DNA of 64,000 nt from Entoloma clypeatum (taxonomy: Eukaryota > Basidiomycota > Agaricomycetes > Agaricales > Entolomataceae): NCBI GenBank assembly GCA_963565915.1, contig OY751489.1:1240001-1304000 (forward strand), written 5' to 3'. Numbering within the stretch: the first letter of the stretch is position 1; each line of letters begins with the position of its first letter. This document shows, piece by piece, positions 1-64,000 of the stretch. The notes under the pieces were generated by a model, which was not told where the DNA came from, searched no databases, and saw only the letters and a program-made list of their open reading frames with translations. The position numbers were made by a program, and so were the translations under genes.

Positions 1-440
1 TTGTCTATGCAATGCCTCGGGCAATGCTGACTGTCAACAACGAGTTGTCGACACACCCCGCAACGAGCAACGATGCGTCCATTGTCATCAAGACCTGAAG
101 GGACTGAGCCCTGTGCCGTTGGCACCATATGGACTTGCTCTCGTGATACGATCATTGTAATAGGAATTCTCTCAAGCAATCGATCAAGAATGGCCCATTG
201 AAAGGTACATTCAATACCTCGAATGCTACGAGGTTCACCGTCGAGGGAACCGTCGAGCTCGATGTATTCGATGCTGAGGAAACCAGTCTCCAGGGTAGCA
301 TACAAAGCGGATGCTGCCAATAGTAGCGCAAAAGCTAGGATACTGAGAGCATGCGGCGCTAGGGCCGGGGCCCATAACCTAATGATGTAACCGACGTAGG
401 CAGCCCAAAGGGCGCTCAAGACGTATCGGTACGAAGGCAT
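1..440 (-). CDS. Unrecognised membrane protein, N-terminal part
   Basis: An open frame starts at an ATG at 438-440 on the minus strand and runs without a stop to the window edge, giving 146 codons. The first 50 residues hold two hydrophobic stretches (ALWAAYVGYIIRLWAPALA and ALSILAFALLLAASALYATL), so a protein with at least two membrane segments is likely. Towards the edge a small Cys/His cluster appears (CGVC, then HCPRHC). The spacing is only loosely like the cysteine-rich part of DHHC acyltransferases and does not fit it exactly, so I do not assign that function. The gene continues to the left of the window. I cannot name the family. Confidence 0.5.
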   Translation of the reverse strand, partial: MPSYRYVLSALWAAYVGYIIRLWAPALAPHALSILAFALLLAASALYATLETGFLSIEYIELDGSLDGEPRSIRGIECTFQWAILDRLLERIPITMIVSREQVHMVPTAQGSVPSGLDDNGRIVARCGVCRQLVVDSQHCPRHCID

Positions 441-824
441 AGTGGAAGCTCTACTAACCTGGTTAAGAGTAACTAATAGAAATCTAGAAGCCGTACTAGC
501 TTGTTAGTTAACTCAGAGAACTGGGGTGTTCAAGAAGTTAGGATTCATCGTACTAAATACATGGGTATTTATACTAATCCAATATGCGCACGGACCATTG
601 TACAAACAATGCATAAACAAGTCATGCGTCCGTGGTTGTACCATAAACTCACATATATGGTAATAGTGACTTATAGTCACTTCCTGTGACAAGCACATGG
701 TGCGACATATCTGGCGATATGTTCAACAGGGGGGAGGCAAGAAGTACTTATGATTGGACTTCAGATATTGTTTGACTGTCGGCCGTTGCTGAGGTCAGCA
801 AGTTCCGATGTTTCATCATGGGTG
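441..824. other. Intergenic, nothing recognised
   Basis: AT-rich spacer between the membrane-protein start and the solo LTR. The short open frames on both strands look like chance. Confidence 0.4.
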
Positions 825-1387
825 TGTCATAACCATGCAATTCATACATCCAACACATCCGATGACTCTGACGTTTTATCCGATCCAACATCCGATGATT
901 TTCATAATAGTACTTATTGACATCTCTACTAGTTAACATTCTAATTATGCTGACAAGTAGACATCTTGATGTTGATTTCGCATTTGCTCCTCTCCGTACT
1001 CCGATTGCTCCAATGAGTAACTCCGACATCCGCACATTACCTATAGTAGTTACTGACCCACTTCTGGTTTACTGTAAGTAGTATGAATTCTGTTGTAGTT
1101 CCTCAGTTCGAATATTATATGTCACTATATGTTGCCATATGTCTCACCAATCTACTCCTTTGCCTTTCGTCCTCATCCTCATTCTCACATCTCCACCTCT
1201 GCACATCCGCTCCGCACATCTGCTCCTCTCACCCTCCGACATCTGCCAATCTGAAATCTAGGACCACATCAAAGAATGGGGCACAACACATAAGTTGAAG
1301 CCAGGTCCTTTCTGCCAACGTCGCACTTATCGCATCCGCTCCGACTCATCCGACATTTTCCGACATTGAGAAAAATGCTATGTGACA
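825..1387 (+). repeat. Solo LTR of a Ty3/gypsy element (element D family)
   Basis: The 563-bp segment begins TGTCA and ends TGACA and is flanked by identical 5-bp target duplications GGGTG (820-824 and 1388-1392). Its right part (about 1275-1360, AAGTTGAAGCCAGGTCCTT followed by repeated CTCCGAC words) matches the inverted LTR of element D at 59963-60436. No internal region is present, so this is the product of LTR-LTR recombination. The whole LTR is rich in the word TCCGA. Confidence 0.8.
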
Positions 1388-1419
1388 GGGTGCCAGAACC
1401 TGCCAAGCACAGAAAGCCT

Positions 1420-1855
1420 CGCCATGTCCTTCTCCCTCCACCCCCCCCCCCCCCCCCCCGGTTCACACAAGGGCCACAGTGCCCCATGTAGGTAAGCACC
1501 CCCCGCCTTTCACATCACATCAGACCACTGATGAAACGTGTGAGAACGGCAGGACATGCGACAAACAGGACGGGACATGTGAGAAATGGCGGGACACACA
1601 GAGGGGCAGGACAGGCATCAGCAGATGCAAGCAGGGCGGGACACGCAATGGACAGGACAGGACACACACAACGAACGACGGACATGTGAAAATGGTGGCA
1701 GATGCGAGAAACAGCAAGGCAGACATGAGACACACTAAAACAGCGGGACACATGAGGAAGAAGTGTATGCATGGTGATATCAATCATGTCCCGACATGTG
1801 CTCCAATGCGGAACACAGTCGGAGGTCAGAGGTGGTGGGGGAGAAAGTAAAGTAA
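1420..1855. repeat. Degenerate minisatellite, copy 1
   Basis: After a long poly-C run at about 1441-1459 comes a block of imperfect units of about 20 bp built around GAGAAATGGCGGGACACA. A near-identical arrangement lies at 50630-51200, including the lead-in GTAAGCACC, GCCTTTCAC and CAGACCACTGA. The two copies therefore belong to one dispersed family. Open frames here are by-products of the repeat. Confidence 0.7.
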
Positions 1856-2040
1856 ATGAATAAGTAAGGGCCTGTTTGGCAACCAAACTTCGGTTTGGGT
1901 TTCGGTTTGGGTTTCAATTTGTAATCAACAAATGCTGATGTAATCATGCATGACATTGAATTTTGATTGAATGTTGAATACATCTGCTTGTTCTCTCATC
2001 CTCTCTTGATTCAATCGCTCTCTTGCTGCTGGCGGCAACA

Positions 2041-3105
2041 ATGGTTGAGAAGGCTCAATGGACCAATGACCAGGAGACTGCCCTGGTGAACTTTCTGCTG
2101 GACCAGAAGGCACAAGCCAGGAATGGAGGGAACTTCAAACAAACTGTGTACAATGAGGCGGCGGCACAACTCGAGAAGTTGAGAACTAAGGAGCGCAAAA
2201 GACAGGGAAATGTATTCAAAACCAATGGGCAATGGTAACACTTGTTATTTCCCTAATCTGAGAGCCTTAACATGATTCTTTTCTGTTCTCAGTTGCAAAA
2301 GCATTATCGAGCGATTGAATGAATTCGGGTGAAGTCAGGGTGGACCTGGAGTGACAAATTTGGTGCAGACATCAACGTACACAATGCTCATCTCTGGGAG
2401 GCCCATGTTGCCAAGGATAAGCATGCCAAACCCTTTTGTAACAAGGGGTGGCTTCATTTTGACAAGGTTGGGCAGCTAATGCCTTCAACAGTGGCTGGCG
2501 CACATGTCTATCGTCCATTGGCACCAGCTGGGAACACCAAACCTGCCCCTCCTTCGCCTGATTCTCCTGGTACCCCAATCCCATGGCCTGCCTCAGATTC
2601 GGAGAAGAACAAGAACTCTGATGACGAGGATGGTGACGATTCCATTGACAAGCCTTTGGTAGAGTTTTTTTATCTGTTCCTTTGAGTTTATTATTTATCA
2701 TTTCATATATACTAGCCCGCCATCATGCCTTTGCGCCCTCTGAAACGGGTGTCTGCTGCTCTGAGCTCACAACCTCCGAAGCATATTTGTCCATCAACAT
2801 CTGCCAGTGCAAATGCTCTTGACAAGCTTTCAAATTCAGTCGCAGCATTTGGTGATGCTGTCGCCACTGCTCTTGCACCTCCTTCCCAAGGCGTTGATCC
2901 AACCCCCCGTTGTCGCCAACATGCACTTCTTCGGGCCCAACAACTTGAGAAATCTTGGCTTAGCTGTCCACAGATGCAGTCGCTTATCAAGATTCTTCAG
3001 AAGGACATGGAGGCGGTTGATACATATTCTGTGCTCGAAGATGAAACTCAGGAGGATTGGGTAAGAGAACAGCTTGAAATTGATGAATCTCGTAGTATAT
3101 ATTAA
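2041..3105 (+). pseudogene. Harbinger MYB/SANT-like DNA-binding protein
   Basis: This is the DNA-binding partner that PIF/Harbinger elements encode beside their transposase. Exon 1 (2041 to about 2235) has the SANT-like start (QWTNDQETALVNFLLDQKA). Exon 2 (about 2293-2660) carries SGWTWSDKFGADI and KPFCNKGWLHFDK, both typical of fungal members. Exon 3 (about 2716-3105) encodes the C-terminal helical segment (AVDTYSVLEDETQEDWVREQ). A GTAGAG...ACTAG intron separates exons 2 and 3. Exon 2 contains an in-frame TGA (2320-2322) where Arg (CGA) is expected, and the exon 1-2 junction does not keep frame with consensus splice sites. I therefore call it broken. Its stop abuts the opposing transposase stop. 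Confidence 0.75.
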
Positions 3106-4406
3106 CTATACAATACTTTCGTCATGTTGACGTAGCCACTCCTGGTAGTCATTCCACATCTCCTGTGCAATTCTATCCCTCAGTTCTTCTGCCCTTCGTT
3201 TTTCAGCTGGGCTACATGGGATTGAGCCAGTTCACCATAACCTTGATCGTCAAATGGTTGCTCGCCCATATGAGCTGCATCTCCATGAATGGCTGTAAGA
3301 TCTGGGATCATGTGTCATGATGAAGTTGTGTACAGCTGTGAGGCCAGGTGGAATGCGTGCTTGAATGTCCATGCTAAATTGTGGTGGATGAGAAAGAATT
3401 GTCCATCGCATTTTGATGACTCCAAAAATGCGCTCGATGACATTGCGTACTTGGGCATGACGCAAATTGAAAAGCTCTTCTTTATTTACTGGACTATTGA
3501 AAGAATCAGAAAAAATACCTGAAAATTGTCATCAACTCACCACACATATCGAACACCTTGGTAAGGTACCATGGCAGCATCACATGCTGGAAATCCTGCA
3601 TCTGCAAGGTAGTATTTACCCTCAGGAATGGCCAGATCTATGAAACATAATTCAGCAAAAACGGTGGAATCCGCAGCTGAGCCCTCCCATCCGCTGACAA
3701 AATAGAGAAACAGGAGCTCAAATGATGAGCATGCCAGACAGTTCTGTGATGTACTGCCTTTGCGATTCTGAGAAGCATGGCACTCAGCAGTGGAGAGACA
3801 ACAGTCAATATGTGTACCGTCCATTCCACCAAGAGCATCCTTAAACTACGGAAACCACTTGGGGTTGTTGAGAATCGAGGGAGATATGGAATTGGGATGG
3901 GCAATTTGACATATTTTGTATAGAAGGGTGGTGATGATACGGCATCCAGAATCGTGCGGAAGTACCTATTTCTTTGTGAGCTTGTGGACTAGATCTTGAG
4001 AAATAGGAACAAACTTTGATATGGTTTCATTGGAATGCTGGAACCGCTCTCCAACATGACAGATCGAAAGCCCAGTAACGCACATATATAGAAAGATGGC
4101 AGCCTGTTCTTCAAGAGCAATATATCATGAATCTTCAAGGCCACATAGCCTGAGTTCTGCTACGAAAGCCAAGAAGACATGCAGGCACATCCCCAGCTCT
4201 GTCCAGATGCGATTCGGATGACCATTGATAAGCTCCTTAACCCAGGCTGCCCCTGTCAATGCTGAGGTGTGATAATCTTCCTTCCAGTAGTTCGGAGATG
4301 CATATAGAACAGCAGCAATTCCGATAGCTTGTATAAAATAAGCACTGACAGCAAGAAGATGTTGTTGGAGGCTCTGAGAATCTCTCGATGGTGTTGGAGG
4401 AGGCAT
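3106..4406 (-). pseudogene. PIF/Harbinger transposase (DDE_4 type)
   Basis: The transposase cuts and inserts the element through an RNase H-fold DDE domain. All three catalytic positions are visible: Asp in GMDGTHIDC (about nt 3815), Asp in YYLADAGFP (about 3600) and Glu in RNVIERIFG (about 3430). The family signatures GWEGSAADS and NKEELFNLRHA are also present. Two short GT-AG introns fit the alignment, at 3966-4014 (49 bp) and about 3489-3535. Lesions are a TGA after LCGLEDS (4125-4127), a frameshift near 3895, an in-frame TAG just before FKDALGG (about 3845) and a frame slip in the last 35 codons. The start near 4406 is the first Met of the open frame. Confidence 0.8.
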
Positions 4407-4574
4407 TGATCAAAGATTATTGACGATTCATCGATATTCATCATTTGGGCAATGGTATTACATCATTGTTTGTTGATTACAAATCAAAACCAAAACCCAA
4501 ACCCAAACCGAAGTTTGGTTGCTGAACAGGCCCTAATAAACACACCATCATTGATAATCCAATGCAGCCCAGAA

Positions 4575-5125
4575 TCAAGAGGGTTGATGTTGGAGGATCA
4601 GAAGCATTGGAATTGGGTACAGGTGCAGAGGGTCCCAACTCCGATAGTTCAGAGCTCCGGTCCGACAACCTTCTTGTTGGATAATGTGATTGGCAAAGTG
4701 TGTAGCACACCCGCTCTTCATGAACCAACAGATCTTGGCTTGGTTATCTGCAAATAGTGGGTGGAAAGTGCAGAGCACATTGGAAGGATTGGATGGGTGC
4801 AAAGCATGTTGGACTTCGAGGAGGGCATCAGAGAGGTTGGGATCGAAGGGACCGAGAAGCCGTCTATCATTGGATGGGGGTTTGAATGTTGGAACCTATG
4901 ATCAGAGATATGTTGGAGTGGTGTCGGAGGAGAGTCGGAGGATGCGGAAAACAAGGGAAGTGAGGAGCATGTCCAGTTTTGAGGAGGGAAATCTTGATAC
5001 TGTCGAGTGTTTGAAGGGATCGGGATTGGAGGTGTGGAGAAGTTACTGATTGTTGGACAAGGGTCTGCATGTTGGAATGTATGATCAGAGATATGTCGGA
5101 GTGGTGTCAGAGGAGGTCAGAGGAG
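4575..5125 (-). pseudogene. Ty3/gypsy gag and leader relic
   Basis: On the minus strand a stretch at about 4640-4760 reads FADNQAKICWFMKSG, FANHI and YRSW. This aligns with FADDHAKIYWALSFMKSG, FADRI and YQTW in the gag of element 1 (7152-8297). Upstream in element orientation, at 4886-4941 and 5068-5123, lies a direct repeat of about 55 bp containing ATGATCAGAGATATGT and GGAGTGGTGTC, probably leader or LTR sequence. No ends or target duplications were found, so this is an old fragment. Confidence 0.6.
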
Positions 5126-5197
5126 TATCGGAGTGATGGGGGGATAATGTGAATTGGAAAAAAGAAAAAAGGAATACCACAGATCTTCAATCATTAA

Positions 5198-5263
5198 CCA
5201 TTCTCTATTCATCCAGGGTCTTGCCCTTAATCATTCTCTATTCCTCTAGGGCCTTGCCCTTAC
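5198..5263. repeat. Two-copy 33-bp tandem repeat
   Basis: Two adjacent units each read ATTCTCTATTC, then AGGG(T/C)CTTGCCCTTA. The stretch from here to about 5830 contains no recognisable gene. Confidence 0.6.
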
Positions 5264-5839
5264 AGGAACAGTGGGATGTGTGCTGGCAGAGACAAGCGTG
5301 CGAGGGACGATGCACTGGGGGGGCACGAGGAGCACAGTGATATAAATCATACATTGTCATGTCTTAAACTCAACCAATCTTTTCCAATATGTTTTTCGTA
5401 AAATTGCTGCTGTTGTACCATATTGGAATGTTTCTATGAAGACTTACACAAGGTTTCCAATTATCTTTACAGATTCCCTCAAAATCTATATATTACTTTA
5501 TAGAAACTATATCACCTACCAGCTCTACAAAGACCTTCAAATTTGACACTTCAGCTCCACAGCATCAGTGAAATGCCAAATTACTTAATCCACACTTGAT
5601 GTACTTGGGCCAGCGCTAAGTCAGGTCTAAGTACTCGACATAGCTTAATTTGTACTTAGGGAAATGCTTACTTATTACCTTCTTGCACAGTCCTTAAGTT
5701 GCTTCAAGTTGGGGCAGGCCATCATGAAATAGCATCCTGCTTAAACTTGACTTGAACCAGCTTGAGCTGACTTAAGGCATTCTTGCTTCCAAACCCAAGC
5801 CACCCAAATAACCATCCTAAACAAGTTTCAAGACTCCCC

Positions 5840-5958
5840 AAGGCAGTTCAAGATAGACCCAAGCTCACAAGAAGTCACTCAAAAGCAAACATTTATTTAA
5901 GACCTCTCAAAGTAGCTCAAGGCAGATCCAAGCTCATGAAAAGTCACTCAAAAGTAAG
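5840..5958. repeat. Diverged direct repeat with CAAG-rich units
   Basis: Two units of about 48 bp end in CCAAGCTCA...AAGTCACTCAAAAG. The surrounding 5550-5990 is rich in CTTGA/TCAAG words, as are 16580-16830, 51370-51540 and 54130-54270. This suggests a shared low-copy repeat, although the four regions do not align cleanly by eye. Confidence 0.4.
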
Positions 5959-6239
5959 AATAAGCACTGTATAGATTTTCAAGTACTATCAAAGTGGATA
6001 CATATACATGAATATATTTAAAAAGAAAATGGGCATGCATGGGCATGCCAAGCCAACAGCGGGTGGAGACATGAGGGGAGGGGATACACACCTGCTGTCT
6101 GTGGTACTAACAACAAGAGGGGACCATTATTGGTATGGCAGGTATGCACAGGCAGTACTCGCCCATGGTCGCGTCGTCCGTTGCTGTGCGACCGGTGGCA
6201 CATTGTAGTCCTGTAATGTAGCGGTGAGCAACGGCAGGC

Positions 6240-6510
6240 AGAGGCATATGGGGGGTTTTGCACCTGCTGTCTATAGTTGCTAACAACGAGAGGGGACCGT
6301 TATCGTGTGGAATGGACAAGGCCGACTGCCCGGCGTTCGGCGCGTTGCCAACTGGGACCTGAGGGGGTTCGTTAGTGGGGTGGAAACAGGGAGGAGGGGC
6401 GTGGGGCATACCGTCCTGCTGCCCAGGAGTTGTAGGTGGGTGCTTGTCATTATTGGGAGTGACCTGGCAGGGGGTGTGTGAAAGTGGGACGAGGGAGATG
6501 ATGGGGTCAC
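6240..6510 (+). repeat. G-rich repeat family, copy 1 (target of element 1)
   Basis: Contains GGCGCGTTGCCAACTGGGAC, then GTTAGTGGGGTGGAAA and GGGCATACCGTCCTG. Related copies lie at 12765-13010 in the same orientation and at 13110-13345 inverted. Element 1 is inserted just to the right of this copy. No coding potential is recognised. Confidence 0.6.
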
Positions 6511-6556
6511 CTGGGGGCCATAGTGGTCTGCCTTGTGAGTCAGTGGGGGCGGCAGA

Positions 6557-6990
6557 TGTAAGGGCAACCACTTTCACTTTTCACTTTTCCTTCACTTTCT
6601 TCCTTTCCTTTCTATTCCACCATCTCCGACGTCCTCCAATCGTATCCGCTGTCTCCGACATCTTATCCGCCTCTCCGCATCCGACGACTCCGCCCCCATC
6701 CGCTACTCCGCACGTCGGATCGCAGGTACTATCATTCATCTTGTTTCCATTCATCCTTCATCGCTACTTCCGATCATTGCTCATCATTCATGCGTCTCGT
6801 TTTATCTCTTATTTCATATCTCATTTTACTATTTATCGCAGCTAGCTTGCAGGGGAATCCTTAGAACTTTCTCTTTGGATCTCCCTTGCAAGGTATGTGT
6901 TGTATTACTTATTAGACTGCTCAATCTAAACTTTGGATCTCCCTTGCAAGTATCTGAGTTTGAGTCTTGGATCGTAAGGTCGCCCTTACA
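6557..6990 (+). repeat. 5' LTR of element 1
   Basis: It begins TGTAAGGGC and ends GCCCTTACA, a 9-bp perfect inverted terminus. It is pyrimidine-rich at the start and has many TCCGA words. It differs from the 3' LTR at a CpG (CATCCGC against CATCTGC) and at one T/C site. The 161 bp from here to the gag ATG form the leader. Confidence 0.95.
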
Positions 6991-7151
6991 GTAGAAAGTT
7001 CTCTTTTAATTGGACTGGGTCTGATTGCATTGTTGTCACGATTCTGCGCTTCGGAGCAGCTTCGTCCGCGTCCGACTCCGATACATCTCACACCCCTTCC
7101 AGTTCTTCTAACTACCTCTCCGTAACTGGTGATTCTGCTCCGCGCATAGTA

Positions 7152-8297
7152 ATGGACGACCCCAATTGCCTTGAACAGCTCGAGCACGAGTTCCAGGAAC
7201 AACGTCAAACTCTCGCTGATATCTCGACTCAACTTGACCAACTCCTCCTCGCCTTCAACGCAATTCCTGCCCCAGCTCCGCCACCTATCCCCGCACCTGC
7301 TATTATACCTGCTCCGCTCGCTCCGGCCAATCTGGGCGTGCGTCGAGCAAAACCTGCCAATCCATCGGACTTCGATGGATCGCGCGCAAATGGCTGGACC
7401 TTTCTAAATTCCTGTGAATTGTTTATGGGGCTGGCTCCGGAACAGTTCGCAGACGACCATGCTAAAATTTATTGGGCCTTATCTTTCATGAAGAGTGGAC
7501 GTGCAGCACGCTTTGCGGATCGCATTACCCGACAGGAGCGGAGGACCAGTGCTCCGCCTTATCAGACTTGGGTGGACTTCCGCGCAGTCTTTACAGTGGA
7601 GTTCACTCCGAAGAATGAGGAACAGGACGTGAGACTGATCCTCGAAGGAGAATCCTATTATCAAGGTCAACAGGATGTCGAGACCTATATTGATGAGTTC
7701 AAAGACTACATTGACAAAGCGGGCTATCAGGAGGATACCAACATCGTACTCAAATTCCGCCATGGTCTCCGTTCCGACATTCAGAATGAGATTGCCACCC
7801 TGACCCACGGACGACCTGCGGATGACAACCCCGATGAGTGGTACTCTGCAGCACGAGTCAATGACGACAATAGGATTGCCAACAAAGCCTTCAAAGCCAC
7901 TGCTCCGACCCGTACCTCCGCCTTCCGCAATGTTGTCGGACCAAGAGTACCTGGCACCTCAGTATTCCCTCGCCCCTACATTCCATTCACTCCGTGCACA
8001 GCTCCGCTTGCATCCGCATCCACTCCGCTGACAAGGGACCCCAATGCAATGGACATTGATACTTCACGTGTCAAAGGCAAGAATGCCAATGCATGCTTCA
8101 GATGTAACAAAACGGGTCACTTTAGTCATGAATGCCCCCTTCGCTTCGATGTTCGCTTCATGACAATGGAGGAGCAGGATGAGTTTGTTATGGAACAACT
8201 CATGGTCAAGGATGCAGCGGAAGGCAACTCTGTTCTGCCCACGGAGTCTGCGGAGTCGGAGGGAGGACAGGAGGATTTTCCTCCCCACAGCGAGTGA
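7152..8297 (+). CDS. gag: Gag polyprotein of element 1
   Basis: The 381-residue frame starts at ATG 7152 and ends at TGA 8295-8297. A Pro-rich segment (PAPAPPPIPAPA) lies near residue 40. It is followed by the retrotransposon gag capsid domain (about residues 65-220, with FRAVFTVEF and ETYIDEFKDYI) and one CCHC zinc knuckle (CFRCNKTGHFSHEC, about residue 316) that would bind the element RNA. Pol continues in the -1 frame and overlaps the gag end, so pol is probably made by -1 frameshifting. I saw no canonical slippery heptamer in the overlap. The frame is intact. Confidence 0.9.
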   Translation: MDDPNCLEQLEHEFQEQRQTLADISTQLDQLLLAFNAIPAPAPPPIPAPAIIPAPLAPANLGVRRAKPANPSDFDGSRANGWTFLNSCELFMGLAPEQFADDHAKIYWALSFMKSGRAARFADRITRQERRTSAPPYQTWVDFRAVFTVEFTPKNEEQDVRLILEGESYYQGQQDVETYIDEFKDYIDKAGYQEDTNIVLKFRHGLRSDIQNEIATLTHGRPADDNPDEWYSAARVNDDNRIANKAFKATAPTRTSAFRNVVGPRVPGTSVFPRPYIPFTPCTAPLASASTPLTRDPNAMDIDTSRVKGKNANACFRCNKTGHFSHECPLRFDVRFMTMEEQDEFVMEQLMVKDAAEGNSVLPTESAESEGGQEDFPPHSE

Positions 8298-11200
8298 ACA
8301 GTGCACCCTCGTTGTCTGCTAAAAATCGTTATGCTGCCTTATTTATGGAACAATATGATCCTATACCCTCCATCTCTAAGCCTGCAAACGATCCCATAGT
8401 CGCACCCAACTCCGCAAATCCCATCCGCCTTCGCCTCTCTAAATGGGAGCGTCGGCTTCCAAAACAATATGTCCTCGCCTCCGCTCACCCCGACAATTCT
8501 ATTGAACTAGACATAGTTCTTGAAACTACCGACACCAAAGACACACTATCACAAAAGGCCTTACTCGACAGCGGGGCAACAGGGTCGTTTATTGAACGCA
8601 CTCTGGTCGAGAAACATCGACTCTCTACTCGAAAACTACAACACGCAATTCCGGTATACAACATCGACGGAACTCCAAACGAGGCCGGAGCAATAACGGA
8701 GGTGTTGGATGTAGTGCTCCGCCACCGGGATCACTCAGAACGGACACAGCTTGCAGTCACAAGTTTGGGAAAACAAGAAATCGTGTTAGGCTTCACTTGG
8801 CTCAAGGAACACAACCCCGAGGTAGATTGGACATCAGGGGAAGTGAAGATGAGCCGGTGTCCTGCACGATGTTGGACATGCCACCAGGAGGCAGCCCAAG
8901 AGCGGAAGGAGCGGAAGTTTGAACAAGTCCGCATCCGAGCCTGTCGGAGGGGTTCCACTCCGACGTCCGGTCTAGAGGAGGAGGCTCCACATGGCCCATG
9001 GGTGGAGGATGTCACAGAAGAAGAGGAAGCAGAGGAGTTAGCGGATAACGATGAGGAAGAGGATGAGTTTGAGGAGGGAGACCGCCTTTTTGTCGGAACA
9101 GTACCCGCGGAGGCGGAGTTCATCCGTGCTTCATCCAATATCTCGCAACGTCTATCGGAGGCCTTCCTCAGTAACCAAAAACCTAAATCTTTCCGCGACT
9201 CTGTACCAGACCACTTGTTTGACTTCGAAGACGTATTCTCAAAGACCTCTTTTGACACCTTACCAGAAGAGCGGACTTGGGACCACGCCATTGAACTTGT
9301 TCTGGACACCTCTCCAGCGGGGTGTAAGGTATATCTGCTTGCTCCGAACGAACAGAAGGAACTCGACGCGTTTTTGGAGGAAAACCTTGCAACTGGTCGG
9401 ATCCGCCCTTCCAAGTCTCCGATGGCATCTCCGGTATTCTACATCAAGAAGAAGGATGGCTCGCTTCGTCTTGTACAAGACTACCAGTCACTCAATTCCA
9501 AAACTATCAAAAACAAGTATCTGCTTCCGCTCATATCCGAACTGATCAATAAACTTCAATGTGCTCAATACTTCACCAAGCTCGACATCCGCTGGGGCTA
9601 CAACAATGTGCGGATAAAACCCGGAGACGAGTGGAAGGCCGCTTTTCGGACCAATCACAGACTCTATGAACCATTGGTGATGTTCTTCGGCCTCACTAAT
9701 AGTCCATCCACATTCCAGACTATGATGAACGAGATCTTTCAGGACCTTATCACTGAAGGTGTAGTCTGTGTTTACCTCGACGACATACTCATCTTCACGG
9801 AGACCCTTGCGGAGCATCGAAGAGTCACATGGATGGTACTGGAACGACTTCGCGAACACAAACTCTATCTAAAACCAGAGAAATGCGAGTTTGAACAAAC
9901 GCGCATTGAATACCTAGGCCTTATTATTGAACAAGGACATGTAGAGATGGATCCGGTGAAGGTAGCGGGGGTCGCGGAGTGGCCTGCTCCGACAAACGTC
10001 CGAGAAGTACAGTCCTTTCTGGGATTCACTAACTTCTATCGCCGTTTTATTGAAGGGTTTTCGGACATCGCGCGCCCTCTTTTCGAGCTCACAAAGAAAG
10101 GGCACCTCTGGTCTTGGAGGGAGGGAGAAGTGTCCGCATTTGCGGAGTTGAAGTGGAGGATTACATCCACTCCGATCCTGGTCTTAGCTGATCATGGAAA
10201 GAAGTGGCGGATAGAAGCGGATAGCTCGGACTTTGCAACCGGAGCAGTACTGTCCCAACCAACAGAGGACGGTAAGTGGCACCCTGTCACATTCTATTCC
10301 AAAAGCCTTAGTCCGGTGGAACGCAACTACGAGATCTATGACAAGGAGATGTTGGCAGTGGTCCGCGCATTGGAGGAATGGAGGCACTTCCTTGAAGGAG
10401 CGGAGAAGACAGTGGAGATTTGGACGGACCACAAAAATCTTGAGTACTTCATGACAGCTCAAAAACTAAATTGACGACAGGCTAGATGGTCCTTATACCT
10501 CGCTCGTTTCGATTTCAAAATGCACCATCGACCTGGCAAGTCAATGGGCAAGTCCGACGCTTTGTCCCGACGAGCAGACCACGGAGACGGATCGTGGGAC
10601 AACGAAAACATCATCCTTCTGCAACCAGAATTGTTTGCAGTGCGAGCAATGCGGGGGGTAACTGTTCAAGGGGAAGAACGCGACGTCCTCCGCCAGGTCC
10701 GACAGGGAATCCGAGAGGGGTTACTGGAAGATAGTGTGGCGGAGGTTGTCAAATCCCTTCCGTCCATCGGAGCGGGGTCCGTCCGTAGTGCGGAGTGGAG
10801 GCAAGCGGAAGGTTTGCTCTACTTCAGGGATCGTATCTATGTTCCTAACAATCCCCAACTGCGTCATCGGATCCTCACACAACACCATGACACTCCGGTG
10901 GCCGGACATCCTGGATGGTGGAAAACCTTGGAACTGGTGTCACGCAATTACTGGTGGCCGCACATGTCCCGTTTAATAGGTCAATATTGCAAGACATGCG
11001 ACCCTTGCCTCCGCACCAAGGTCCGACGCACTCCGCCCTCTGGAGAGCTCAATCCGCTACCGGTCCCCACGGAGCGATGGCAAGTAACCAGTGTTGACTT
11101 CATTACTGAACTACCAGAAGCCCATGGCTACGACGCTATCATGGTCGTAGTGGACTCAGTAGGGAAGCGGGGACACTTCATCCCGATGCACTCCGACATC

Positions 11201-12199
11201 TCTGCACTTGGGACTGCATGCTCCTATGTTCAAAATGTCTGGAAACTCCACGGACTACCGGAGGCCATTGTCTCCGACCGAGGACCACAGTTTGTCGCCA
11301 AGTTCACGCACGAACTATACAGGCTGCTTAACATTAAGGTTGCTGCCTCGACAGCCTACCATCCGCAGTCGGACAGACAGACGGAGCGGGTCAATCAAGG
11401 ATTAGAACAATACCTTCGCCTATTCATCAATGAACGTCAAGACGATTGGGACGAATGGCTTCCGATGGCTGAATTTGCATACAACAACCATGTTCACGCA
11501 TCGACACATCAAACTCCATTCTACATTGACACTGGCTGCCATCCGTGGATGGGATTTGAACCTCGCGAGAAGTGGACGGAGATCGAGGCGGTAGCAGATT
11601 TCAGCCAGCGGATGAAGTCCGCTCTAGAGGAGGCTCGCGCAGCACTGACAAAGGCAAAAGATGACATGGCGCGATACTACAACCAGCATCGGAGCACCAC
11701 TCCGACATTCCGCCCGGGGGACAAGGTCTTTTTAGACTCATCAGACCTCAAAACCACCTGACCCACAAAAAAGCTTGCACATCGATACGTAGGCCCTTTC
11801 CCAGTGGTCCGACCTGTCAGAACACATGCCTATGAACTTCGCCTTCCCCCTTCCATGTCCTGTGTTCACCCAGTATTCCATGTCGTCAAACTTTCACTAG
11901 TTCCCGACGACCCTTTCCGACGCCAAGTCCGCTCTCCTTCACCTCCGACGGTAGTCGGAGAAGAATTAGAGTACGATGTTGAAAACCTCTTGGACAGCCG
12001 ACTGCATCGAGGCAAGCTTCAATTCTTGGTCAAATGGAAGGGATATGGCTACGAAGAGAATTCCTGGGAAGCAGAAGACAATGTCCACGCTCCGCGCCTA
12101 GTCCACGACTTCTACCGACGTCATCCGGGAGCTCCGCGGCGGATTGCCGCCGCGATATTTGACTCGTTTTGCCTGACACGTCGAGACGCCGTGCCTTGA
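8294..12199 (+). pseudogene. pol: Pol polyprotein of element 1 (two premature TGA stops)
   Basis: One frame carries, in order, aspartic protease (LLDSGATGS, about nt 8562), reverse transcriptase (LDIRWGYNN and VYLDDILIF, about 9770), RNase H (EADSSDFATGAVL), integrase zinc finger (QHHDTPVAGHPG...CKTCDPC), integrase core (SVDFITELP, VSDRGPQF, ERVNQ) and a C-terminal chromodomain (LQFLVKWKGYGYEENSWE). A TGA at 10472-10474 follows AQKLN, and a TGA at 11759-11761 precedes PTKKLAHRY. Both sit where Arg is expected from related copies, and reading resumes in the same frame. All catalytic motifs are otherwise present. The GTG at 8294 is only the left edge of the open frame, not a likely start. Confidence 0.92.
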
Positions 12200-12210
12200 A
12201 GGGGGGGTGA

Positions 12211-12644
12211 TGTAAGGGCAACCACTTTCACTTTTCACTTTTCCTTCACTTTCTTCCTTTCCTTTCTATTCCACCATCTCCGACGTCCTCCAATCGTATC
12301 CGCTGTCTCCGACATCTTATCCGCCTCTCCGCATCCGACGACTCCGCCCCCATCTGCTACTCCGCACGTCGGATCGCAGGTACTATCATTCATCTTGTTT
12401 CCATTCATCCTTCATCGCTACTCCCGATCATTGCTCATCATTCATGCGTCTCGTTTTATCTCTTATTTCATATCTCATTTTACTATTTATCGCAGCTAGC
12501 TTGCAGGGGAATCCTTAGAACTTTCTCTTTGGATCTCCCTTGCAAGGTATGTGTTGTATTACTTATTAGACTGCTCAATCTAAACTTTGGATCTCCCTTG
12601 CAAGTATCTGAGTTTGAGTCTTGGATCGTAAGGTCGCCCTTACA
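12211..12644 (+). repeat. 3' LTR of element 1
   Basis: 434 bp, two substitutions from the 5' copy. It is preceded by a run of purines ending GGGGGGGTGA and followed by the second GCAGA target duplication. Confidence 0.95.
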
Positions 12645-12764
12645 GCAGAGGGCTTAGGTAGGCTCACCGAGGGTGGGGTGCAGCTTTGGTTGTTCCCTGT
12701 CCGCCCCGCATCGTTGCGACGTGGCACGGGTGTTGTGTCATCAGCTGTTCCTGTATCCAGCCGT

Positions 12765-13345
12765 TTTCATATCCACCGTGGGGGCTGCTGGCAAGCGGCA
12801 GCGTGGGTTTGTCTCGTTGTTGACTTGCTCCCTCAGCGATAGCGCGGGTTCTTCGGAACATTGTCATCAACTGGGGGGGGTTGTTAGTGGGGTGGAAATG
12901 GGGAGGAGGGGTGTAGGGCATACTGTCCTGTCACCCGGGAGTTGAGACTTACCTGGGTAGATCCTTGTCATCATTGAAGTCGACGTGCCAGCAGGGGGAT
13001 GAAAGTGGGAAGAGAAATGTGAAGTCCAACAGTCAGTCACAAGTGTTTCAGGTCACATGATTTTAGTTCAATTACTAATATTGAAGTTGAAATTGGACTT
13101 TGCATTCCTCCTCCACCATTCACCACCCCGCTGCGACGTTGCCCCTGATGACGATGAGCACCCACCCAGCTCCAACTCCTGGGGGGCCGGACCATATCCT
13201 CCATCCCCTCTCTTCTGGTTTCACCTCACTAATTACTTCTGAACCCCCCAGGTCCCAGTGACAACGCGCCGAAGAACCTGCAGCGTTGCTGAGGGAGCGA
13301 ATCGACAACGACACAAACCCTCGCTGCCACCCACAACCCTCGCCG
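12765..13345. repeat. Imperfect inverted repeat of the G-rich family
   Basis: The left arm (12765-13010) and right arm (13110-13345) are inverted copies with a spacer of about 100 bp. Matched words include GGTTTGT(C/G)TCGTTG, GCTCCCTCAGC, GGTTCTTCGG and GGAGTTG. The left arm is also a diverged copy of 6240-6510. The structure could extrude as a hairpin. No gene was found in it. Confidence 0.6.
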
Positions 13346-13529
13346 CCACCCATGACTCTCAATACCCACTAACAGTCTCCATGGTAGGGAATAATGATGA
13401 CGACTCCTGGCCAATACAGATGGCCAACCAACACCGCACCCCCCATCCTTGGTAAGCCTTTAAGCCCCCCGCCACCCCCACTGACGCACAAGGCAGACAG
13501 CAACAACCATGACCGCTAACGGGACGACA

Positions 13530-13970
13530 GCCGACGGGACCAACCCCATACTGCCCCATACCCACAATGCAGACGGCGGCAACCATGACCGCCGATGCCT
13601 TACACCGCACCTCACCCATGGACCCCTCTCAGCCGCAATGGGGATATGCCGCCAATGCCAACACCCCACCCCGTCGCGGCCCCATTCCCCCCACTCCACA
13701 AACAACAAACGTGCGCAAGCACCACAACCCAACGCCGGCACCCTATACCCTCATCTCACCCCAACCAACAGGTGGCCCCCACAACCACGACTGCTGATGG
13801 GGACACACCCAACACTGGCTTTCTGCGCCCCCACCTCACCTGTGGCCCCCACGACCATACGGACACACCCCAATGCCGACGTACCCTTGGCTGCAATGTG
13901 GACACGCCACCAACACCAACACCCCACCCTGTCACAGCCCCACTCGCCCCCTCCGCAAACAATGAACACA
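13530..13970. repeat. C-rich diverged tandem repeat, about 258-bp period
   Basis: CAACACCCCACCC(C/T)GTC recurs at about 13660 and 13918, with CACAATGCAGA/GCTGCAATGTGG and CAAACAA words at matching offsets. It is strongly C-rich on plus, so long open frames arise on both strands by composition. I treat none of them as genes. Confidence 0.55.
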
Positions 13971-14519
13971 TAAGACGAACACGGGGCAGGGCCTGCCACA
14001 CCGCACTGATGTCCTCTTTAAATATATATCCATACATTTGTATTGACTATGATCATACTTGAAATTTTATTCAGTGTCTTAAAGATTACTTATTGCACTT
14101 TTGAACCTTAAAAATAATTTTCGAAGGCAGAATCAGGACCCTGGACATCCCCGTCAGAGGTCGGATCCCAAAATCCGGGGTTTTGTCCAACGGAAAACAG
14201 TGGTTTGTGTCCAATTTGACGCTGGCCTCGAGTAATTTTTTGTTTTTTTGTCCAGAGGAGGGATCCAGGCCCCTCAAAGCCTAAATTTTGTCTGGAAGAG
14301 GGATCTGGCCCCCTGGAGCGCTAAATTTTGTCCGCATTGTTACGCCAGGCCATCCAGCAGCCGCAGATTCAATTGCTGCGTCTCTACATTTATTACAGGA
14401 GCATAATTTAAGTATCTTTTGGCTTACGCTTTGGCCGATGGGATATGCAAGATCTTATTGAGGGTGTTTGTGACATGTGAAGGCGGATTGACAGGAAATG
14501 TTTTTCCTATGCCGATATA

Positions 14520-16133
14520 CAGTGCCTCACAAAACTGATTCAATGTTTGCTACTTTGTGAATACCTTCAAAATAACTTTGCAAATAATGCCAATCAAAAG
14601 AAGGTATTGGTACCTGGTTAAAAGCCCTGCTTCAGGACTCTTGGAATCTGCAATAATTATGTAATTCCCATAAAAGATGATCAATATATGATCAAATTAC
14701 TCCAGGGACTCATTGAATTAGTTTTGTGAGTATGTACAATAAATACAGTATTTTATATTTTAGTACTTGGTATTATCCCCCTTAGCTTTGATTACTGCCA
14801 CTACCCTTCATGGCATACTTTCTATTAGGTTTTGACACACTTCTGGCTCTATATTATTCCACACCTCTGCTGCTCTGTCCCAAATCTCCCAGACTCCCTT
14901 GGGTGGTGTTGGATATTCATTCAACTTCCTTTTAATATGAACCCAGAGGTGTTCAATAGGATTGAGGTCTGGGGACTGTGCAGGCCAATCCAGCAGAGCA
15001 ATATTCTTGCTGTCCATCCATTTTTTGGCCTTCTTGGAGGTGTGCTTGGGGTCATTGTCCTGCTGAAAAATGATCTCCTCTTCAGAGATTCCACTCTCCT
15101 CCATGATAGGCAGCAAATTGTCCTCCAAAATGGACACATACTGATCAGCATCCATCCTCCCCTCAACCTCTGCAAGTCTCCCCACACCTTCCCAACCCAT
15201 ACAACCCCAAACCATAATATTTCCTCCCCCAAATTTGACTGTGCCCTGAACCTCTCTTTCAATAAGCCCCTCATCCTTCTTTTTCCAGACCCATTCCTTG
15301 CCATCTGACCCAAACCTGTTGATTTTGGTCTCATCTGACCAAATGACCCTCTTCCAGTCCTCCACTGCCCATTCCCTGTGCTTCATAGCAAATGCCAACC
15401 GCCTCTTCCAATGTATGGCCTTTAAGAAAGGTCTTTTCTTCTTTGTTACAGTCTTGAATTCATGTTTTCTGAGAACCCTTCTCACAGTTTCTGGGGAGAC
15501 AGGATTGGAGATGACAGTGTTGATGTGTTTGGTAGCCTGCATTGGAGGCTCTCCCTGAGGTGATTTGTGAAAGTATGTTTCATGTGTTGGTGGGAGAAAG
15601 CTTGGATGGACAACCACCAGAAGAGAGATTGCGATGAGGAAGAAGATTCTGAAGCACTCTGGAGACAGTTGGTTGGCTGACACCCAGGTTAGAGGCAATA
15701 TGACGAGTGGAGTGACCATTGGAGGCCAGAGAAAGAATGTTTTCCTTGTGGGAAGAGGAGATAGGGCGCATGATTAATTATGGAGGCTGTTGAGGTTGGA
15801 TTCTTCTTATACAACTTTCCTTGACAACCCATCAGGGTTCTATTCAAGTTCCATCAGTAAGTCATGACAACTGGTTACCATACAACCAGTGAAGCATTTG
15901 ATTCTGATAATTGCCATAGGTACTCACAAAACTGATTCAATGAGTTGCTGATTTAATTTAATCATATCTCCATAGATTCTGATCTAAATCATATGACTCC
16001 TTTATATTCTGAAAGCCCTGAAGTAGGGCTTTCAATTATATACCAAAGGTTTAATTCAATTGGTATTCTTTGCAGAGTTATCTTGAAGGTATTCAAAAAG
16101 CAACAAACATTGAATCAGTTTTGTGAGGCACTG
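14520..16133 (-). mobile_element. Tc1-family transposon, copy 1
   Basis: The 1614-bp element has outer ends CAGTGCCTCACAAAACTGAT...GGCACTG and TA duplications at 14518-14519 and 16134-16135. The pre-insertion site reads CCGATATTCGG. Each end is a unit of about 200 bp that closes with a second, inverted copy of CTCACAAAACT(G/A)ATTCAATG, giving four binding-site-like repeats. A near-identical element in the opposite orientation lies at 60480-62098. Confidence 0.93.
14760..15771 (-). pseudogene. Tc1 transposase, copy 1 (disrupted)
   Basis: This DD34E transposase catalyses cut-and-paste movement. The N-terminal helix-turn-helix (MRPISSSHKENILSLASNGH) opens at 15771. The catalytic residues are Asp in VIWSDETKINRFG, Asp in FQQDNDPKHT and Glu in NPIEHLW, with 34 residues between the last two. 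Lesions relative to copy 2 are CGA to TGA at 15580-15582, a 5-bp deletion near 15540 that shifts frame, and a TGA after ESMP near 14808. The catalytic core itself is open and carries all three acidic residues. Confidence 0.9.
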
Positions 16134-16581
16134 TATTCGGATTCCATGAACGGGGTGCTCGTCTATGAGGTCGATGGTATTGGATTCACCCATGATGCTC
16201 CAGGCTGTTCGAAGTCGATAGGTTTCAGATGCTGTGAGCCAAAAAAAAATTTATTTATTTTGACGATCATTCATAACAAGTTCACAATACAAGTACATGC
16301 ATCCAAAAACATGACCTGCAGGGAGAATTGAACAAACAACCTCTCGTGTACAATATACAACTTTTTCTTCAATGAACCACCTGAGCCAACCTAGATGTGT
16401 CCACCATGTCGTCTGACCTAATGTCACCCTACCGATTCCTGTCCGGCCAATGGTGACACCCATCTGGCCAAAATGGGCTCGCTGTCCGTACATTTTGGCT
16501 CCGGCCTTGCGGCCGGTTTCGACAAAATTTGTCCGGATCGGGATCCGACCTCTGGCAGGGATGTCCAGGGTCCTGCAGAAT

Positions 16582-17100
16582 CAAGGCCAAATCAAGTCAA
16601 GTGAGGTAAAGTCAGCCAAGTGAGGCAATTTGCCATTTTTGTGAATAGTGCTTGACTTGTTCTTTATGAAGTCTTTTCCTTGAGATGCACTTTTGGTACT
16701 TACTGTTTACTTGGTGTAGAATCCCTCTTGAAGACACCATTTTTTTAAGTCAGGCCCAAGTCAAACAATCTTCTTAGGCTCATCTTGGTGCCTTAGTGTT
16801 CTTGGCACTCCAGTAAGTAAGCCTAAGTAGCATTAAGTAATTTGCCCTTTTACTGATGAGTGCTGCAAAGAGCTGCACAGCATATAGGCCAAGCTGCAAC
16901 AAGCTGCAACATCTTCGGCAAAAATCAGTGTTGGCTGATGCAAGGTGCTACTACATTATGTTGCTACAGCCCTCTACCATGCTACATTACTAATCAACTA
17001 CCATGCTACAGGGCACTACAAATTTGGTGATGTTTGCTACCATTTGCTACCATCAAAATCTGGTTTTGCTGATGCATTGTGGCTGTGCCATCAGGACTGT
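16582..17100. other. Non-coding spacer with short repeats
   Basis: It is rich in AAGTCA/TTGAC and GCTAC words (GCTACCATGCTAC-type repeats near 16980-17050). No frame with recognisable protein was found. Confidence 0.4.
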
Positions 17101-17222
17101 TCTTAGCCATTGGCGATGATATATCAAGACTGTCGATATATCACACCTGTAATTATAGGTGAGGATGTATCACGGTTAAGCTGTCAGCACAGGATTTGAT
17201 ATATCAGACCTACTGGCTAGGT
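17100..17222 (+). repeat. TGATATATCA repeat, copy abutting the MYND gene
   Basis: It contains palindromic GATATATCA at 17119, 17135 and 17199, a variant GATGTATCA at 17164, and ends CTACTGGCTAGGTTG. The same order occurs at 54005-54119 and, inverted, at 51547-51668. The repeat ends about 3 bp before the predicted start codon of the MYND gene. Confidence 0.65.
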
Positions 17223-17225
17223 TGC

Positions 17226-18680
17226 ATGCCGCAAACCATCATCGAAGATTATGTCGAAGAGAAGAAGATAATCTATCTGCCTTTGCGATCGATCGATTGT
17301 TGCTCCGTCTGTGGCAAGACATCTCCGCCTCTCCGTTTGTGTAGTTCATGTGGCGAGGTAAGGCGGAATATGTCTTTTGTGATTAAATGACCTTCTGTCT
17401 CAGAAAGTATACTGTTCTTCTTACTGTCAAACGAAAGATTGGTCTGACCATCGATCATCTTGTGGTAAGCTTGTAGTCCCTGTGGTCTATGTACCGATTT
17501 ACGAAACTCTTCACAATCTTCAGGGAAGACGGATCGCGTCAATCTAGCAGCCTTCTACCCCTTCCTTGCCTGCCTTGCCGAAGACTCTCATGTTCATATC
17601 AAAAAACCCCGCCATATTGCAAGGAAACATTCAATTCTCAATTTCCCAGCAGATATTCGTCCAGTCGCATTTCCTGACGGGTCCGCAGCGACTCTCCTTA
17701 TCCTCGGGAACGAACTTCCCGAAGGCGTCGACGACCCCGACGTTTGGTGGCCCACAGCCACATCGCCAGACATTCGTTCAAAGCTCCTCAACAGAATACA
17801 ACGCGAAGGCTATACTCTCCAGCTCACAACTTCCATCTGCATCGGCCTTCTCAGAGGAATGTACACGACAACTTTCGTTCGCGCTTCAGACGACCCTTAC
17901 GGACGAGCGCGTCGTCGCGTGCGCTTGCAATACAAACAATCTCCCATCGCGGATTTTGGCATCATCAGAGGTATCGCTCACGTCAGAAATCAGGACAGAC
18001 TCGCCTACTTCCGCACTACTGATGGGTTTTTCGAGAAAGGACAGAACCCAGACAGGCACCACTGGCTTTACTTCACCACTCTCAGCGGAGAGGATGCCAC
18101 GCTCGACTGCGGCACCTACACATTCAATTCTTGCACATGCGTGCGCGCCGAGTCTTACCGCGACAGCGTGGCAATCCACGCCCGTCTCAAGTCGGCTCCG
18201 GCGTGTTTCTTGGATCTCAAATCCACACCGAACGCTTCGCATTTTACTACTCCCCACCAAAAATTTTCAGTTCTTCACAATGAAGCTCTGCACAAGGCCG
18301 TTCAAGACAGCGCGCCAGGAGTCAATTGGGAGAGCGTGCTCGAATTCATGGAATCTATATCTGGAGTCAAGTGCACCGAGGTCGAGGGAGAGCTCTCTAA
18401 GTTTTGGACGTTGGACAGCTGTGGGGCGATGGAGGAGCTGATACAGAAGAGGACTTGGGAAAGCTGGTCGGCTGAACCTGTCATGGAGACCGAGCCTAAC
18501 GAAGCAGAGGCCGCCTCTCCGCCGTTGGATGGCCAGGATTGGGCAGAATATATCAAAGAATGGAATGACATACACGACCGACGATTGTCGCTTGAAGCAT
18601 TTGACAACGCTTACAAAGGACCCCGTTGCCAAGATCTGTACTCGACCCGAGAGGCAAGATTTATCAATTTGGGAATATGA
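17226..18680 (+). CDS. MYND-type zinc-finger protein
   Basis: The three-exon model is 17226-17357, 17404-17464 and 17524-18680 (449 residues). Both introns (46 and 59 nt) have GT-AG ends and keep frame. Residues of about 35-70 form a MYND finger (CSVCGKTS, LCSSCGEKVYCSSYCQ, DWSDHRSSC) with all the Cys/His ligands. MYND fingers mediate protein-protein contacts in regulators. The rest begins NLAAFYPFLACLAEDSHV, typical of the large MYND family of Agaricomycetes, and its biochemical role is unknown. There is no membrane segment. The start ATG is the first in frame and sits immediately after a TGATATATCA repeat, so the original promoter or N terminus may have been displaced. Confidence is high for the domain and moderate for the exact start. 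Confidence 0.85.
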
Positions 18681-19050
18681 AAAAAAGCCCTCACAGAACG
18701 TCTCTTGCAAAGTCTCTTGCGGCGAATGATAAGTCTAATAATCTATGTAAGGTGACGAGAATACATAGTACTTGCAAGGATGATGCAACGACTGCATACA
18801 AGAATAGATAGAACAAGTAACTCTAAAGAGCGGTCCCGAGATAGTAATGCAAGACTTCTAAACAATATTCTGCAGTGACTGGTCAGAGTGTCCGCAACCA
18901 TGAGGTTGTCGCCAGTACACTTACCGGCAAGTTGAAGAGCTGAAGGCCCTCCTCTATTGGCATTGTTTTGGTACCGTTGAAGGTACTCGAGTTCTACATT
19001 TTCATGTAAGTTCAGCTGAGTTAGGCAATTGGGACAGTGACGTACCTTTA

Positions 19051-19221
19051 TCAATGCCCCACTCCACCTTGAGACTTGCAACAGCCCCCGGGGCTGGTGG
19101 TGCAAGCAACATAGCCGTTACCACACGAGAATGCACGCGCTTCCAACACAGGGAGCGACAATGCAAAGGTACTGGCAACCCATGCAGCGATGGAAAAGAG
19201 CAAGCTACGGGAGAAGTGCAT
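19051..19221 (-). CDS. Possible small secreted cysteine-containing protein
   Basis: The 56-residue frame starts with a good signal peptide (MHFSRSLLFSIAAWVASTFA) and continues to a short mature part with SCGNGYVACTTSPGGCC. Such short secreted Cys-rich proteins are common in fungi. The 3' end is uncertain. A downstream open frame at 18743-19000 could be joined by splicing, but the donor GTGGAG is poor. The upstream extension to 19353 in the same frame lacks signal-peptide character, so I chose the internal Met. I cannot name a family. Confidence 0.45.
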   Translation of the reverse strand: MHFSRSLLFSIAAWVASTFALSLPVLEARAFSCGNGYVACTTSPGGCCKSQGGVGH

Positions 19222-19427
19222 AGAGAGGATGTTTGGTGTTTGGAGGGGGTGTGCAGAACCTTGACTCGGAAGAGTTGCTTGAACATGACCCCCTGCATCC
19301 TTTTTATATTCAACGATGATGCCGGGTCGGGCGATAACGAGAGGCGAGGCCATCGAGACTCAGACTAGGGACGGGGATGACGAATTGGAAATGGTGAGAA
19401 GCGTGAGTGAGGTCGGCCCGCTACTAC

Positions 19428-19830
19428 AGTTCTGGTGCTGCTGACTGTGTCATGTACTAGTGATCACATAGTAAGAATTACCATGGTCTTATCAGAACCC
19501 TGTTGACAGTATCGTGTGAGCCTTCGACGAGCAAGAAGCGAAGCCGATTGAGATTTTCGACCCATCCCACGCCCTTGCCTCGAAGCGGCTGGTCCGGGTG
19601 TTTCCTCAGCCATCGATGAGTGTCACGTCAGCCTCTGCGAGACGTATGCACGGCGGTTAGCCTCGGCCAGTGGCTTACTCAGCTCTGCAACGCTCACGTC
19701 TCTCATCACCGCTGAAGATCTTCGCCTCTTGTCGACGGGCAGAAGGTGCGGGACATCGCCCTTGTGGGAAAATGCAGAACGAAGGCGAGTTTGAAATTGT
19801 ACGAAAATTTCTCCAAAACACTCACTGCCG
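19428..19830 (+). repeat. Diverged duplicate of 21432-21650
   Basis: GGTGCTGCTGACTG, CTAGTGAT, GAATTACC(A/G)TGGTCT and CTTATC occur in the same order at 19428-19500 and 21435-21505. A GAAGGTGCG...AATGCAGAA block follows in both. This is a local segmental duplication of the sequence downstream of the gene ending at 21448. No intact gene is seen in 19222-20500. Confidence 0.55.
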
Positions 19831-20508
19831 CGTGCGGTTGACTAAACGCAGTGTAGCCCTTTGTTAGCTTGGCCACGGTCCGGTCCGGTCCAGGTTCAGC
19901 CCAAAAAGCGAAAATACAAGTTGAGTGTAATAAATCATGAGCCAGAAGGGAGTACTGAGCAGGAATTGACTTCTACAAGGACAGACACATACCATGGTGA
20001 ATAGGAACGCAAAAATGCGAGTAGTGCCGAAAGTTCAGGACAGAAGAATGCCGTGAGCCCGCGGACCACCAGAAAGCCCCCGCCGATGGTATTCGAACAC
20101 GTCCCCCGTGGACCTTGGGAACGGGGCAATCCCGGATGGTCGACGAGGCTGCGAAATTCATCTTCACCCTCCCGTTCAATCTTCGGCCGGACGCCGATCA
20201 GTCAGGTTCAGTTCGCCTACCCCCTCGTGTTACTTTCGATTGACGAATTTGAAGGCTTCCCGGCTTGGAATACCCAAATCCTTGATTTTCTGCTCAGCGG
20301 AGTAGAGAAGTCTACGGAGGCCATTCGCATTCGTTACCTCGAGTTCTTGGAGGCATTGTTTTCCCTGGTCAATCAAGAGTTGGAATCGCTTCCGATATGC
20401 CCCTCCTATGAATCATTGGCTGGATCTTGATATGATAAACTAGACACGTCGTTGCCATAACTTATCTCCCTCTGTGTGCCCTCCAGAATTTGCTGGCAAA
20501 ATGAGAAT

Positions 20509-21448
20509 GATCAAAAACATAATCAACTCGGCGCTGAGCACGCAGGTGAGTTTCATTCCATCGATACTTTTAGGACCGATACAAACATAACATTCTAGTA
20601 CGGATTGACGCTATTGCCGAGCATTCTTCCTCCTGCGACTCCAGGGCTTGGTCAAGCTATAGATCGGCCAAGGGAAAGCGGATCCGGCCCGTTCGGCTAA
20701 TGCTTTATTTCGACGAATTCCATAAGTTGCTCGAGAGGCGCACAATCAATGTCGACGTTCCAAACGTCGTGAGAGACACGGAGAACCAACAACGTTCGGC
20801 GTGCATTTTCCACTTGCACAGTTGTCGATCTTTCGTGGTCTATCTCTCAACCAACTCCAGTCTGAGCCTTTTTTCACCTTCCACATGAGAACATGTGGTC
20901 TTGCCGTGCACCCATGGGTAAACTCAATCCTGACCGTATGCAGGCGCCGATCGTCGAACTACCCTTTGACACCTGAATGTCGCGCCGGAGAGCGTTTCGG
21001 AACCGGACCACATGGTACAATTTGGTCAACCGTTGTAAGTGTCCTCACTCCCGCTGATAAATTTCTTTCTTGAACGAGTGAAAAGTTCTGGACACGATGG
21101 CAGACCGCTGCAAGGACGCGAGCCGTCGAAGTGCAACGAGGGATACTTTCCTCTGCGAAGACGAAGATTATAGGTCTGCAGGATCCCGCTGGACTCTCAT
21201 CAAAGGCGGCGGAGACGGACAGTGATGGCCAACTTGCCGCACTCACTATCAGACTGATGCTCGAATTCGAGCCTTTATGCCAGTCTGCAGATAAGGAAGC
21301 AAAGCTCGTCGAGGGGCACATGCGCGTTGCGTGTTCCGTTCCCAAACACCGTCAATATCTTCGCGGCAGAACACCCTTGGAACTCGTATTGGCCGAAGCC
21401 GCTGCGCGCATCATGAACGACAGTCGACGAACGTTTTGGTGCTGCTGA
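20509..21448 (+). CDS. Unrecognised multi-exon gene, 3' part
   Basis: Three GT-AG introns join frames consistently: about 20546-20598, 20769-20821 (53 nt) and 21035-21085 (51 nt). The predicted product reads through VRLMLYFDEFHKLLERRTI, LSIFRGLSLNQLQSEPFF and VHPWVNSILTVCRR to a helical C terminus (LAALTIRLMLEFEPLCQSAD...LELVLAEAAARIMNDS) ending at TGA 21446-21448. The 5' end is not resolved. A related-looking open stretch at 20210-20430 (FLLSGVEKSTEAIRIRYLEF) may be an upstream exon but is separated by stops. No domain is recognised. Consistent splicing supports a real gene; decay upstream could make it a pseudogene. Confidence 0.45.
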
Positions 21449-24400
21449 CTGGTGTGCTAGTGATTGCCTGAGAATTACCGTGGTCTATCGAGGGCTTATC
21501 GGAAACCTTGTCGACACTCGACGGAGAATGTGTGTCCGAGAGCGGAAGGTGCGAGATACCGCGCTTGTACGGTCCCGCGTCTGTGAGAAGATGCAGAATG
21601 AAGCCGAATTCGAATTTGGACCAAAACATCTACCATGTACTCACGCCACACCGCGATAGCCTATTGTCTGCTAAGAAGGGATCGGGAAGAATCCATTGCG
21701 AGATAAAAGAAAAACAAGGATGTCTACGGACTACCGAGGAAGGCGTCATTGTTAAGTTTGAGGACGATGGAGAACAAAGGTTGGTGTGGAAACACGTGTT
21801 TCCGTTGATCAATCCGATCTTGATCACTCTATGGAGTGCCCTTATCAGAATCTCGTGAGTTACTACGTCCTTGCATCCATGCTATCTCTCTCTGACGAGG
21901 AGTACAGAAAAAAGGAATTATGCACCCGGGTCTGGATCCCGGACCGTTGGCTAGACTCCGTCACTCCAAGTCACTCGCCACTAGTAGTTGACTGGTGACC
22001 TCTTTGTCGTTCTGGCTCTCAAACGTAATTCTGAAAGCATTTTTTTTTTCACAAATTGGGAACAAAAAACACATTTTGAGTGAGCGCAGCACCGTCAAAT
22101 TATCGAATTTGATAAACTTCTCGCACTCGCGTCGCTTGCGGGTCTGCAGTACCAGAGCTACTTGAACCAGTGCGTACCACGTTGAATAAGAATCGATGGT
22201 CCACCCTGCCTCTGCGTACAATCTAGATACATATAACCTCCAAACATCCACACCCACGTAACCGAAAATGGCAAACAAATTCGCGCACTATGCGACAGCC
22301 GCAATTGAACGTTGAACCCCGAGACAGATAAGACATTTATGGTATGGCTTGGATTCAGTCAACGAGTTGATAGGAACAATACCTTTCCCGGCAATTTCAA
22401 AAATCACTGGCAAAAACCGGTCCGAGAGGTAAAATGAACTCCGGTCCAGGACCATTTCGACGCGGGATCGTACATAGTAGATTGATCGCCTTGAGCTCTT
22501 CTCTGAGGGTGTCTGTGCAAGTTGCCGCGGCCCAGCCTCAAGCAAGTGACGAAGCTTTCGCGCGACGTCACGATGGTCATGATCAACTACCGTTGGTTAC
22601 CAGTCCCATGAACTATGCCGCCGTGGCCAGGGCTGGCCTGTGGGAAAGTCATTCGTCGCTCTGTCTATAGAGAAGTCTCGTTCAGCGAACCGAAGAGAAA
22701 TTTGAAAAAAAGAGAGATTCGGCGTCGTTTATCTCGAACGTTCACACAGCTACCCGTCGTTCTTTTCGCACTGCGTAAGGAGAACTTTGTGTGTTCGAGA
22801 CCCGAAAGGGCAAGGCACGAGCACAGGATGCAGGCGAGTTGCAGGATTTTACCCTTAGGAAGCCGGGTGAGAGCCTCCGGGATTTGGGAGGGACAGGGAA
22901 CAGGGACAATCCTATCGCCTTCGAGGCCAAGCAAGCAAGATTGTGAGTAACTATATCACGTTATGTACACAGTACGATGGCTGTGACCCCTTTCAACGCT
23001 AGGGATACTTTTCCCAATCATGTTGCGACCGTTTCAGTACTCGACAATTCGCCCGACTCGGATACCTTGTTCTCGCTTGCTGGCAGGAGACGCTCAATCG
23101 TGCCCTCCATTGGGCGGTGGTGGGCGTTTTGTTCCAGCTGGTTGACGCGCCCCACAAATCTTTATTGGGTATGGAAGTAGATCCGTCTGCTGAGCCGGAC
23201 ACAAGGCTGGCGAAAGTATTGAAGGACCTAGGCAGGGAACCGGAGAATTGGGAGGCTATCTTTCAATACCTCCCATCTGCATATGCGAATGGAGATGAAC
23301 ATATTATACTCAGAACCACTGAGAAAGAGAAAGACACTCACGACCGCATCTAACACATTGGAAAAGTGTTTGAGACGTTGAAGATGTTGTTCTCACATCC
23401 GAGCGATCCACAATGACACATTGATATTACAATCCACGGACAGAACAAGGCAGAAGAGACGAAGCAATTTTTTCCAATCCATCATAAATCACAAGCAGCG
23501 GATACATTCCCTGAGATGATGGAAGAGATGAGGAAGAGGGAAAACCGAGGGATCGTTTGTCGAGACATGGGTCAGAAAAGAGGCATAGGCGACACATATC
23601 GGGATTCGAACTTTAGAAAAGCGTAAAGCTTGCGGCGTCCATGTCGAACAACGTTCATCGCAGAGAATCGACGCTCAGGCCAAAGCAGAAGGATATCGCG
23701 CACGTGATATCCCTTTCGCATCTACTTACAGAAGGCGACACCTCAGTTTGTCACTAGGCATCACGGGAAAAAGCAACATACCCAGGACTTGAACGTGTAG
23801 CTCAATGTCTGGTAGAAGGGGTGGTGGGCTTCACCCTTCCCACAAGACAAAGTGCCCAATGCTGCGAAGAGGTTCCTGTTCTTTGCTTGCTTTGGCTCGC
23901 AACCCTGATTTTTGAGGCCGACGTCCAGCGTTGCCATGATTGGGTTGCGTCAATTCGCCAGGAAGAACTGCGTCCCACAGATGGTCGCCTCTTAAGAAAA
24001 CACGTCTTGAATCACTTTGAGAAGCTGGGGGCCGCCGCGTGGGGTGTGGTTGTGTTTCGATCCATGGGTCCGAGTGGAGTTGGAGATTTGAAGAAAAACC
24101 AAGTGAGGATATAAAGAATATTTGAAAAAGTTGAGATAAAAGAAGATACCAATCCTATTTTATGCTGAGGAAAGAGCGCAGATGGAGGTACGGGCGGGCA
24201 CTGCGCTGCGATATCACACCGCCACAAAGGTAGCAGCCACCGCTCAAGGAGGAGGCCCCCTGCCAGCGAACGACATGTATGCAACGCAGTGTGATCCGCC
24301 CATACCACCCTCGCAGACATCTCGGGGGCATCCAAGAAGCTGGAGAGGACGGGGGACGAAGACTTTAACGGACAGAGTGATAAGGAAATCCGTACAATAG

Positions 24401-25188
24401 ATAGAAAATAATAAAGAAGAAAAAAACGGATCACCACGGGAGTGGGTGGTTTCCTATAACGAACATCAAGAAATGAAAGGACGAGACGAAACATCACACT
24501 CACAGGGAAGAGCGCTCGCGTAAGGGCGAGCACTGGAGCAGTACACATGCCGCCACAAAGGTAGCAGCCACCCGATCAACAACGGATGACCCCCCTGCCA
24601 GTGACAAACGCATGCTACCCCAGCGTTATCCCGCCCCTACCTTCCCGCGACGTGAGGTGGCGACCCGTGTAGTTTGACAAGAGATAGTATGTGTAACTAC
24701 CAAGCAAAGTGAAAGGAAAGGGTTTGCGGGGTCGGTTCAGGTGGAGCGGTCGTTTACGGAGGGTCGCCAGCTGGGCATCGGTGACTTTTCCTCTTGACTT
24801 TATTGTACCGCCGTTTACCAACTTTACGACTCTGCAAATCTGCGGCGGGTGCGGCGGAACGGATCGGGGTCTGTTGATAAACGAATGAACAATGAAAAAA
24901 GGAAAGGTAGGAGAGGCCTGACTGAGGGAGGTGAATTGCGGACTGAACAACCTTCGTTTGCTTTCTTCTCCTTCTTGACAGGGTCAACACGGGCGGTTTG
25001 CACTGTAGAGCCCTACAAGTGAAGGGCACGCATGAGTAAAAAGCAAGTGCGATGGTCAGAAAGGAACCACTCACAGTAGTGTAACTTGGAGACGGAAGCG
25101 GCATGGCTGAGGGCAGCTAGTGAGGGGGTTGGGATCAAAGAGTGTGTCTCGAGAGAAGGTTTAATCAACGAACCTCGCCAACCCTGGA
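21449..25188. other. Region without a confident gene; duplicated fragments
   Basis: Scattered open frames lack recognisable domains. Two internal duplications stand out. 24185-24320 and 24525-24650 share CGCCACAAAGGTAGCAGCCAC and CCCCTGCCAG(C/T)GA. 23290-23360 matches the exon 2/intron area of the gene at 25189-25974 (GAACATATTAT(A/T)CT, GAGAAAG(A/G)GACTCAC). An open frame at 21508-21858 and one at 23821-24114 could be exons, but nothing supports their function. Confidence 0.4.
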
Positions 25189-25974
25189 TCACGCAAGTGG
25201 CGATGAAAGTGCAACATTCTTGGCAACCGAGATGATCTCCTTGTCTTCGGCCTTTGGGGAGGAGGTGGTGCCGGACCCGGAGGCCCCACCTGATCCTGCA
25301 CCTCTGTTGACAGCAGCCTGTGCCTATAAAACATGAACATATTATTCTGGGAGCCACTGGAAAAGAGAAAGGGACTCACCACCACCTCTAACTTGGAGCC
25401 TGCTGTCTGTCCATTGGCGGCCGCGGTTCGTCTTCTCTGATCAGGCATGTCAGTCAATGTCCATATATGATGTCAGGAAATGTTCTACCTTGAACAGCTG
25501 GTAGTCAGTGAGCCCGCCCATGACCCACGCCATGGCTTGTAACATCGCGACGATGACGATGACGATTGGGTACCTGTTCCGACCAGCGTGGGGAAGGAGG
25601 AAGGCGGCATCCGAGGAGTGGGCAGTCTTGTTACCATAAGCAGTCATTGGGTAGAGAAGAAGGGGTTTCGCTGGCGTCGCTTGAAGAGGTGGTACGACAG
25701 GGAGGTGTCCCTTGTAGAAAGCTGGCAGCCATTCCTCCTTGGGCGGGATCGCCGTGAGCATTGGGTGTTGACCAGCATCCCCGCCGCCCCACCAACGGAC
25801 TTTCCTGGCGACGAGGACACCCGCCGAGGTACAAACCGGTCGCCATTTCATCTTGCTGGTTGCTTGGAGGTTCTGCATGCCCGCGTGGAGGAGACCAACG
25901 CTGGTAGCGTGAACGTTGGCGAGGTCGGGCTCGATGGAGGAGAGGAAGAGCAGGATGATTCGAGACAAGATCAT
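25189..25974 (-). CDS. Predicted single-pass membrane protein, unknown family
   Basis: A three-exon minus-strand model has exons 25489-25974, 25380-25436 and 25189-25323. The introns are 52 and 56 nt with GT-AG ends, and frame is kept throughout (225 residues). The N terminus (MILSRIILLFLSS) resembles a signal peptide or anchor. A second hydrophobic segment (YPIVIVIVAMLQAMAWVMGG) lies near residue 140. The tail is Gly/Ser-rich and ends EDKEIISVAKNVALSSP. Part of it is duplicated in decayed form near 23.3 kb. I recognise no domain. The clean splicing and uniform frame argue for a real gene. Confidence 0.55.
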
Positions 25975-27625
25975 GGTGTGATGACGATGATGATGCGAGT
26001 ATAAGATGCAGAGCGGGAAGATTTTCTGAGGGCTGTAGTGGTTCTGGAAAGTGAGGAAAGAAAGGCGATGTCTAGCATTCCAGAGACCGCGTTGTTAGGC
26101 GTCGTTTGGTCGATGCACCGCGTCGAGTCTCACATGTGACCCCGCCGAGAGTGCTTGCCAAGTGAAGGATTATCGCGAGAAATGGTCCGTGCAGGGCCTC
26201 GACGGGCACCACGAAAGGCGATTCTCTAGAGGTCGGACAACAAAGCGGAAACACGGCATGATTGACCGGTACGTCCATCTTCTACACGCGTGGATTTGTT
26301 GAACAATCTATCCAGCTCCACTTCTATCGCCATTGTGCCCTCAGCCAGGAAGAGTCCCGCTAAGGGCGCTGCATCTGGGGAGTAACACCCTACGAGACCC
26401 GCTGCCTTATCTCGACTCTTCGACTCACTTGTCGCTGGAAAGGGAGGCCTTGCCCGGGGTTTCTTGACCAATTATCACTTCCTTCCTTCCAGTGCCCGTG
26501 GTGCCGTCTCTTTAGGCTTCTGGGTCCCTACCGCGTGGATTGAACCTCATGTTGAACGTCAAGATGTCCGTACCACGCCGACGTCGTCAATGCATCACGG
26601 ACAAGTGCCGGATGGTAGATCAAGACAAGGAAGTTGAGGAAGAGTGTCATCAAGTCCTGGATGGGTTTTCAGCCGTGACACCGATCTGGGCGCTGGAAGG
26701 TGGAACAGTGGTTTGAGACTTTGAGTGGTTGAAGAGCCAAATCTTTCAGGTGCTTCATCGTTCGTCTCCTTCACGGCCATGAAGACTGGATTTTTCCTGT
26801 CGTCCGGAGGCTGTGTTTCGATATCTTGGGGTCGTCACAGTCGATGTCGACCATGTTAGTTACGGTGGAAGTTGCAATTGTTTGTGGTAAAAGCCACTGC
26901 ACCTTGCATCCTTTAGGAACTCAACTTTTCGCTCAGCTACACGGCGGCAGCGGCGAGCACCCGGAGACTTCGACCTCATAGGATTCGCCTACATCGGTCT
27001 TGCCGCCCTAAAAGCCATCTGCACGCTCGTATTGTTTGACTCGGTTGAAGTGAGATGGAGCGCGGTTTCCCGTCGCGGAGTGGGATCTGTTCCAGGAACA
27101 TCGCTACAATTCCTTTCAACTCCCCCTCCCCCCGTAGCCGTACATGGTCATCCCACGACACTCTACAACCCCATCGCTTTGGCCAGCATAGAGTTGACAT
27201 CACAATGATAGTGTCACAAACTTGAGTTGAACTAAAATATCAGCTCGACGTCCAATCCTGCTCTGTTTTCAAGAGCAAAAACTCGATAGCAAGATGCCAT
27301 GGAACTATCAGTTGGAACAAATTTCGACATTGGTGCGGGTCAAATCAGGCGGACGGCATTCCAAAAACGGCCTCCATCTCTTTCGTGATCAACAACGTCG
27401 CCGCCGTATCACACCTACTTCCCTTCATGCAGACGGGCTGGACAAAATCCACAACCATAGGATCTGTGGGAAGGGACATCCAGGAACAGGGGGTGTGCGT
27501 CAAACATAGCGCCCTTCTCCCGCAATTCACGCAATCCCACGAAGGTTGCGTTGCAAATGCTTCCTTGTCATGCTTGTTCACAAGAGATGCTAAATAGGCT
27601 TTCGCGGACTCTCTCGGTGGGGACT
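25975..27625. other. Intergenic, no confident gene
   Basis: Short open frames on minus (26226-26471, 26976-27203) have no recognisable motif, and I could not link them by splicing. Confidence 0.35.
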
Positions 27626-28316
27626 TTATGCAAATTCAACGGGGGCTTGCTCTTGAAATCTGGCAAGAGTGCCTCCCATCCAGCGGACGAAGTATAGGAT
27701 GGGCTTCGTCTGTATCTCCGAGAATCTACGCGTCGTTTGATTCGACTTTGGGATTGCGGCGCCCGAACTCGTGCCAACTTGTGGCTCTGAGTTGTTTTGG
27801 CTTTTCTGTATTTCCTGCCGAAGTTGCTGTTCCCCGAGCTCAGCGCCGCGGTTCAAGTTGTGAAACTTGTCCAGCTCTGCGAGCGCTGCGTTGGACTGCC
27901 CTAGCTTGTGAAGGCCCGATGCAAGTGCTTTGAGGATGATAGGATCAGTGGTGGAGGGTGAGGCATCCCGGAGTACGTCTTTACAGTCCGTTACTGCTAG
28001 TTCGTATTCCTCTGCGAGTCAAAACCAAGTCAAGGTCGCATGAATAGAGGGTGCGCTTGAAAGAGATTGAAAGGAGCTGACTGAGGTTGAGGTAGCACTG
28101 CGCCCGGTTACAAACGATGGTCTTCATCATGTCGCCAGATACAACCGTGCCATAAGTGTCTATGATCTTAGTATAGACTCCTACGGCTGCTGTATATTTC
28201 TTAGACTTGAAAAGCATCTTTCCCTTTGTCCTGAGTTTTTGTATATCGGCCTCTGCATCATTACTACTAAGTAAGGAGTCCAGATAAAGCGACGACGAGC
28301 AACGTGCCTTGGTCAT
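27626..28316 (-). CDS. TPR-repeat protein
   Basis: The two-exon minus-strand gene has exons 28082-28316 and 27626-28011 with a 70-nt intron (206 residues). The splice joins CYLNL to KEYELAVTDCKD in frame and completes a tetratricopeptide pair: GKMLFKSKKYTAAVGVYTKI, then NRAQCYLNLKEYELAV, then ALASGLHKLGQSNAALAEL. TPR helices form protein-binding scaffolds, often for chaperones. The C-terminal 70 residues (QEIQKSQNNSEPQ onward) look disordered. The start ATG at 28316 is the one nearest the TPR; further in-frame codons lie upstream. A related short frame at 28479-28703 on the same strand (EDEAWFRENG) may belong to an upstream exon but is not linked here. Confidence 0.7.
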
Positions 28317-28703
28317 CGTGCGACGATGTATTGGACATTTGTGAAGGAAGAATACCGTGACATCGACACGTTGTTTGATCATGCATCGCATCACGATAAT
28401 GACCACATCCACTTCCAGCAAGCGCCTATGACGCCAACACGGCAATTTATAGAAATATGACCGAATATCAAGCAAACCTTAGGGCCTAACGTATCTTCCG
28501 CACCATCTTGGGAAACCTGGTGAGCCAGGGATAAATTGAAATCCTGTGTATAGTGAAACACCATTTTCGCGGAACCATGCTTCATCCTCCACCATCATGA
28601 TCTTGAGCGTGCCATTGCTGGATATCTTCTGAATTTCGCCAGCATCGTCATCCTCGCGCGCCGTCCAGTTTTGCATAACTGCTATAGCGAGGACATCCGA
28701 CAC

Positions 28704-30195
28704 GCGACGACATCAACTCTCCGGCTCTCTTCCCCTATGCACCCAGCCAGGTATGGAGGGCTTTAATGGGCACAGTTCCGAGATTCTGTACCCATGTTGT
28801 TATCCATGTCGACTCTCCCGACTTCTCGTCCGCAAGTAATTGTCCAAAGAATTACCAATCGACTTTACGGTCACTAATAGAACACCCCTTTGTTCCTTTG
28901 CAACACTTTAGTTCGACTTCTAGAAAGCCCTCGAATATCCTGGAGAGTGTCAATGCTGAGCCCTGGCGGTAGTTGCACCGGGAACATCACGGAATACTTA
29001 GTGGTCATAGAGGTTGTATCTTGGCGTGCTTGCTTTCATCTGCAGCACACCGATGAGCACCCAGCGGGTGGGGCAGCAGCATTTTGACACCGCCAGGGCA
29101 TCCAGTGGAAAGTTTCTGTGATAACATAAGCGCGGACGTGAGATTTAAGCTGTGATGACAGGCCAGCGGAGTCAGCCCACGAACAGGTAACACTTAATCT
29201 GACAGCTGGGCTGATTGTCGGCATAATATTACTTTCGGCTTATTGGGGTGCTCGGGTCGTGGGTACAGGTACAGCTGGGTATGGGTATGGGGATGGGTAT
29301 GCATTTCGGGACCCCCAATAACCATGTTGGAGTGTTAGACGGGTTTTGTGAAGTATGTTCTGGCTGCCTCCAGAGGTCCATAGATGCCAACCATATTTAT
29401 ACCCATGGGAGCCTGTAAACCTGTCCATGGCTGCAGGTACAGGTTGACCCAAAGGTATCCGAGGGTTACCTGTGGCATTCACTGACACTGGGATAGGTAT
29501 AGGCACTAGGGCTGCTACTAGCAGCTCATAATTTACAAGGGATGAACACAGCAGGAAATTAGATTGAAGAGTCTACAAAGGAGTCTACAAAGGAACCAAG
29601 GATGAAGAAGAGCTCCAGTGTGAAGGAGAATTTTGTGGGATGAGGGTTGGTGGGCATGGACAATCTCCCAGCTCCCAAGGGGAGTATTTCCGTCCCGTCG
29701 GGGCCGGCTTTGTCTTGGAGGCTGCACCCTATCTGCATCCTGTGAGCTGACTGTCTGGACATGCATGCCAAGGTCTGCAAGACTCTATATTCCCATCACA
29801 TGAAAAAGGTTTCCCATGCCTCGGATATGGCAGAAGGTGATGTCAATGCAGCCCCGATGGGATAAATATACTTCCCTCAGTTTGTTTCGGTTGCCAGTGC
29901 GTCGGAGCAACCTGAAAATCGGAACACAATGGGGGAAACCGGGGCCGACGGGAGATATATTTCCCATTCTGGAACATTATCAATGTGCGGAGAGGAGAGG
30001 ATAAGGGATAACATTGTGAGGATGAGGCCCATTTGCGGGTCAGTCTGGAAGTCATTTTTATTCAAGGGCATATAGAAACAAGGGGTGAAATGAAAACAGT
30101 GCAATATTGTACATGATGAGAGTAAAGAAGTATGAGGTCAACTACGGTCCAAGCTTTGAACACAGGAGAAATGATTCTGTGGCCTGTCGAGACCG
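28704..30195. repeat. Repeat-rich spacer with GGGGCCGACGGG motifs
   Basis: It contains one clear copy (29941-29967) and an inverted variant (about 29695-29712, CCCGTCGGGGCCGG) of a dispersed motif, plus GGGTATGGGGATGGGTAT simple sequence near 29277. No gene was recognised. Confidence 0.45.
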
Positions 30196-30199
30196 GCTA

Positions 30200-30718
30200 T
30201 TTCTCCGAATACAGCTTGTCACTTAGGCTAATTTCTCTGTATTCTCTGACATCTTGAGTGAATGATCAAGATACTACAGTCGCAAAGAACATACCTGCAA
30301 GGGCCTGGCACATAATTTTGACCTCTGCCACCATATCCCTGAACCTTTGCGCCCCAACATCTTCCAGCAAATCATGATCCCATCGATCAGCAGGCGCCGC
30401 ATCGGTCACAAGGCCCGGATGACTTGCAATAAAAGGAGGAGTGAGATTGTTGTTCGCTTTCGTATACTCAAACACAGAAAAGCGTGTACCCATTGCACTG
30501 ATGCCATACAGTTTGGGAATCATGAGATCGCGTTCAGCAATAATCAGGACCCGCTCGCGCATCTGTAAGTCTGCGCTGACCCGTTTATGGATGTGGTCAA
30601 GGTGGGGAAAAGGCTTGATTTCGAGGAAAAACACTGGGAACTCCCGCAGTTGAACGAGGAGACATGGATTGGGAAATGGAACATGGTTTGGGAACAGAGT
30701 CACTAAATCATGAGGCAC
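30200..30718 (-). CDS. Putative PD-(D/E)XK-like nuclease-fold protein
   Basis: The minus-strand frame has REFPVFFLEIKPFPHLDHI, where an acidic residue followed by x-Lys (LEIKP) at the end of a beta strand resembles the catalytic core of restriction-endonuclease-like folds. It continues with QMRER, LMIPKLYGISAMGTRFSVF and ADRWDHDLLEDVGAQRFRDM. I associate this pattern with an uncharacterised family common in Agaricomycetes, but no function is established. A likely intron (GTATGT donor at 30294, acceptor about 30245) leads to a short last exon ending near 30200. The 5' end is unclear and the left edge of the frame has no ATG. Catalysis is inferred only. Confidence 0.45.
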
Positions 30719-32262
30719 ACTAGGGGGGATTTTTGTGTGAACGACTTATCGGAAAGACTTGGACCTGGGGCCGATGGGGGACATATTTCCCATCGGGGGT
30801 TTGGGAACATATCATCGACTGGGATCGGGGAATGCACTCTGTATCTTGTTCCGTAACGACTTATGGGAAAGACTTGCGGCAGTCAAGCTATAGGTGTAGC
30901 GGACATAGGACCTAACTGGGTTTGGGGGCCTGTGCGCCTGTCAAGTTGAACTTGACACATACAAAGGCAACACCACCAAACAGCAGCATGTCGCGTCCTC
31001 GCGCGTCGAGTTTTTACTCCTACCAAGGTTCATGTTTTTTTCTTTTTTACTGCATCATTATACTCTATTCTTGTATTATGTTTGTCCTGACTTCGCAGTT
31101 GAGTTTTCCGGTGATCACATGGGTCACACTGGGTCAAATTTTGAATACCATACCCATACATGAAAAAACAATGTTGAATACTGTACGGCGGGCCTGGAAT
31201 ACATATATGTATTTTTATACTGATTCCAATGACAAACATTGATATATACAAGCACCCTGCCTCGAGTGTCGGGGATGCGGACTTGATAGAAGTTGAACCG
31301 TGGCAGGGATGCCTCTCGTGTTTTGGATGATTGAAATATACATATATTAGAGTATTCTCGCCGAATGAATAGTCTGGGTGATTCCTGGATTAGCAGGTAG
31401 GTCCTGATCTCATCAAAGCTCCAAATGCACCACAGAATCATTTATTGTGGCACATCCAGTGCATGGATCACTGTTGTCTCTTTTGCCCCTTGTTCACTAC
31501 GTATGAGAGTAGACTTCCACCAAAGGAATAAGGTGGGAGATGCTTGGATGAGTAAATAGGTTGTCCATACTCTTCTCCTGCCTTCTCGATTTAATTTATT
31601 TGATTTAATTTAATTTCCTGGCCATATACACATATAGCACCACATAGCCAAGACTTGGACCTGGGGCCGACGGGGGAAGGATTTGCTGTCGGGACTTCGG
31701 GAACACATCCTGGACGGGGATCAGGGATGCAGTATCTTCGGGAACATCAGAATGTGGCCGGGGCCGACGGTGGATATGTTTCCCATGGAAGGAAACAAGT
31801 GTGGGACATGGGTTGTTTCCGCGGAAACATAAGTATTTGATATTTGGGTCCCTGAGCCTGCCTCATAGTTTACAGAGTCTGTTGCCAAACCATGTTCCAT
31901 TTCCCAACCCATGTCCTATGACCTGCTGGGGCATTGCATCTTCATGTTGCAAAATGCTTGGCTGACGCAAGATGCAGTCAGACATTGGTGAAGTAAAAAT
32001 TGCTGAAAGCTATGAACAAATTTTGGGCCATGAATGGACTAGTCACTTCCCAACCTGTCCTAAGATTGGGTCACAAAGCTGGGAGAGACCAAGAAACATG
32101 TAAGAAGCATGGGATAATGGGGGTGGAATTTGGGCAATGGTCGGATCTCAACCCTTGGCCCTGACGGGATGGGGTGTGATGATGGATTTTATTCAGAGGG
32201 AGCATATGCAGACCAATGGGAAAATTTGGGGAAATAAATCGATTTTTAGTATAGGTTCAAAA
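30719..32262. repeat. Repeat-rich spacer, three GGGGCCGACGGG-type units
   Basis: Copies lie at 30766-30800, 31660-31690 and 31754-31790, each preceded or followed by GGAACA(T/C)AT and CGGGAA words. 30757-30900 also resembles 40330-40460 over about 130 bp, including AATGCACTC and CTTATGG. The rest (31000-31600) is AT-rich and without a gene. Confidence 0.45.
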
Positions 32263-32691
32263 CTATGTACTAACAGATGGAGCAAGCACACGGTTGACAG
32301 TACTTGCCCCTCCGGGGTTGATTTGGAGGTAACTCCTAACGTCATCCCTCATGAACCATGCGAAACAAGCTCGGTCACCAGCTTGAATGGGATCGACGGC
32401 ATGAGAAAGGATCCGCCCAGACAGTGCTATAACTGTGCGGGGGCCATATGAAAATGAGGTACGGAGACCGGGAAGATGGAGCGAAATTTGTTCATATAAG
32501 CCTGTAGTGGCTAAGATGTCATACCACTCATGTCGGGCTTGTGAATCTTTATGGCAGGGAGTCTGGCAATTGCAAATGATGGAAACACCTGAGAATGGAG
32601 TACACCAAGTCTCGAGGACCTTCGAGATGTGAGCTGGTTCCCGGAGATGAGAAGGATCGTCCTTGAGCCGTTCGAGCATAGTGAGGCCGAC
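32263..32691 (-). pseudogene. TET/JBP-like 2OG-Fe(II) dioxygenase, catalytic 3' part
   Basis: This is the 3' half of the dioxygenase gene whose 5' half lies at 38837-40109; gypsy element A separates them. It holds the double-stranded beta-helix core. The iron-binding HxD is CHKD (nt 32545-32553), the distal His lies in ALSGRILSHAV (about 32401), and the 2-oxoglutarate-binding region is DRACFAWFMRDDV. The neighbouring HEWYDILATTGLYEQ and LPGLRTSFSYG are also characteristic of fungal TET/JBP proteins, which oxidise 5-methylcytosine in DNA. All predicted metal ligands are intact. The function is inferred from family knowledge. As it stands the exon cannot be expressed with its N terminus. Confidence 0.8.
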
Positions 32692-32980
32692 TGTTGAGGC
32701 GACGCTAAGTCAAACGACGTCGCGAGCCCAAACTTAGGAATGAAGTGGAAAGATGATAAGAGAACTGTATTGCCAAGAGACCCAGCGGGAATCTCAAGAG
32801 AACAAGCTATCGAATACAAGTGAAAGTACCCTACTTATATATGTAAATTCCATGAGGCTGCATTGTGGCAGCGTCATGCTGCGCGATAATGATAAGATGT
32901 CCTCATGTATGATATGATGTAGATAAGATAAGATCAAGATAAGATAAGATAAAGTGAAAAGTGAAAATATGATCATAACA
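32692..32980 (-). repeat. 3' LTR of element A
   Basis: 289 bp. It adjoins the polypurine tract AAAGGGGGTAA read on minus (32981-32991), which follows the pol stop. Confidence 0.93.
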
Positions 32981-32991
32981 TTACCCCCTTT

Positions 32992-35900
32992 CTAGATCTT
33001 GACTTCCAGGCGAGATATGATGTCGTCCGGGGTGTCCGTGAAATTCTCATATGGTTTAAATTCCAATCCTTCAAAGATGTTTGCGCGTAAGCGCCGGGGT
33101 GCATTCGGGTTTAATTTAAAGAAGTCCTCCACTGCTTCCTTGGCATGTTCTAGGTGATCCTCGGGTTCCCATGTGTTGTGGTCCTGAGTCAGACCCTCCC
33201 ATTGCACTAAATATTCCAGCTTCCCTCTCTTCAACCTTGAGTCAATAACTTTAGTGACATCGTACTCCTCTTCGCCATTGATAACTATCGGGTTTGGTGC
33301 CTGCACCCTTTGTGATATAAATAGTGGTTCTTTAAATAATCGGACCCGTGATACATTGATGACTGGGTGGATTTTCCAAGTTTTTGGTAATTTAAGTTCT
33401 ACAGCGTGTGACGAAATGATTTGGGTTATGGTATAGGGTCCAATCCATCGTTCGGCAAGTTTCTTTAAGGGTCGGTTCAACTTTAGGTCTTTAGTCGATA
33501 ACCAAACTTTGTCGCCAACTTTGTAAACTGGTGCATCACCCCGTTTCAGGTTCGCATACCGTTCCATCTCTTCTCGTGCTTTTACGAGCGCTGCTTCTGC
33601 CTCCTCATGAATCTTCTTCATTCGCTCTGCGAATTCTTTTGCCGGTTCTGACTTTTCTGCCCTCTGAGGTTCTACGCCCATCCTAGGGTTAAACCCATAA
33701 TTTACATAGAACAGTGAAAACTGAGTTGCCATGTGAATTTTATTATTATAGGCGAACTCCGCGGTTGCCATCCATTCGGGCCAATCTGTTTGCCGATGGG
33801 AAATAAATGATCTTAGATATTGCTCCAACTCCTGGTTGATGCGTTCTGTCTGTCCATCTGTTTGCGGATGATACGCCGTTGATAATTTAGTTGTGATCCC
33901 CAATATTTTATTTAGTTCCTTCATAAATATTGCCGCAAATTGTGGTCCTTGGTCTGATGTTAACGATTCCGGCAGTCCATGAAGTTTCCAGACTTTGTCC
34001 CAATATAGTTTAGCTAATCCCTCTGCTGAGACTTCATCGTGTGTTTTGATAAAGTGCGATTGCTTTGTCAATCTGCAAGCCACAACTAATACTGCATTGT
34101 ACCCCTGAGCTTCTGGAAGTCCTACAATAAAATCTGCTGTAACATGTTTCCATGGTCCTGCATGTTCTGTGTTTGCTTTTAATTTACCGGCTAGCAGTTG
34201 AGGCGCGTTTTTTGATCATTGACATCTGTCGCAGCCCTCGACGTATGCTTTGACCATGTTTGTAATACTAGGCCACCAATAATTATGTGTAACCAATTCC
34301 AGGGTCTTCCACTGCCCTGGGTGTCCTGCAACTGGGTTGTCGTGGTGTAATTTAATTATTTCCTCCCTGAGTTCCTGACTTTTTGGAACATAAACTTTTC
34401 CTCGATGTAACCAGAGTCCCTGCTCTTCGTGCCATTCATCTGCACGCAATGTTTTGGTATTTGTTTTTTTCAACTCTTCCACTGCTTTCAACACTTGTTC
34501 ATCAAACTCCTTGGCATCCCTGATGCGTTTTAATAGTTTACTTTCTTGTCCATCAATAAGTATGTGACCTCGATCCATTGCTCGCAAGTGGAAGTATTCA
34601 GGTTTTAATAATGTTACGTCTTCGTTGTCATTTTCCACCCCCTTTCTATGATCGACCCTTCTTGAAAGAGCATCCGCCTTTCCCATTGAGGTGCCAGCCT
34701 TGTGTATTAATTTGGAATTGAAATGTGTTAGATGCAACGCCCAGCGTGCTTGTCTGCGATTAAGCTTTCGTCCCTGCATGAAGTACTTGAGGTTTTTATG
34801 ATCGGTCCAGATCTCGACCTCATGTTTGGCTCCTTCAAGGTGGTGTCTCCATGCTTCCAGCGCTCGAATTATGCCCAGCATTTCTTTATCGTGTACGTCG
34901 TAATTTTGTTCCACGTCATTCAATCCTTTAGATAGAAAGGCACATGGCCTCCATTTCTCATCCTCGCATTCCATAGATAGAATTTGTCCCGTAGCAAAGT
35001 CCGATGCGTCTGATTCTACTCTCAACTTCCTATCCAGATCGGGAGATACTAATATAGGTGCTTCCGTAAATAATTTCTTTAGCATGTCAAACGCTTCCTC
35101 CTGTTCCTCTTTCCAATTCCAGATTGTTTCTTTTCTTGTTAATTTATGTAATGGTCCTGCTACTTTAGAGAAGTCTTTGACAAATCTTCGATAGAAATTG
35201 GCCAATCCTAGGAACGACTGGACTTCCTTGACTTTCGTTGGTCTCGGCCATTGTTTGATGGCGTCTACTTTTGAAGGATCCATTCGAATTCCGTCTTTCC
35301 CAATAATTAACCCTAAGAACTCCATCTCATCTCTGTCAAAGAAACATTTTCCTGGTTTTAAGAATAAGTTGTTTTCCCGTAATCTTTTTAGAATTTCCTC
35401 CACGATTTCACTGTGTCCTTTTTCTCCTTCAGTTGCTACCAATATATCGTCAATATAGATAACTACGTCTCCTTGATCAATCAAGTCTCTAAATATGTCG
35501 TTCATCATGGTTTGAAACGTGCTTGGGGAATTATTTAATCCGAAGAACATAACTGTTGGTTCGAAGGCTCCATCTGGGGTTGTAAATGCCGCTTTCCACT
35601 CGTCTCCTTCTTTGATGCGCACATTGTTATACCCCCATCTGAGGTCCATTTTGGTAAACTTTTTCTTTTCTTTTAATTTATCGATCAATTCCGGAATCAA
35701 CGGAAGTGGATAATTATTGCGAATGGTCCAGCTGTTAATATGTCGGTAATCCTGTACAATTCGTTTCTTTCCGTCTTTTTTGGGTATAAAGAATACTGGC
35801 GAAGTTTGTGGTGACTTGGTAGGTCGAATATATCCTTTGCATAATTGATCGTTTACAAATTCGGATACTTCTTTCCTTTCGTCTGGTGACAGGGGATAGA

Positions 35901-36930
35901 CCTTGGCCTTTTTTGGTACGAAATCCGGTTTTAAGTCTATAGCATGATCCCATGGTTTCCTGACTGGTAATCTCTCCGATGCTTTCTTTTCAAAGACTGA
36001 TAGATATTTGTGATATTTCCAGAGGACAACCTGTTCCGCCGGTACTTCATCTGAGGGTTCTCCCTTAGCTGCTCTGAGCATGTGGATCACCTCTTCCTCC
36101 ACTTCTTCTTCATTTCCTTCTACTACCTCTTCAATTCTTCCATCCCATCTGGTTCTTGCAGTTTTCTTTAAATAACGTGTTCGATGCATGCCGCATTCTT
36201 CTGGACATCTTGATAGTTTAATTTCCGCTTTTTCCCAATCGATCTCTGGATTATGGCATTTCAGCCAAGTATGTCCAATGATAATTTTAGCTTTTCCTAG
36301 GTTGCATGCTTCAAACGCTGCTATCTCCACATGTCCTTTATACCGCATAGCCATGACTGCTTCGTGCATGATTGAACCTCCTTGGTTAAGCGTGCCATCA
36401 ACGTTGTAGACCCGAATGGGGAAAGGTAGTTCCCTTAATTTAATGTTGTTCTTTTTGGCGAAGTCCAGATCTATGAACATCCCTGTCGCCCCTGAGTCTA
36501 ATAATGCTTCAACATCAAATGTGCGTTTGTCCTGCAACGTTTCCAGCATGATTTTCATCATAAGCTCCTTTTCCACAGAAGCGGATCGAATAAAAGATGG
36601 TTCCCCCATAGAGTCCATTTGCCTAGTTAAGTTATCTGATTCATCACAACAGGGAATTAAGCATTCATCTGTAGGGGACAAACCAAGCCTCGTTTCCGAG
36701 GGCTCCCCAATGATATAGTTTACAAGTGTATCTAAGTCCGATTCATCTGTGCTATTTTTTTGGGTTTTTACCTTTTTGGGTTTGTCCAATAGTATTTTAT
36801 TGTATGTAACTGCTGCATCCGTAAGCTTTTGAAACCAAGAATTTACAGTGTCTTTATGTATGTAAGAGTCTATAGGCAATTGTTCATATCGATTTGTCAG
36901 AGCCAGCGGGGGAATTACTGGTTGACGTTC
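32992..36930 (-). pseudogene. pol: Pol of element A (one premature TGA)
   Basis: A single minus-strand frame carries protease ([13 protein letters not shown]), reverse transcriptase ([20 protein letters not shown]), RNase H (ESDASDFATGQ), integrase zinc finger (LHHDNPVAGHPGQW...CDRCQ), integrase core (LTSDQGPQF, TERINQ) and a chromodomain (LEYLVQWEGLTQDHNTWE). One TGA at 34216-34218 follows CDRCQ, and reading continues in the same frame. The frame extends upstream of the first plausible Met into the end of gag. Together with the slippery site at 36933-36939, this points to -1 frameshifting from gag. The copy is otherwise complete. Confidence 0.92.
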
Positions 36931-37972
36931 ACAAAACCCTGCTGCCCTGCAGCTTGTCCATTGGGATTCAGCACAGGCGCGCTATTCACACCCATTTGTC
37001 CATTCGTAGCTTGATGTGCTTGACGCCTCGCGTTGATCTATCTCAAAATTTCCTCCTCCTCTTGTTCATTGATCTGTTTGATCATTGCTGCTTGTACCCT
37101 GCGCTGCAGCCATCTGCAATCTTGGGCAAAATGCCCCTGTCCGCCGCAGTTATAACAATTACCAGGAGCGCATCTTTGTTGTTGACCGTTTTGTTGTTGA
37201 GGATGGTACCCCCCATTCTGTTGTTGCCCAAAGGGCCTCTGTTGCTGCTGTTGTCCATATGCGGGCCGATTGCCCCATGTGTTACGTTGTTGTCCAAAGT
37301 TATTGCCAGTCCTCATGCCTGGTCTTGCTGCGAAGGTCTCTTCCGCTCTGCCGATTGCCAAAATTTCTTCACAGGTGCCCTGCACCATGGACTTTCTCCT
37401 CCCTTGCTGGAAGAGTTGTTGCATGATAGATTCCTTGGTGTTCCTTTCCAAAAGGGTTACACCGTGCCTTTCCTCGATCTTGCCCTTGATCACCAGGGTC
37501 CCGAATTGCGTAATCCAATCATCAGTCTTCATTGAACCTTGCTTAAAGCTCTCAATTTTGGATTGGGCCCATTCGATCTCAGTGGTGGGACGAAACCTCG
37601 TTGTGATTTCACTGACTAGCTCTCGGTACGTTGGCCAATCTTCTGATTCCATACATTGATTCAAACAGGTTTCCCCGTAAACTCCTGCTGTGGGACCATC
37701 CAATCGCGACCACACTGCAATGCACACTTCTTCTTCTCCATTGAATAGCTCTCGGTTGACCCTGAGCCATGTGAGCATCTTAGTCCACCATACTGTGAAT
37801 GTTGCTTTGGATCCATTGTATTTGCCGGGATCCACAGTGACTTCTAATTTCCTTCCATAATTGTTGTTTTGTGGGGGGGGGGGTGATTGAACAGTGGTAT
37901 CGGAGGTAAGGGTGATGGTGCATGGTGTTGTTCAAATTCTTCATCGAATTGGGCGTTGGTGCTTTTGGCCAT
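36915..37972 (-). pseudogene. gag: Gag of element A
   Basis: The reading frame opens at ATG 37970-37972 (MAKSTNAQFDEEFEQHH), passes a run of 11 C residues (37873-37883 on plus as G) that throws the frame, and continues as capsid (VDPGKYNGSKATFTVWW, ETCLNQCMES, TTRFRPTTEIEWAQ). A Gln-rich linker and a CCHC knuckle (CYNCGGQGHFAQDC) follow. A TAG at 37038-37040 stands where element B has CAG, and the original stop is TAA at 36915-36917. The homopolymer shift could be slippage, a sequencing artefact or real decay. Confidence 0.8.
36933..36939 (-). promoter_or_regulatory. Candidate -1 ribosomal frameshift heptamer
   Basis: Read on minus, GGGTTTT sits in the gag frame as G GGT TTT, 15 nt before the gag stop, and pol is open in the -1 frame across it. 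It is identical in element B at 58724-58730. It fits the X XXY YYZ pattern. No downstream pseudoknot was evaluated. Confidence 0.5.
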
Positions 37973-38547
37973 GATGGTGTGATGAGGGGGAGTGGTTGTT
38001 TTTTGAACAGTAGTACCTTGCGTCGGGCGCGCGACCCTGTTCTAACGCTTAGGCAAGAAAAAATCTAAAAGAAAAACCCAAAGAGCGATCTGTTTACCCA
38101 GGTAGCCGATTTACCCGAGCAAAGGAAGATCTAGGAAAAATGAAGTCCACGCGGTCAGATCCCCTACGCGCGCTGGACTGGTCGATATCCTAAAATAGGG
38201 TCGGGGGTTGGAACACCTTTTGCGATCTAGACGTGTACGGTCTGCTCTCTCCAACCGTCACACGTGCCAGCAGCTTCCCCGAAGGTTAGTTGCATCGGCC
38301 TTTGGTCACCTCGACACGGGACAGGCTCAACGTTTCCCTATGTGTCTCAAATGGCAACGCTAGATATAGTGGGTGCACCAAGCGTTTCTCTTCTTATCCC
38401 TGAAGTCCGGGAGATCCCCCTTAACGCTAGGGTCCGCATGTAATAACGAAGTGCGACTTTTAACGCAAAAGTGCGAAACAGCGGGGATAGTGATGATGGA
38501 GTGGGAAGTGTGTGTTTGGGCGGGCGAATAGAAAGAGCTTGTTCTTC

Positions 38548-38836
38548 TGTTGAGGCAACGCTAAGTCAAACGACGTCGCGAGCCCAAACTTAGGAATGAA
38601 GTGGAAAGATGATAAGAGAACTGTATTGCCAAGAGACCCAGCGGGAATCTCAAGAGAACAAGCTATTGAATACAAGTGAAAGTACCCTACTTATATATGT
38701 AAATTCCATGAGGCTGCGTTGTGGCAGTGTCATGCTGCGCGATAATGATAAGATGTCCTCATGTATGATATGATGTAGATAAGATAAGATCGAGATAAGA
38801 TAAGATAAAGTGAAAAGTGAAAATATGATCATAACA
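38548..38836 (-). repeat. 5' LTR of element A
   Basis: 289 bp, five CpG-site transitions from the 3' LTR. The stretch 37973-38547 is the untranslated leader. No clear tRNA primer site was identified. Confidence 0.93.
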
Positions 38837-40109
38837 CCGACTAGGTACTGCTCTGGATGTGTGACGGCCAAGATGGAACCCATGGCTGAAAGGAAGCGGC
38901 TGTTGGCTTTGAGCCAGGAGGTGGCACAGGATGATTCTGTCTTGTATGATTTCGAGATTTCTGGCCGCCCGGTGCTTGCCTGTAATAAGAAATGAGTTGA
39001 GATTGACCAAAAGAAGGGGGAGGAAGGAAACAAACAGAATGGCCTGCTTGGAACCAGCAGGAAGCGATGTCAACAATCCCTGGAACTAGGACTTCACCTG
39101 AGGTGAACAGGGTGGGATCACGTCTCCAGGGAGCGCGACAATTTGGGGCATTGCTGTCCTCACTACCCGGGCGGGAAGAACGGGTGGGTGGGGCCCAATG
39201 ACTGGTTTCAACATGGATCGGGTAGTTTTTCCGTTCCTCTCGCATAAGAGAATCCAGAACTGAAATTGAGGCAAGCCATTCATCCTTGAAAAAGGGATGA
39301 GATCCAGGAAGCATGAATGTTAATGGGGCACGTACATGCGCATCTCATGAGAGGGCATCCGGTAAATACCAGAGGATGATATTTCCATCGGCGTCAAGAA
39401 CTGTCATGGGGGTATTGACCTGAATGAAATCGTCATCATCGGACTGGAAGTCGGGGCCGGGAGGGAAAAGGAGATTGCGGGAGGTTTCTTGGGCCTCATC
39501 TCGGCCATCGCAGGCTTTTCCCAAGGTAGCGACATAGTCCGCCACCCTCCATGGGACCCGTTCTGAATGGGAAAAGGAGTGAGAATCAGCATGGTGTAAT
39601 ACAATAAGTCAGTCACTTTGATTCCTGAGGGCGATTGCCGCGATCTTGGCAATATGCTGACCATCCTCGATGCTCACATATGAGACATTGAGGGGCAGTG
39701 GGAGGTCGGGAAGTAGGGTGGGATCCGCCTCATGGTAGTGATGCTGGAAGAGATCATGGGTGTGCTTTGCAGCATGATATGCTTGATAAAATCGGGGGGA
39801 GAAGTCCTGATGGAGGGCAGATGGGTCTGCTCTGACTATTTCCCGAGCAGCAGGAAAGATTGTAAGGAGGCGTGGGTCCACTGCATCAAGCTCATCAGGG
39901 ATGGGGGTTTGGGGACCACTGTCTTCGGCAAGCATTTCCAGAACGACTGTTGCATCCTGCAGGTTTTGTCGATAGTCAATGGCGATGGAGAGGGTCTGCT
40001 GCTGTTCAAGGACATTCATGGATGCCCAGTTGTCCCCCATTGCTCTCTCGACAATGAGCTTGATGCCAGCATCAGAGGAATCGACTTTGATTAGGGGAAA
40101 ATATGACAT
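38837..40109 (-). pseudogene. TET/JBP-like dioxygenase, N-terminal exons
   Basis: Minus-strand exons are 39617-40109 (MSYFPLIKVDSSDAG onward), about 39345-39562, 39036-39284 and 38979 into the element A insertion. Introns of 54 nt (39563-39616) and 56 nt (38980-39035) have GT-AG ends. The second exon ends NIILWYLPDALS, then a TGA or frame slip at 39345. The third holds IVDIASCWFQAGH, recalling the Trp-Phe-Gln segment before the catalytic core in fungal TET/JBP proteins. The last reads SAMGSILAVTHPEQYLVG and continues exactly in frame with 32691 once the element and one CCGAC are removed. The gene sits tail-outward beside the KDZ accessory gene. Confidence 0.7.
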
Positions 40110-40725
40110 TGCGAGCCAGCAACATCAAGACCATAGCTGTCCCCATCATATACAGGCTTTTGATTTTCAGGTTCATGGCGATTGGATCAGCATGGCGATA
40201 AGACATGATCTCATGATGGATTCTGATCGGGACATGTCCGGGGCCGACGGGGGGATATGTTTCGCATCGGGAATGAGGGCGGTCATGTCGGCAACCAAAG
40301 TCGGGATATGAGTTCTCGGTGAAGTGAAGGAAATATTAATGGGATGTGTCTGGGGCTGACGGGGGATATATGTTATCTGGAAAATGCACTCCCTGCGATA
40401 TGGAATGAAAGTACTCAACACTTTGTTCCCAGTGGATGCACGACCTTATGGAAACAATTGGGCTGGCAGGGGATGCTCAGTCCCCTATGGCTCAGGCTTT
40501 CAAAGCAGTTTGTTTATTGGTATATACGGAGGCGAAGTTATACCAATAAAAAGATGAATATGCGTAGTAAAAAGAGGGGAAAAGCAATATTGGATGGGAA
40601 GATCAATTCAGTCTGGAAGACAGCGAGGGAGGAGGAGCGGGAGAGAGGATGATAGGACCCACTTTCTTCATGCCCTTCATGCTGTACAAAGTACCTGTCT
40701 TGAGACCTTGACCATCCCCTGCAAG
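40110..40725. repeat. Spacer with two GGGGCCGACGGGGG units
   Basis: Copies lie at 40230-40268 and 40350-40380. The second is part of a unit of about 130 bp shared with 30757-30900. No coding exon was identified, so the dioxygenase and accessory genes are probably separate. Confidence 0.45.
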
Positions 40726-43700
40726 TCACATGACAGTGGGCTGGGCCTCCACATCACCCACATGCGAGGCAGTCGCGACGTCCTCCGCGACAGTGGGCAG
40801 CAGAGAATTGCTGCTGCATCTGTCAGACTTCTTGCAAAGGAGTCGCGCGTTGTGCTTGTGGATCACCCGATAGTCGGGGGTCGTCTTCCGCTGACGAAGT
40901 TTGGCCAGCTGGTTCGCGACCTCAGGCTCATCTGCTCTCTCGATTTCTCGAGGTGTTTCGCGCTGTATATCTGATGCATCTGCGCTGTGGGATAGGCCTG
41001 GCATGGGTAGGGCCACTGGGGCCACAGCCGCAGGAGCCTCTGGACTTGGTGCAGGCACTCCACCCGGTGAAGATGGTGCAGGAGCTGATGAGCGAACGGG
41101 GTCATTCGAGACAACTGGCGGTGTGGGCGATCCAAGGGAGGGATTGTCGACATGCAGTGCTGCTGATGACGTTTCCCCAGGATCATTTGGGGGTGACCCC
41201 ATGACCACGTCGACGTTGGTTGCAATATTGAGCTCAGCCGGGGCAGAAAGTGGGGTCGGGGACTTGGGGCCGACAGGCAGAGTTTGGAGGATCATTGCTG
41301 CCAGCGTCCCACCTCTAGGAGGAGGGCCCAAATTGGAAGGGGACCCTCCATCTTGACTGCCAAAGCCCATGCAAGGCAATCTTGGAGACATGCCGATGTT
41401 GGTCGGAAGCTTCGGCAAGATGGCAGGCCCGACGGCCTGGCTTGGTCCAGTCGGAGATGACGCCGACGCCCCTCCCAGGCTACGAGTTGGCGATCTGGAG
41501 ACGATCGTAATGTCAGTCGCCATATTCACTGGCGCCGCCAGGGAGCGCGATCTTGACGCAGCGGGAAATGCTTGGGTGGCAGCTTGGGGGATAATGGGAG
41601 TTGGAGAGGTCCTTGCATTTTCGGGCTCCATAGAATCTGTGCCTGAACCAGCTTCAACATCACTGGGGAGGTTGACGTAGGCTTCCAGCAAGGGTGATGC
41701 ACGTGATGGTGGATGACCACTGGGAATTGTCGTCAACGGGGGGGTGGGAGTTGTGACAGCAGGACCAGCAAGTCAGGAAGCGATGAGCACTGGAATGCCC
41801 ATCACCGCGTTGGTGACGAAGGCTGTCAGGGAAGGTGATGTGGGCGGAGGCCCAGCGTTCATACCAGATGTACCTGGGACCCCTGTGACATTGCTTGGAG
41901 TTTTGAATACAGCTGATGTTGAAGGCGGGAGGAGGTTGGTCGCCGACAATGTGCCGTCAATCATCGGGACATCGGGGGATGGAGCCGCCACTCGAGAGAC
42001 AGTTGTTGTCTCTCGAGCCCCCTCAGGTGCCTGCCGTATTGTGTCCCAGACCTGAGCGATGACCCGTTTCATAGCCCTGTGTTCCCGATCTCTCTCCTCT
42101 GACCGACGCTGTCTTGCAATTCCTCAAGCAATTCATGATGTGCCTGTTGAAGATTCCCGACTACCTTCTCCCTGTCTTGAAGACAGTTGTCCAGTTCACA
42201 TACCGTCTTCTTCAATTCCGCAATCCTCTGGGTATTCATCTGCCATGGACCGGGCTTGGCCGATGCGCTCCGACGACGTTTCGGAGGGTCTGTCGGTTGT
42301 TTCCCATCATTGTCGTCGTTGCTGCCAGTCCTTATGCTCTCCTGCCTGACAGAGCACTTCCCTGAATCAAAATGTAAGCTGATGCCGGCTGTGATGAATG
42401 ACTGTACACACGAGGGTTTGGCTTGCTGCTGCTTGCCGCGCTCGATGCCCTCGACTTTCCATGACCCCCGACACTGCGACTCCAGGAGCGTCCACGTGGG
42501 TCGTTGATGGATTCCTTCAGCTCCACACCATCTGGAAGAAATTCAGAATCAAAGAATGATCTCGGGCTGTTCGTCAGCTTTGCCCAGGGTGGAGTGCATC
42601 CAGAGCCTGGATATCTAATGCCTTTTGCAATTGCTTTGTTCGGATGTCAGTGCTTCATTTCCAAAGGCCACTATAAGTGAATCGGCTCTCACCATAATGT
42701 GCCTTCATGAAGCATCTGACAATCTGTTTCTTATCATCCAATTTTGCCTGCAAACAGTCCGCGGGAATCTGAGGCTCTCCATGAGCATCCTGGTCAAACA
42801 CAATATCAGCCTTGTGTGTCAACAGTTTACCACCCCGCATCGGAATGATATTCTTCTCCCCATCGGCATTGGCAGCTGTTTCATCATCCGTGAGGTTGTT
42901 GCTGATGTACTCGTGCCATGCTACTTCACATCCCTTGACAGCATCCTTGTATTCTGGCAAGAACGCTTTCTTGCCACGTCCCAGACTGGCATTGTAGTCA
43001 AAACTATAATATATACATTGTTAGATTGTCCTTTGACAAATCTGGTTTACTCACTGTCCGGCACAAGCTTCATCATTCGTGTTCCAGTAACCCACCATAA
43101 CCGTACATCGTGCGCCCAGCTCGAAATACATTCAGCTTGTAAATTCCATGACCATTTTTGCAGCCTTCTTCTCTGCCATCCTTGTGCCCCCTGCTCAGCT
43201 GGCAAACATAAGAGAAAATCTTGGTCACACACTGCTTTCTCCTCTGCCTCGGAGGGCCCTTCCTAGTCCACTCATCCCGAGCAATCTCCAACTTTTCCCA
43301 TTCGTCCTTCAAGGTCGCTTCCGATTGCAGCCGGCTTTGAAGGGCACTCGACTCTTTCTTCCACAATCCAAGGAATCTCTTTTGCCCTCCGGGTCTCACC
43401 CCATGTTTCTCCAGAACCGTTCTGGTTATCTCAGCCTCCTTGTAATATGCGACCACTGTCTGAAGGCTGGGTCGATTTCCAGGTCCATATTGAAGCCTTT
43501 TTCCCACCCTTCGCTTCAGCCATTTTGCAAGCTTCTTCCAGAGGCCTTCTCTATCCCGAGGTTCTAGCTCCATCAGTCTTCTGACACCTTCCTCAAGAAT
43601 TCCCTTTCTGCCATCAGAATCACTTTCGAACCATCGGTCTTTCAGCTCTGCCACCGCCTCTAACTCTTCTCCAGTCCAGACTGGGGCACCTTGGGGAACA

Positions 43701-43852
43701 TTTGTCACATCCTGACCCTCAGCCTCCTCCTCTCCATCGCTCAGTTCATCACTGTCCTCCGATTGATCAGCAAGCGAGCTGTCAGTCCCATCTTGATCAA
43801 TATCATTGGAATCACTCTCCTCATCAATGATTGGGTTGTTCAACCGGGCCAT
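40726..43852 (-). pseudogene. KDZ-element accessory gene (acidic N terminus, coiled coil, Pro/Ser-rich tail)
   Basis: The minus-strand gene begins MARLNNPIIDEESDSND with a long acidic stretch. A conserved segment follows (WTGEELEAVAELKDRWFES, GLWKKLAKWLKRRVGKR, TVVAYYKEAEITRTVLEKHG). Spliced exons are 43233-43852, 43055-43181 and 42693-43003, with 51-nt introns at 43182-43232 and 43004-43054 and a 71-nt intron at 42622-42692. They read MVGYWNTNDEACAG to FDYN and on to FFDSEFLPDGVE. A coiled coil (RIAELKKTVCELDNCLQDRE) and a Pro/Ser-rich tail (to 40726) follow. Such proteins accompany KDZ transposases in Agaricomycetes; their role is unknown. Lesions are TGA at 43132-43134, a frameshift near 42117 and TGA at 41773-41775. 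The tail may belong to a separate gene. Confidence 0.6.
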
Positions 43853-44007
43853 TTGTGGGGGGTTTGTCCTTGTCAGGGGGAGGGGCTTTTCTGGTTGCCT
43901 GGCTCACCCTTCTTATACAGTTGTTAGCCGAAGATCAGACCCAATTTGCTAGTCAATATATTTATTTTCCCATCCTGTCAATCACCCAGATCTCCACCCC
44001 TCTCAAG
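43853..44007. promoter_or_regulatory. Divergent promoter region of the KDZ unit
   Basis: The 155 bp lie between the ATG of the minus-strand accessory gene and the ATG of the transposase. The region includes CTTATACAG and TATATTTATT. The short shared spacer suggests bidirectional control, but no specific element is identified. Confidence 0.3.
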
Positions 44008-47000
44008 ATGCCAAACAGGTTCACGGTCGTTGACAAGCCCAAGATTATCCATGTTGCAGGAAATGTACATTCAACACCCAAGGGTCCACACGTAAAGCAA
44101 ATGACCTGCAAAGTACCTAAAAAACCAGTCCGAGCTAATATTAAAGTACCCCGCATCTCTGAAAACCCTCTGGAGAAGACAGAACAGCCCAACACCTGGA
44201 ACTATGACTTTGGTCCTGAAGATCCCCCACTCTTAGTATTTGAACCAGAGCTTGAGTCAACATTTACTAGCAAAACCCATACCAAGGTCAGACTCTGTCC
44301 TATGCCAACTCCAGCGATAGCTGAGTCTCCTTGTATGTTACAGTCCCAGCATGATTTCATGGATGAATGGTTGCCCCGTCGTCTTCTGTACCTTAGGGCA
44401 CTCGCATTGCGAGATCATCAAGCATCTACTCAATGTGATCAGTGCTCCGCTCCTGCAGCATTCTGGCATTGTGAGGACTGCTTTGGGCAAAATATCTTGT
44501 GCCGGAAATGCTGCCGGACCACACACAGTAACCTACCGTTCCATCGAATCCATTACTGGACAGGTACTCACTACGAACGGGATTGGCTCTCAAATCTTGG
44601 TGTTGTTATTCATCTAGGTCACCGGAGCCAGCCCTGTCCTGTTAACAATCCTGTCAAGATTGCCAGTGAAGTGACATTCGGAGCTGTCCACTCAGAAGCG
44701 TTTCGGCATGATATTTATGAATCCCCTTCTGGAACTCGGGACAGGCCATTGGACTGTATCCCGTTCACAATCGGTCACATCAATGGAATCCACAAGTGCT
44801 GGGTAAAACATTGTGGATGTCAAGAGGGTGGTCAAGAGTTTCAGCTATTACAGCTCGGGCTGTACCCTCTCAGTTATCAGAGGATCGAATCTGCCTTTAC
44901 ATTTGATCTATTGGATGGTTGTCATTTGGAGAACCTCAAATGTCATACATCTGTATATCATCTTTACATGAAGCTCCGTCGTTTGACCTCAGCAATGTTT
45001 CCCCATGCTGTTCCTGTATGTACTCCTGTTGTACCTATTCATCCCTTACTCATTGTCCTGCTTTAGAACCGATATCAAGAACTCTATAGAATCCTCCGAC
45101 AATGGAGGAACCTCAAGGAGTGTAAATGGAGCGGTGTCATCTATCAGGAGGGCTCCGCCATCGGGCCCGGTTCCCTCGCATTGTTTTGTGCCTCTTGTCC
45201 TCAGCGAGGGATCAACATCCCTGACAACTGGCAATCTGATCTAGACGCCTTTGCCTACACCCGGAGCTTCGTCATGGATGGAAATTTCACTGCGTCCCAC
45301 CAGAGGCGAAACAATGCTGTTCCCGAGAAATGTCTAACTGATGGCTATCTCTACATGGTCAGCGAAACCAAATATCAATGTCATCTTGCTTCTGCAAAGG
45401 AATACAAGGAGGTAATGGTCTTTTCACTCACTTCTGCTCTGTGATTCAACATCTGTAGCCTTCAACATGTAACGAGCACCATGCTATCACTGATAAGTTT
45501 GTCAAACACAAGGGCCAGGATGTCACTGGGATCGGCGCCATGGCATGCGCCCGGCATGGTGCATTTCTCCTGACAGGAGTTGTTAATTTTCAACTTGGAG
45601 AAAGGTATTCATCACCTATCAATCACTCCTATTCATTCTGTAATGTGTTTTTGTGGTGAAAACAGACAAAAGAACATGGACTACTCCTTGTACCATGGAA
45701 TTAATAATAGCAACATCGGGGACATTGACAGATTGATACTGTATTATGATGTCATCTGCCAGTATTGCATCTACCTGTTGAGAAGGGTAAGAGAGGGAAA
45801 GATGTTCCTCCCCAACCCCTTGGAAAGAACAATTTACTATGGCATTGGCGCCTTCCACATTTCCGGTCATATTCCCCAATGTTTCCCCCGATTCTCACCT
45901 CAATTTATTCCTGGTGCTGGAGTCATTGATGGCGAGATTCTGGAGACCCTTTGGGCTGTGCTCAATCAAGTATCCCCCAGTACACAGACTGCCACTCTTG
46001 CAGCTCGAACAGAACTCCTGGATCACCACATCCTTGATTCAACTGGAAAAATATCATAAACATAGGTATGCAACCACCCAATATTGCCCCTCTAGTCAAT
46101 CACCCTCTTTTTGACAGTTCCCACAATTTCCAAAAAATATCGGAAAGCCATACTCAGCGCAGAGCAGAGTGCAAGATATCTGGAAGAACTGTCGGAGAAT
46201 ATCGATCCCCGGTCTCTGAAAAAGTGGGAGAAACAAATGTCAGAGGCACAGGCCAACCGAACATCTGACATAGGGGGCCATGGACATTTTCAATACTCAG
46301 CTGGAAAATGGTGATGAATCCACTTAGCTATGCCCACTGTATACTAACAGCCAGGTGTTCATAGCACCAACATGTGCCGAAAAACAGCTGGAACTCATTG
46401 TGGAGGAGGCGCAGTCATCACATCTACGTGGTTGTACATCTTGGCTTGTTGAGGGCTTGGAGATTCAGCAATTACAGTATGCCCATCTTTGGCCCAAACT
46501 GGAGTCACACTTCTGACATCCTAGGCAGACTAGTACTACACTCCGAGGCTCAAAAGCTTCGAACCAATGTCACTCCAGATCAAGAGCTTACATTGGCAAA
46601 AAAACGTCAAGCCCTTGATGAGCGGATTGACCGACACCAGGACCAGGCTGAGAAATATCTACCGGGAAGGGCAGTTGACAAGATTCTCGATCCCACTAAC
46701 AATGGATCTGATGACGATTGGGCAACTGATGATGAGAGTGAAGCTGATGATGATCAGCCAACACCTGGGGCCAATATTCTGTTCACCTTCTCTGCAGCCC
46801 TACCTTCTCAGCTGGCCATTCTCGCTGACAAGAAGTCCATCTATCTTCCTTCCACAATTGGCTACGAGACGTGTAATGAAATGGGCCTCCAACACCTCAT
46901 TCACAATGAGCTCTTGCTCCGACAAGGCCAGGCAAATGATGCTTTGCAGGCCATAAGACTGGCAATTGGAGAGAAGTCCTTCCGGTTCCGAAATCAACTC

Positions 47001-47520
47001 CGGCATGCAAAAAGCAAGGTAAAGAAGACACAATCCTGGGATGCTATCCACACAGCCGACAAACAGTTGCAACATCATCGGCTTGTCTACAGACAGGCTC
47101 AGCATGCCATGGTTCAACTGGGAGGTGGCAAGGACATCCTTGATTGATACTTGGAGCTCAAACCGGGAGACCTCCACACAAATACCGCCATCCAGGAGCC
47201 CAATGCTCGGGGTCAAAGAAATCAGGAGCTGTCTTGGATTTGGAAAATGCCTGGACTGAACTTCACCGATGAATGGACTGTCCTTCATGAATGTGAGCCA
47301 TTCTCAGCTTGGTGCTGCTTCCCACTCAATTTCCTCCAGTATATAGGGTAAATTGGCTCAGGGCAAAGTCCCAGCGCGATCGCGGAATTGAGCTATGGCA
47401 CAAATTGGCCTTGCCTCATATGAGGGCCTGACTGCTTATGCCTTTTGACAGGCTGGAAACTGGGAAAGATTGAAAATGGTGGCCCTGGGTTCATTCCAGA
47501 GGCTCAATCCAGATATCACA
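44008..47520 (+). pseudogene. KDZ (Kyakuja-Dileera-Zisupton) transposase
   Basis: The multi-exon plus-strand gene starts at ATG 44008. The N-terminal part holds the cysteine cluster typical of KDZ proteins (CDQCSAPAAFWHCEDC, CRKCCRTTH). The RNase H-like catalytic part shows Asp in FVMDGNFTA (45277), Asp in YYDVICQYC (45748), GIGAFHISGHIPQCFPRFSP and Glu in GAGVIDGEILETLWAVLN. The helical C-terminal region (QELTLAKKRQALDERID, RQGQANDALQAIRLAIGEK) follows. Introns at 45016-45066, 45412-45458, 45605-45665 and 46066-46117 keep frame. Lesions are a 1-nt loss near 46039, frame slips near 46280 and 46500, and CGA-type TGA at 47145-47147 before YLELKPGDL. It is divergent from the accessory gene, and the two starts are about 155 bp apart. 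Confidence 0.88.
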
Positions 47521-47659
47521 AAAGTATTTGGTTTTGAACATATTCATGTATAGAATGACTGTAAATGATTGTTTCCTGATCTGGATTGACGATATTTAGC
47601 CATCCTGAAACCAAAGTCCACCATGTGCTAGATTGTTCCTCATCTCTGACAAGAAGCAC

Positions 47660-48783
47660 TCAGCATGTCTTTGCCCCTGGTTTTGGGAACTACAACACTG
47701 CCAGTCCAGGGTGCTCAAGATAAGACCTGGGTGTATCTACACCGATTGCAAGCAGGCTCCAACGGCGGTGAAGTTGCCCCCCCGTCGGGCCCGGGGCATG
47801 CCTGCATGCCGCTATCAGTATTACCATTTTTGGCCATCTTGATTTCCGACGGCCCGATGTGTTTTTTGATAGGTCCAGTCGCCTATGTTTTCCCCCATCA
47901 GACCTGTTTCAGAGTCCCGAACACTTCCCAAAGTCATCATGCCCTTCCTGGAACTCTTGTGTGGTTATCCAGTGATGAGTGCCATGGTATTATCTATATG
48001 ACATGACCAGGGACAAGAGAACTTGATTGAGGATCATCCAAAGAGGCTCTCCATGCATTTTGTTCAGGTTCATTGCGCCCATAAGGGTGTTCACTCCATT
48101 GCCCTGCCTTTTGGGTGCATGCTGATTTAACCTCCGACAGGTATGGGTTTGGTTCGATGAATCCTGATCGTAACCCAACCCTGACAGTGGCAGTGTTTCC
48201 ACCCCGTCAGGGCTGGGGGGCACTCGCATCCCTGCTGCCAAAATTGCCGGTTTTGGCCTGCTTGATTTCCAAAATTCATGTTCAGCGGATTTGAAGTGCT
48301 AAAGATGTTAAAAAGGCATCATAGTATATCTTGATATATGGCACTGTTGGATGTATGCTTGGTGTGGAATTAGATACACAAAAAATATCTTATATAACCT
48401 CAGTTGTGCGATAGCAAACTGAGCTGTGATGGGGCCATAGATAGCAACCATTATGAATGTAGATCATATTAGACAAAAGATTGTGGCCTTTTGCTATTTA
48501 AAAAGCCCCATACATGAATATGAATGTAAAATAAAAATACTTGCTATCTTCGGGCATCAGACTTGCAACTGCAACGGGTCGAGTATTGAAATCCATCCCG
48601 ATGGTAACCAGATGCCGACCACAGCGGTGTTGGCAACCCGTTGGGCCTGGGACGCTCCTACATCCCTGTTATCAATATTGGCATTTTTGGCCATCTTGAT
48701 TTCCAAATTCCCTCCACTTTTTTGTATAGTTCCGGTCGCCTTTATTTCCATCCGTCTGGCCCATGTCAGAGTTCCCAACATGT
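47660..48783. repeat. Three-copy repeat with TTTTTGGCCATCTTGATTTCC-like core
   Basis: Cores lie at about 47825-47845, 48254-48275 (TTTTGGCCTGCTTGATTTCC) and 48684-48704. Each is preceded by CGTCGGGCC/CGTCAGGGCT/CGTTGGGCCT and a (C/G)ATCCCTG-type word. The first and third copies also share the following 80 bp up to CAGAGT(C/T)CC(C/G)AACA. The gypsy C remnant begins exactly at the right end of the third copy. Open frames here are not genes. Confidence 0.6.
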
Positions 48784-49582
48784 CCTGTCCACTGCATACC
48801 ACCCACAGACTGATGGACAGGCCGAGCGATCACATCAGGAGATGGAAGTGTTCTTACGAAACTTTGTCAACCACCTACAGGATGATTGGGCAGAATGGAT
48901 CGCAATCGCAGAGTTCCAGTACAATGACAAAGAACACCAGGCAACAAAGCACACCCCATTCTACCTCAACTACGGTTTACATCCATGGAAGGGAGAGCTC
49001 GTGTTAGAAGATACCAATCCGGCTGCCAACGACTTCTTGAAAAAACTCAAACAGGCACGAGAAGAAGCCAATGCTGCGCTGAAACAAGCACAGGATCAGA
49101 TGAAGAAGACAGTTGACACACGACGAAGTCCGTATCGGGACTACCACATCGGAGACAAGGTGTGGCTGGAAGGGACTAACATCAGGACCGATCGCCCCTC
49201 AAAGAAACTTGATGCACTCCGACATGGACCATTCAAAGTCCTAGAGAAGAAAGGAGCTAGCGCGTACCTTCTTGATCTTCCAAAGACTTGGAAGATGATT
49301 CACCCTGTGTTCAACGAGACCCTGTTGTCACCATATGAAACTCCGAAGTACGCCATCCAGAAAAAGAAACCAGCCCCTGATCCGATCATTGTCGAAGGAC
49401 GAGAAGAGTACCATGTGTCTACGATCCTAGACTCTCGAAAGTTCCGCGGAAAGATCCAGTACCTCGTCCAGTGGGAAGGATATGGTCCAGAAGAGAACAC
49501 ATGGGAACCTCGAGCTAATGTTCAGAACGCTCAAGATTTGATCCGTGATTTCCATCGGCAGAACCCATCTCGTCCACGATAA
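48784..49582 (+). pseudogene. pol: Pol C terminus of element C
   Basis: The frame runs from [20 protein letters not shown] (integrase core with the catalytic Glu) through the linker ([35 protein letters not shown]) to a chromodomain ([19 protein letters not shown]). It ends HRQNPSRPR at 49582. The open frame extends upstream to 48641, but residues before 48784 come from the unrelated repeat. There are no stops inside. The protease, RT and RNase H parts are missing. Confidence 0.9.
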
Positions 49583-49715
49583 AAGGCGAGTTCTCAAAAC
49601 CCATGGCAGTATCAACCTCATCAGTCAACCACACACCGAGTTCCCCGCTCTAGTCTTTTCCCTGCCCAATATAGCCACCCCATTCTTCTTTTATCTCTCA
49701 ACCATCCTCGCCACC

Positions 49716-49958
49716 ATGTCAAACACCATCGTTACCTCCACCTCCACCACCGATATCAACCCCGCCATCGCCGCCCTTATGAATGAAGCACTCTCCATGA
49801 GAGACCAAATCCATGCCCTCAAAACTTCCCTTGCCGACCTCCTTCATCGCCAGATGAATATCCGACTTCATTTGTTGTCCAATCTCCCCGTTGCCCCAAC
49901 TCCTGAAGAGAAACAAATTCTCGGGAATTACACCAGCACTCTTGTCATCAAAAACTGA
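49716..49958 (+). CDS. Small ORF between pol and 3' LTR of element C
   Basis: An 80-residue frame starts at an ATG in good context (CACCATGTC) and encodes a Thr/Ser-rich start followed by a helical stretch (AALMNEALSMRDQIHALKTS, LADLLHRQMNIRLHLLSN). It lies in sense orientation downstream of the chromodomain, where most gypsy elements have no gene. It could be a third element ORF, a gag-like remnant or chance. I recognise no family. Confidence 0.4.
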   Translation: MSNTIVTSTSTTDINPAIAALMNEALSMRDQIHALKTSLADLLHRQMNIRLHLLSNLPVAPTPEEKQILGNYTSTLVIKN

Positions 49959-50121
49959 CATATTCGGCTGGCCATCAAAGGCCTTGAACTCGCCGTAGCC
50001 ATCAACGAGGAGTTGATATATGATTGGAGCCTCAAGGAAAGTCCGAACTGGTCCGATCCCGGCAACAACGAGGGATGGGGACAGTGACTCTGTGAGGACA
50101 CAGAGCTTGGAGAGGGGAACA

Positions 50122-50523
50122 TGTTACGGACTCTACGGTATGAGGACCACATCATATCTTTTACTTATCAGCCCGACTCGGCACCCTCTTACGAACTCAC
50201 TATGTCCAATGTCTACTTTTGCAACCTTTGATTCCCAGTCTGACTCATTACATTACTTCGTCATCCCCTTTAGTATACTTCGCTCCCGGGCTGACTCACC
50301 TTCCGCAGTCAGCTTACTCACTGTACATAGCCTTCCACAGTCGCCTTACTCATGTGCACTGCCCTCCGCAGTACTGACTCATCCGCTACCGCCTATAGTC
50401 AGTATCTATATAAACCTCTTGTACTGTAGTAGATTCCTTAGATTTAGCAATCACTTTGCTCTTCGCCTTTCCACTTTCCTGCATACTCTGCCCGAACCTT
50501 GGAACAGTTTGTTAAGCATAACA
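50122..50523 (+). repeat. 3' LTR of element C
   Basis: 402 bp beginning TGTTACGGACTC and ending GTTAAGCATAACA. It is directly preceded by a purine-rich tract. It contains short repeats of GACTCA(C/T)(C/T)(C/T) and CTCCGCAGT/TTCCGCAGT. Confidence 0.75.
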
Positions 50524-50629
50524 CCCATGATGATTGATGAAACATTGGAACTTGCCGACCCAGCAACAGCCAAAAATCGAAAAATATCTGAAGTCCCCAT
50601 CACGTCTTCTTGCCTCCCCCCATCTCCTC

Positions 50630-51200
50630 CCTCCACTCCCTCGTCCCTCCCTCCTCCTCCCTGGATGCCTCCTCCCTCTGGCCACATGTGGGCCACTGAG
50701 GCCATGTATAGGTAAGCACCAGGCCTTTCACGTCACGTCAGACCACTGACGAAACACGCAACAACAGTGGGGCACACGCAGGAACGGCAGGTACATGAGG
50801 CACCACAGGACACGCGACAATGGTGCAGGATGCGCAAGACTGGCATGACATGCAAGAAACAGTGGGACACACATGAGAAACGGCAGGACACACGTGAGAA
50901 TGGCGGGACACGCAAGAAATGGTGGGTGGCACGTGAGAAACGGCACAGGACCCACAACAATGATGCGAGAAATGGCACAGTGGGAGGCGCGCGAGAAGCA
51001 CTGGAGAGGTGAGAATGGCAGGACACACATGAGTAACGGTGCAGGACACACGAGAACAGGGCCACCCGTGACAACGGTACATGACACGTGACAATGGCAG
51101 GATACACGAACAATGGCAGTGGACACGTGAGAAACAGCGGTGGACACACAGGGAGGCGTGCGAGAGCAGCGGAGACGCACCGAGCGATGCGAGGGAGGGA
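50630..51200. repeat. Degenerate minisatellite, copy 2
   Basis: After CTCCCTCCTCC simple sequence and the shared lead-in GTAAGCACCAGGCCTTTCAC come more than 20 imperfect units such as GAGAAACGGCAGGACACAC. The family matches 1420-1855. Open frames on both strands are by-products. Confidence 0.7.
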
Positions 51201-51540
51201 TTATAATTCCTCCCTTGCATCAAATGATAATCTTTTGCACTACCCGAATTATAATGTTGTAAGGCCCTTACATTATATTATGATACATACATTTTTATGT
51301 GAGTCCCTTAAAATCGTGTAATGAATTATCATACTGTTACAAGGACACCTCTTTGACTGATGAGTACCAACTCAAAAACACCAATGTATTACTTGAGGCA
51401 GGGTCTGTACATGACTGCTGCTTGAAAACACTTGGAGGTGTCTTGGAAGACTGAAGACTGAGGTAGATTTCTTGAATGCTTGGATATATGTCTTGAAAGG
51501 TGTCTTGGAATACTTGAGCATTGAAAGGGCCAAGACAGTG

Positions 51541-54121
51541 TGAGCCCTAGACATAGTATTGATATATCACAGTCCTATGATTAGAGCATGGCCATGTTAC
51601 ATCTATATCATTAATTACAGGTCCACCAGGTGATACATCACGGGTGATATATCACAGATCTGCCCGATCTGCTGGCCACATGGACTGTCATCAAGCTTAC
51701 CAATACCAGCACAGCCATACACCATGCCCCCCTCATTCACTTCGCCACTACCTGGCCCGTGCACTTGCGCCTGCTTTTCCCAATTTGGTTGGCACAGCCA
51801 TCAGATTTGTTGAAGCCGATATTTGATGGTTTGGAATTCCATGGCATCAAATGCATGCCCACCATCAATAGTCAGACCCTTGTGATTGTCGCTCTCAAAT
51901 AGTGTCCCCCGCCTCTCCCACGCTCCTATCACACATCAAAACCTCCTCCCACCTCCCCACCTTCTTTCCCTCATGCCTCCCACTTATTATAGGCCTCAAT
52001 AGTTGATACCTTACTCCTATAAGAGGTGCTATGGACTATGGGTAAGCTCCCTCATCCTCCTGGGGCCTCTCTGTACATAATACTGAACTACCACCTTCCC
52101 CCCCCCTTATCTAGATCTTATATAATGTTGTAGATACTTGTACATAGCTTTCAAAATGTAGTATGGTGTAATATAATCCATTTTGAGACTCCCCCTTGGC
52201 CTGGAAGTGATGATATCACCAAAAAAGCGAACAAAAAGTGAGGGGAGAAGGAGGAGCACATACCCCCTCATGGGATTCTGATGTCCCCACCCTATCGCAT
52301 TTTTCCCCACTTCATTGTATTATATACTATGGTCTAGGGACATATGTTGGGGGGGTATAGCATCGGAGAAACCAAGTGTAATTAGCAGAAATGGGCTTGT
52401 ATGAGTATGGGTATCTACACATGGTTAGATGACCTAGGATTGTCAGGGCAGGTGTTCCCAGAGGTAACCATATGTATATAGGTCTCCAAGTGTCGGTAGT
52501 ACGATATCTGGGGTGTGTACATCAGGTAGAAATAAGCTAGATATTAGGAGGATGTCAAAAAAGCGCATTTCTACCTAGCACCAGTACTGGCCACTAGATA
52601 AATGTTGGGAGGGTCTGAAATGAAGGTTATAATGTATATCTACTGATAGAAAAAGACCCAAGAGAAATCAGGTAAGTGTGGAAAACCGGGCATGCATAAA
52701 AGTGCCCAACAGTGAACTTAACATGGAATCCTTTGCTCACCAACACAATTTGTCTGACTGATTCCTTTTTGTCTCCCAGAATCTTCCCGGACTATCTCAT
52801 TCAGAAGAATCACATTGGGGGGTCCCAAAAATGTCGTTACTACAATAAATTACCTGTATATTGACTAACAATCATCAAAATATGTTTTTCTGGCTTTTCG
52901 GTAGACGTGGAAACCGGGAACACATGACCTGAAGTTGAACAATCAGCGTTGATTTCTTCGCCGAACACAACTCCCTCAACCACACTGGTCAATCAGATAA
53001 GACAAGTCCAGACGTCCATGAACCACCCACTGACACCTGCCACCTGCCAAATACCCTACCCAGGTAATCAGGCCTCTGCACCGCCGCAACCTACACATTG
53101 CACCCCGCCTGTCATGCAATGCCGGCACGTTTCTCGCCTCCGCCTCCACCTTCCATGCCCATGCCGCCCATTGTTATATGCCCACAACTCCAACACTACG
53201 TGCTTGACTGTGCCCCAACCACAACCATGACAATGACACCCGATGTGAACGACTGATGGATTTACGGTGTCGGCACGCCGTGCAACCACAACCATGACAA
53301 CAACATAGGATAGGGGGGGATGGCATGGGCACCTGGGGTGTGGAGCGGGAATACTGAACAGATGACCACTGGGAACAGGGAGGGGATGGGGGTGGGTTCG
53401 TGCGCCCAGCCCCTGCCCCACACCTGTTCGGAGCCCTGCATGTCATTCAAACACGGCGACGAAACACCGCGCTTCCACCAATCGTCAATCACCGGCAGGG
53501 CATGTGCCATAAGTTGAACCTGTCGCTTGACAACAGCCAGTGGCGATCCAAGGTCCTGAGCCTCCCAGGGGCTTGCAAACCCATCCTCGCCCCTGGGCTT
53601 GGGGTGGAGTGTTGGCATGGGGGGCGCGGAGGGTGCAGTAGCCACGGTGTATGTTCTGGCGCTCCAATTTCAAAATTTTATGTTTTTTTTTGGCTATTCA
53701 TGGAATTATAGAGAGAAGCATGTCAGGGAGGGAATACATGACAATGGGTTCATGGATGTGAACCTGGTGTAGATTTTAGTGCTACAAAATAAATAAACAT
53801 CTATGTTTTTTTTTTCATCAGTCCCAGTACAACATATGCAACACGATGGGGGGAATGACCCAACATACGATGTGCCGAGATCTAGATGATCGGCATGCCA
53901 AACCAAAAATAACTTGATTGAATGGGCCTGAAAAGGAACCAAATTGAGCGAGGGTGGGAGCATGGGAAAAAGACAGATGGAAGCATGAATCAATCACATG
54001 AGCATCAGTGTGATATATCACGTCTGATATATCATCCAGCTACCTGTGATTAATGCTGTGGATGCAACATGGTCATGCTAAGGTATTAGGATTTGATATA
54101 TCATCCCTACTGACTAGGTTG
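51541..54121. mobile_element. Uncharacterised element with TGATATATCA inverted ends
   Basis: About 115 bp at 51547-51668 is repeated in inverted orientation at 54005-54119. Both carry TGATATATCA palindromes (51560, 51645; 54011, 54025, 54094), GCATG(G/A)CCATGTT and an outer CTAG. The 2.3 kb between hold simple-sequence and C-rich stretches (52930-53640) but no transposase that I can recognise. A third copy of the end lies at 17100-17222. It may be a non-autonomous foldback or TIR element. Exact boundaries and target duplications were not found. Confidence 0.45.
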
Positions 54122-54466
54122 ACAGTGTCAAGAACAATGGAATTCTCTTGGAAATCATGAACCCTTGAGAGCCTTGAGAGGTATCTTGAGTCTTGAATGC
54201 CTTGAACACCATCTTGAGATCTTGGAAATTCCTCAAGAAACTTCAAGACATTTCAAGAAAAGTTCAAGTAAAAAGACATTTTGCTGATGTGGGTGCAGCA
54301 TCAGCAACTTGTCTCCTCACTGCATACACACGACGGCCGCTAAGCCCCATGGCTCCTTATAGTGTGCTTTTGACCCACCTTCCACTCCCTTTTCAGATTT
54401 CCTCTCTGGACGATCAAGAATCTGCGACACCACAGAACTCGGCACATGTGCAGTGTCTTTACCACC

Positions 54467-54780
54467 TGTCTAGGCAATGCTAAGTCAAACGATGTCGCGA
54501 GCCCAAACTTAGGAATGAAGTGGTGAAGTGGTAAGAGAACTGTATTGCCAAGACCCAGCAGGAATCTCAAGAGAACAAGCTATCGAATACAAGTGAAAGT
54601 ACCCTACTTATATATGTAAATACCATGAGGCTGCATTGAAGCGTCATGCTATGTGACTCTGGATCCTTTGCATCCTGCTGTGTTGTAATGATAAGATGTC
54701 CTCATGTACAACACGATGTAGATAAGATAAGATTGAGATAAGATAAGATAAAGTGAAAAAGTGAAAATACGATCATAACA
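54467..54780 (-). repeat. 3' LTR of element B
   Basis: 314 bp, TGTCTAGGC...ATCATAACA. It is similar to the element A LTR with small indels, including about 25 extra bp near 54650-54690. Confidence 0.88.
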
Positions 54781-54791
54781 TTACCCCCTTT

Positions 54792-57700
54792 CTAGATCTC
54801 AACTTCCAGGTGAGATATGATATCGTCCGTGGTGTCCATGAAATTCTCATATGGTTTTAATTTTAATCCTTCAAAGATGTTTGTGCGTAAGCACCGGGGT
54901 GCATTTGGGTTTAATTTAAAGAAGTCCTCCACCGCTTCCTTGGCATGTTCCAGGTGATCCTTGGGTTCCCATGTGTTGTGGTCCGGAGTCAGACCTTCCC
55001 ATTGCACTAAATATACCAGCTTTCCTCTCTTCAACCTTGAGTCAATAACCTTAGTGACATCATACTCCTCTTCGCCATTGATAACTATTGGGTTTGGTGC
55101 CTGCACCCTTTGTGATCTAAATAGTGGTTCCTTAAATAATCGGACCCATGATACATTGATAACTGGGTGGATTTTCCATGACTTTGGCAATTTAAGTTCC
55201 ACAGCATGTGACAAAATGATTTTGGTTATGGCATAGGGTCCAATCCATCATTCGGCAAGTTTCTTTAAGGGTCGGTTCAACTTCAGGTCTTTAGTCGATA
55301 ACCAAACTTTGTTGCCAACTTTGTAAACTGGTGCATCACCCCGTTTCAGGTTCGCATACCGTTCCATCTCTTCTCATGCTTTTACTAGCGCCGCTTCTGC
55401 CTCCTCATGAATCTTCTTCATTTGCTCCGCGAATTCTTTTGCCGGTTCTGACTTTTCTGTCCTCCGAGGTTCTATGCCCATTCTAGGGTTAAACCCATAA
55501 TTTACATAGAATGGCGAAAACTGAGTTGCCATGTGAATTTTATTATTATAGGCAAACTCCACGGTTGCCATCCATTCGGGCCAATCTGTTTGCCGATGGG
55601 AGATAAACGATCTCAGATATTGTTCCAACTCCTGATTGATGTGTTCCGTCTGTCCATCTGTCTGCGGATGATACGCCGTTGATAATTTAGTTGTGATTCC
55701 CAATATTTTATTTAGTTCCTTCATATATATTGCCGCAAATTGTGGTCTGCGATCTGATGTTAGTGATTCTGGAAGTCCATGAAGTTTCCAGACTTCATCC
55801 CGATATAGTTTAGCTAATCCTTCTGCCGAGACTTCATTGCATGTTTTGATAAAGTGTAACTGCTTAGTGGATCTGCAAGCCACAACTAATACCGTGTTGT
55901 ACCCCTGAGCTTCTGGGAGTCCTATGATAAAATCTGCTGTAACATGTTTCCATGGTCCTGCATGTTCCGTGTTTGCTTTTAATTTACCGGCTAGCGGTTG
56001 AGGCACGTTTTTTGATTGTTGACATCTGTCGCAGCCCTTGACATATGCTTTGACCATGTTTGTAATTCCAGGCCACCAATAATTATGTGTAACCAATTCC
56101 AGGGTTTTCCATTGCCCCGGATGTCCCGCGACCGGATTGTCGTGATGTAATTTAATAATTTCCACCCTGAGTTCCTGATCCTTTGGAACATAAATCTTTC
56201 CTCTGTGCAACCATAAACCCTGCTCCTTATGCCATTCCTCCGCTCGTAATGTTTTTGTGTTTGTTTTCTTTAATTCTTCCACCGCTTTGAGCACTTGCTC
56301 ATCAAACTCTTTTGCATCCCTGATGCATTTCAATAGTTTAGTTTCTTCTCCATCAATAAGTAGATGTCCCCGATCCATTGCACGCAAGTGGAAATACTCA
56401 GGTTTCAATAGAGTTACATCCTCATTGTCATTTTCCACCCCCTTTCTATGGTCGACTCTTCTCAAAAGAGCGTCCGCCTTCCCCATTGAAGTTCCTGCCT
56501 TGTGTATTAATTTAAAGTTGAAATGTGTTAGATACAATGCCCAACGTGCTTGTCTGTGATTAAGCTTTCGACCCTGCATGAAGTACTCGAGGTTTTTATG
56601 ATCGGTCCAGATGTCGACCTCATGTTTGGCTCCTTCAAGGTGGTGTCTCCATGCTTCCAGCGCTTGAATTATGCCCAGCATTTCTTTATCATGTACGTCG
56701 TAATTTCTTTCCACATCATTTAATCCTTTAGATAAAAAGGCACATGGCCTCCATTTCTCATCCTCACATTCCATAGATAGAATCACTCCCGTGGCGAAGT
56801 CCGATGTGTCTGATTCTACTCTTAACTTCTGATCTGGATCGGGAGATACCAATATGGGTGCTTCCGTAAATAATTTCTTTAGCATGTCAAACGCTTCCTC
56901 CTGTTCCATACTCCATTTCCATACCATGTCCTTCCTTGTTAACTTATGTAATGGTCCAGCCACTTTAGAGAAATCCTTGACAAATCTCCGATAGAAATTG
57001 GCGAGTCCAAGGAATGATTGTACTTCCTTGACCTTAGTTGGTGTCGGCCATTGTTGGATGGTGTCTACTTTCGAAGGGTCCATCCGAATTCCGTCCTTCC
57101 CAATAATTAATCCCAAGAACTCTATTTCGTCTCTATCAAAGAAACATTTCTCTGGTTTCAGGAATAAATCGTTTTCTCATAATCTTTTCAAAACTTCCTC
57201 CACTATGGCGTCATGTCCTTCCTCTCCTTCTGTTGCCACCAATATATTATCAATATAAATAACCACATATCCCTGGTTGATCAAGTCCCTAAAGATATTG
57301 TTCATCATGGTCTGGAATGTGCTCGGGGAATTATTCAATCCAAAGAACATGACTGTTGGTTCAAAGGCTCCATCAGGGGTTGTAAATGCTGCTTTCCACT
57401 CGTCTCCTTCCTTGATGCGCACATTGTTGTAGCCCCATCTGAGATCCATCTTGGTGAACCTTTTCTTCCCTTTTAACTTATCAATCAACTCTGGAATCAA
57501 CAGGAGGGGATAATTATTGTGGACAGTCCAGCTGTTGATATGTTGGTAATCCTGTACCATTCGTTTCTTTCCATCCTTTTTGGGTATAAAGAATACTGGC
57601 AAAGTTTGTGGTGACTTGGTAGGTCGAATATATCCTTTGCGTAATTGATCGTCCACAAATTCAGATACTTCTTTCCTTTCATCCGGTGACAGGGGGTAGA

Positions 57701-58720
57701 CTTTGGCCTTCTTTGGTATGAAATCTGGCTTTAGGTCTATGGCATGATCCCATGGTTTCCGGACTGGTAACCTTTCCAATGCTTTCTTTTCAAAGACTGA
57801 TAGATAGTTGTGATATTTCCAGAGGACAACCTGTTCCGCCGGTACTTCATCTGAGGGTTCTCCCTTGGCTGCTCTGAGCATGTGGATCACCTCTTCCTCC
57901 ACTTCTTCTTCATTTCCTTCTACTACCTCTTCAATTCTTCCATCCCATCTGGTTCTTGCAGTTTTCTTTAAATAACGTGTTCGATGCATGCCGCATTCTT
58001 CTGGACATCTTGATAGTTTAATTTCCGCTTTTTCCCAATCGATCTCTGGATTATGGCATTTCAGCCAAGTGTGTCCAACAATAATTTTAGCTTTTCCTAG
58101 GTTGCATGCTTCAAACACTGCTATTTCCATGTGTCCCTTATACTGCATGGCCATGACTGCCTCATGCGTGATCGAACCTCCTTGGTTAAGTGTGCCATCA
58201 ATGTTGTAGACCCAAATAGGGAAAGGTAGTTCCCTTAATTTAATATTGTTTCTCTTGGCAAAGTCCAGATCAATGAACATCCCTGTCGCCCCTGAGTCCA
58301 ATAATGCATCAACATCAAAGGTGTGTTTGTTCTGCAATGTCTCCAGCGTGATTTTCATCATAAGTTCCTTTTCCAAAGAAGCAGATCGAATAAAAGATGG
58401 TTCCCCCATAGAGTCCGTTTGCCTATTTAAGTTATCTGATTCATCTGAACAGGGAATTAAACATTCGTCCTTAAGGGCCGAACCAAGCCTTGTTTCCAAG
58501 GACTCCCCAATGATATAGTTTACAAGCATATCTAAGTCCGATTCATCTTTCTTTGGTTTTTCTCTCCTAGGTTTATCTAATAGTATTTTATTATATGTAA
58601 CTGCTGCATCCGAAAGTTTCTGAAACCATGATTTTACAGTGTCCTTATGTATGTAAGAGTCTATAGGCAATTGTTCGTACCGATTTGTCAGAGCCAGCAG
58701 GGGAATTACTGGTTGATGTT
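54792..58720 (-). pseudogene. pol: Pol of element B
   Basis: It has the same domain order as element [11 protein letters not shown] protease, [12 protein letters not shown] and YIDNILVA reverse transcriptase, SDTSDFATGVIL RNase H, CDRCQQSK integrase finger, SRLKRGKLVYLVQWEGL chromodomain. The RT active site reads YIDN instead of YIDD, so polymerase activity would be lost even without stops. TGA codons at 57177-57179, 55374-55376 and 55248-55250 interrupt the frame. The last two are CGA in element A. This copy cannot be autonomous. Confidence 0.9.
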
Positions 58721-59797
58721 CACAAAACCCTGCTGCCCTGCAGCTTGTCCATTGGGATTCAGCACAGGCACGCTATTCACACCCATTTGTCCATTTGTGG
58801 CTTGACGTGCTTGATGCCTTGGCGTTATCTGCCTCAGAATTTGTTCCTCCTCGTGCTCATCAATTTGTTCGATCATTGCCGCTTGTACCCTGCGCTGCAG
58901 CTGCCTGCAATCTCGGGCGAAATGCCCCTGTCCACCACAGTTATAGCAATTACCAGGAGCTTGTCACTGGTTTCTGTCGACGTTCATCGTGTTCGGATCG
59001 CGTCATTGTTGCTGCTGACCATTCTGCTGGGGACGGTACCCCCCATTCTGTTGTTGCCCAAAGGGCCTTCCAAAATTATTCTGGCCTTGCGGCCGCGGTG
59101 CTTGCTGATTCTGGGGGCGATTTCCCCATTGGTTCCCTTGTCTTTGAGGTTCCTGCCTCATTCCTTGCCTCATGGCGTAATTCTCTTCAGCCCTTCCGAT
59201 GGCTGAGATTTCTTCAACAGTTTCCTGCATGGTATCCTGACGTCTTCCTTGCTGAAATAATTGTTGTATGATTGAGTCCCGGGCATTTCTCTCCAGTAAG
59301 GAAATCCCATGATGATCCTCAATTTTCCCTTTGATTGCCAGTGTTTAGAACTGCATGATCCAATCGTCTGTTTTCATCTGGTTCTGTTTGAACCCCTCAA
59401 TCTTTGCTCTGGCCCATTCCACTTCGGTGGTAGGGCGAAACCTCGTGGTGATCTCATAGACTAAGTTTCGATATGTTGGCCAATCATTTGATTCCATGCA
59501 TTGGGTGAGTCGTGTTTCCCCATATGTTCCTGCAATCGGTCCATCTAATCGGGACCAAACTGCGATACAGATTTCGTCATCCCCATGTAACAGATCTCGA
59601 TTTACTCAGATCCACATGAGCATTTTTGCCCACCATCCCAAAAACAGGGGTCGGGATCCATTGTATTTGCCAGGATCTGCGGCTATTTCAATTCTTCGGC
59701 CTGGTTGGTGAGGAGGAGGAGGAGGAGGTGATGCGATGGGGGGAGCATGATGTTCGGGGAGTTCGGGGGCTTCATCCTGAAAGTCTTGGTTGTCCAT
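58706..59797 (-). pseudogene. gag: Gag of element B
   Basis: It starts MDNQDFQDEAPELPEHH at 59797 and ends TAA at 58706-58708. It keeps DPGKYNGSRPLF, TTRFRPTTEVEWA, a Gln/Asn-rich linker and the knuckle CYNCGGQGHFARDC. In-frame stops occur at 59606-59608, about 59346, 59003-59005 and 58964-58966, mostly TGA. The frameshift heptamer GGGTTTT is conserved at 58724-58730. Confidence 0.85.
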
Positions 59798-59962
59798 GAT
59801 GGTGTTTTGGCGGGGGGAGGTGTTTTGGTTTGAACAATAGTACCTTACATCGGGCGCGCAACTCTGTTCTGACACTTACGCGAAAAAAAACACTGGAAAA
59901 GAAAACCCAAAGAATGATCTGTCTACCCAGGCAGTTGGGATGCCCAATTAGAGGAAGATCTG

Positions 59963-60436
59963 TGTTAAGAACTGATTGACAAAAAACGTCGGAGCTACGT
60001 TGGACACGTCGGAGGGTCGGAGGATGGTCGGAGCGCGTGCGACGTAGGGGCAAGGACTTGGCTTCAACTTGTGTGTTGCGCCCTTGCTAATATGTTGGTG
60101 TCCTTATTTTGGAGGATTGGAGGTTGGACTCAAGTTAAGAGTCGGAAAGAGGACGGGAGGTAAGATGTCGAATCTAAGTTGATATTCAAACTGAAGCTAA
60201 TACATGATTCTACATAAGTTTAAATACTATGTTGGAGGACGTGTGGCTTCATTGGAGTCGGATAACGAGTGGCTGTCGGAGATTTTTAACATAAGTAAAA
60301 TGGTCAGATGTAAGTAATGTACATAGTAACGAGATTCATAACAGTAAGTATGCATAATAAGTATTAGTCAAAATGTCGGAGGTGTCGGAGGTGTCAGGAT
60401 TGGTCGGAAATCATCGGAATTGATCGGAATGTAACA
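59963..60436 (-). repeat. 3' LTR of element D
   Basis: 474 bp, rich in GTCGGAG words. It shares a block of about 85 bp with the solo LTR at 825-1387. Confidence 0.8.
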
Positions 60437-60479
60437 GTATTTCCCCCTTAGGGCCGAACCCATGAGGCTTAAGGACCTA

Positions 60480-62098
60480 CAGTGCCTCACAAAACTGATT
60501 CAATGTTTGTTGCTTTTTGAATACCTTCAATATAACTCTGCAAAGAATACCAATTGAATTAAACCTTTGGTATATAATTGAAAGCCCTACTTCATGGCTT
60601 TCAGAATATAAAGGAATCATATGATTTAGATTAGAATCTATGGAGATATGATTAAATTAAATCAGCAACTCATTGAATCAGTTTTGTGAGTACCTATGGC
60701 AATTATCAGAATCAAATGCTTCACTGGTTGTATGGTAACCAGTTGTCATGACTTACTGATGGAACTTGAATAGAACCCTGATGGGTTGTCAAGGAAAGTT
60801 GTATAAGAAGAATCCAACCTCAACAGCCTCCATAATTAATCATGCGCCCTATCTCCTCTTCCCACAAGGAAAACATTCTTTCTCTGGCCTCCAATGGTCA
60901 CTCCACTTGTCATATTGCCTCTAACCTGGGTGTCAGCCAACCAACTGTCTCCAGAGTGCTTCAGAATCTTCTTCCTCATCGCAATCTCTCTTCTGGTGGT
61001 CGTCCATCCAAGCTTTCTCCCACCAACACACGAAACATACTTTCACAAATCACCTCAGGGAGAGCCTCCAATGCTGTGCAGGCTACCAAACACATCAACA
61101 CTGTCATCTCCAATCCTGTCTCCCCAGAAACTGTGAGAAGGGTTCTCAGAAAACATGAATTCAAGACTGTAACAAAGAAGAAAAGACCTTTCTTAAAGGC
61201 CATACATTGGAAGAGGCGGTTGGCATTTGCTATGAAGCACAGGGAATGGACAGTGGAGGACTGGAAGAGGGTCATTTGGTCAGATGAGACCAAAATCAAC
61301 AGGTTTGGGTCAGATGGCAAGGAATGGGTCTGGAAAAAGAAGGATGAGGGGCTTATTGAAAGAGAGGTTCAGGGCACAGTCAAATTTGGGGGAGGAAATA
61401 TTATGGTTTGGGGTTGTATGGGTTGGGAAGGTGTGGGGAGACTTGCAGAGGTTGAGGGGAGGATGGATGCTGATTAGTATGTGTCCATTTTGGAGGACAA
61501 TTTGCTGCCCAGCATGGAGGAGAGTGGAATCTCTGAAGAGGAGATCATTTTTCAGCAGAACAATGACCCCAAGCACACCTCCAAGAAGGCCAAAAAATGG
61601 ATGGACAGCAAGAATATTGCTCTGCTGGATTGGCCTGCACAGTCCCCAGACCTCAATCCTATTGAACACCTCTGGGTTCATATTAAAAGGAAGTTGAATG
61701 AATATCCAACACCACCCAAGGGAGTCTGGGAGATTTGGGACAGAGCAGCAGAGGTGTGGAATAATATAGAGCCAGAAGTGTGTCAAAACCTGATAGAAAG
61801 TATGCCAAGAAGGGTAGAGGCAGTAATCAAAGCTAAGGGGGGTAATACCAAGTACTAAAGTATAAAATACTGTATTTATTGTACATACTCACAAAACTGA
61901 TTCAATGAGTCCCTGGAGTAATTTGATCATATATTGATCATCTTTTATGGGAATTACATAATTATTGCAGATTCCGAGAGTCCTGAAGCAGGGCTTTTAA
62001 CCAGGTACCAATACCTTCTTTTGATTGGCATTATTTGCAAAGTTATTTTGAAGGTATTCACAAAGTAGCAAACATTGAATCAGTTTTGTGAGGCACTG
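60480..62098 (+). mobile_element. Tc1-family transposon, copy 2
   Basis: The 1619-bp element has the same CAGTGCCTCACAAAACTGAT ends as copy 1 and TA at 60478-60479 and 62099-62100. It is inserted between the LTR and antisense gene of element D. The paired inner repeats (CTCACAAAACTGATTCAATG at about 60685 and 61890) are conserved. Confidence 0.93.
60842..61858 (+). pseudogene. Tc1 transposase, copy 2 (stop and catalytic Asp lost)
   Basis: A 338-codon frame runs from MRPISSSHK to KAKGGNTKY with one interruption, TAG at 61475-61477 where copy 1 has CAG (DADQYVSI). The helix-turn-helix and first catalytic Asp (WSDETK) are intact, and the final Glu (NPIEHLW) is present. The second catalytic Asp is Asn (QQNNDPKHT; copy 1 has QQDND). 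It is otherwise nearly identical to copy 1 and lacks its 5-bp deletion. Confidence 0.92.
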
Positions 62099-62223
62099 TA
62101 GGTGGTCAGTGCATGTGAACTGCATCATGTGATGTGTTGGTTGAAAATACTGTCCGAGTGGTTCTTTCTTCTTGTTCCCCCCATTCTCTTTTCATTTCAA
62201 AACTCTTCCGAAAAAACCTCAAT

Positions 62224-63105
62224 ATGTCAGCAACCGATTTTCAAAAGGAGATGGAGGCGCTGCAGGCTAAGCTCACAGAGGTGGAGGCGAAGAAGTGAGC
62301 AGTGGAGGAGGAGGCTGCAAGGAAGGCTGAGGAGGAGCAGAGAGCGGAGAAAGAGAGGGCTGCGGAGGCGGCGCGGTTAGCAGAGGAGATGCGGGTAGCG
62401 GAGGAGATGCGTCGGGCATTGGAGCTGGTGGCTCAGAAGAGGGCCGATGAAGTGGCCACTGCGCAAGGCGCGTTGAGCAAGGGGTCAGGGGGGCCGCAGG
62501 CAGAGAAGAAGAAGAAGGTGACAAAGAAAAGAAAGGTAGAGGAGGTGATGGCGACGGTCGGAGAGGGGTCAGGAGTCGGGGTTGGGGTTGGCGCCTGTGA
62601 TAGGTGCATTGTGAAGGGCGTCGAATGCGAACACGATGAGTAAGTTCTTCTTTGGTTCGTCTCTTCTGTTTTAACCTTTTGTTTTAGGAATAAGTTGTCC
62701 TACAAGGGTTGTGTCAAGAGTGGGTCGGAGGACACCGTCTTGGGTGTCCTCAAGATGATACTGGCGGAGACGAGGCAGGTGAGGCGACTGCTACCAGCAG
62801 TCGAAGGCTTGGTGAACACCGAGTATCAACGCAAGTCGCCGGAGGTGTCGGAGGAAGGGTCGGAGTCGGAGATGGATACAAGGGAGGAGATGCATGAGTT
62901 AAGGCTGGAGATGCATGAGTTAAGGCTGGAGAAGAGGATTGCGAGGAGGATAAGGAAGGATCTTGTGAATAGGAAGAGGTTGGAGTTGCCAGAGCTGTCG
63001 GACGATTCTGACATGTCGATTTCGGAGCCGTCGGAGAAGGCGGAGGAGGAGGAGGAGTCAGACAAGGAGGAGGGTCCGTCAAACAAGAAACAACATACTA
63101 AGTAG
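62224..63105 (+). pseudogene. Antisense coiled-coil gene with Cys motif inside element D
   Basis: The two-exon plus-strand gene has exons 62224-62639 and 62688-63105 with a 48-nt GT-AG intron that keeps frame. It encodes a long charged coiled coil (EKERAAEAARLAEEMRVAEE), a Lys-rich segment (EKKKKVTKKRKVEE), a Cys cluster (ACDRCIVKGVECEHDE, then YKGC) and an acidic tail (ISEPSEKAEEEEESDKEEG). The Cys cluster recalls half of a fungal Zn-cluster but lacks the usual spacing. TGA at 62296-62298 interrupts the coiled coil where Arg fits. The gene runs opposite to pol and overlaps its end by about 27 bp, a place where several Agaricomycete gypsy elements seem to carry such ORFs. Function unknown. 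Confidence 0.6.
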
Positions 63106-63580
63106 ATAGTAATAGTACTTGTTTTTCTTGTTTGAGAGCGATGTGAGTGGACCCGGTTTGTCGGGATAAGCGGAATGAAAGTCGGAGACAAGCTCGGAGG
63201 CGTTTTCCAGTTCATTGGCTGGTAGCCAAGAGAATTCTTCATCAGTGTTTTCATATCCTAACCAACGGATGAAATATAGTAGCTTGCAGCTACGTTGTCA
63301 GTCGATCTTTGAGTCAACAATTTCAGCAATCTCGTACTCAAGTTCTCCATCAATGTCAATCGGAGGAGGCAGAGGTTGGGTCCGATTCAGAATGGTGTTT
63401 GGAGTTGCGGGTTCAAGCATGGAGACGTGGTAGACGGGGTGAACTCCGCGGAATGTGTCGGGGAGTTGGAGGGTAAAGGAGTGTGTGCCGGGTTGTGCAA
63501 TGATCTCATATGGTCCCAAGCACTTTTCTGAGAGTTTCTTGGATGGGCGTGTTGTGTGGAAGAACTATGCTTTGACAAAA
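63079..63580 (-). pseudogene. pol: Pol C terminus of element D
   Basis: The minus frame reads KKLSEKCLGPYEIIAQPGTH, VHPVYHVSMLEPATPN and then a chromodomain (LLYFIRWLGYENTDEEFSW). TGA at 63298-63300 after DSKID sits where Arg is expected, and a TAG lies near 63565. The N-terminal remainder is absent because LINE sequence starts at about 63580. Confidence 0.8.
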
Positions 63581-64000
63581 ACCCAAGGCTGCCCCCTCTC
63601 CATGCTCCTCTACGCCTTCTACAATGCCCCACTCATCCAGCTAGCCCTCTGGAAACACGAAATGTCCCTGGGTTTTGTTGACGACTCCATGGTGCTGGCG
63701 GTTGTGGACACTCTCGAAGACTCACACGCCATGATCAGGGACATGATGGAATGCCCAGATGGAGGCTTTGCCTGGTCCTCCTCACACAACTCCCTGTTCG
63801 AGTTATCCAAGCTCGCCCTCATGAACTTCCCTCGCACTCTCCATGATCACGCACCAGCTGACCTGATCCTTTCTAGGCCCAACCAAGATGGCTCGCTCAC
63901 GACACAAACCATCAAGACTGTCCCCACCTACAAGTACCTCGGGGTCATCTTCAACTCAAAACTTCGGTGGACCGCCCACCATCACAAGGTGTCTGCCAAC
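63581..64000 (+). CDS. Non-LTR retrotransposon reverse transcriptase, internal fragment
   Basis: An open frame from the junction to the right edge (about 139 codons) shows QGCPLSMLLYAFYNAPLI (RT motif with QGCPLS), GFVDDSMVLAV (the catalytic Asp pair) and TYKYLGVIFNSKLRWTAHH. All are typical of LINE/Tad-like reverse transcriptases. There is no start codon at the left, so it is 5'-truncated at the junction with element D. It continues beyond the window. Confidence 0.85.

Follow-up and report, generated by a model that had tools for sequence, protein, structure and literature searches.

TET/JBP dioxygenase genes were reportedly placed together with KDZ transposase elements by Iyer et al. 2014, a study that is said to name a divergent HMG domain in its abstract and that may describe accessory genes as well.

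The closest published systems are the TET-positive Kyakuja elements, for which Kojima 2025, in the part of the text available, gives 7-bp duplications and 5'-CA..TG-3' termini and reports no TIRs (PMC12730594). The same portion describes extra genes in other TET-positive superfamilies, namely a third protein in PHISTA and an alpha-kinase in IS3EU (PMC12730594), and the accessible text of another paper mentions TIR motifs in Marasmius for elements of the KDZ and Plavaka types (PMC8290104). Giant KDZ elements are described in excerpts of a third, reaching 30.3 kb in Ectocarpus and 31.7 kb in Chlamydomonas, with nested insertions and additional genes (PMC12477816). KDZ elements carrying TET are thus already published, and the kind is known.

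Here we analysed 64,000 nucleotides of Entoloma clypeatum DNA (contig OY751489.1, positions 1,240,001 to 1,304,000), hereafter the window, in which there is very probably a Kyakuja-branch KDZ transposon carrying a TET/JBP dioxygenase, about 28 kb long in fuller form but here dead and shortened by an internal deletion; the Kyakuja label rests on duplication length and termini.

Extent and copies of the element

KDZ transposase and TET/JBP dioxygenase are parts of one mobile element, as an earlier note on this DNA had proposed, with the same order recurring in two other copies that possess both ends and target-site duplications. These fuller copies, C2 (27.9 kb; C2:5099767-5127704, perfect 7-bp duplication ACTAAGT) and C6 (28.8 kb; C6:4425561-4454327, perfect 7-bp duplication CCTTTCT), hold about six genes each, where the note had counted three; in both, TET is followed by two Zn2Cys6-like genes, a Ulp1/C48-like protease, an acidic helical protein and CxC2-KDZ. 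Together with a third copy (C14:3247802-3280842, CCACATA), they bring perfect 7-bp duplications to three of the four relatives with both ends, L040 being the one without a clean duplication; TET and KDZ stand in one order in C2 and C6 among the three duplication-flanked copies, and in the window. Relatives with both ends have the termini CAGGGC...CATGTG, in which the outermost bases form no inverted repeat beyond CA, and about 30 bases inside the ends lies an inverted similarity scoring 40, against a best of 27.5 in 200 shuffles.

The window element and the C2 copy show 95-98% homology over kilobases, far beyond chance. The limits first proposed, 32263..47520, proved too narrow, with the left terminus at 29094 and homology extending to about 48784 (Table 1). 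Genome-wide, the left terminus has 34 matches, 10 of which (window included) begin at base 1 and reach base 351 or beyond in the 357-base query. The window has the left end only: within it, searches for the right terminus and the remainder of the right repeat region, and for a partner of ACACCGC, found none. The gypsy element that splits TET has LTRs 98% alike and matches to RVT_1, RNase H, integrase, chromo and gag-type domains; its LTR repeat, the 5-bp repeat CCGAC on its borders and the empty site seen in the C2 relative agree with the later insertion that had been postulated.

Table 1. Features of the element and its surroundings, in window positions.
Feature	Position	Strand	Basis or remark
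Presumed left 7-bp target-site duplication ACACCGC	29087..29093	.	inferred from the 7-bp duplications of three relatives
Left terminus of element, 5'-CAGGGCATCCAG...	29094..29450	+	homology of four copies (window included) ends at base 29094
Subterminal repeats: direct 30754/31650; inverted arms 30661-30726 and 31850-31915	30661..31915	.	
TET/JBP catalytic exon, H-x-D ... H ligands	32263..32690	-	PF12851; split from 5' exons by gypsy
Ty3/gypsy retrotransposon within TET, not part of the unit	32691..38836	-	LTRs 32691-32980 and 38547-38836
TET/JBP 5' exons	38837..40109	-	collinear with C2 copy
Zn-cluster gene A, 3' part, severed from six-cysteine segment by deletion	40726..42512	-	continues into CLNC...C ORF in C2
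Junction of 6.5-kb internal deletion fusing two genes	42512..42513	.	alignment to C2 copy
Acidic helical accessory gene, 5' part, truncated	42513..43852	-	homologues, frames, helical model
CxC2-KDZ transposase gene, several exons	44008..47520	+	PF18803 and PF18758 above cut-off
Right-hand repeat region, beginning only	47521..48784	+	homology to copies runs to about 48784
5'-truncated gypsy remnant next to the broken right side, outside the unit	48785..50523	+	SH3_Tf2-1 and chromo domains

Nine of the ten Tet_JBP loci in the genome belong to the element's family, and a left-terminus piece lies at most 20 kb away in eight of these nine. Because a KDZ exon lies within 30 kb at only three of the nine (window included) and is absent from the other six, most copies seen are partial. 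These counts speak against the genes always travelling together.

Such partial copies bear on an alternative in which the left half (TET to protease) and the right half (acidic gene to KDZ) are recombining modules, leaving TET and KDZ only loosely partnered. C2 and C6 identity steps, as this would predict, from 85.5-91.0% in bins whose starts fall between 6.8 and 16.5 kb of the C2 region to 93.0-96.0% in bins starting 17.3 to 21.8 kb, and left-only and right-only loci are more numerous than whole ones; however, their left-end bin is 93.4% alike, window and C2 remain similar in the left and right halves alike (95.1-98.9% in every bin up to 21.7 kb, followed by 93.0 and 89.3), and deletion can also yield partial copies just as gene conversion could produce the identity step. 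We consider loosely partnered modules rather unlikely.

Deletion junction and cargo genes

The earlier note read 40726-43852 as a single accessory gene. Alignment to the C2 copy revealed that this ORF is a deletion chimera and no gene, in which the 5' portion of the acidic gene runs into the 3' portion of a Zn-cluster gene, and therefore no role should be assigned to it. Window position 42513 corresponds to C2b 11027 and 42512 to C2b 17550; the sequences joined there are separated by 6.5 kb in C2 and by about 13 kb in C6, where a gypsy element is nested, and each side belongs to a different gene in C2. With the deletion the window copy lost its protease and its second Zn gene; C2 and C6 have the whole segment, C10 most of it and C15 a part. 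It is very improbable that the window state is instead ancestral, with one long accessory gene and the protease/Zn segment inserted later elsewhere: window ORF 42332-42646 does cross the junction in one frame, but these four loci have the segment, whole or in part, at the same place, both interrupted genes run on into it in C2, and inspection of the junction by eye found no target duplication or element termini. With the deletion as the preferred reading, accessory genes are best read from fuller copies, given that here deletion made a convincing false gene.

The acidic gene has 11 matches at nine places, eight of them family loci, and six homologues, and it adjoins a KDZ exon in all eight family loci that hold it. 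Its product has a predicted helical domain (about 43259-43681), and the window copy carries a nonsense codon in the second exon, by our exon reading, where C2 and C6 are open. Pfam comparison of seven members of this protein gave no match to an HMG family, with weak FliG_C matches in two (best E 0.012) and SCAB-Ig in one; sequence comparison with solved structures had a kinase as best match (E 0.70), and no fold at E <= 0.001 was among the matches listed.

For the Zn-cluster genes we used the Zn2Cys6 pattern C-x2-C-x6-C-x5-12-C-x2-C-x6-8-C. Among five loci scanned, the six-cysteine spacing appeared in gene A of C2 only (x7 replacing x6) and in gene B of C2 and C6; gene A scored 14.8 bits against a PF00172 cut-off of 21, and gene B had no match to that family. 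The 3' part of gene A has dN/dS of 0.48-0.73, indistinct from an antisense control (0.52-0.59), and the coding status of 40726..42512 is weakly supported.

The C2 protease scored 21.2 bits for PF02902, barely above the Pfam cut-off of 20.7, and is 26-37% identical to its 12 database hits. Its aligned catalytic residues are H178, D195, Q231 and C237, and H, D, Q and C are invariant in 10 of 10 sequences in an alignment made of the query and nine of the 12 hits (P0014, P0015 and P0018 omitted). We classify it as Ulp1/C48-like, with putative protease activity and possible SUMO specificity.

TET, transposase and coding constraint

A Pfam profile search, set beforehand as the test that could refute the Tet/JBP placement, did not refute it and returned Tet_JBP (PF12851) at 32263-32709 (-), scoring 52.7 bits where the cut-off is 34.9. 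The exon contains HKD, SHAV downstream and DRACFAWFMRDDV, so that the HxD...H ligand residues claimed for a TET/JBP dioxygenase are present. On these features the window gene is a TET/JBP family member, of a kind predicted to oxidise 5-methylcytosine. That TET is a host gene merely near KDZ copies, associated with them through transposon-rich regions, would fit the six loci without a KDZ exon, but inter-copy homology continues through TET and the adjoining sequence up to one shared terminal base and the target duplication, eight of nine loci have a left-terminus piece and two fuller copies disfavour it, and we regard it as extremely improbable.

Both domains of the transposase, CxC2 (PF18803, 74.5 bits against a cut-off of 27) and KDZ (PF18758 at 45574-46059 (+), 85.7 bits against 26.6), scored above cut-off, in agreement with the cysteine-cluster transposase seen earlier. 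The gene reported at 44008-47520 stands as to its family domains, but its frame does not: relative to C2 it is shifted by two single-base indels and is missing 79 bp at about 47381. With the gypsy-split TET, the absent right end and the 6.5-kb internal deletion, these are the lesions of the window copy. At least one stop was present in the compared KDZ exons of every relative read (7/7), and C2 has a stop in TET exon 1, so no fully intact element was seen.

When copies are compared with one another, most results point towards purifying selection acting on TET, on the protease, on the exons of the acidic gene and on the catalytic exon of KDZ. The dN/dS was 0.12-0.42 for the TET catalytic exon (eight comparisons with the C2 copy), 0.19-0.55 (n=5) and 0-0.17 (n=6) for the TET 5' exons at 39612-40109 and 39348-39560, 0.20-0.33 for the protease, 0.16-0.65 for the acidic gene exons, including exon 1, and 0.12-0.36 for the KDZ catalytic exon. 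Elsewhere in KDZ, the first 160 codons showed no constraint in five of seven comparisons with C2 (0.97-1.17), a larger N-terminal stretch gave 0.32-0.57, and the exon at 45067 ranged from 0.15 to 0.93 (n=7).

Window and C2 differ by transitions mainly at CpG (rate 0.172, against 0.0087 elsewhere), as expected after methylation, which suggests that the copies have been methylated; CpG depletion in window 50600-64000 equals that in the element. Such a footprint of apparent methylation in copies that carry TET is relevant to a possible protective role of transposon TETs in cis.

Possible mode of action

The KDZ transposase may bind the CA...TG ends and move the unit by cut-and-paste, while the element's TET would oxidise 5-methylcytosine on the element and so counter silencing by methylation. 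In copies that have them, the Ulp1-like protease and the accessory proteins, which possibly bind DNA, could help against chromatin silencing or act in transposition. A more ambitious version, which we hold to be quite doubtful, is that the complete transposon defends itself with two enzymes that erase silencing marks: TET would act against DNA methylation, the Ulp1-like protease would strip SUMO from heterochromatin or silencing factors, and the Zn-cluster and acidic proteins would steer both to subterminal repeats of the element itself. A C48-like protease under constraint, sharing one unit with Zn-cluster proteins, would yield a testable model of a eukaryotic DNA transposon that resists DNA methylation as well as SUMO-dependent silencing.

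Comparison with known systems

Like the elements reportedly described by Iyer et al. 2014, the present element combines TET/JBP with a KDZ transposase. Its protease, a gene deleted from the window copy, shares H-D-Q-C with the Ulp1/SENP (C48) cysteine proteases of PF02902.

In size it is near the giant KDZ elements of Ectocarpus and Chlamydomonas, for which the available excerpts mention no TET cargo (PMC12477816). It is like the TET-positive Kyakuja of Agaricomycetes, as portrayed in the accessible part of their description, in its KDZ transposase with TET/JBP, 7-bp duplications and CA..TG termini, and unlike them, on the same partial text, in its imperfect inverted similarity near the ends, where Kojima reports no TIRs (PMC12730594). 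In the form available, the main text of Kojima 2025 nowhere uses the terms protease, SUMO, HMG or accessory (PMC12730594). Measured against that portion of the Kyakuja account, the element carries as extra cargo a C48-like protease, two Zn2Cys6-like genes and an acidic helical protein (PMC12730594), of which the protease and Zn-protein cargo is possibly new.

Domain content and setting of the window element

Our survey covered the 60.1 Mb genome (20 contigs, the window being C8:1240001-1304000), in which a profile search returned 118 six-frame matches to KDZ and 11 to Tet_JBP, both counts being exon-level lower bounds. Pfam cut-offs were exceeded in the window copy by the TET exon and by both the CxC2 and the KDZ domain, and the gypsy element inside its TET gene had LTRs that were 98% alike, matches to reverse transcriptase, RNase H, integrase, chromo and gag families, and CCGAC flanking it on either side, with the uninterrupted site seen in the relative on contig C2. 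The earlier note was therefore right in its core reading of a TET/JBP-like gene, interrupted by a gypsy insertion, alongside a KDZ transposase. Other mobile sequences in the window, and loci elsewhere in the genome, are tabulated.

Features of the window (plain positions) and of loci on contigs of the same genome
Feature	Position	Strand	Length	Observation
Gypsy inside TET	32691-38836			
Another Ty3/gypsy element	7152-11761	+		ORFs for gag, RT/RNase H, integrase
Further gypsy pol region	55374-58670	-		
Tc1-type transposase ORF	14808-15719	-		HTH_Tnp_Tc3_2 and DDE_3
Tc1-type transposase ORF	60842-61477	+		HTH_Tnp_Tc3_2 only
C2 copy			27.9 kb	both ends; perfect 7-bp duplication ACTAAGT
C6 copy			28.8 kb, nested gypsy included	both ends; perfect 7-bp duplication CCTTTCT; Tc1-type-like ORF nested in right arm
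C14 copy			33.0 kb	both ends; perfect 7-bp duplication CCACATA
C2 copy, right arm	region L021, ~4073-9886			~800-base units, direct and inverted; 200-base assembly gap inside
Short relative L040	C14:1562756-1566446		3.7 kb	right end and left-end sequence; cargo genes absent
Short relative L041	C9:918840-922488		~3.7 kb	right end and left-end sequence, outermost left end not found; cargo genes absent
Tet_JBP locus	C2:255418-255900			sole Tet_JBP locus without match to the element's TET DNA; may represent a distinct lineage of TET
Acidic-exon relative	C14:3974673-3975029			28% identical; KDZ match absent within 100 kb

The reported accessory gene and the fuller copies

A single accessory gene had been proposed at 40726-43852. 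In our alignment, window 38837-42513 matched the region holding the C2 copy up to its base 11027 and window 42512-47383 matched it from 17550 onward, and thus 6.5 kb is missing from the window copy at 42512/42513. The C2 and C6 copies carry this segment, C10 carries most of it and C15 part of it; in the C2 copy an acidic helical gene runs into one of its edges and gene A, which bears a six-cysteine motif, into the opposite edge, so the window ORF is a chimera of two genes. As read from these alignments, the reported gene is a deletion artefact, and a protease and gene B were lost from the window copy through the same deletion. The KDZ gene of this copy lost 79 bp relative to the C2 copy.

The C2 copy reads, left to right, TET (-), gene A (-), gene B (-), Ulp1-like protease (+), acidic helical gene (-) and CxC2-KDZ (+), where A and B are Zn-cluster genes and all exon borders are predicted from our reading of the DNA. 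Beyond CxC2-KDZ lie ~9 kb of repeat-rich sequence, in which the one ORF scanned (347 aa) had no Pfam match.

Seven regions around other acidic-exon copies were read and aligned to the window. Four copies, window included, share a start base equivalent to 29094, and the element's right end reads ...CATGTG. Three copies carry perfect duplications; a fourth relative, L040, has both ends and no clean 7-bp repeat. L040 and L041 are possible non-autonomous derivatives. Only the left end of the window copy was found within the window, its right side stopping at ~48784 and running into a truncated gypsy. The C14 copy, read directly outside 3270001-3280599, had no TET, Zn-gene or protease match in the genome-wide searches.

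Database searching found 6 homologues of the acidic exon, which share an invariant core and none of which carries a precomputed Pfam domain. In the protein's predicted model (mean pLDDT 65) residues 75-215 are confidently helical and the acidic and C-terminal parts have low pLDDT; structure searches matched no known fold.

Association of the genes across the genome

The proposal that these genes travel together held in part. Ten of the 11 acidic-exon matches fall in 8 family loci, and a same-subfamily KDZ exon adjoins the acidic exon in all 8; the remaining match is the 28% relative on C14. Among 10 Tet_JBP loci (two C15 matches merged into one), 9 matched the element's TET DNA, and a match taking in base 1 of the left-terminus query lay within 20 kb of 8 of these 9, the C5 locus matching that terminus only as pieces 1-126 and 123-357. 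A KDZ exon, however, lay within 30 kb of only 3/9 family TET loci, window included. At 8 loci, gene A/B DNA occurred no more than 25 kb from DNA of the TET family; degraded copies are counted, as is one small piece at C6:0.76 Mb. Most copies are thus partial. Gene order is mostly kept where several genes remain; at C8:3.82 Mb one TET piece is inverted relative to distant pieces of the Zn and protease genes, from which 53 kb separates it.

Coding constraint and divergence

dN/dS-type ratios between copies are tabulated.

Nei-Gojobori ratios, with strong CpG bias unaccounted for and some pairs differing at few sites
Part	Ratio	Comparisons	Reference
TET catalytic exon	0.12-0.42	8	C2 copy
Protease	0.20-0.33	3	C2 copy
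Acidic exon 1	0.16-0.65	7	C2 copy
Acidic exon 3	0.18-0.45	5	C2 copy
Gene B cysteine part	0.45-0.73	2	C2 copy
KDZ first 160 codons	0.55-1.17	7	C2 copy
TET exon 1	0.19-0.55	5	window
TET exon 2	0-0.17	6	window
KDZ N-terminal stretch	0.32-0.57	7	window
KDZ exon at 45067	0.15-0.93	7	window
KDZ catalytic exon	0.12-0.36	6	window
Gene A middle part	0.48-0.65	2	window
Gene A 3' part	0.65-0.73	2	window

The ratios do not establish coding in the gene A 3' part, whose antisense control gave 0.52-0.59 and whose shifted-frame control gave 0.62-0.94. At least one stop was found in the compared KDZ exons of 7/7 relatives (a set excluding the subfamily KDZ loci at C9:0.84, C2:1.28 and C15:3.07 Mb), and one in TET exon 1 of the C2 copy.

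Pairwise identity in 750-base bins along the C2 region showed C2 and C6 to be 85.5-91.0% alike at 6.8-17.3 kb and 93.0-96.0% at 17.3-22.5 kb, with outer bins of 93.4% (left end) and 88.2% (last bin). For window and C2, identity was 95.1-98.9% in the bins up to 21.7 kb and fell to 93.0% and 89.3% after that. Divergence between the copies on C2 and C6 (regions L019-L021 versus L022-L025) shifts in a step from the left half to the right, suggesting, on the simplest reading, recombination between subfamilies and a recombinant element.

Methylation footprint

Of the 293 transitions separating the window copy from the C2 copy, 194 were in CpG context, a rate of 0.172 versus 0.0087 at other bases (ratio 19.7); the C6-C2 and C6-C15 pairs gave ratios of 6.0 and 14.7, and a pair of gypsy copies gave 4.6. 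This excess fits past 5-methylcytosine on the element and is no demonstration of TET action. The C2 element had a CpG observed/expected of 0.60, the window element 0.55 and the window gypsy 0.79; outside the element the value was 0.80 at window 1-29000 and 0.54 at 50600-64000, and CpG depletion is therefore not unique to the element.

Relation to known elements

Iyer 2014 reportedly named a divergent HMG domain. PMC12477816 describes giant KDZ elements and credits Iyer 2014 for accessory genes in fungi, and terminal inverted repeat motifs are mentioned for Marasmius KDZ and Plavaka elements in PMC8290104. TET-positive Kyakuja, a published kind within the Kyakuja branch of KDZ transposons, are described in Kojima 2025 (PMC12730594) as having 7-bp duplications and 5'-CA..TG-3' termini, and are proposed there to escape methylation silencing. 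We found no published report of a protease in Kyakuja in the literature searched, which did not include Iyer 2014. The window element is a broken copy of an already known kind of element, and the protease and Zn-cluster cargo of its fuller relatives may be a new variant.
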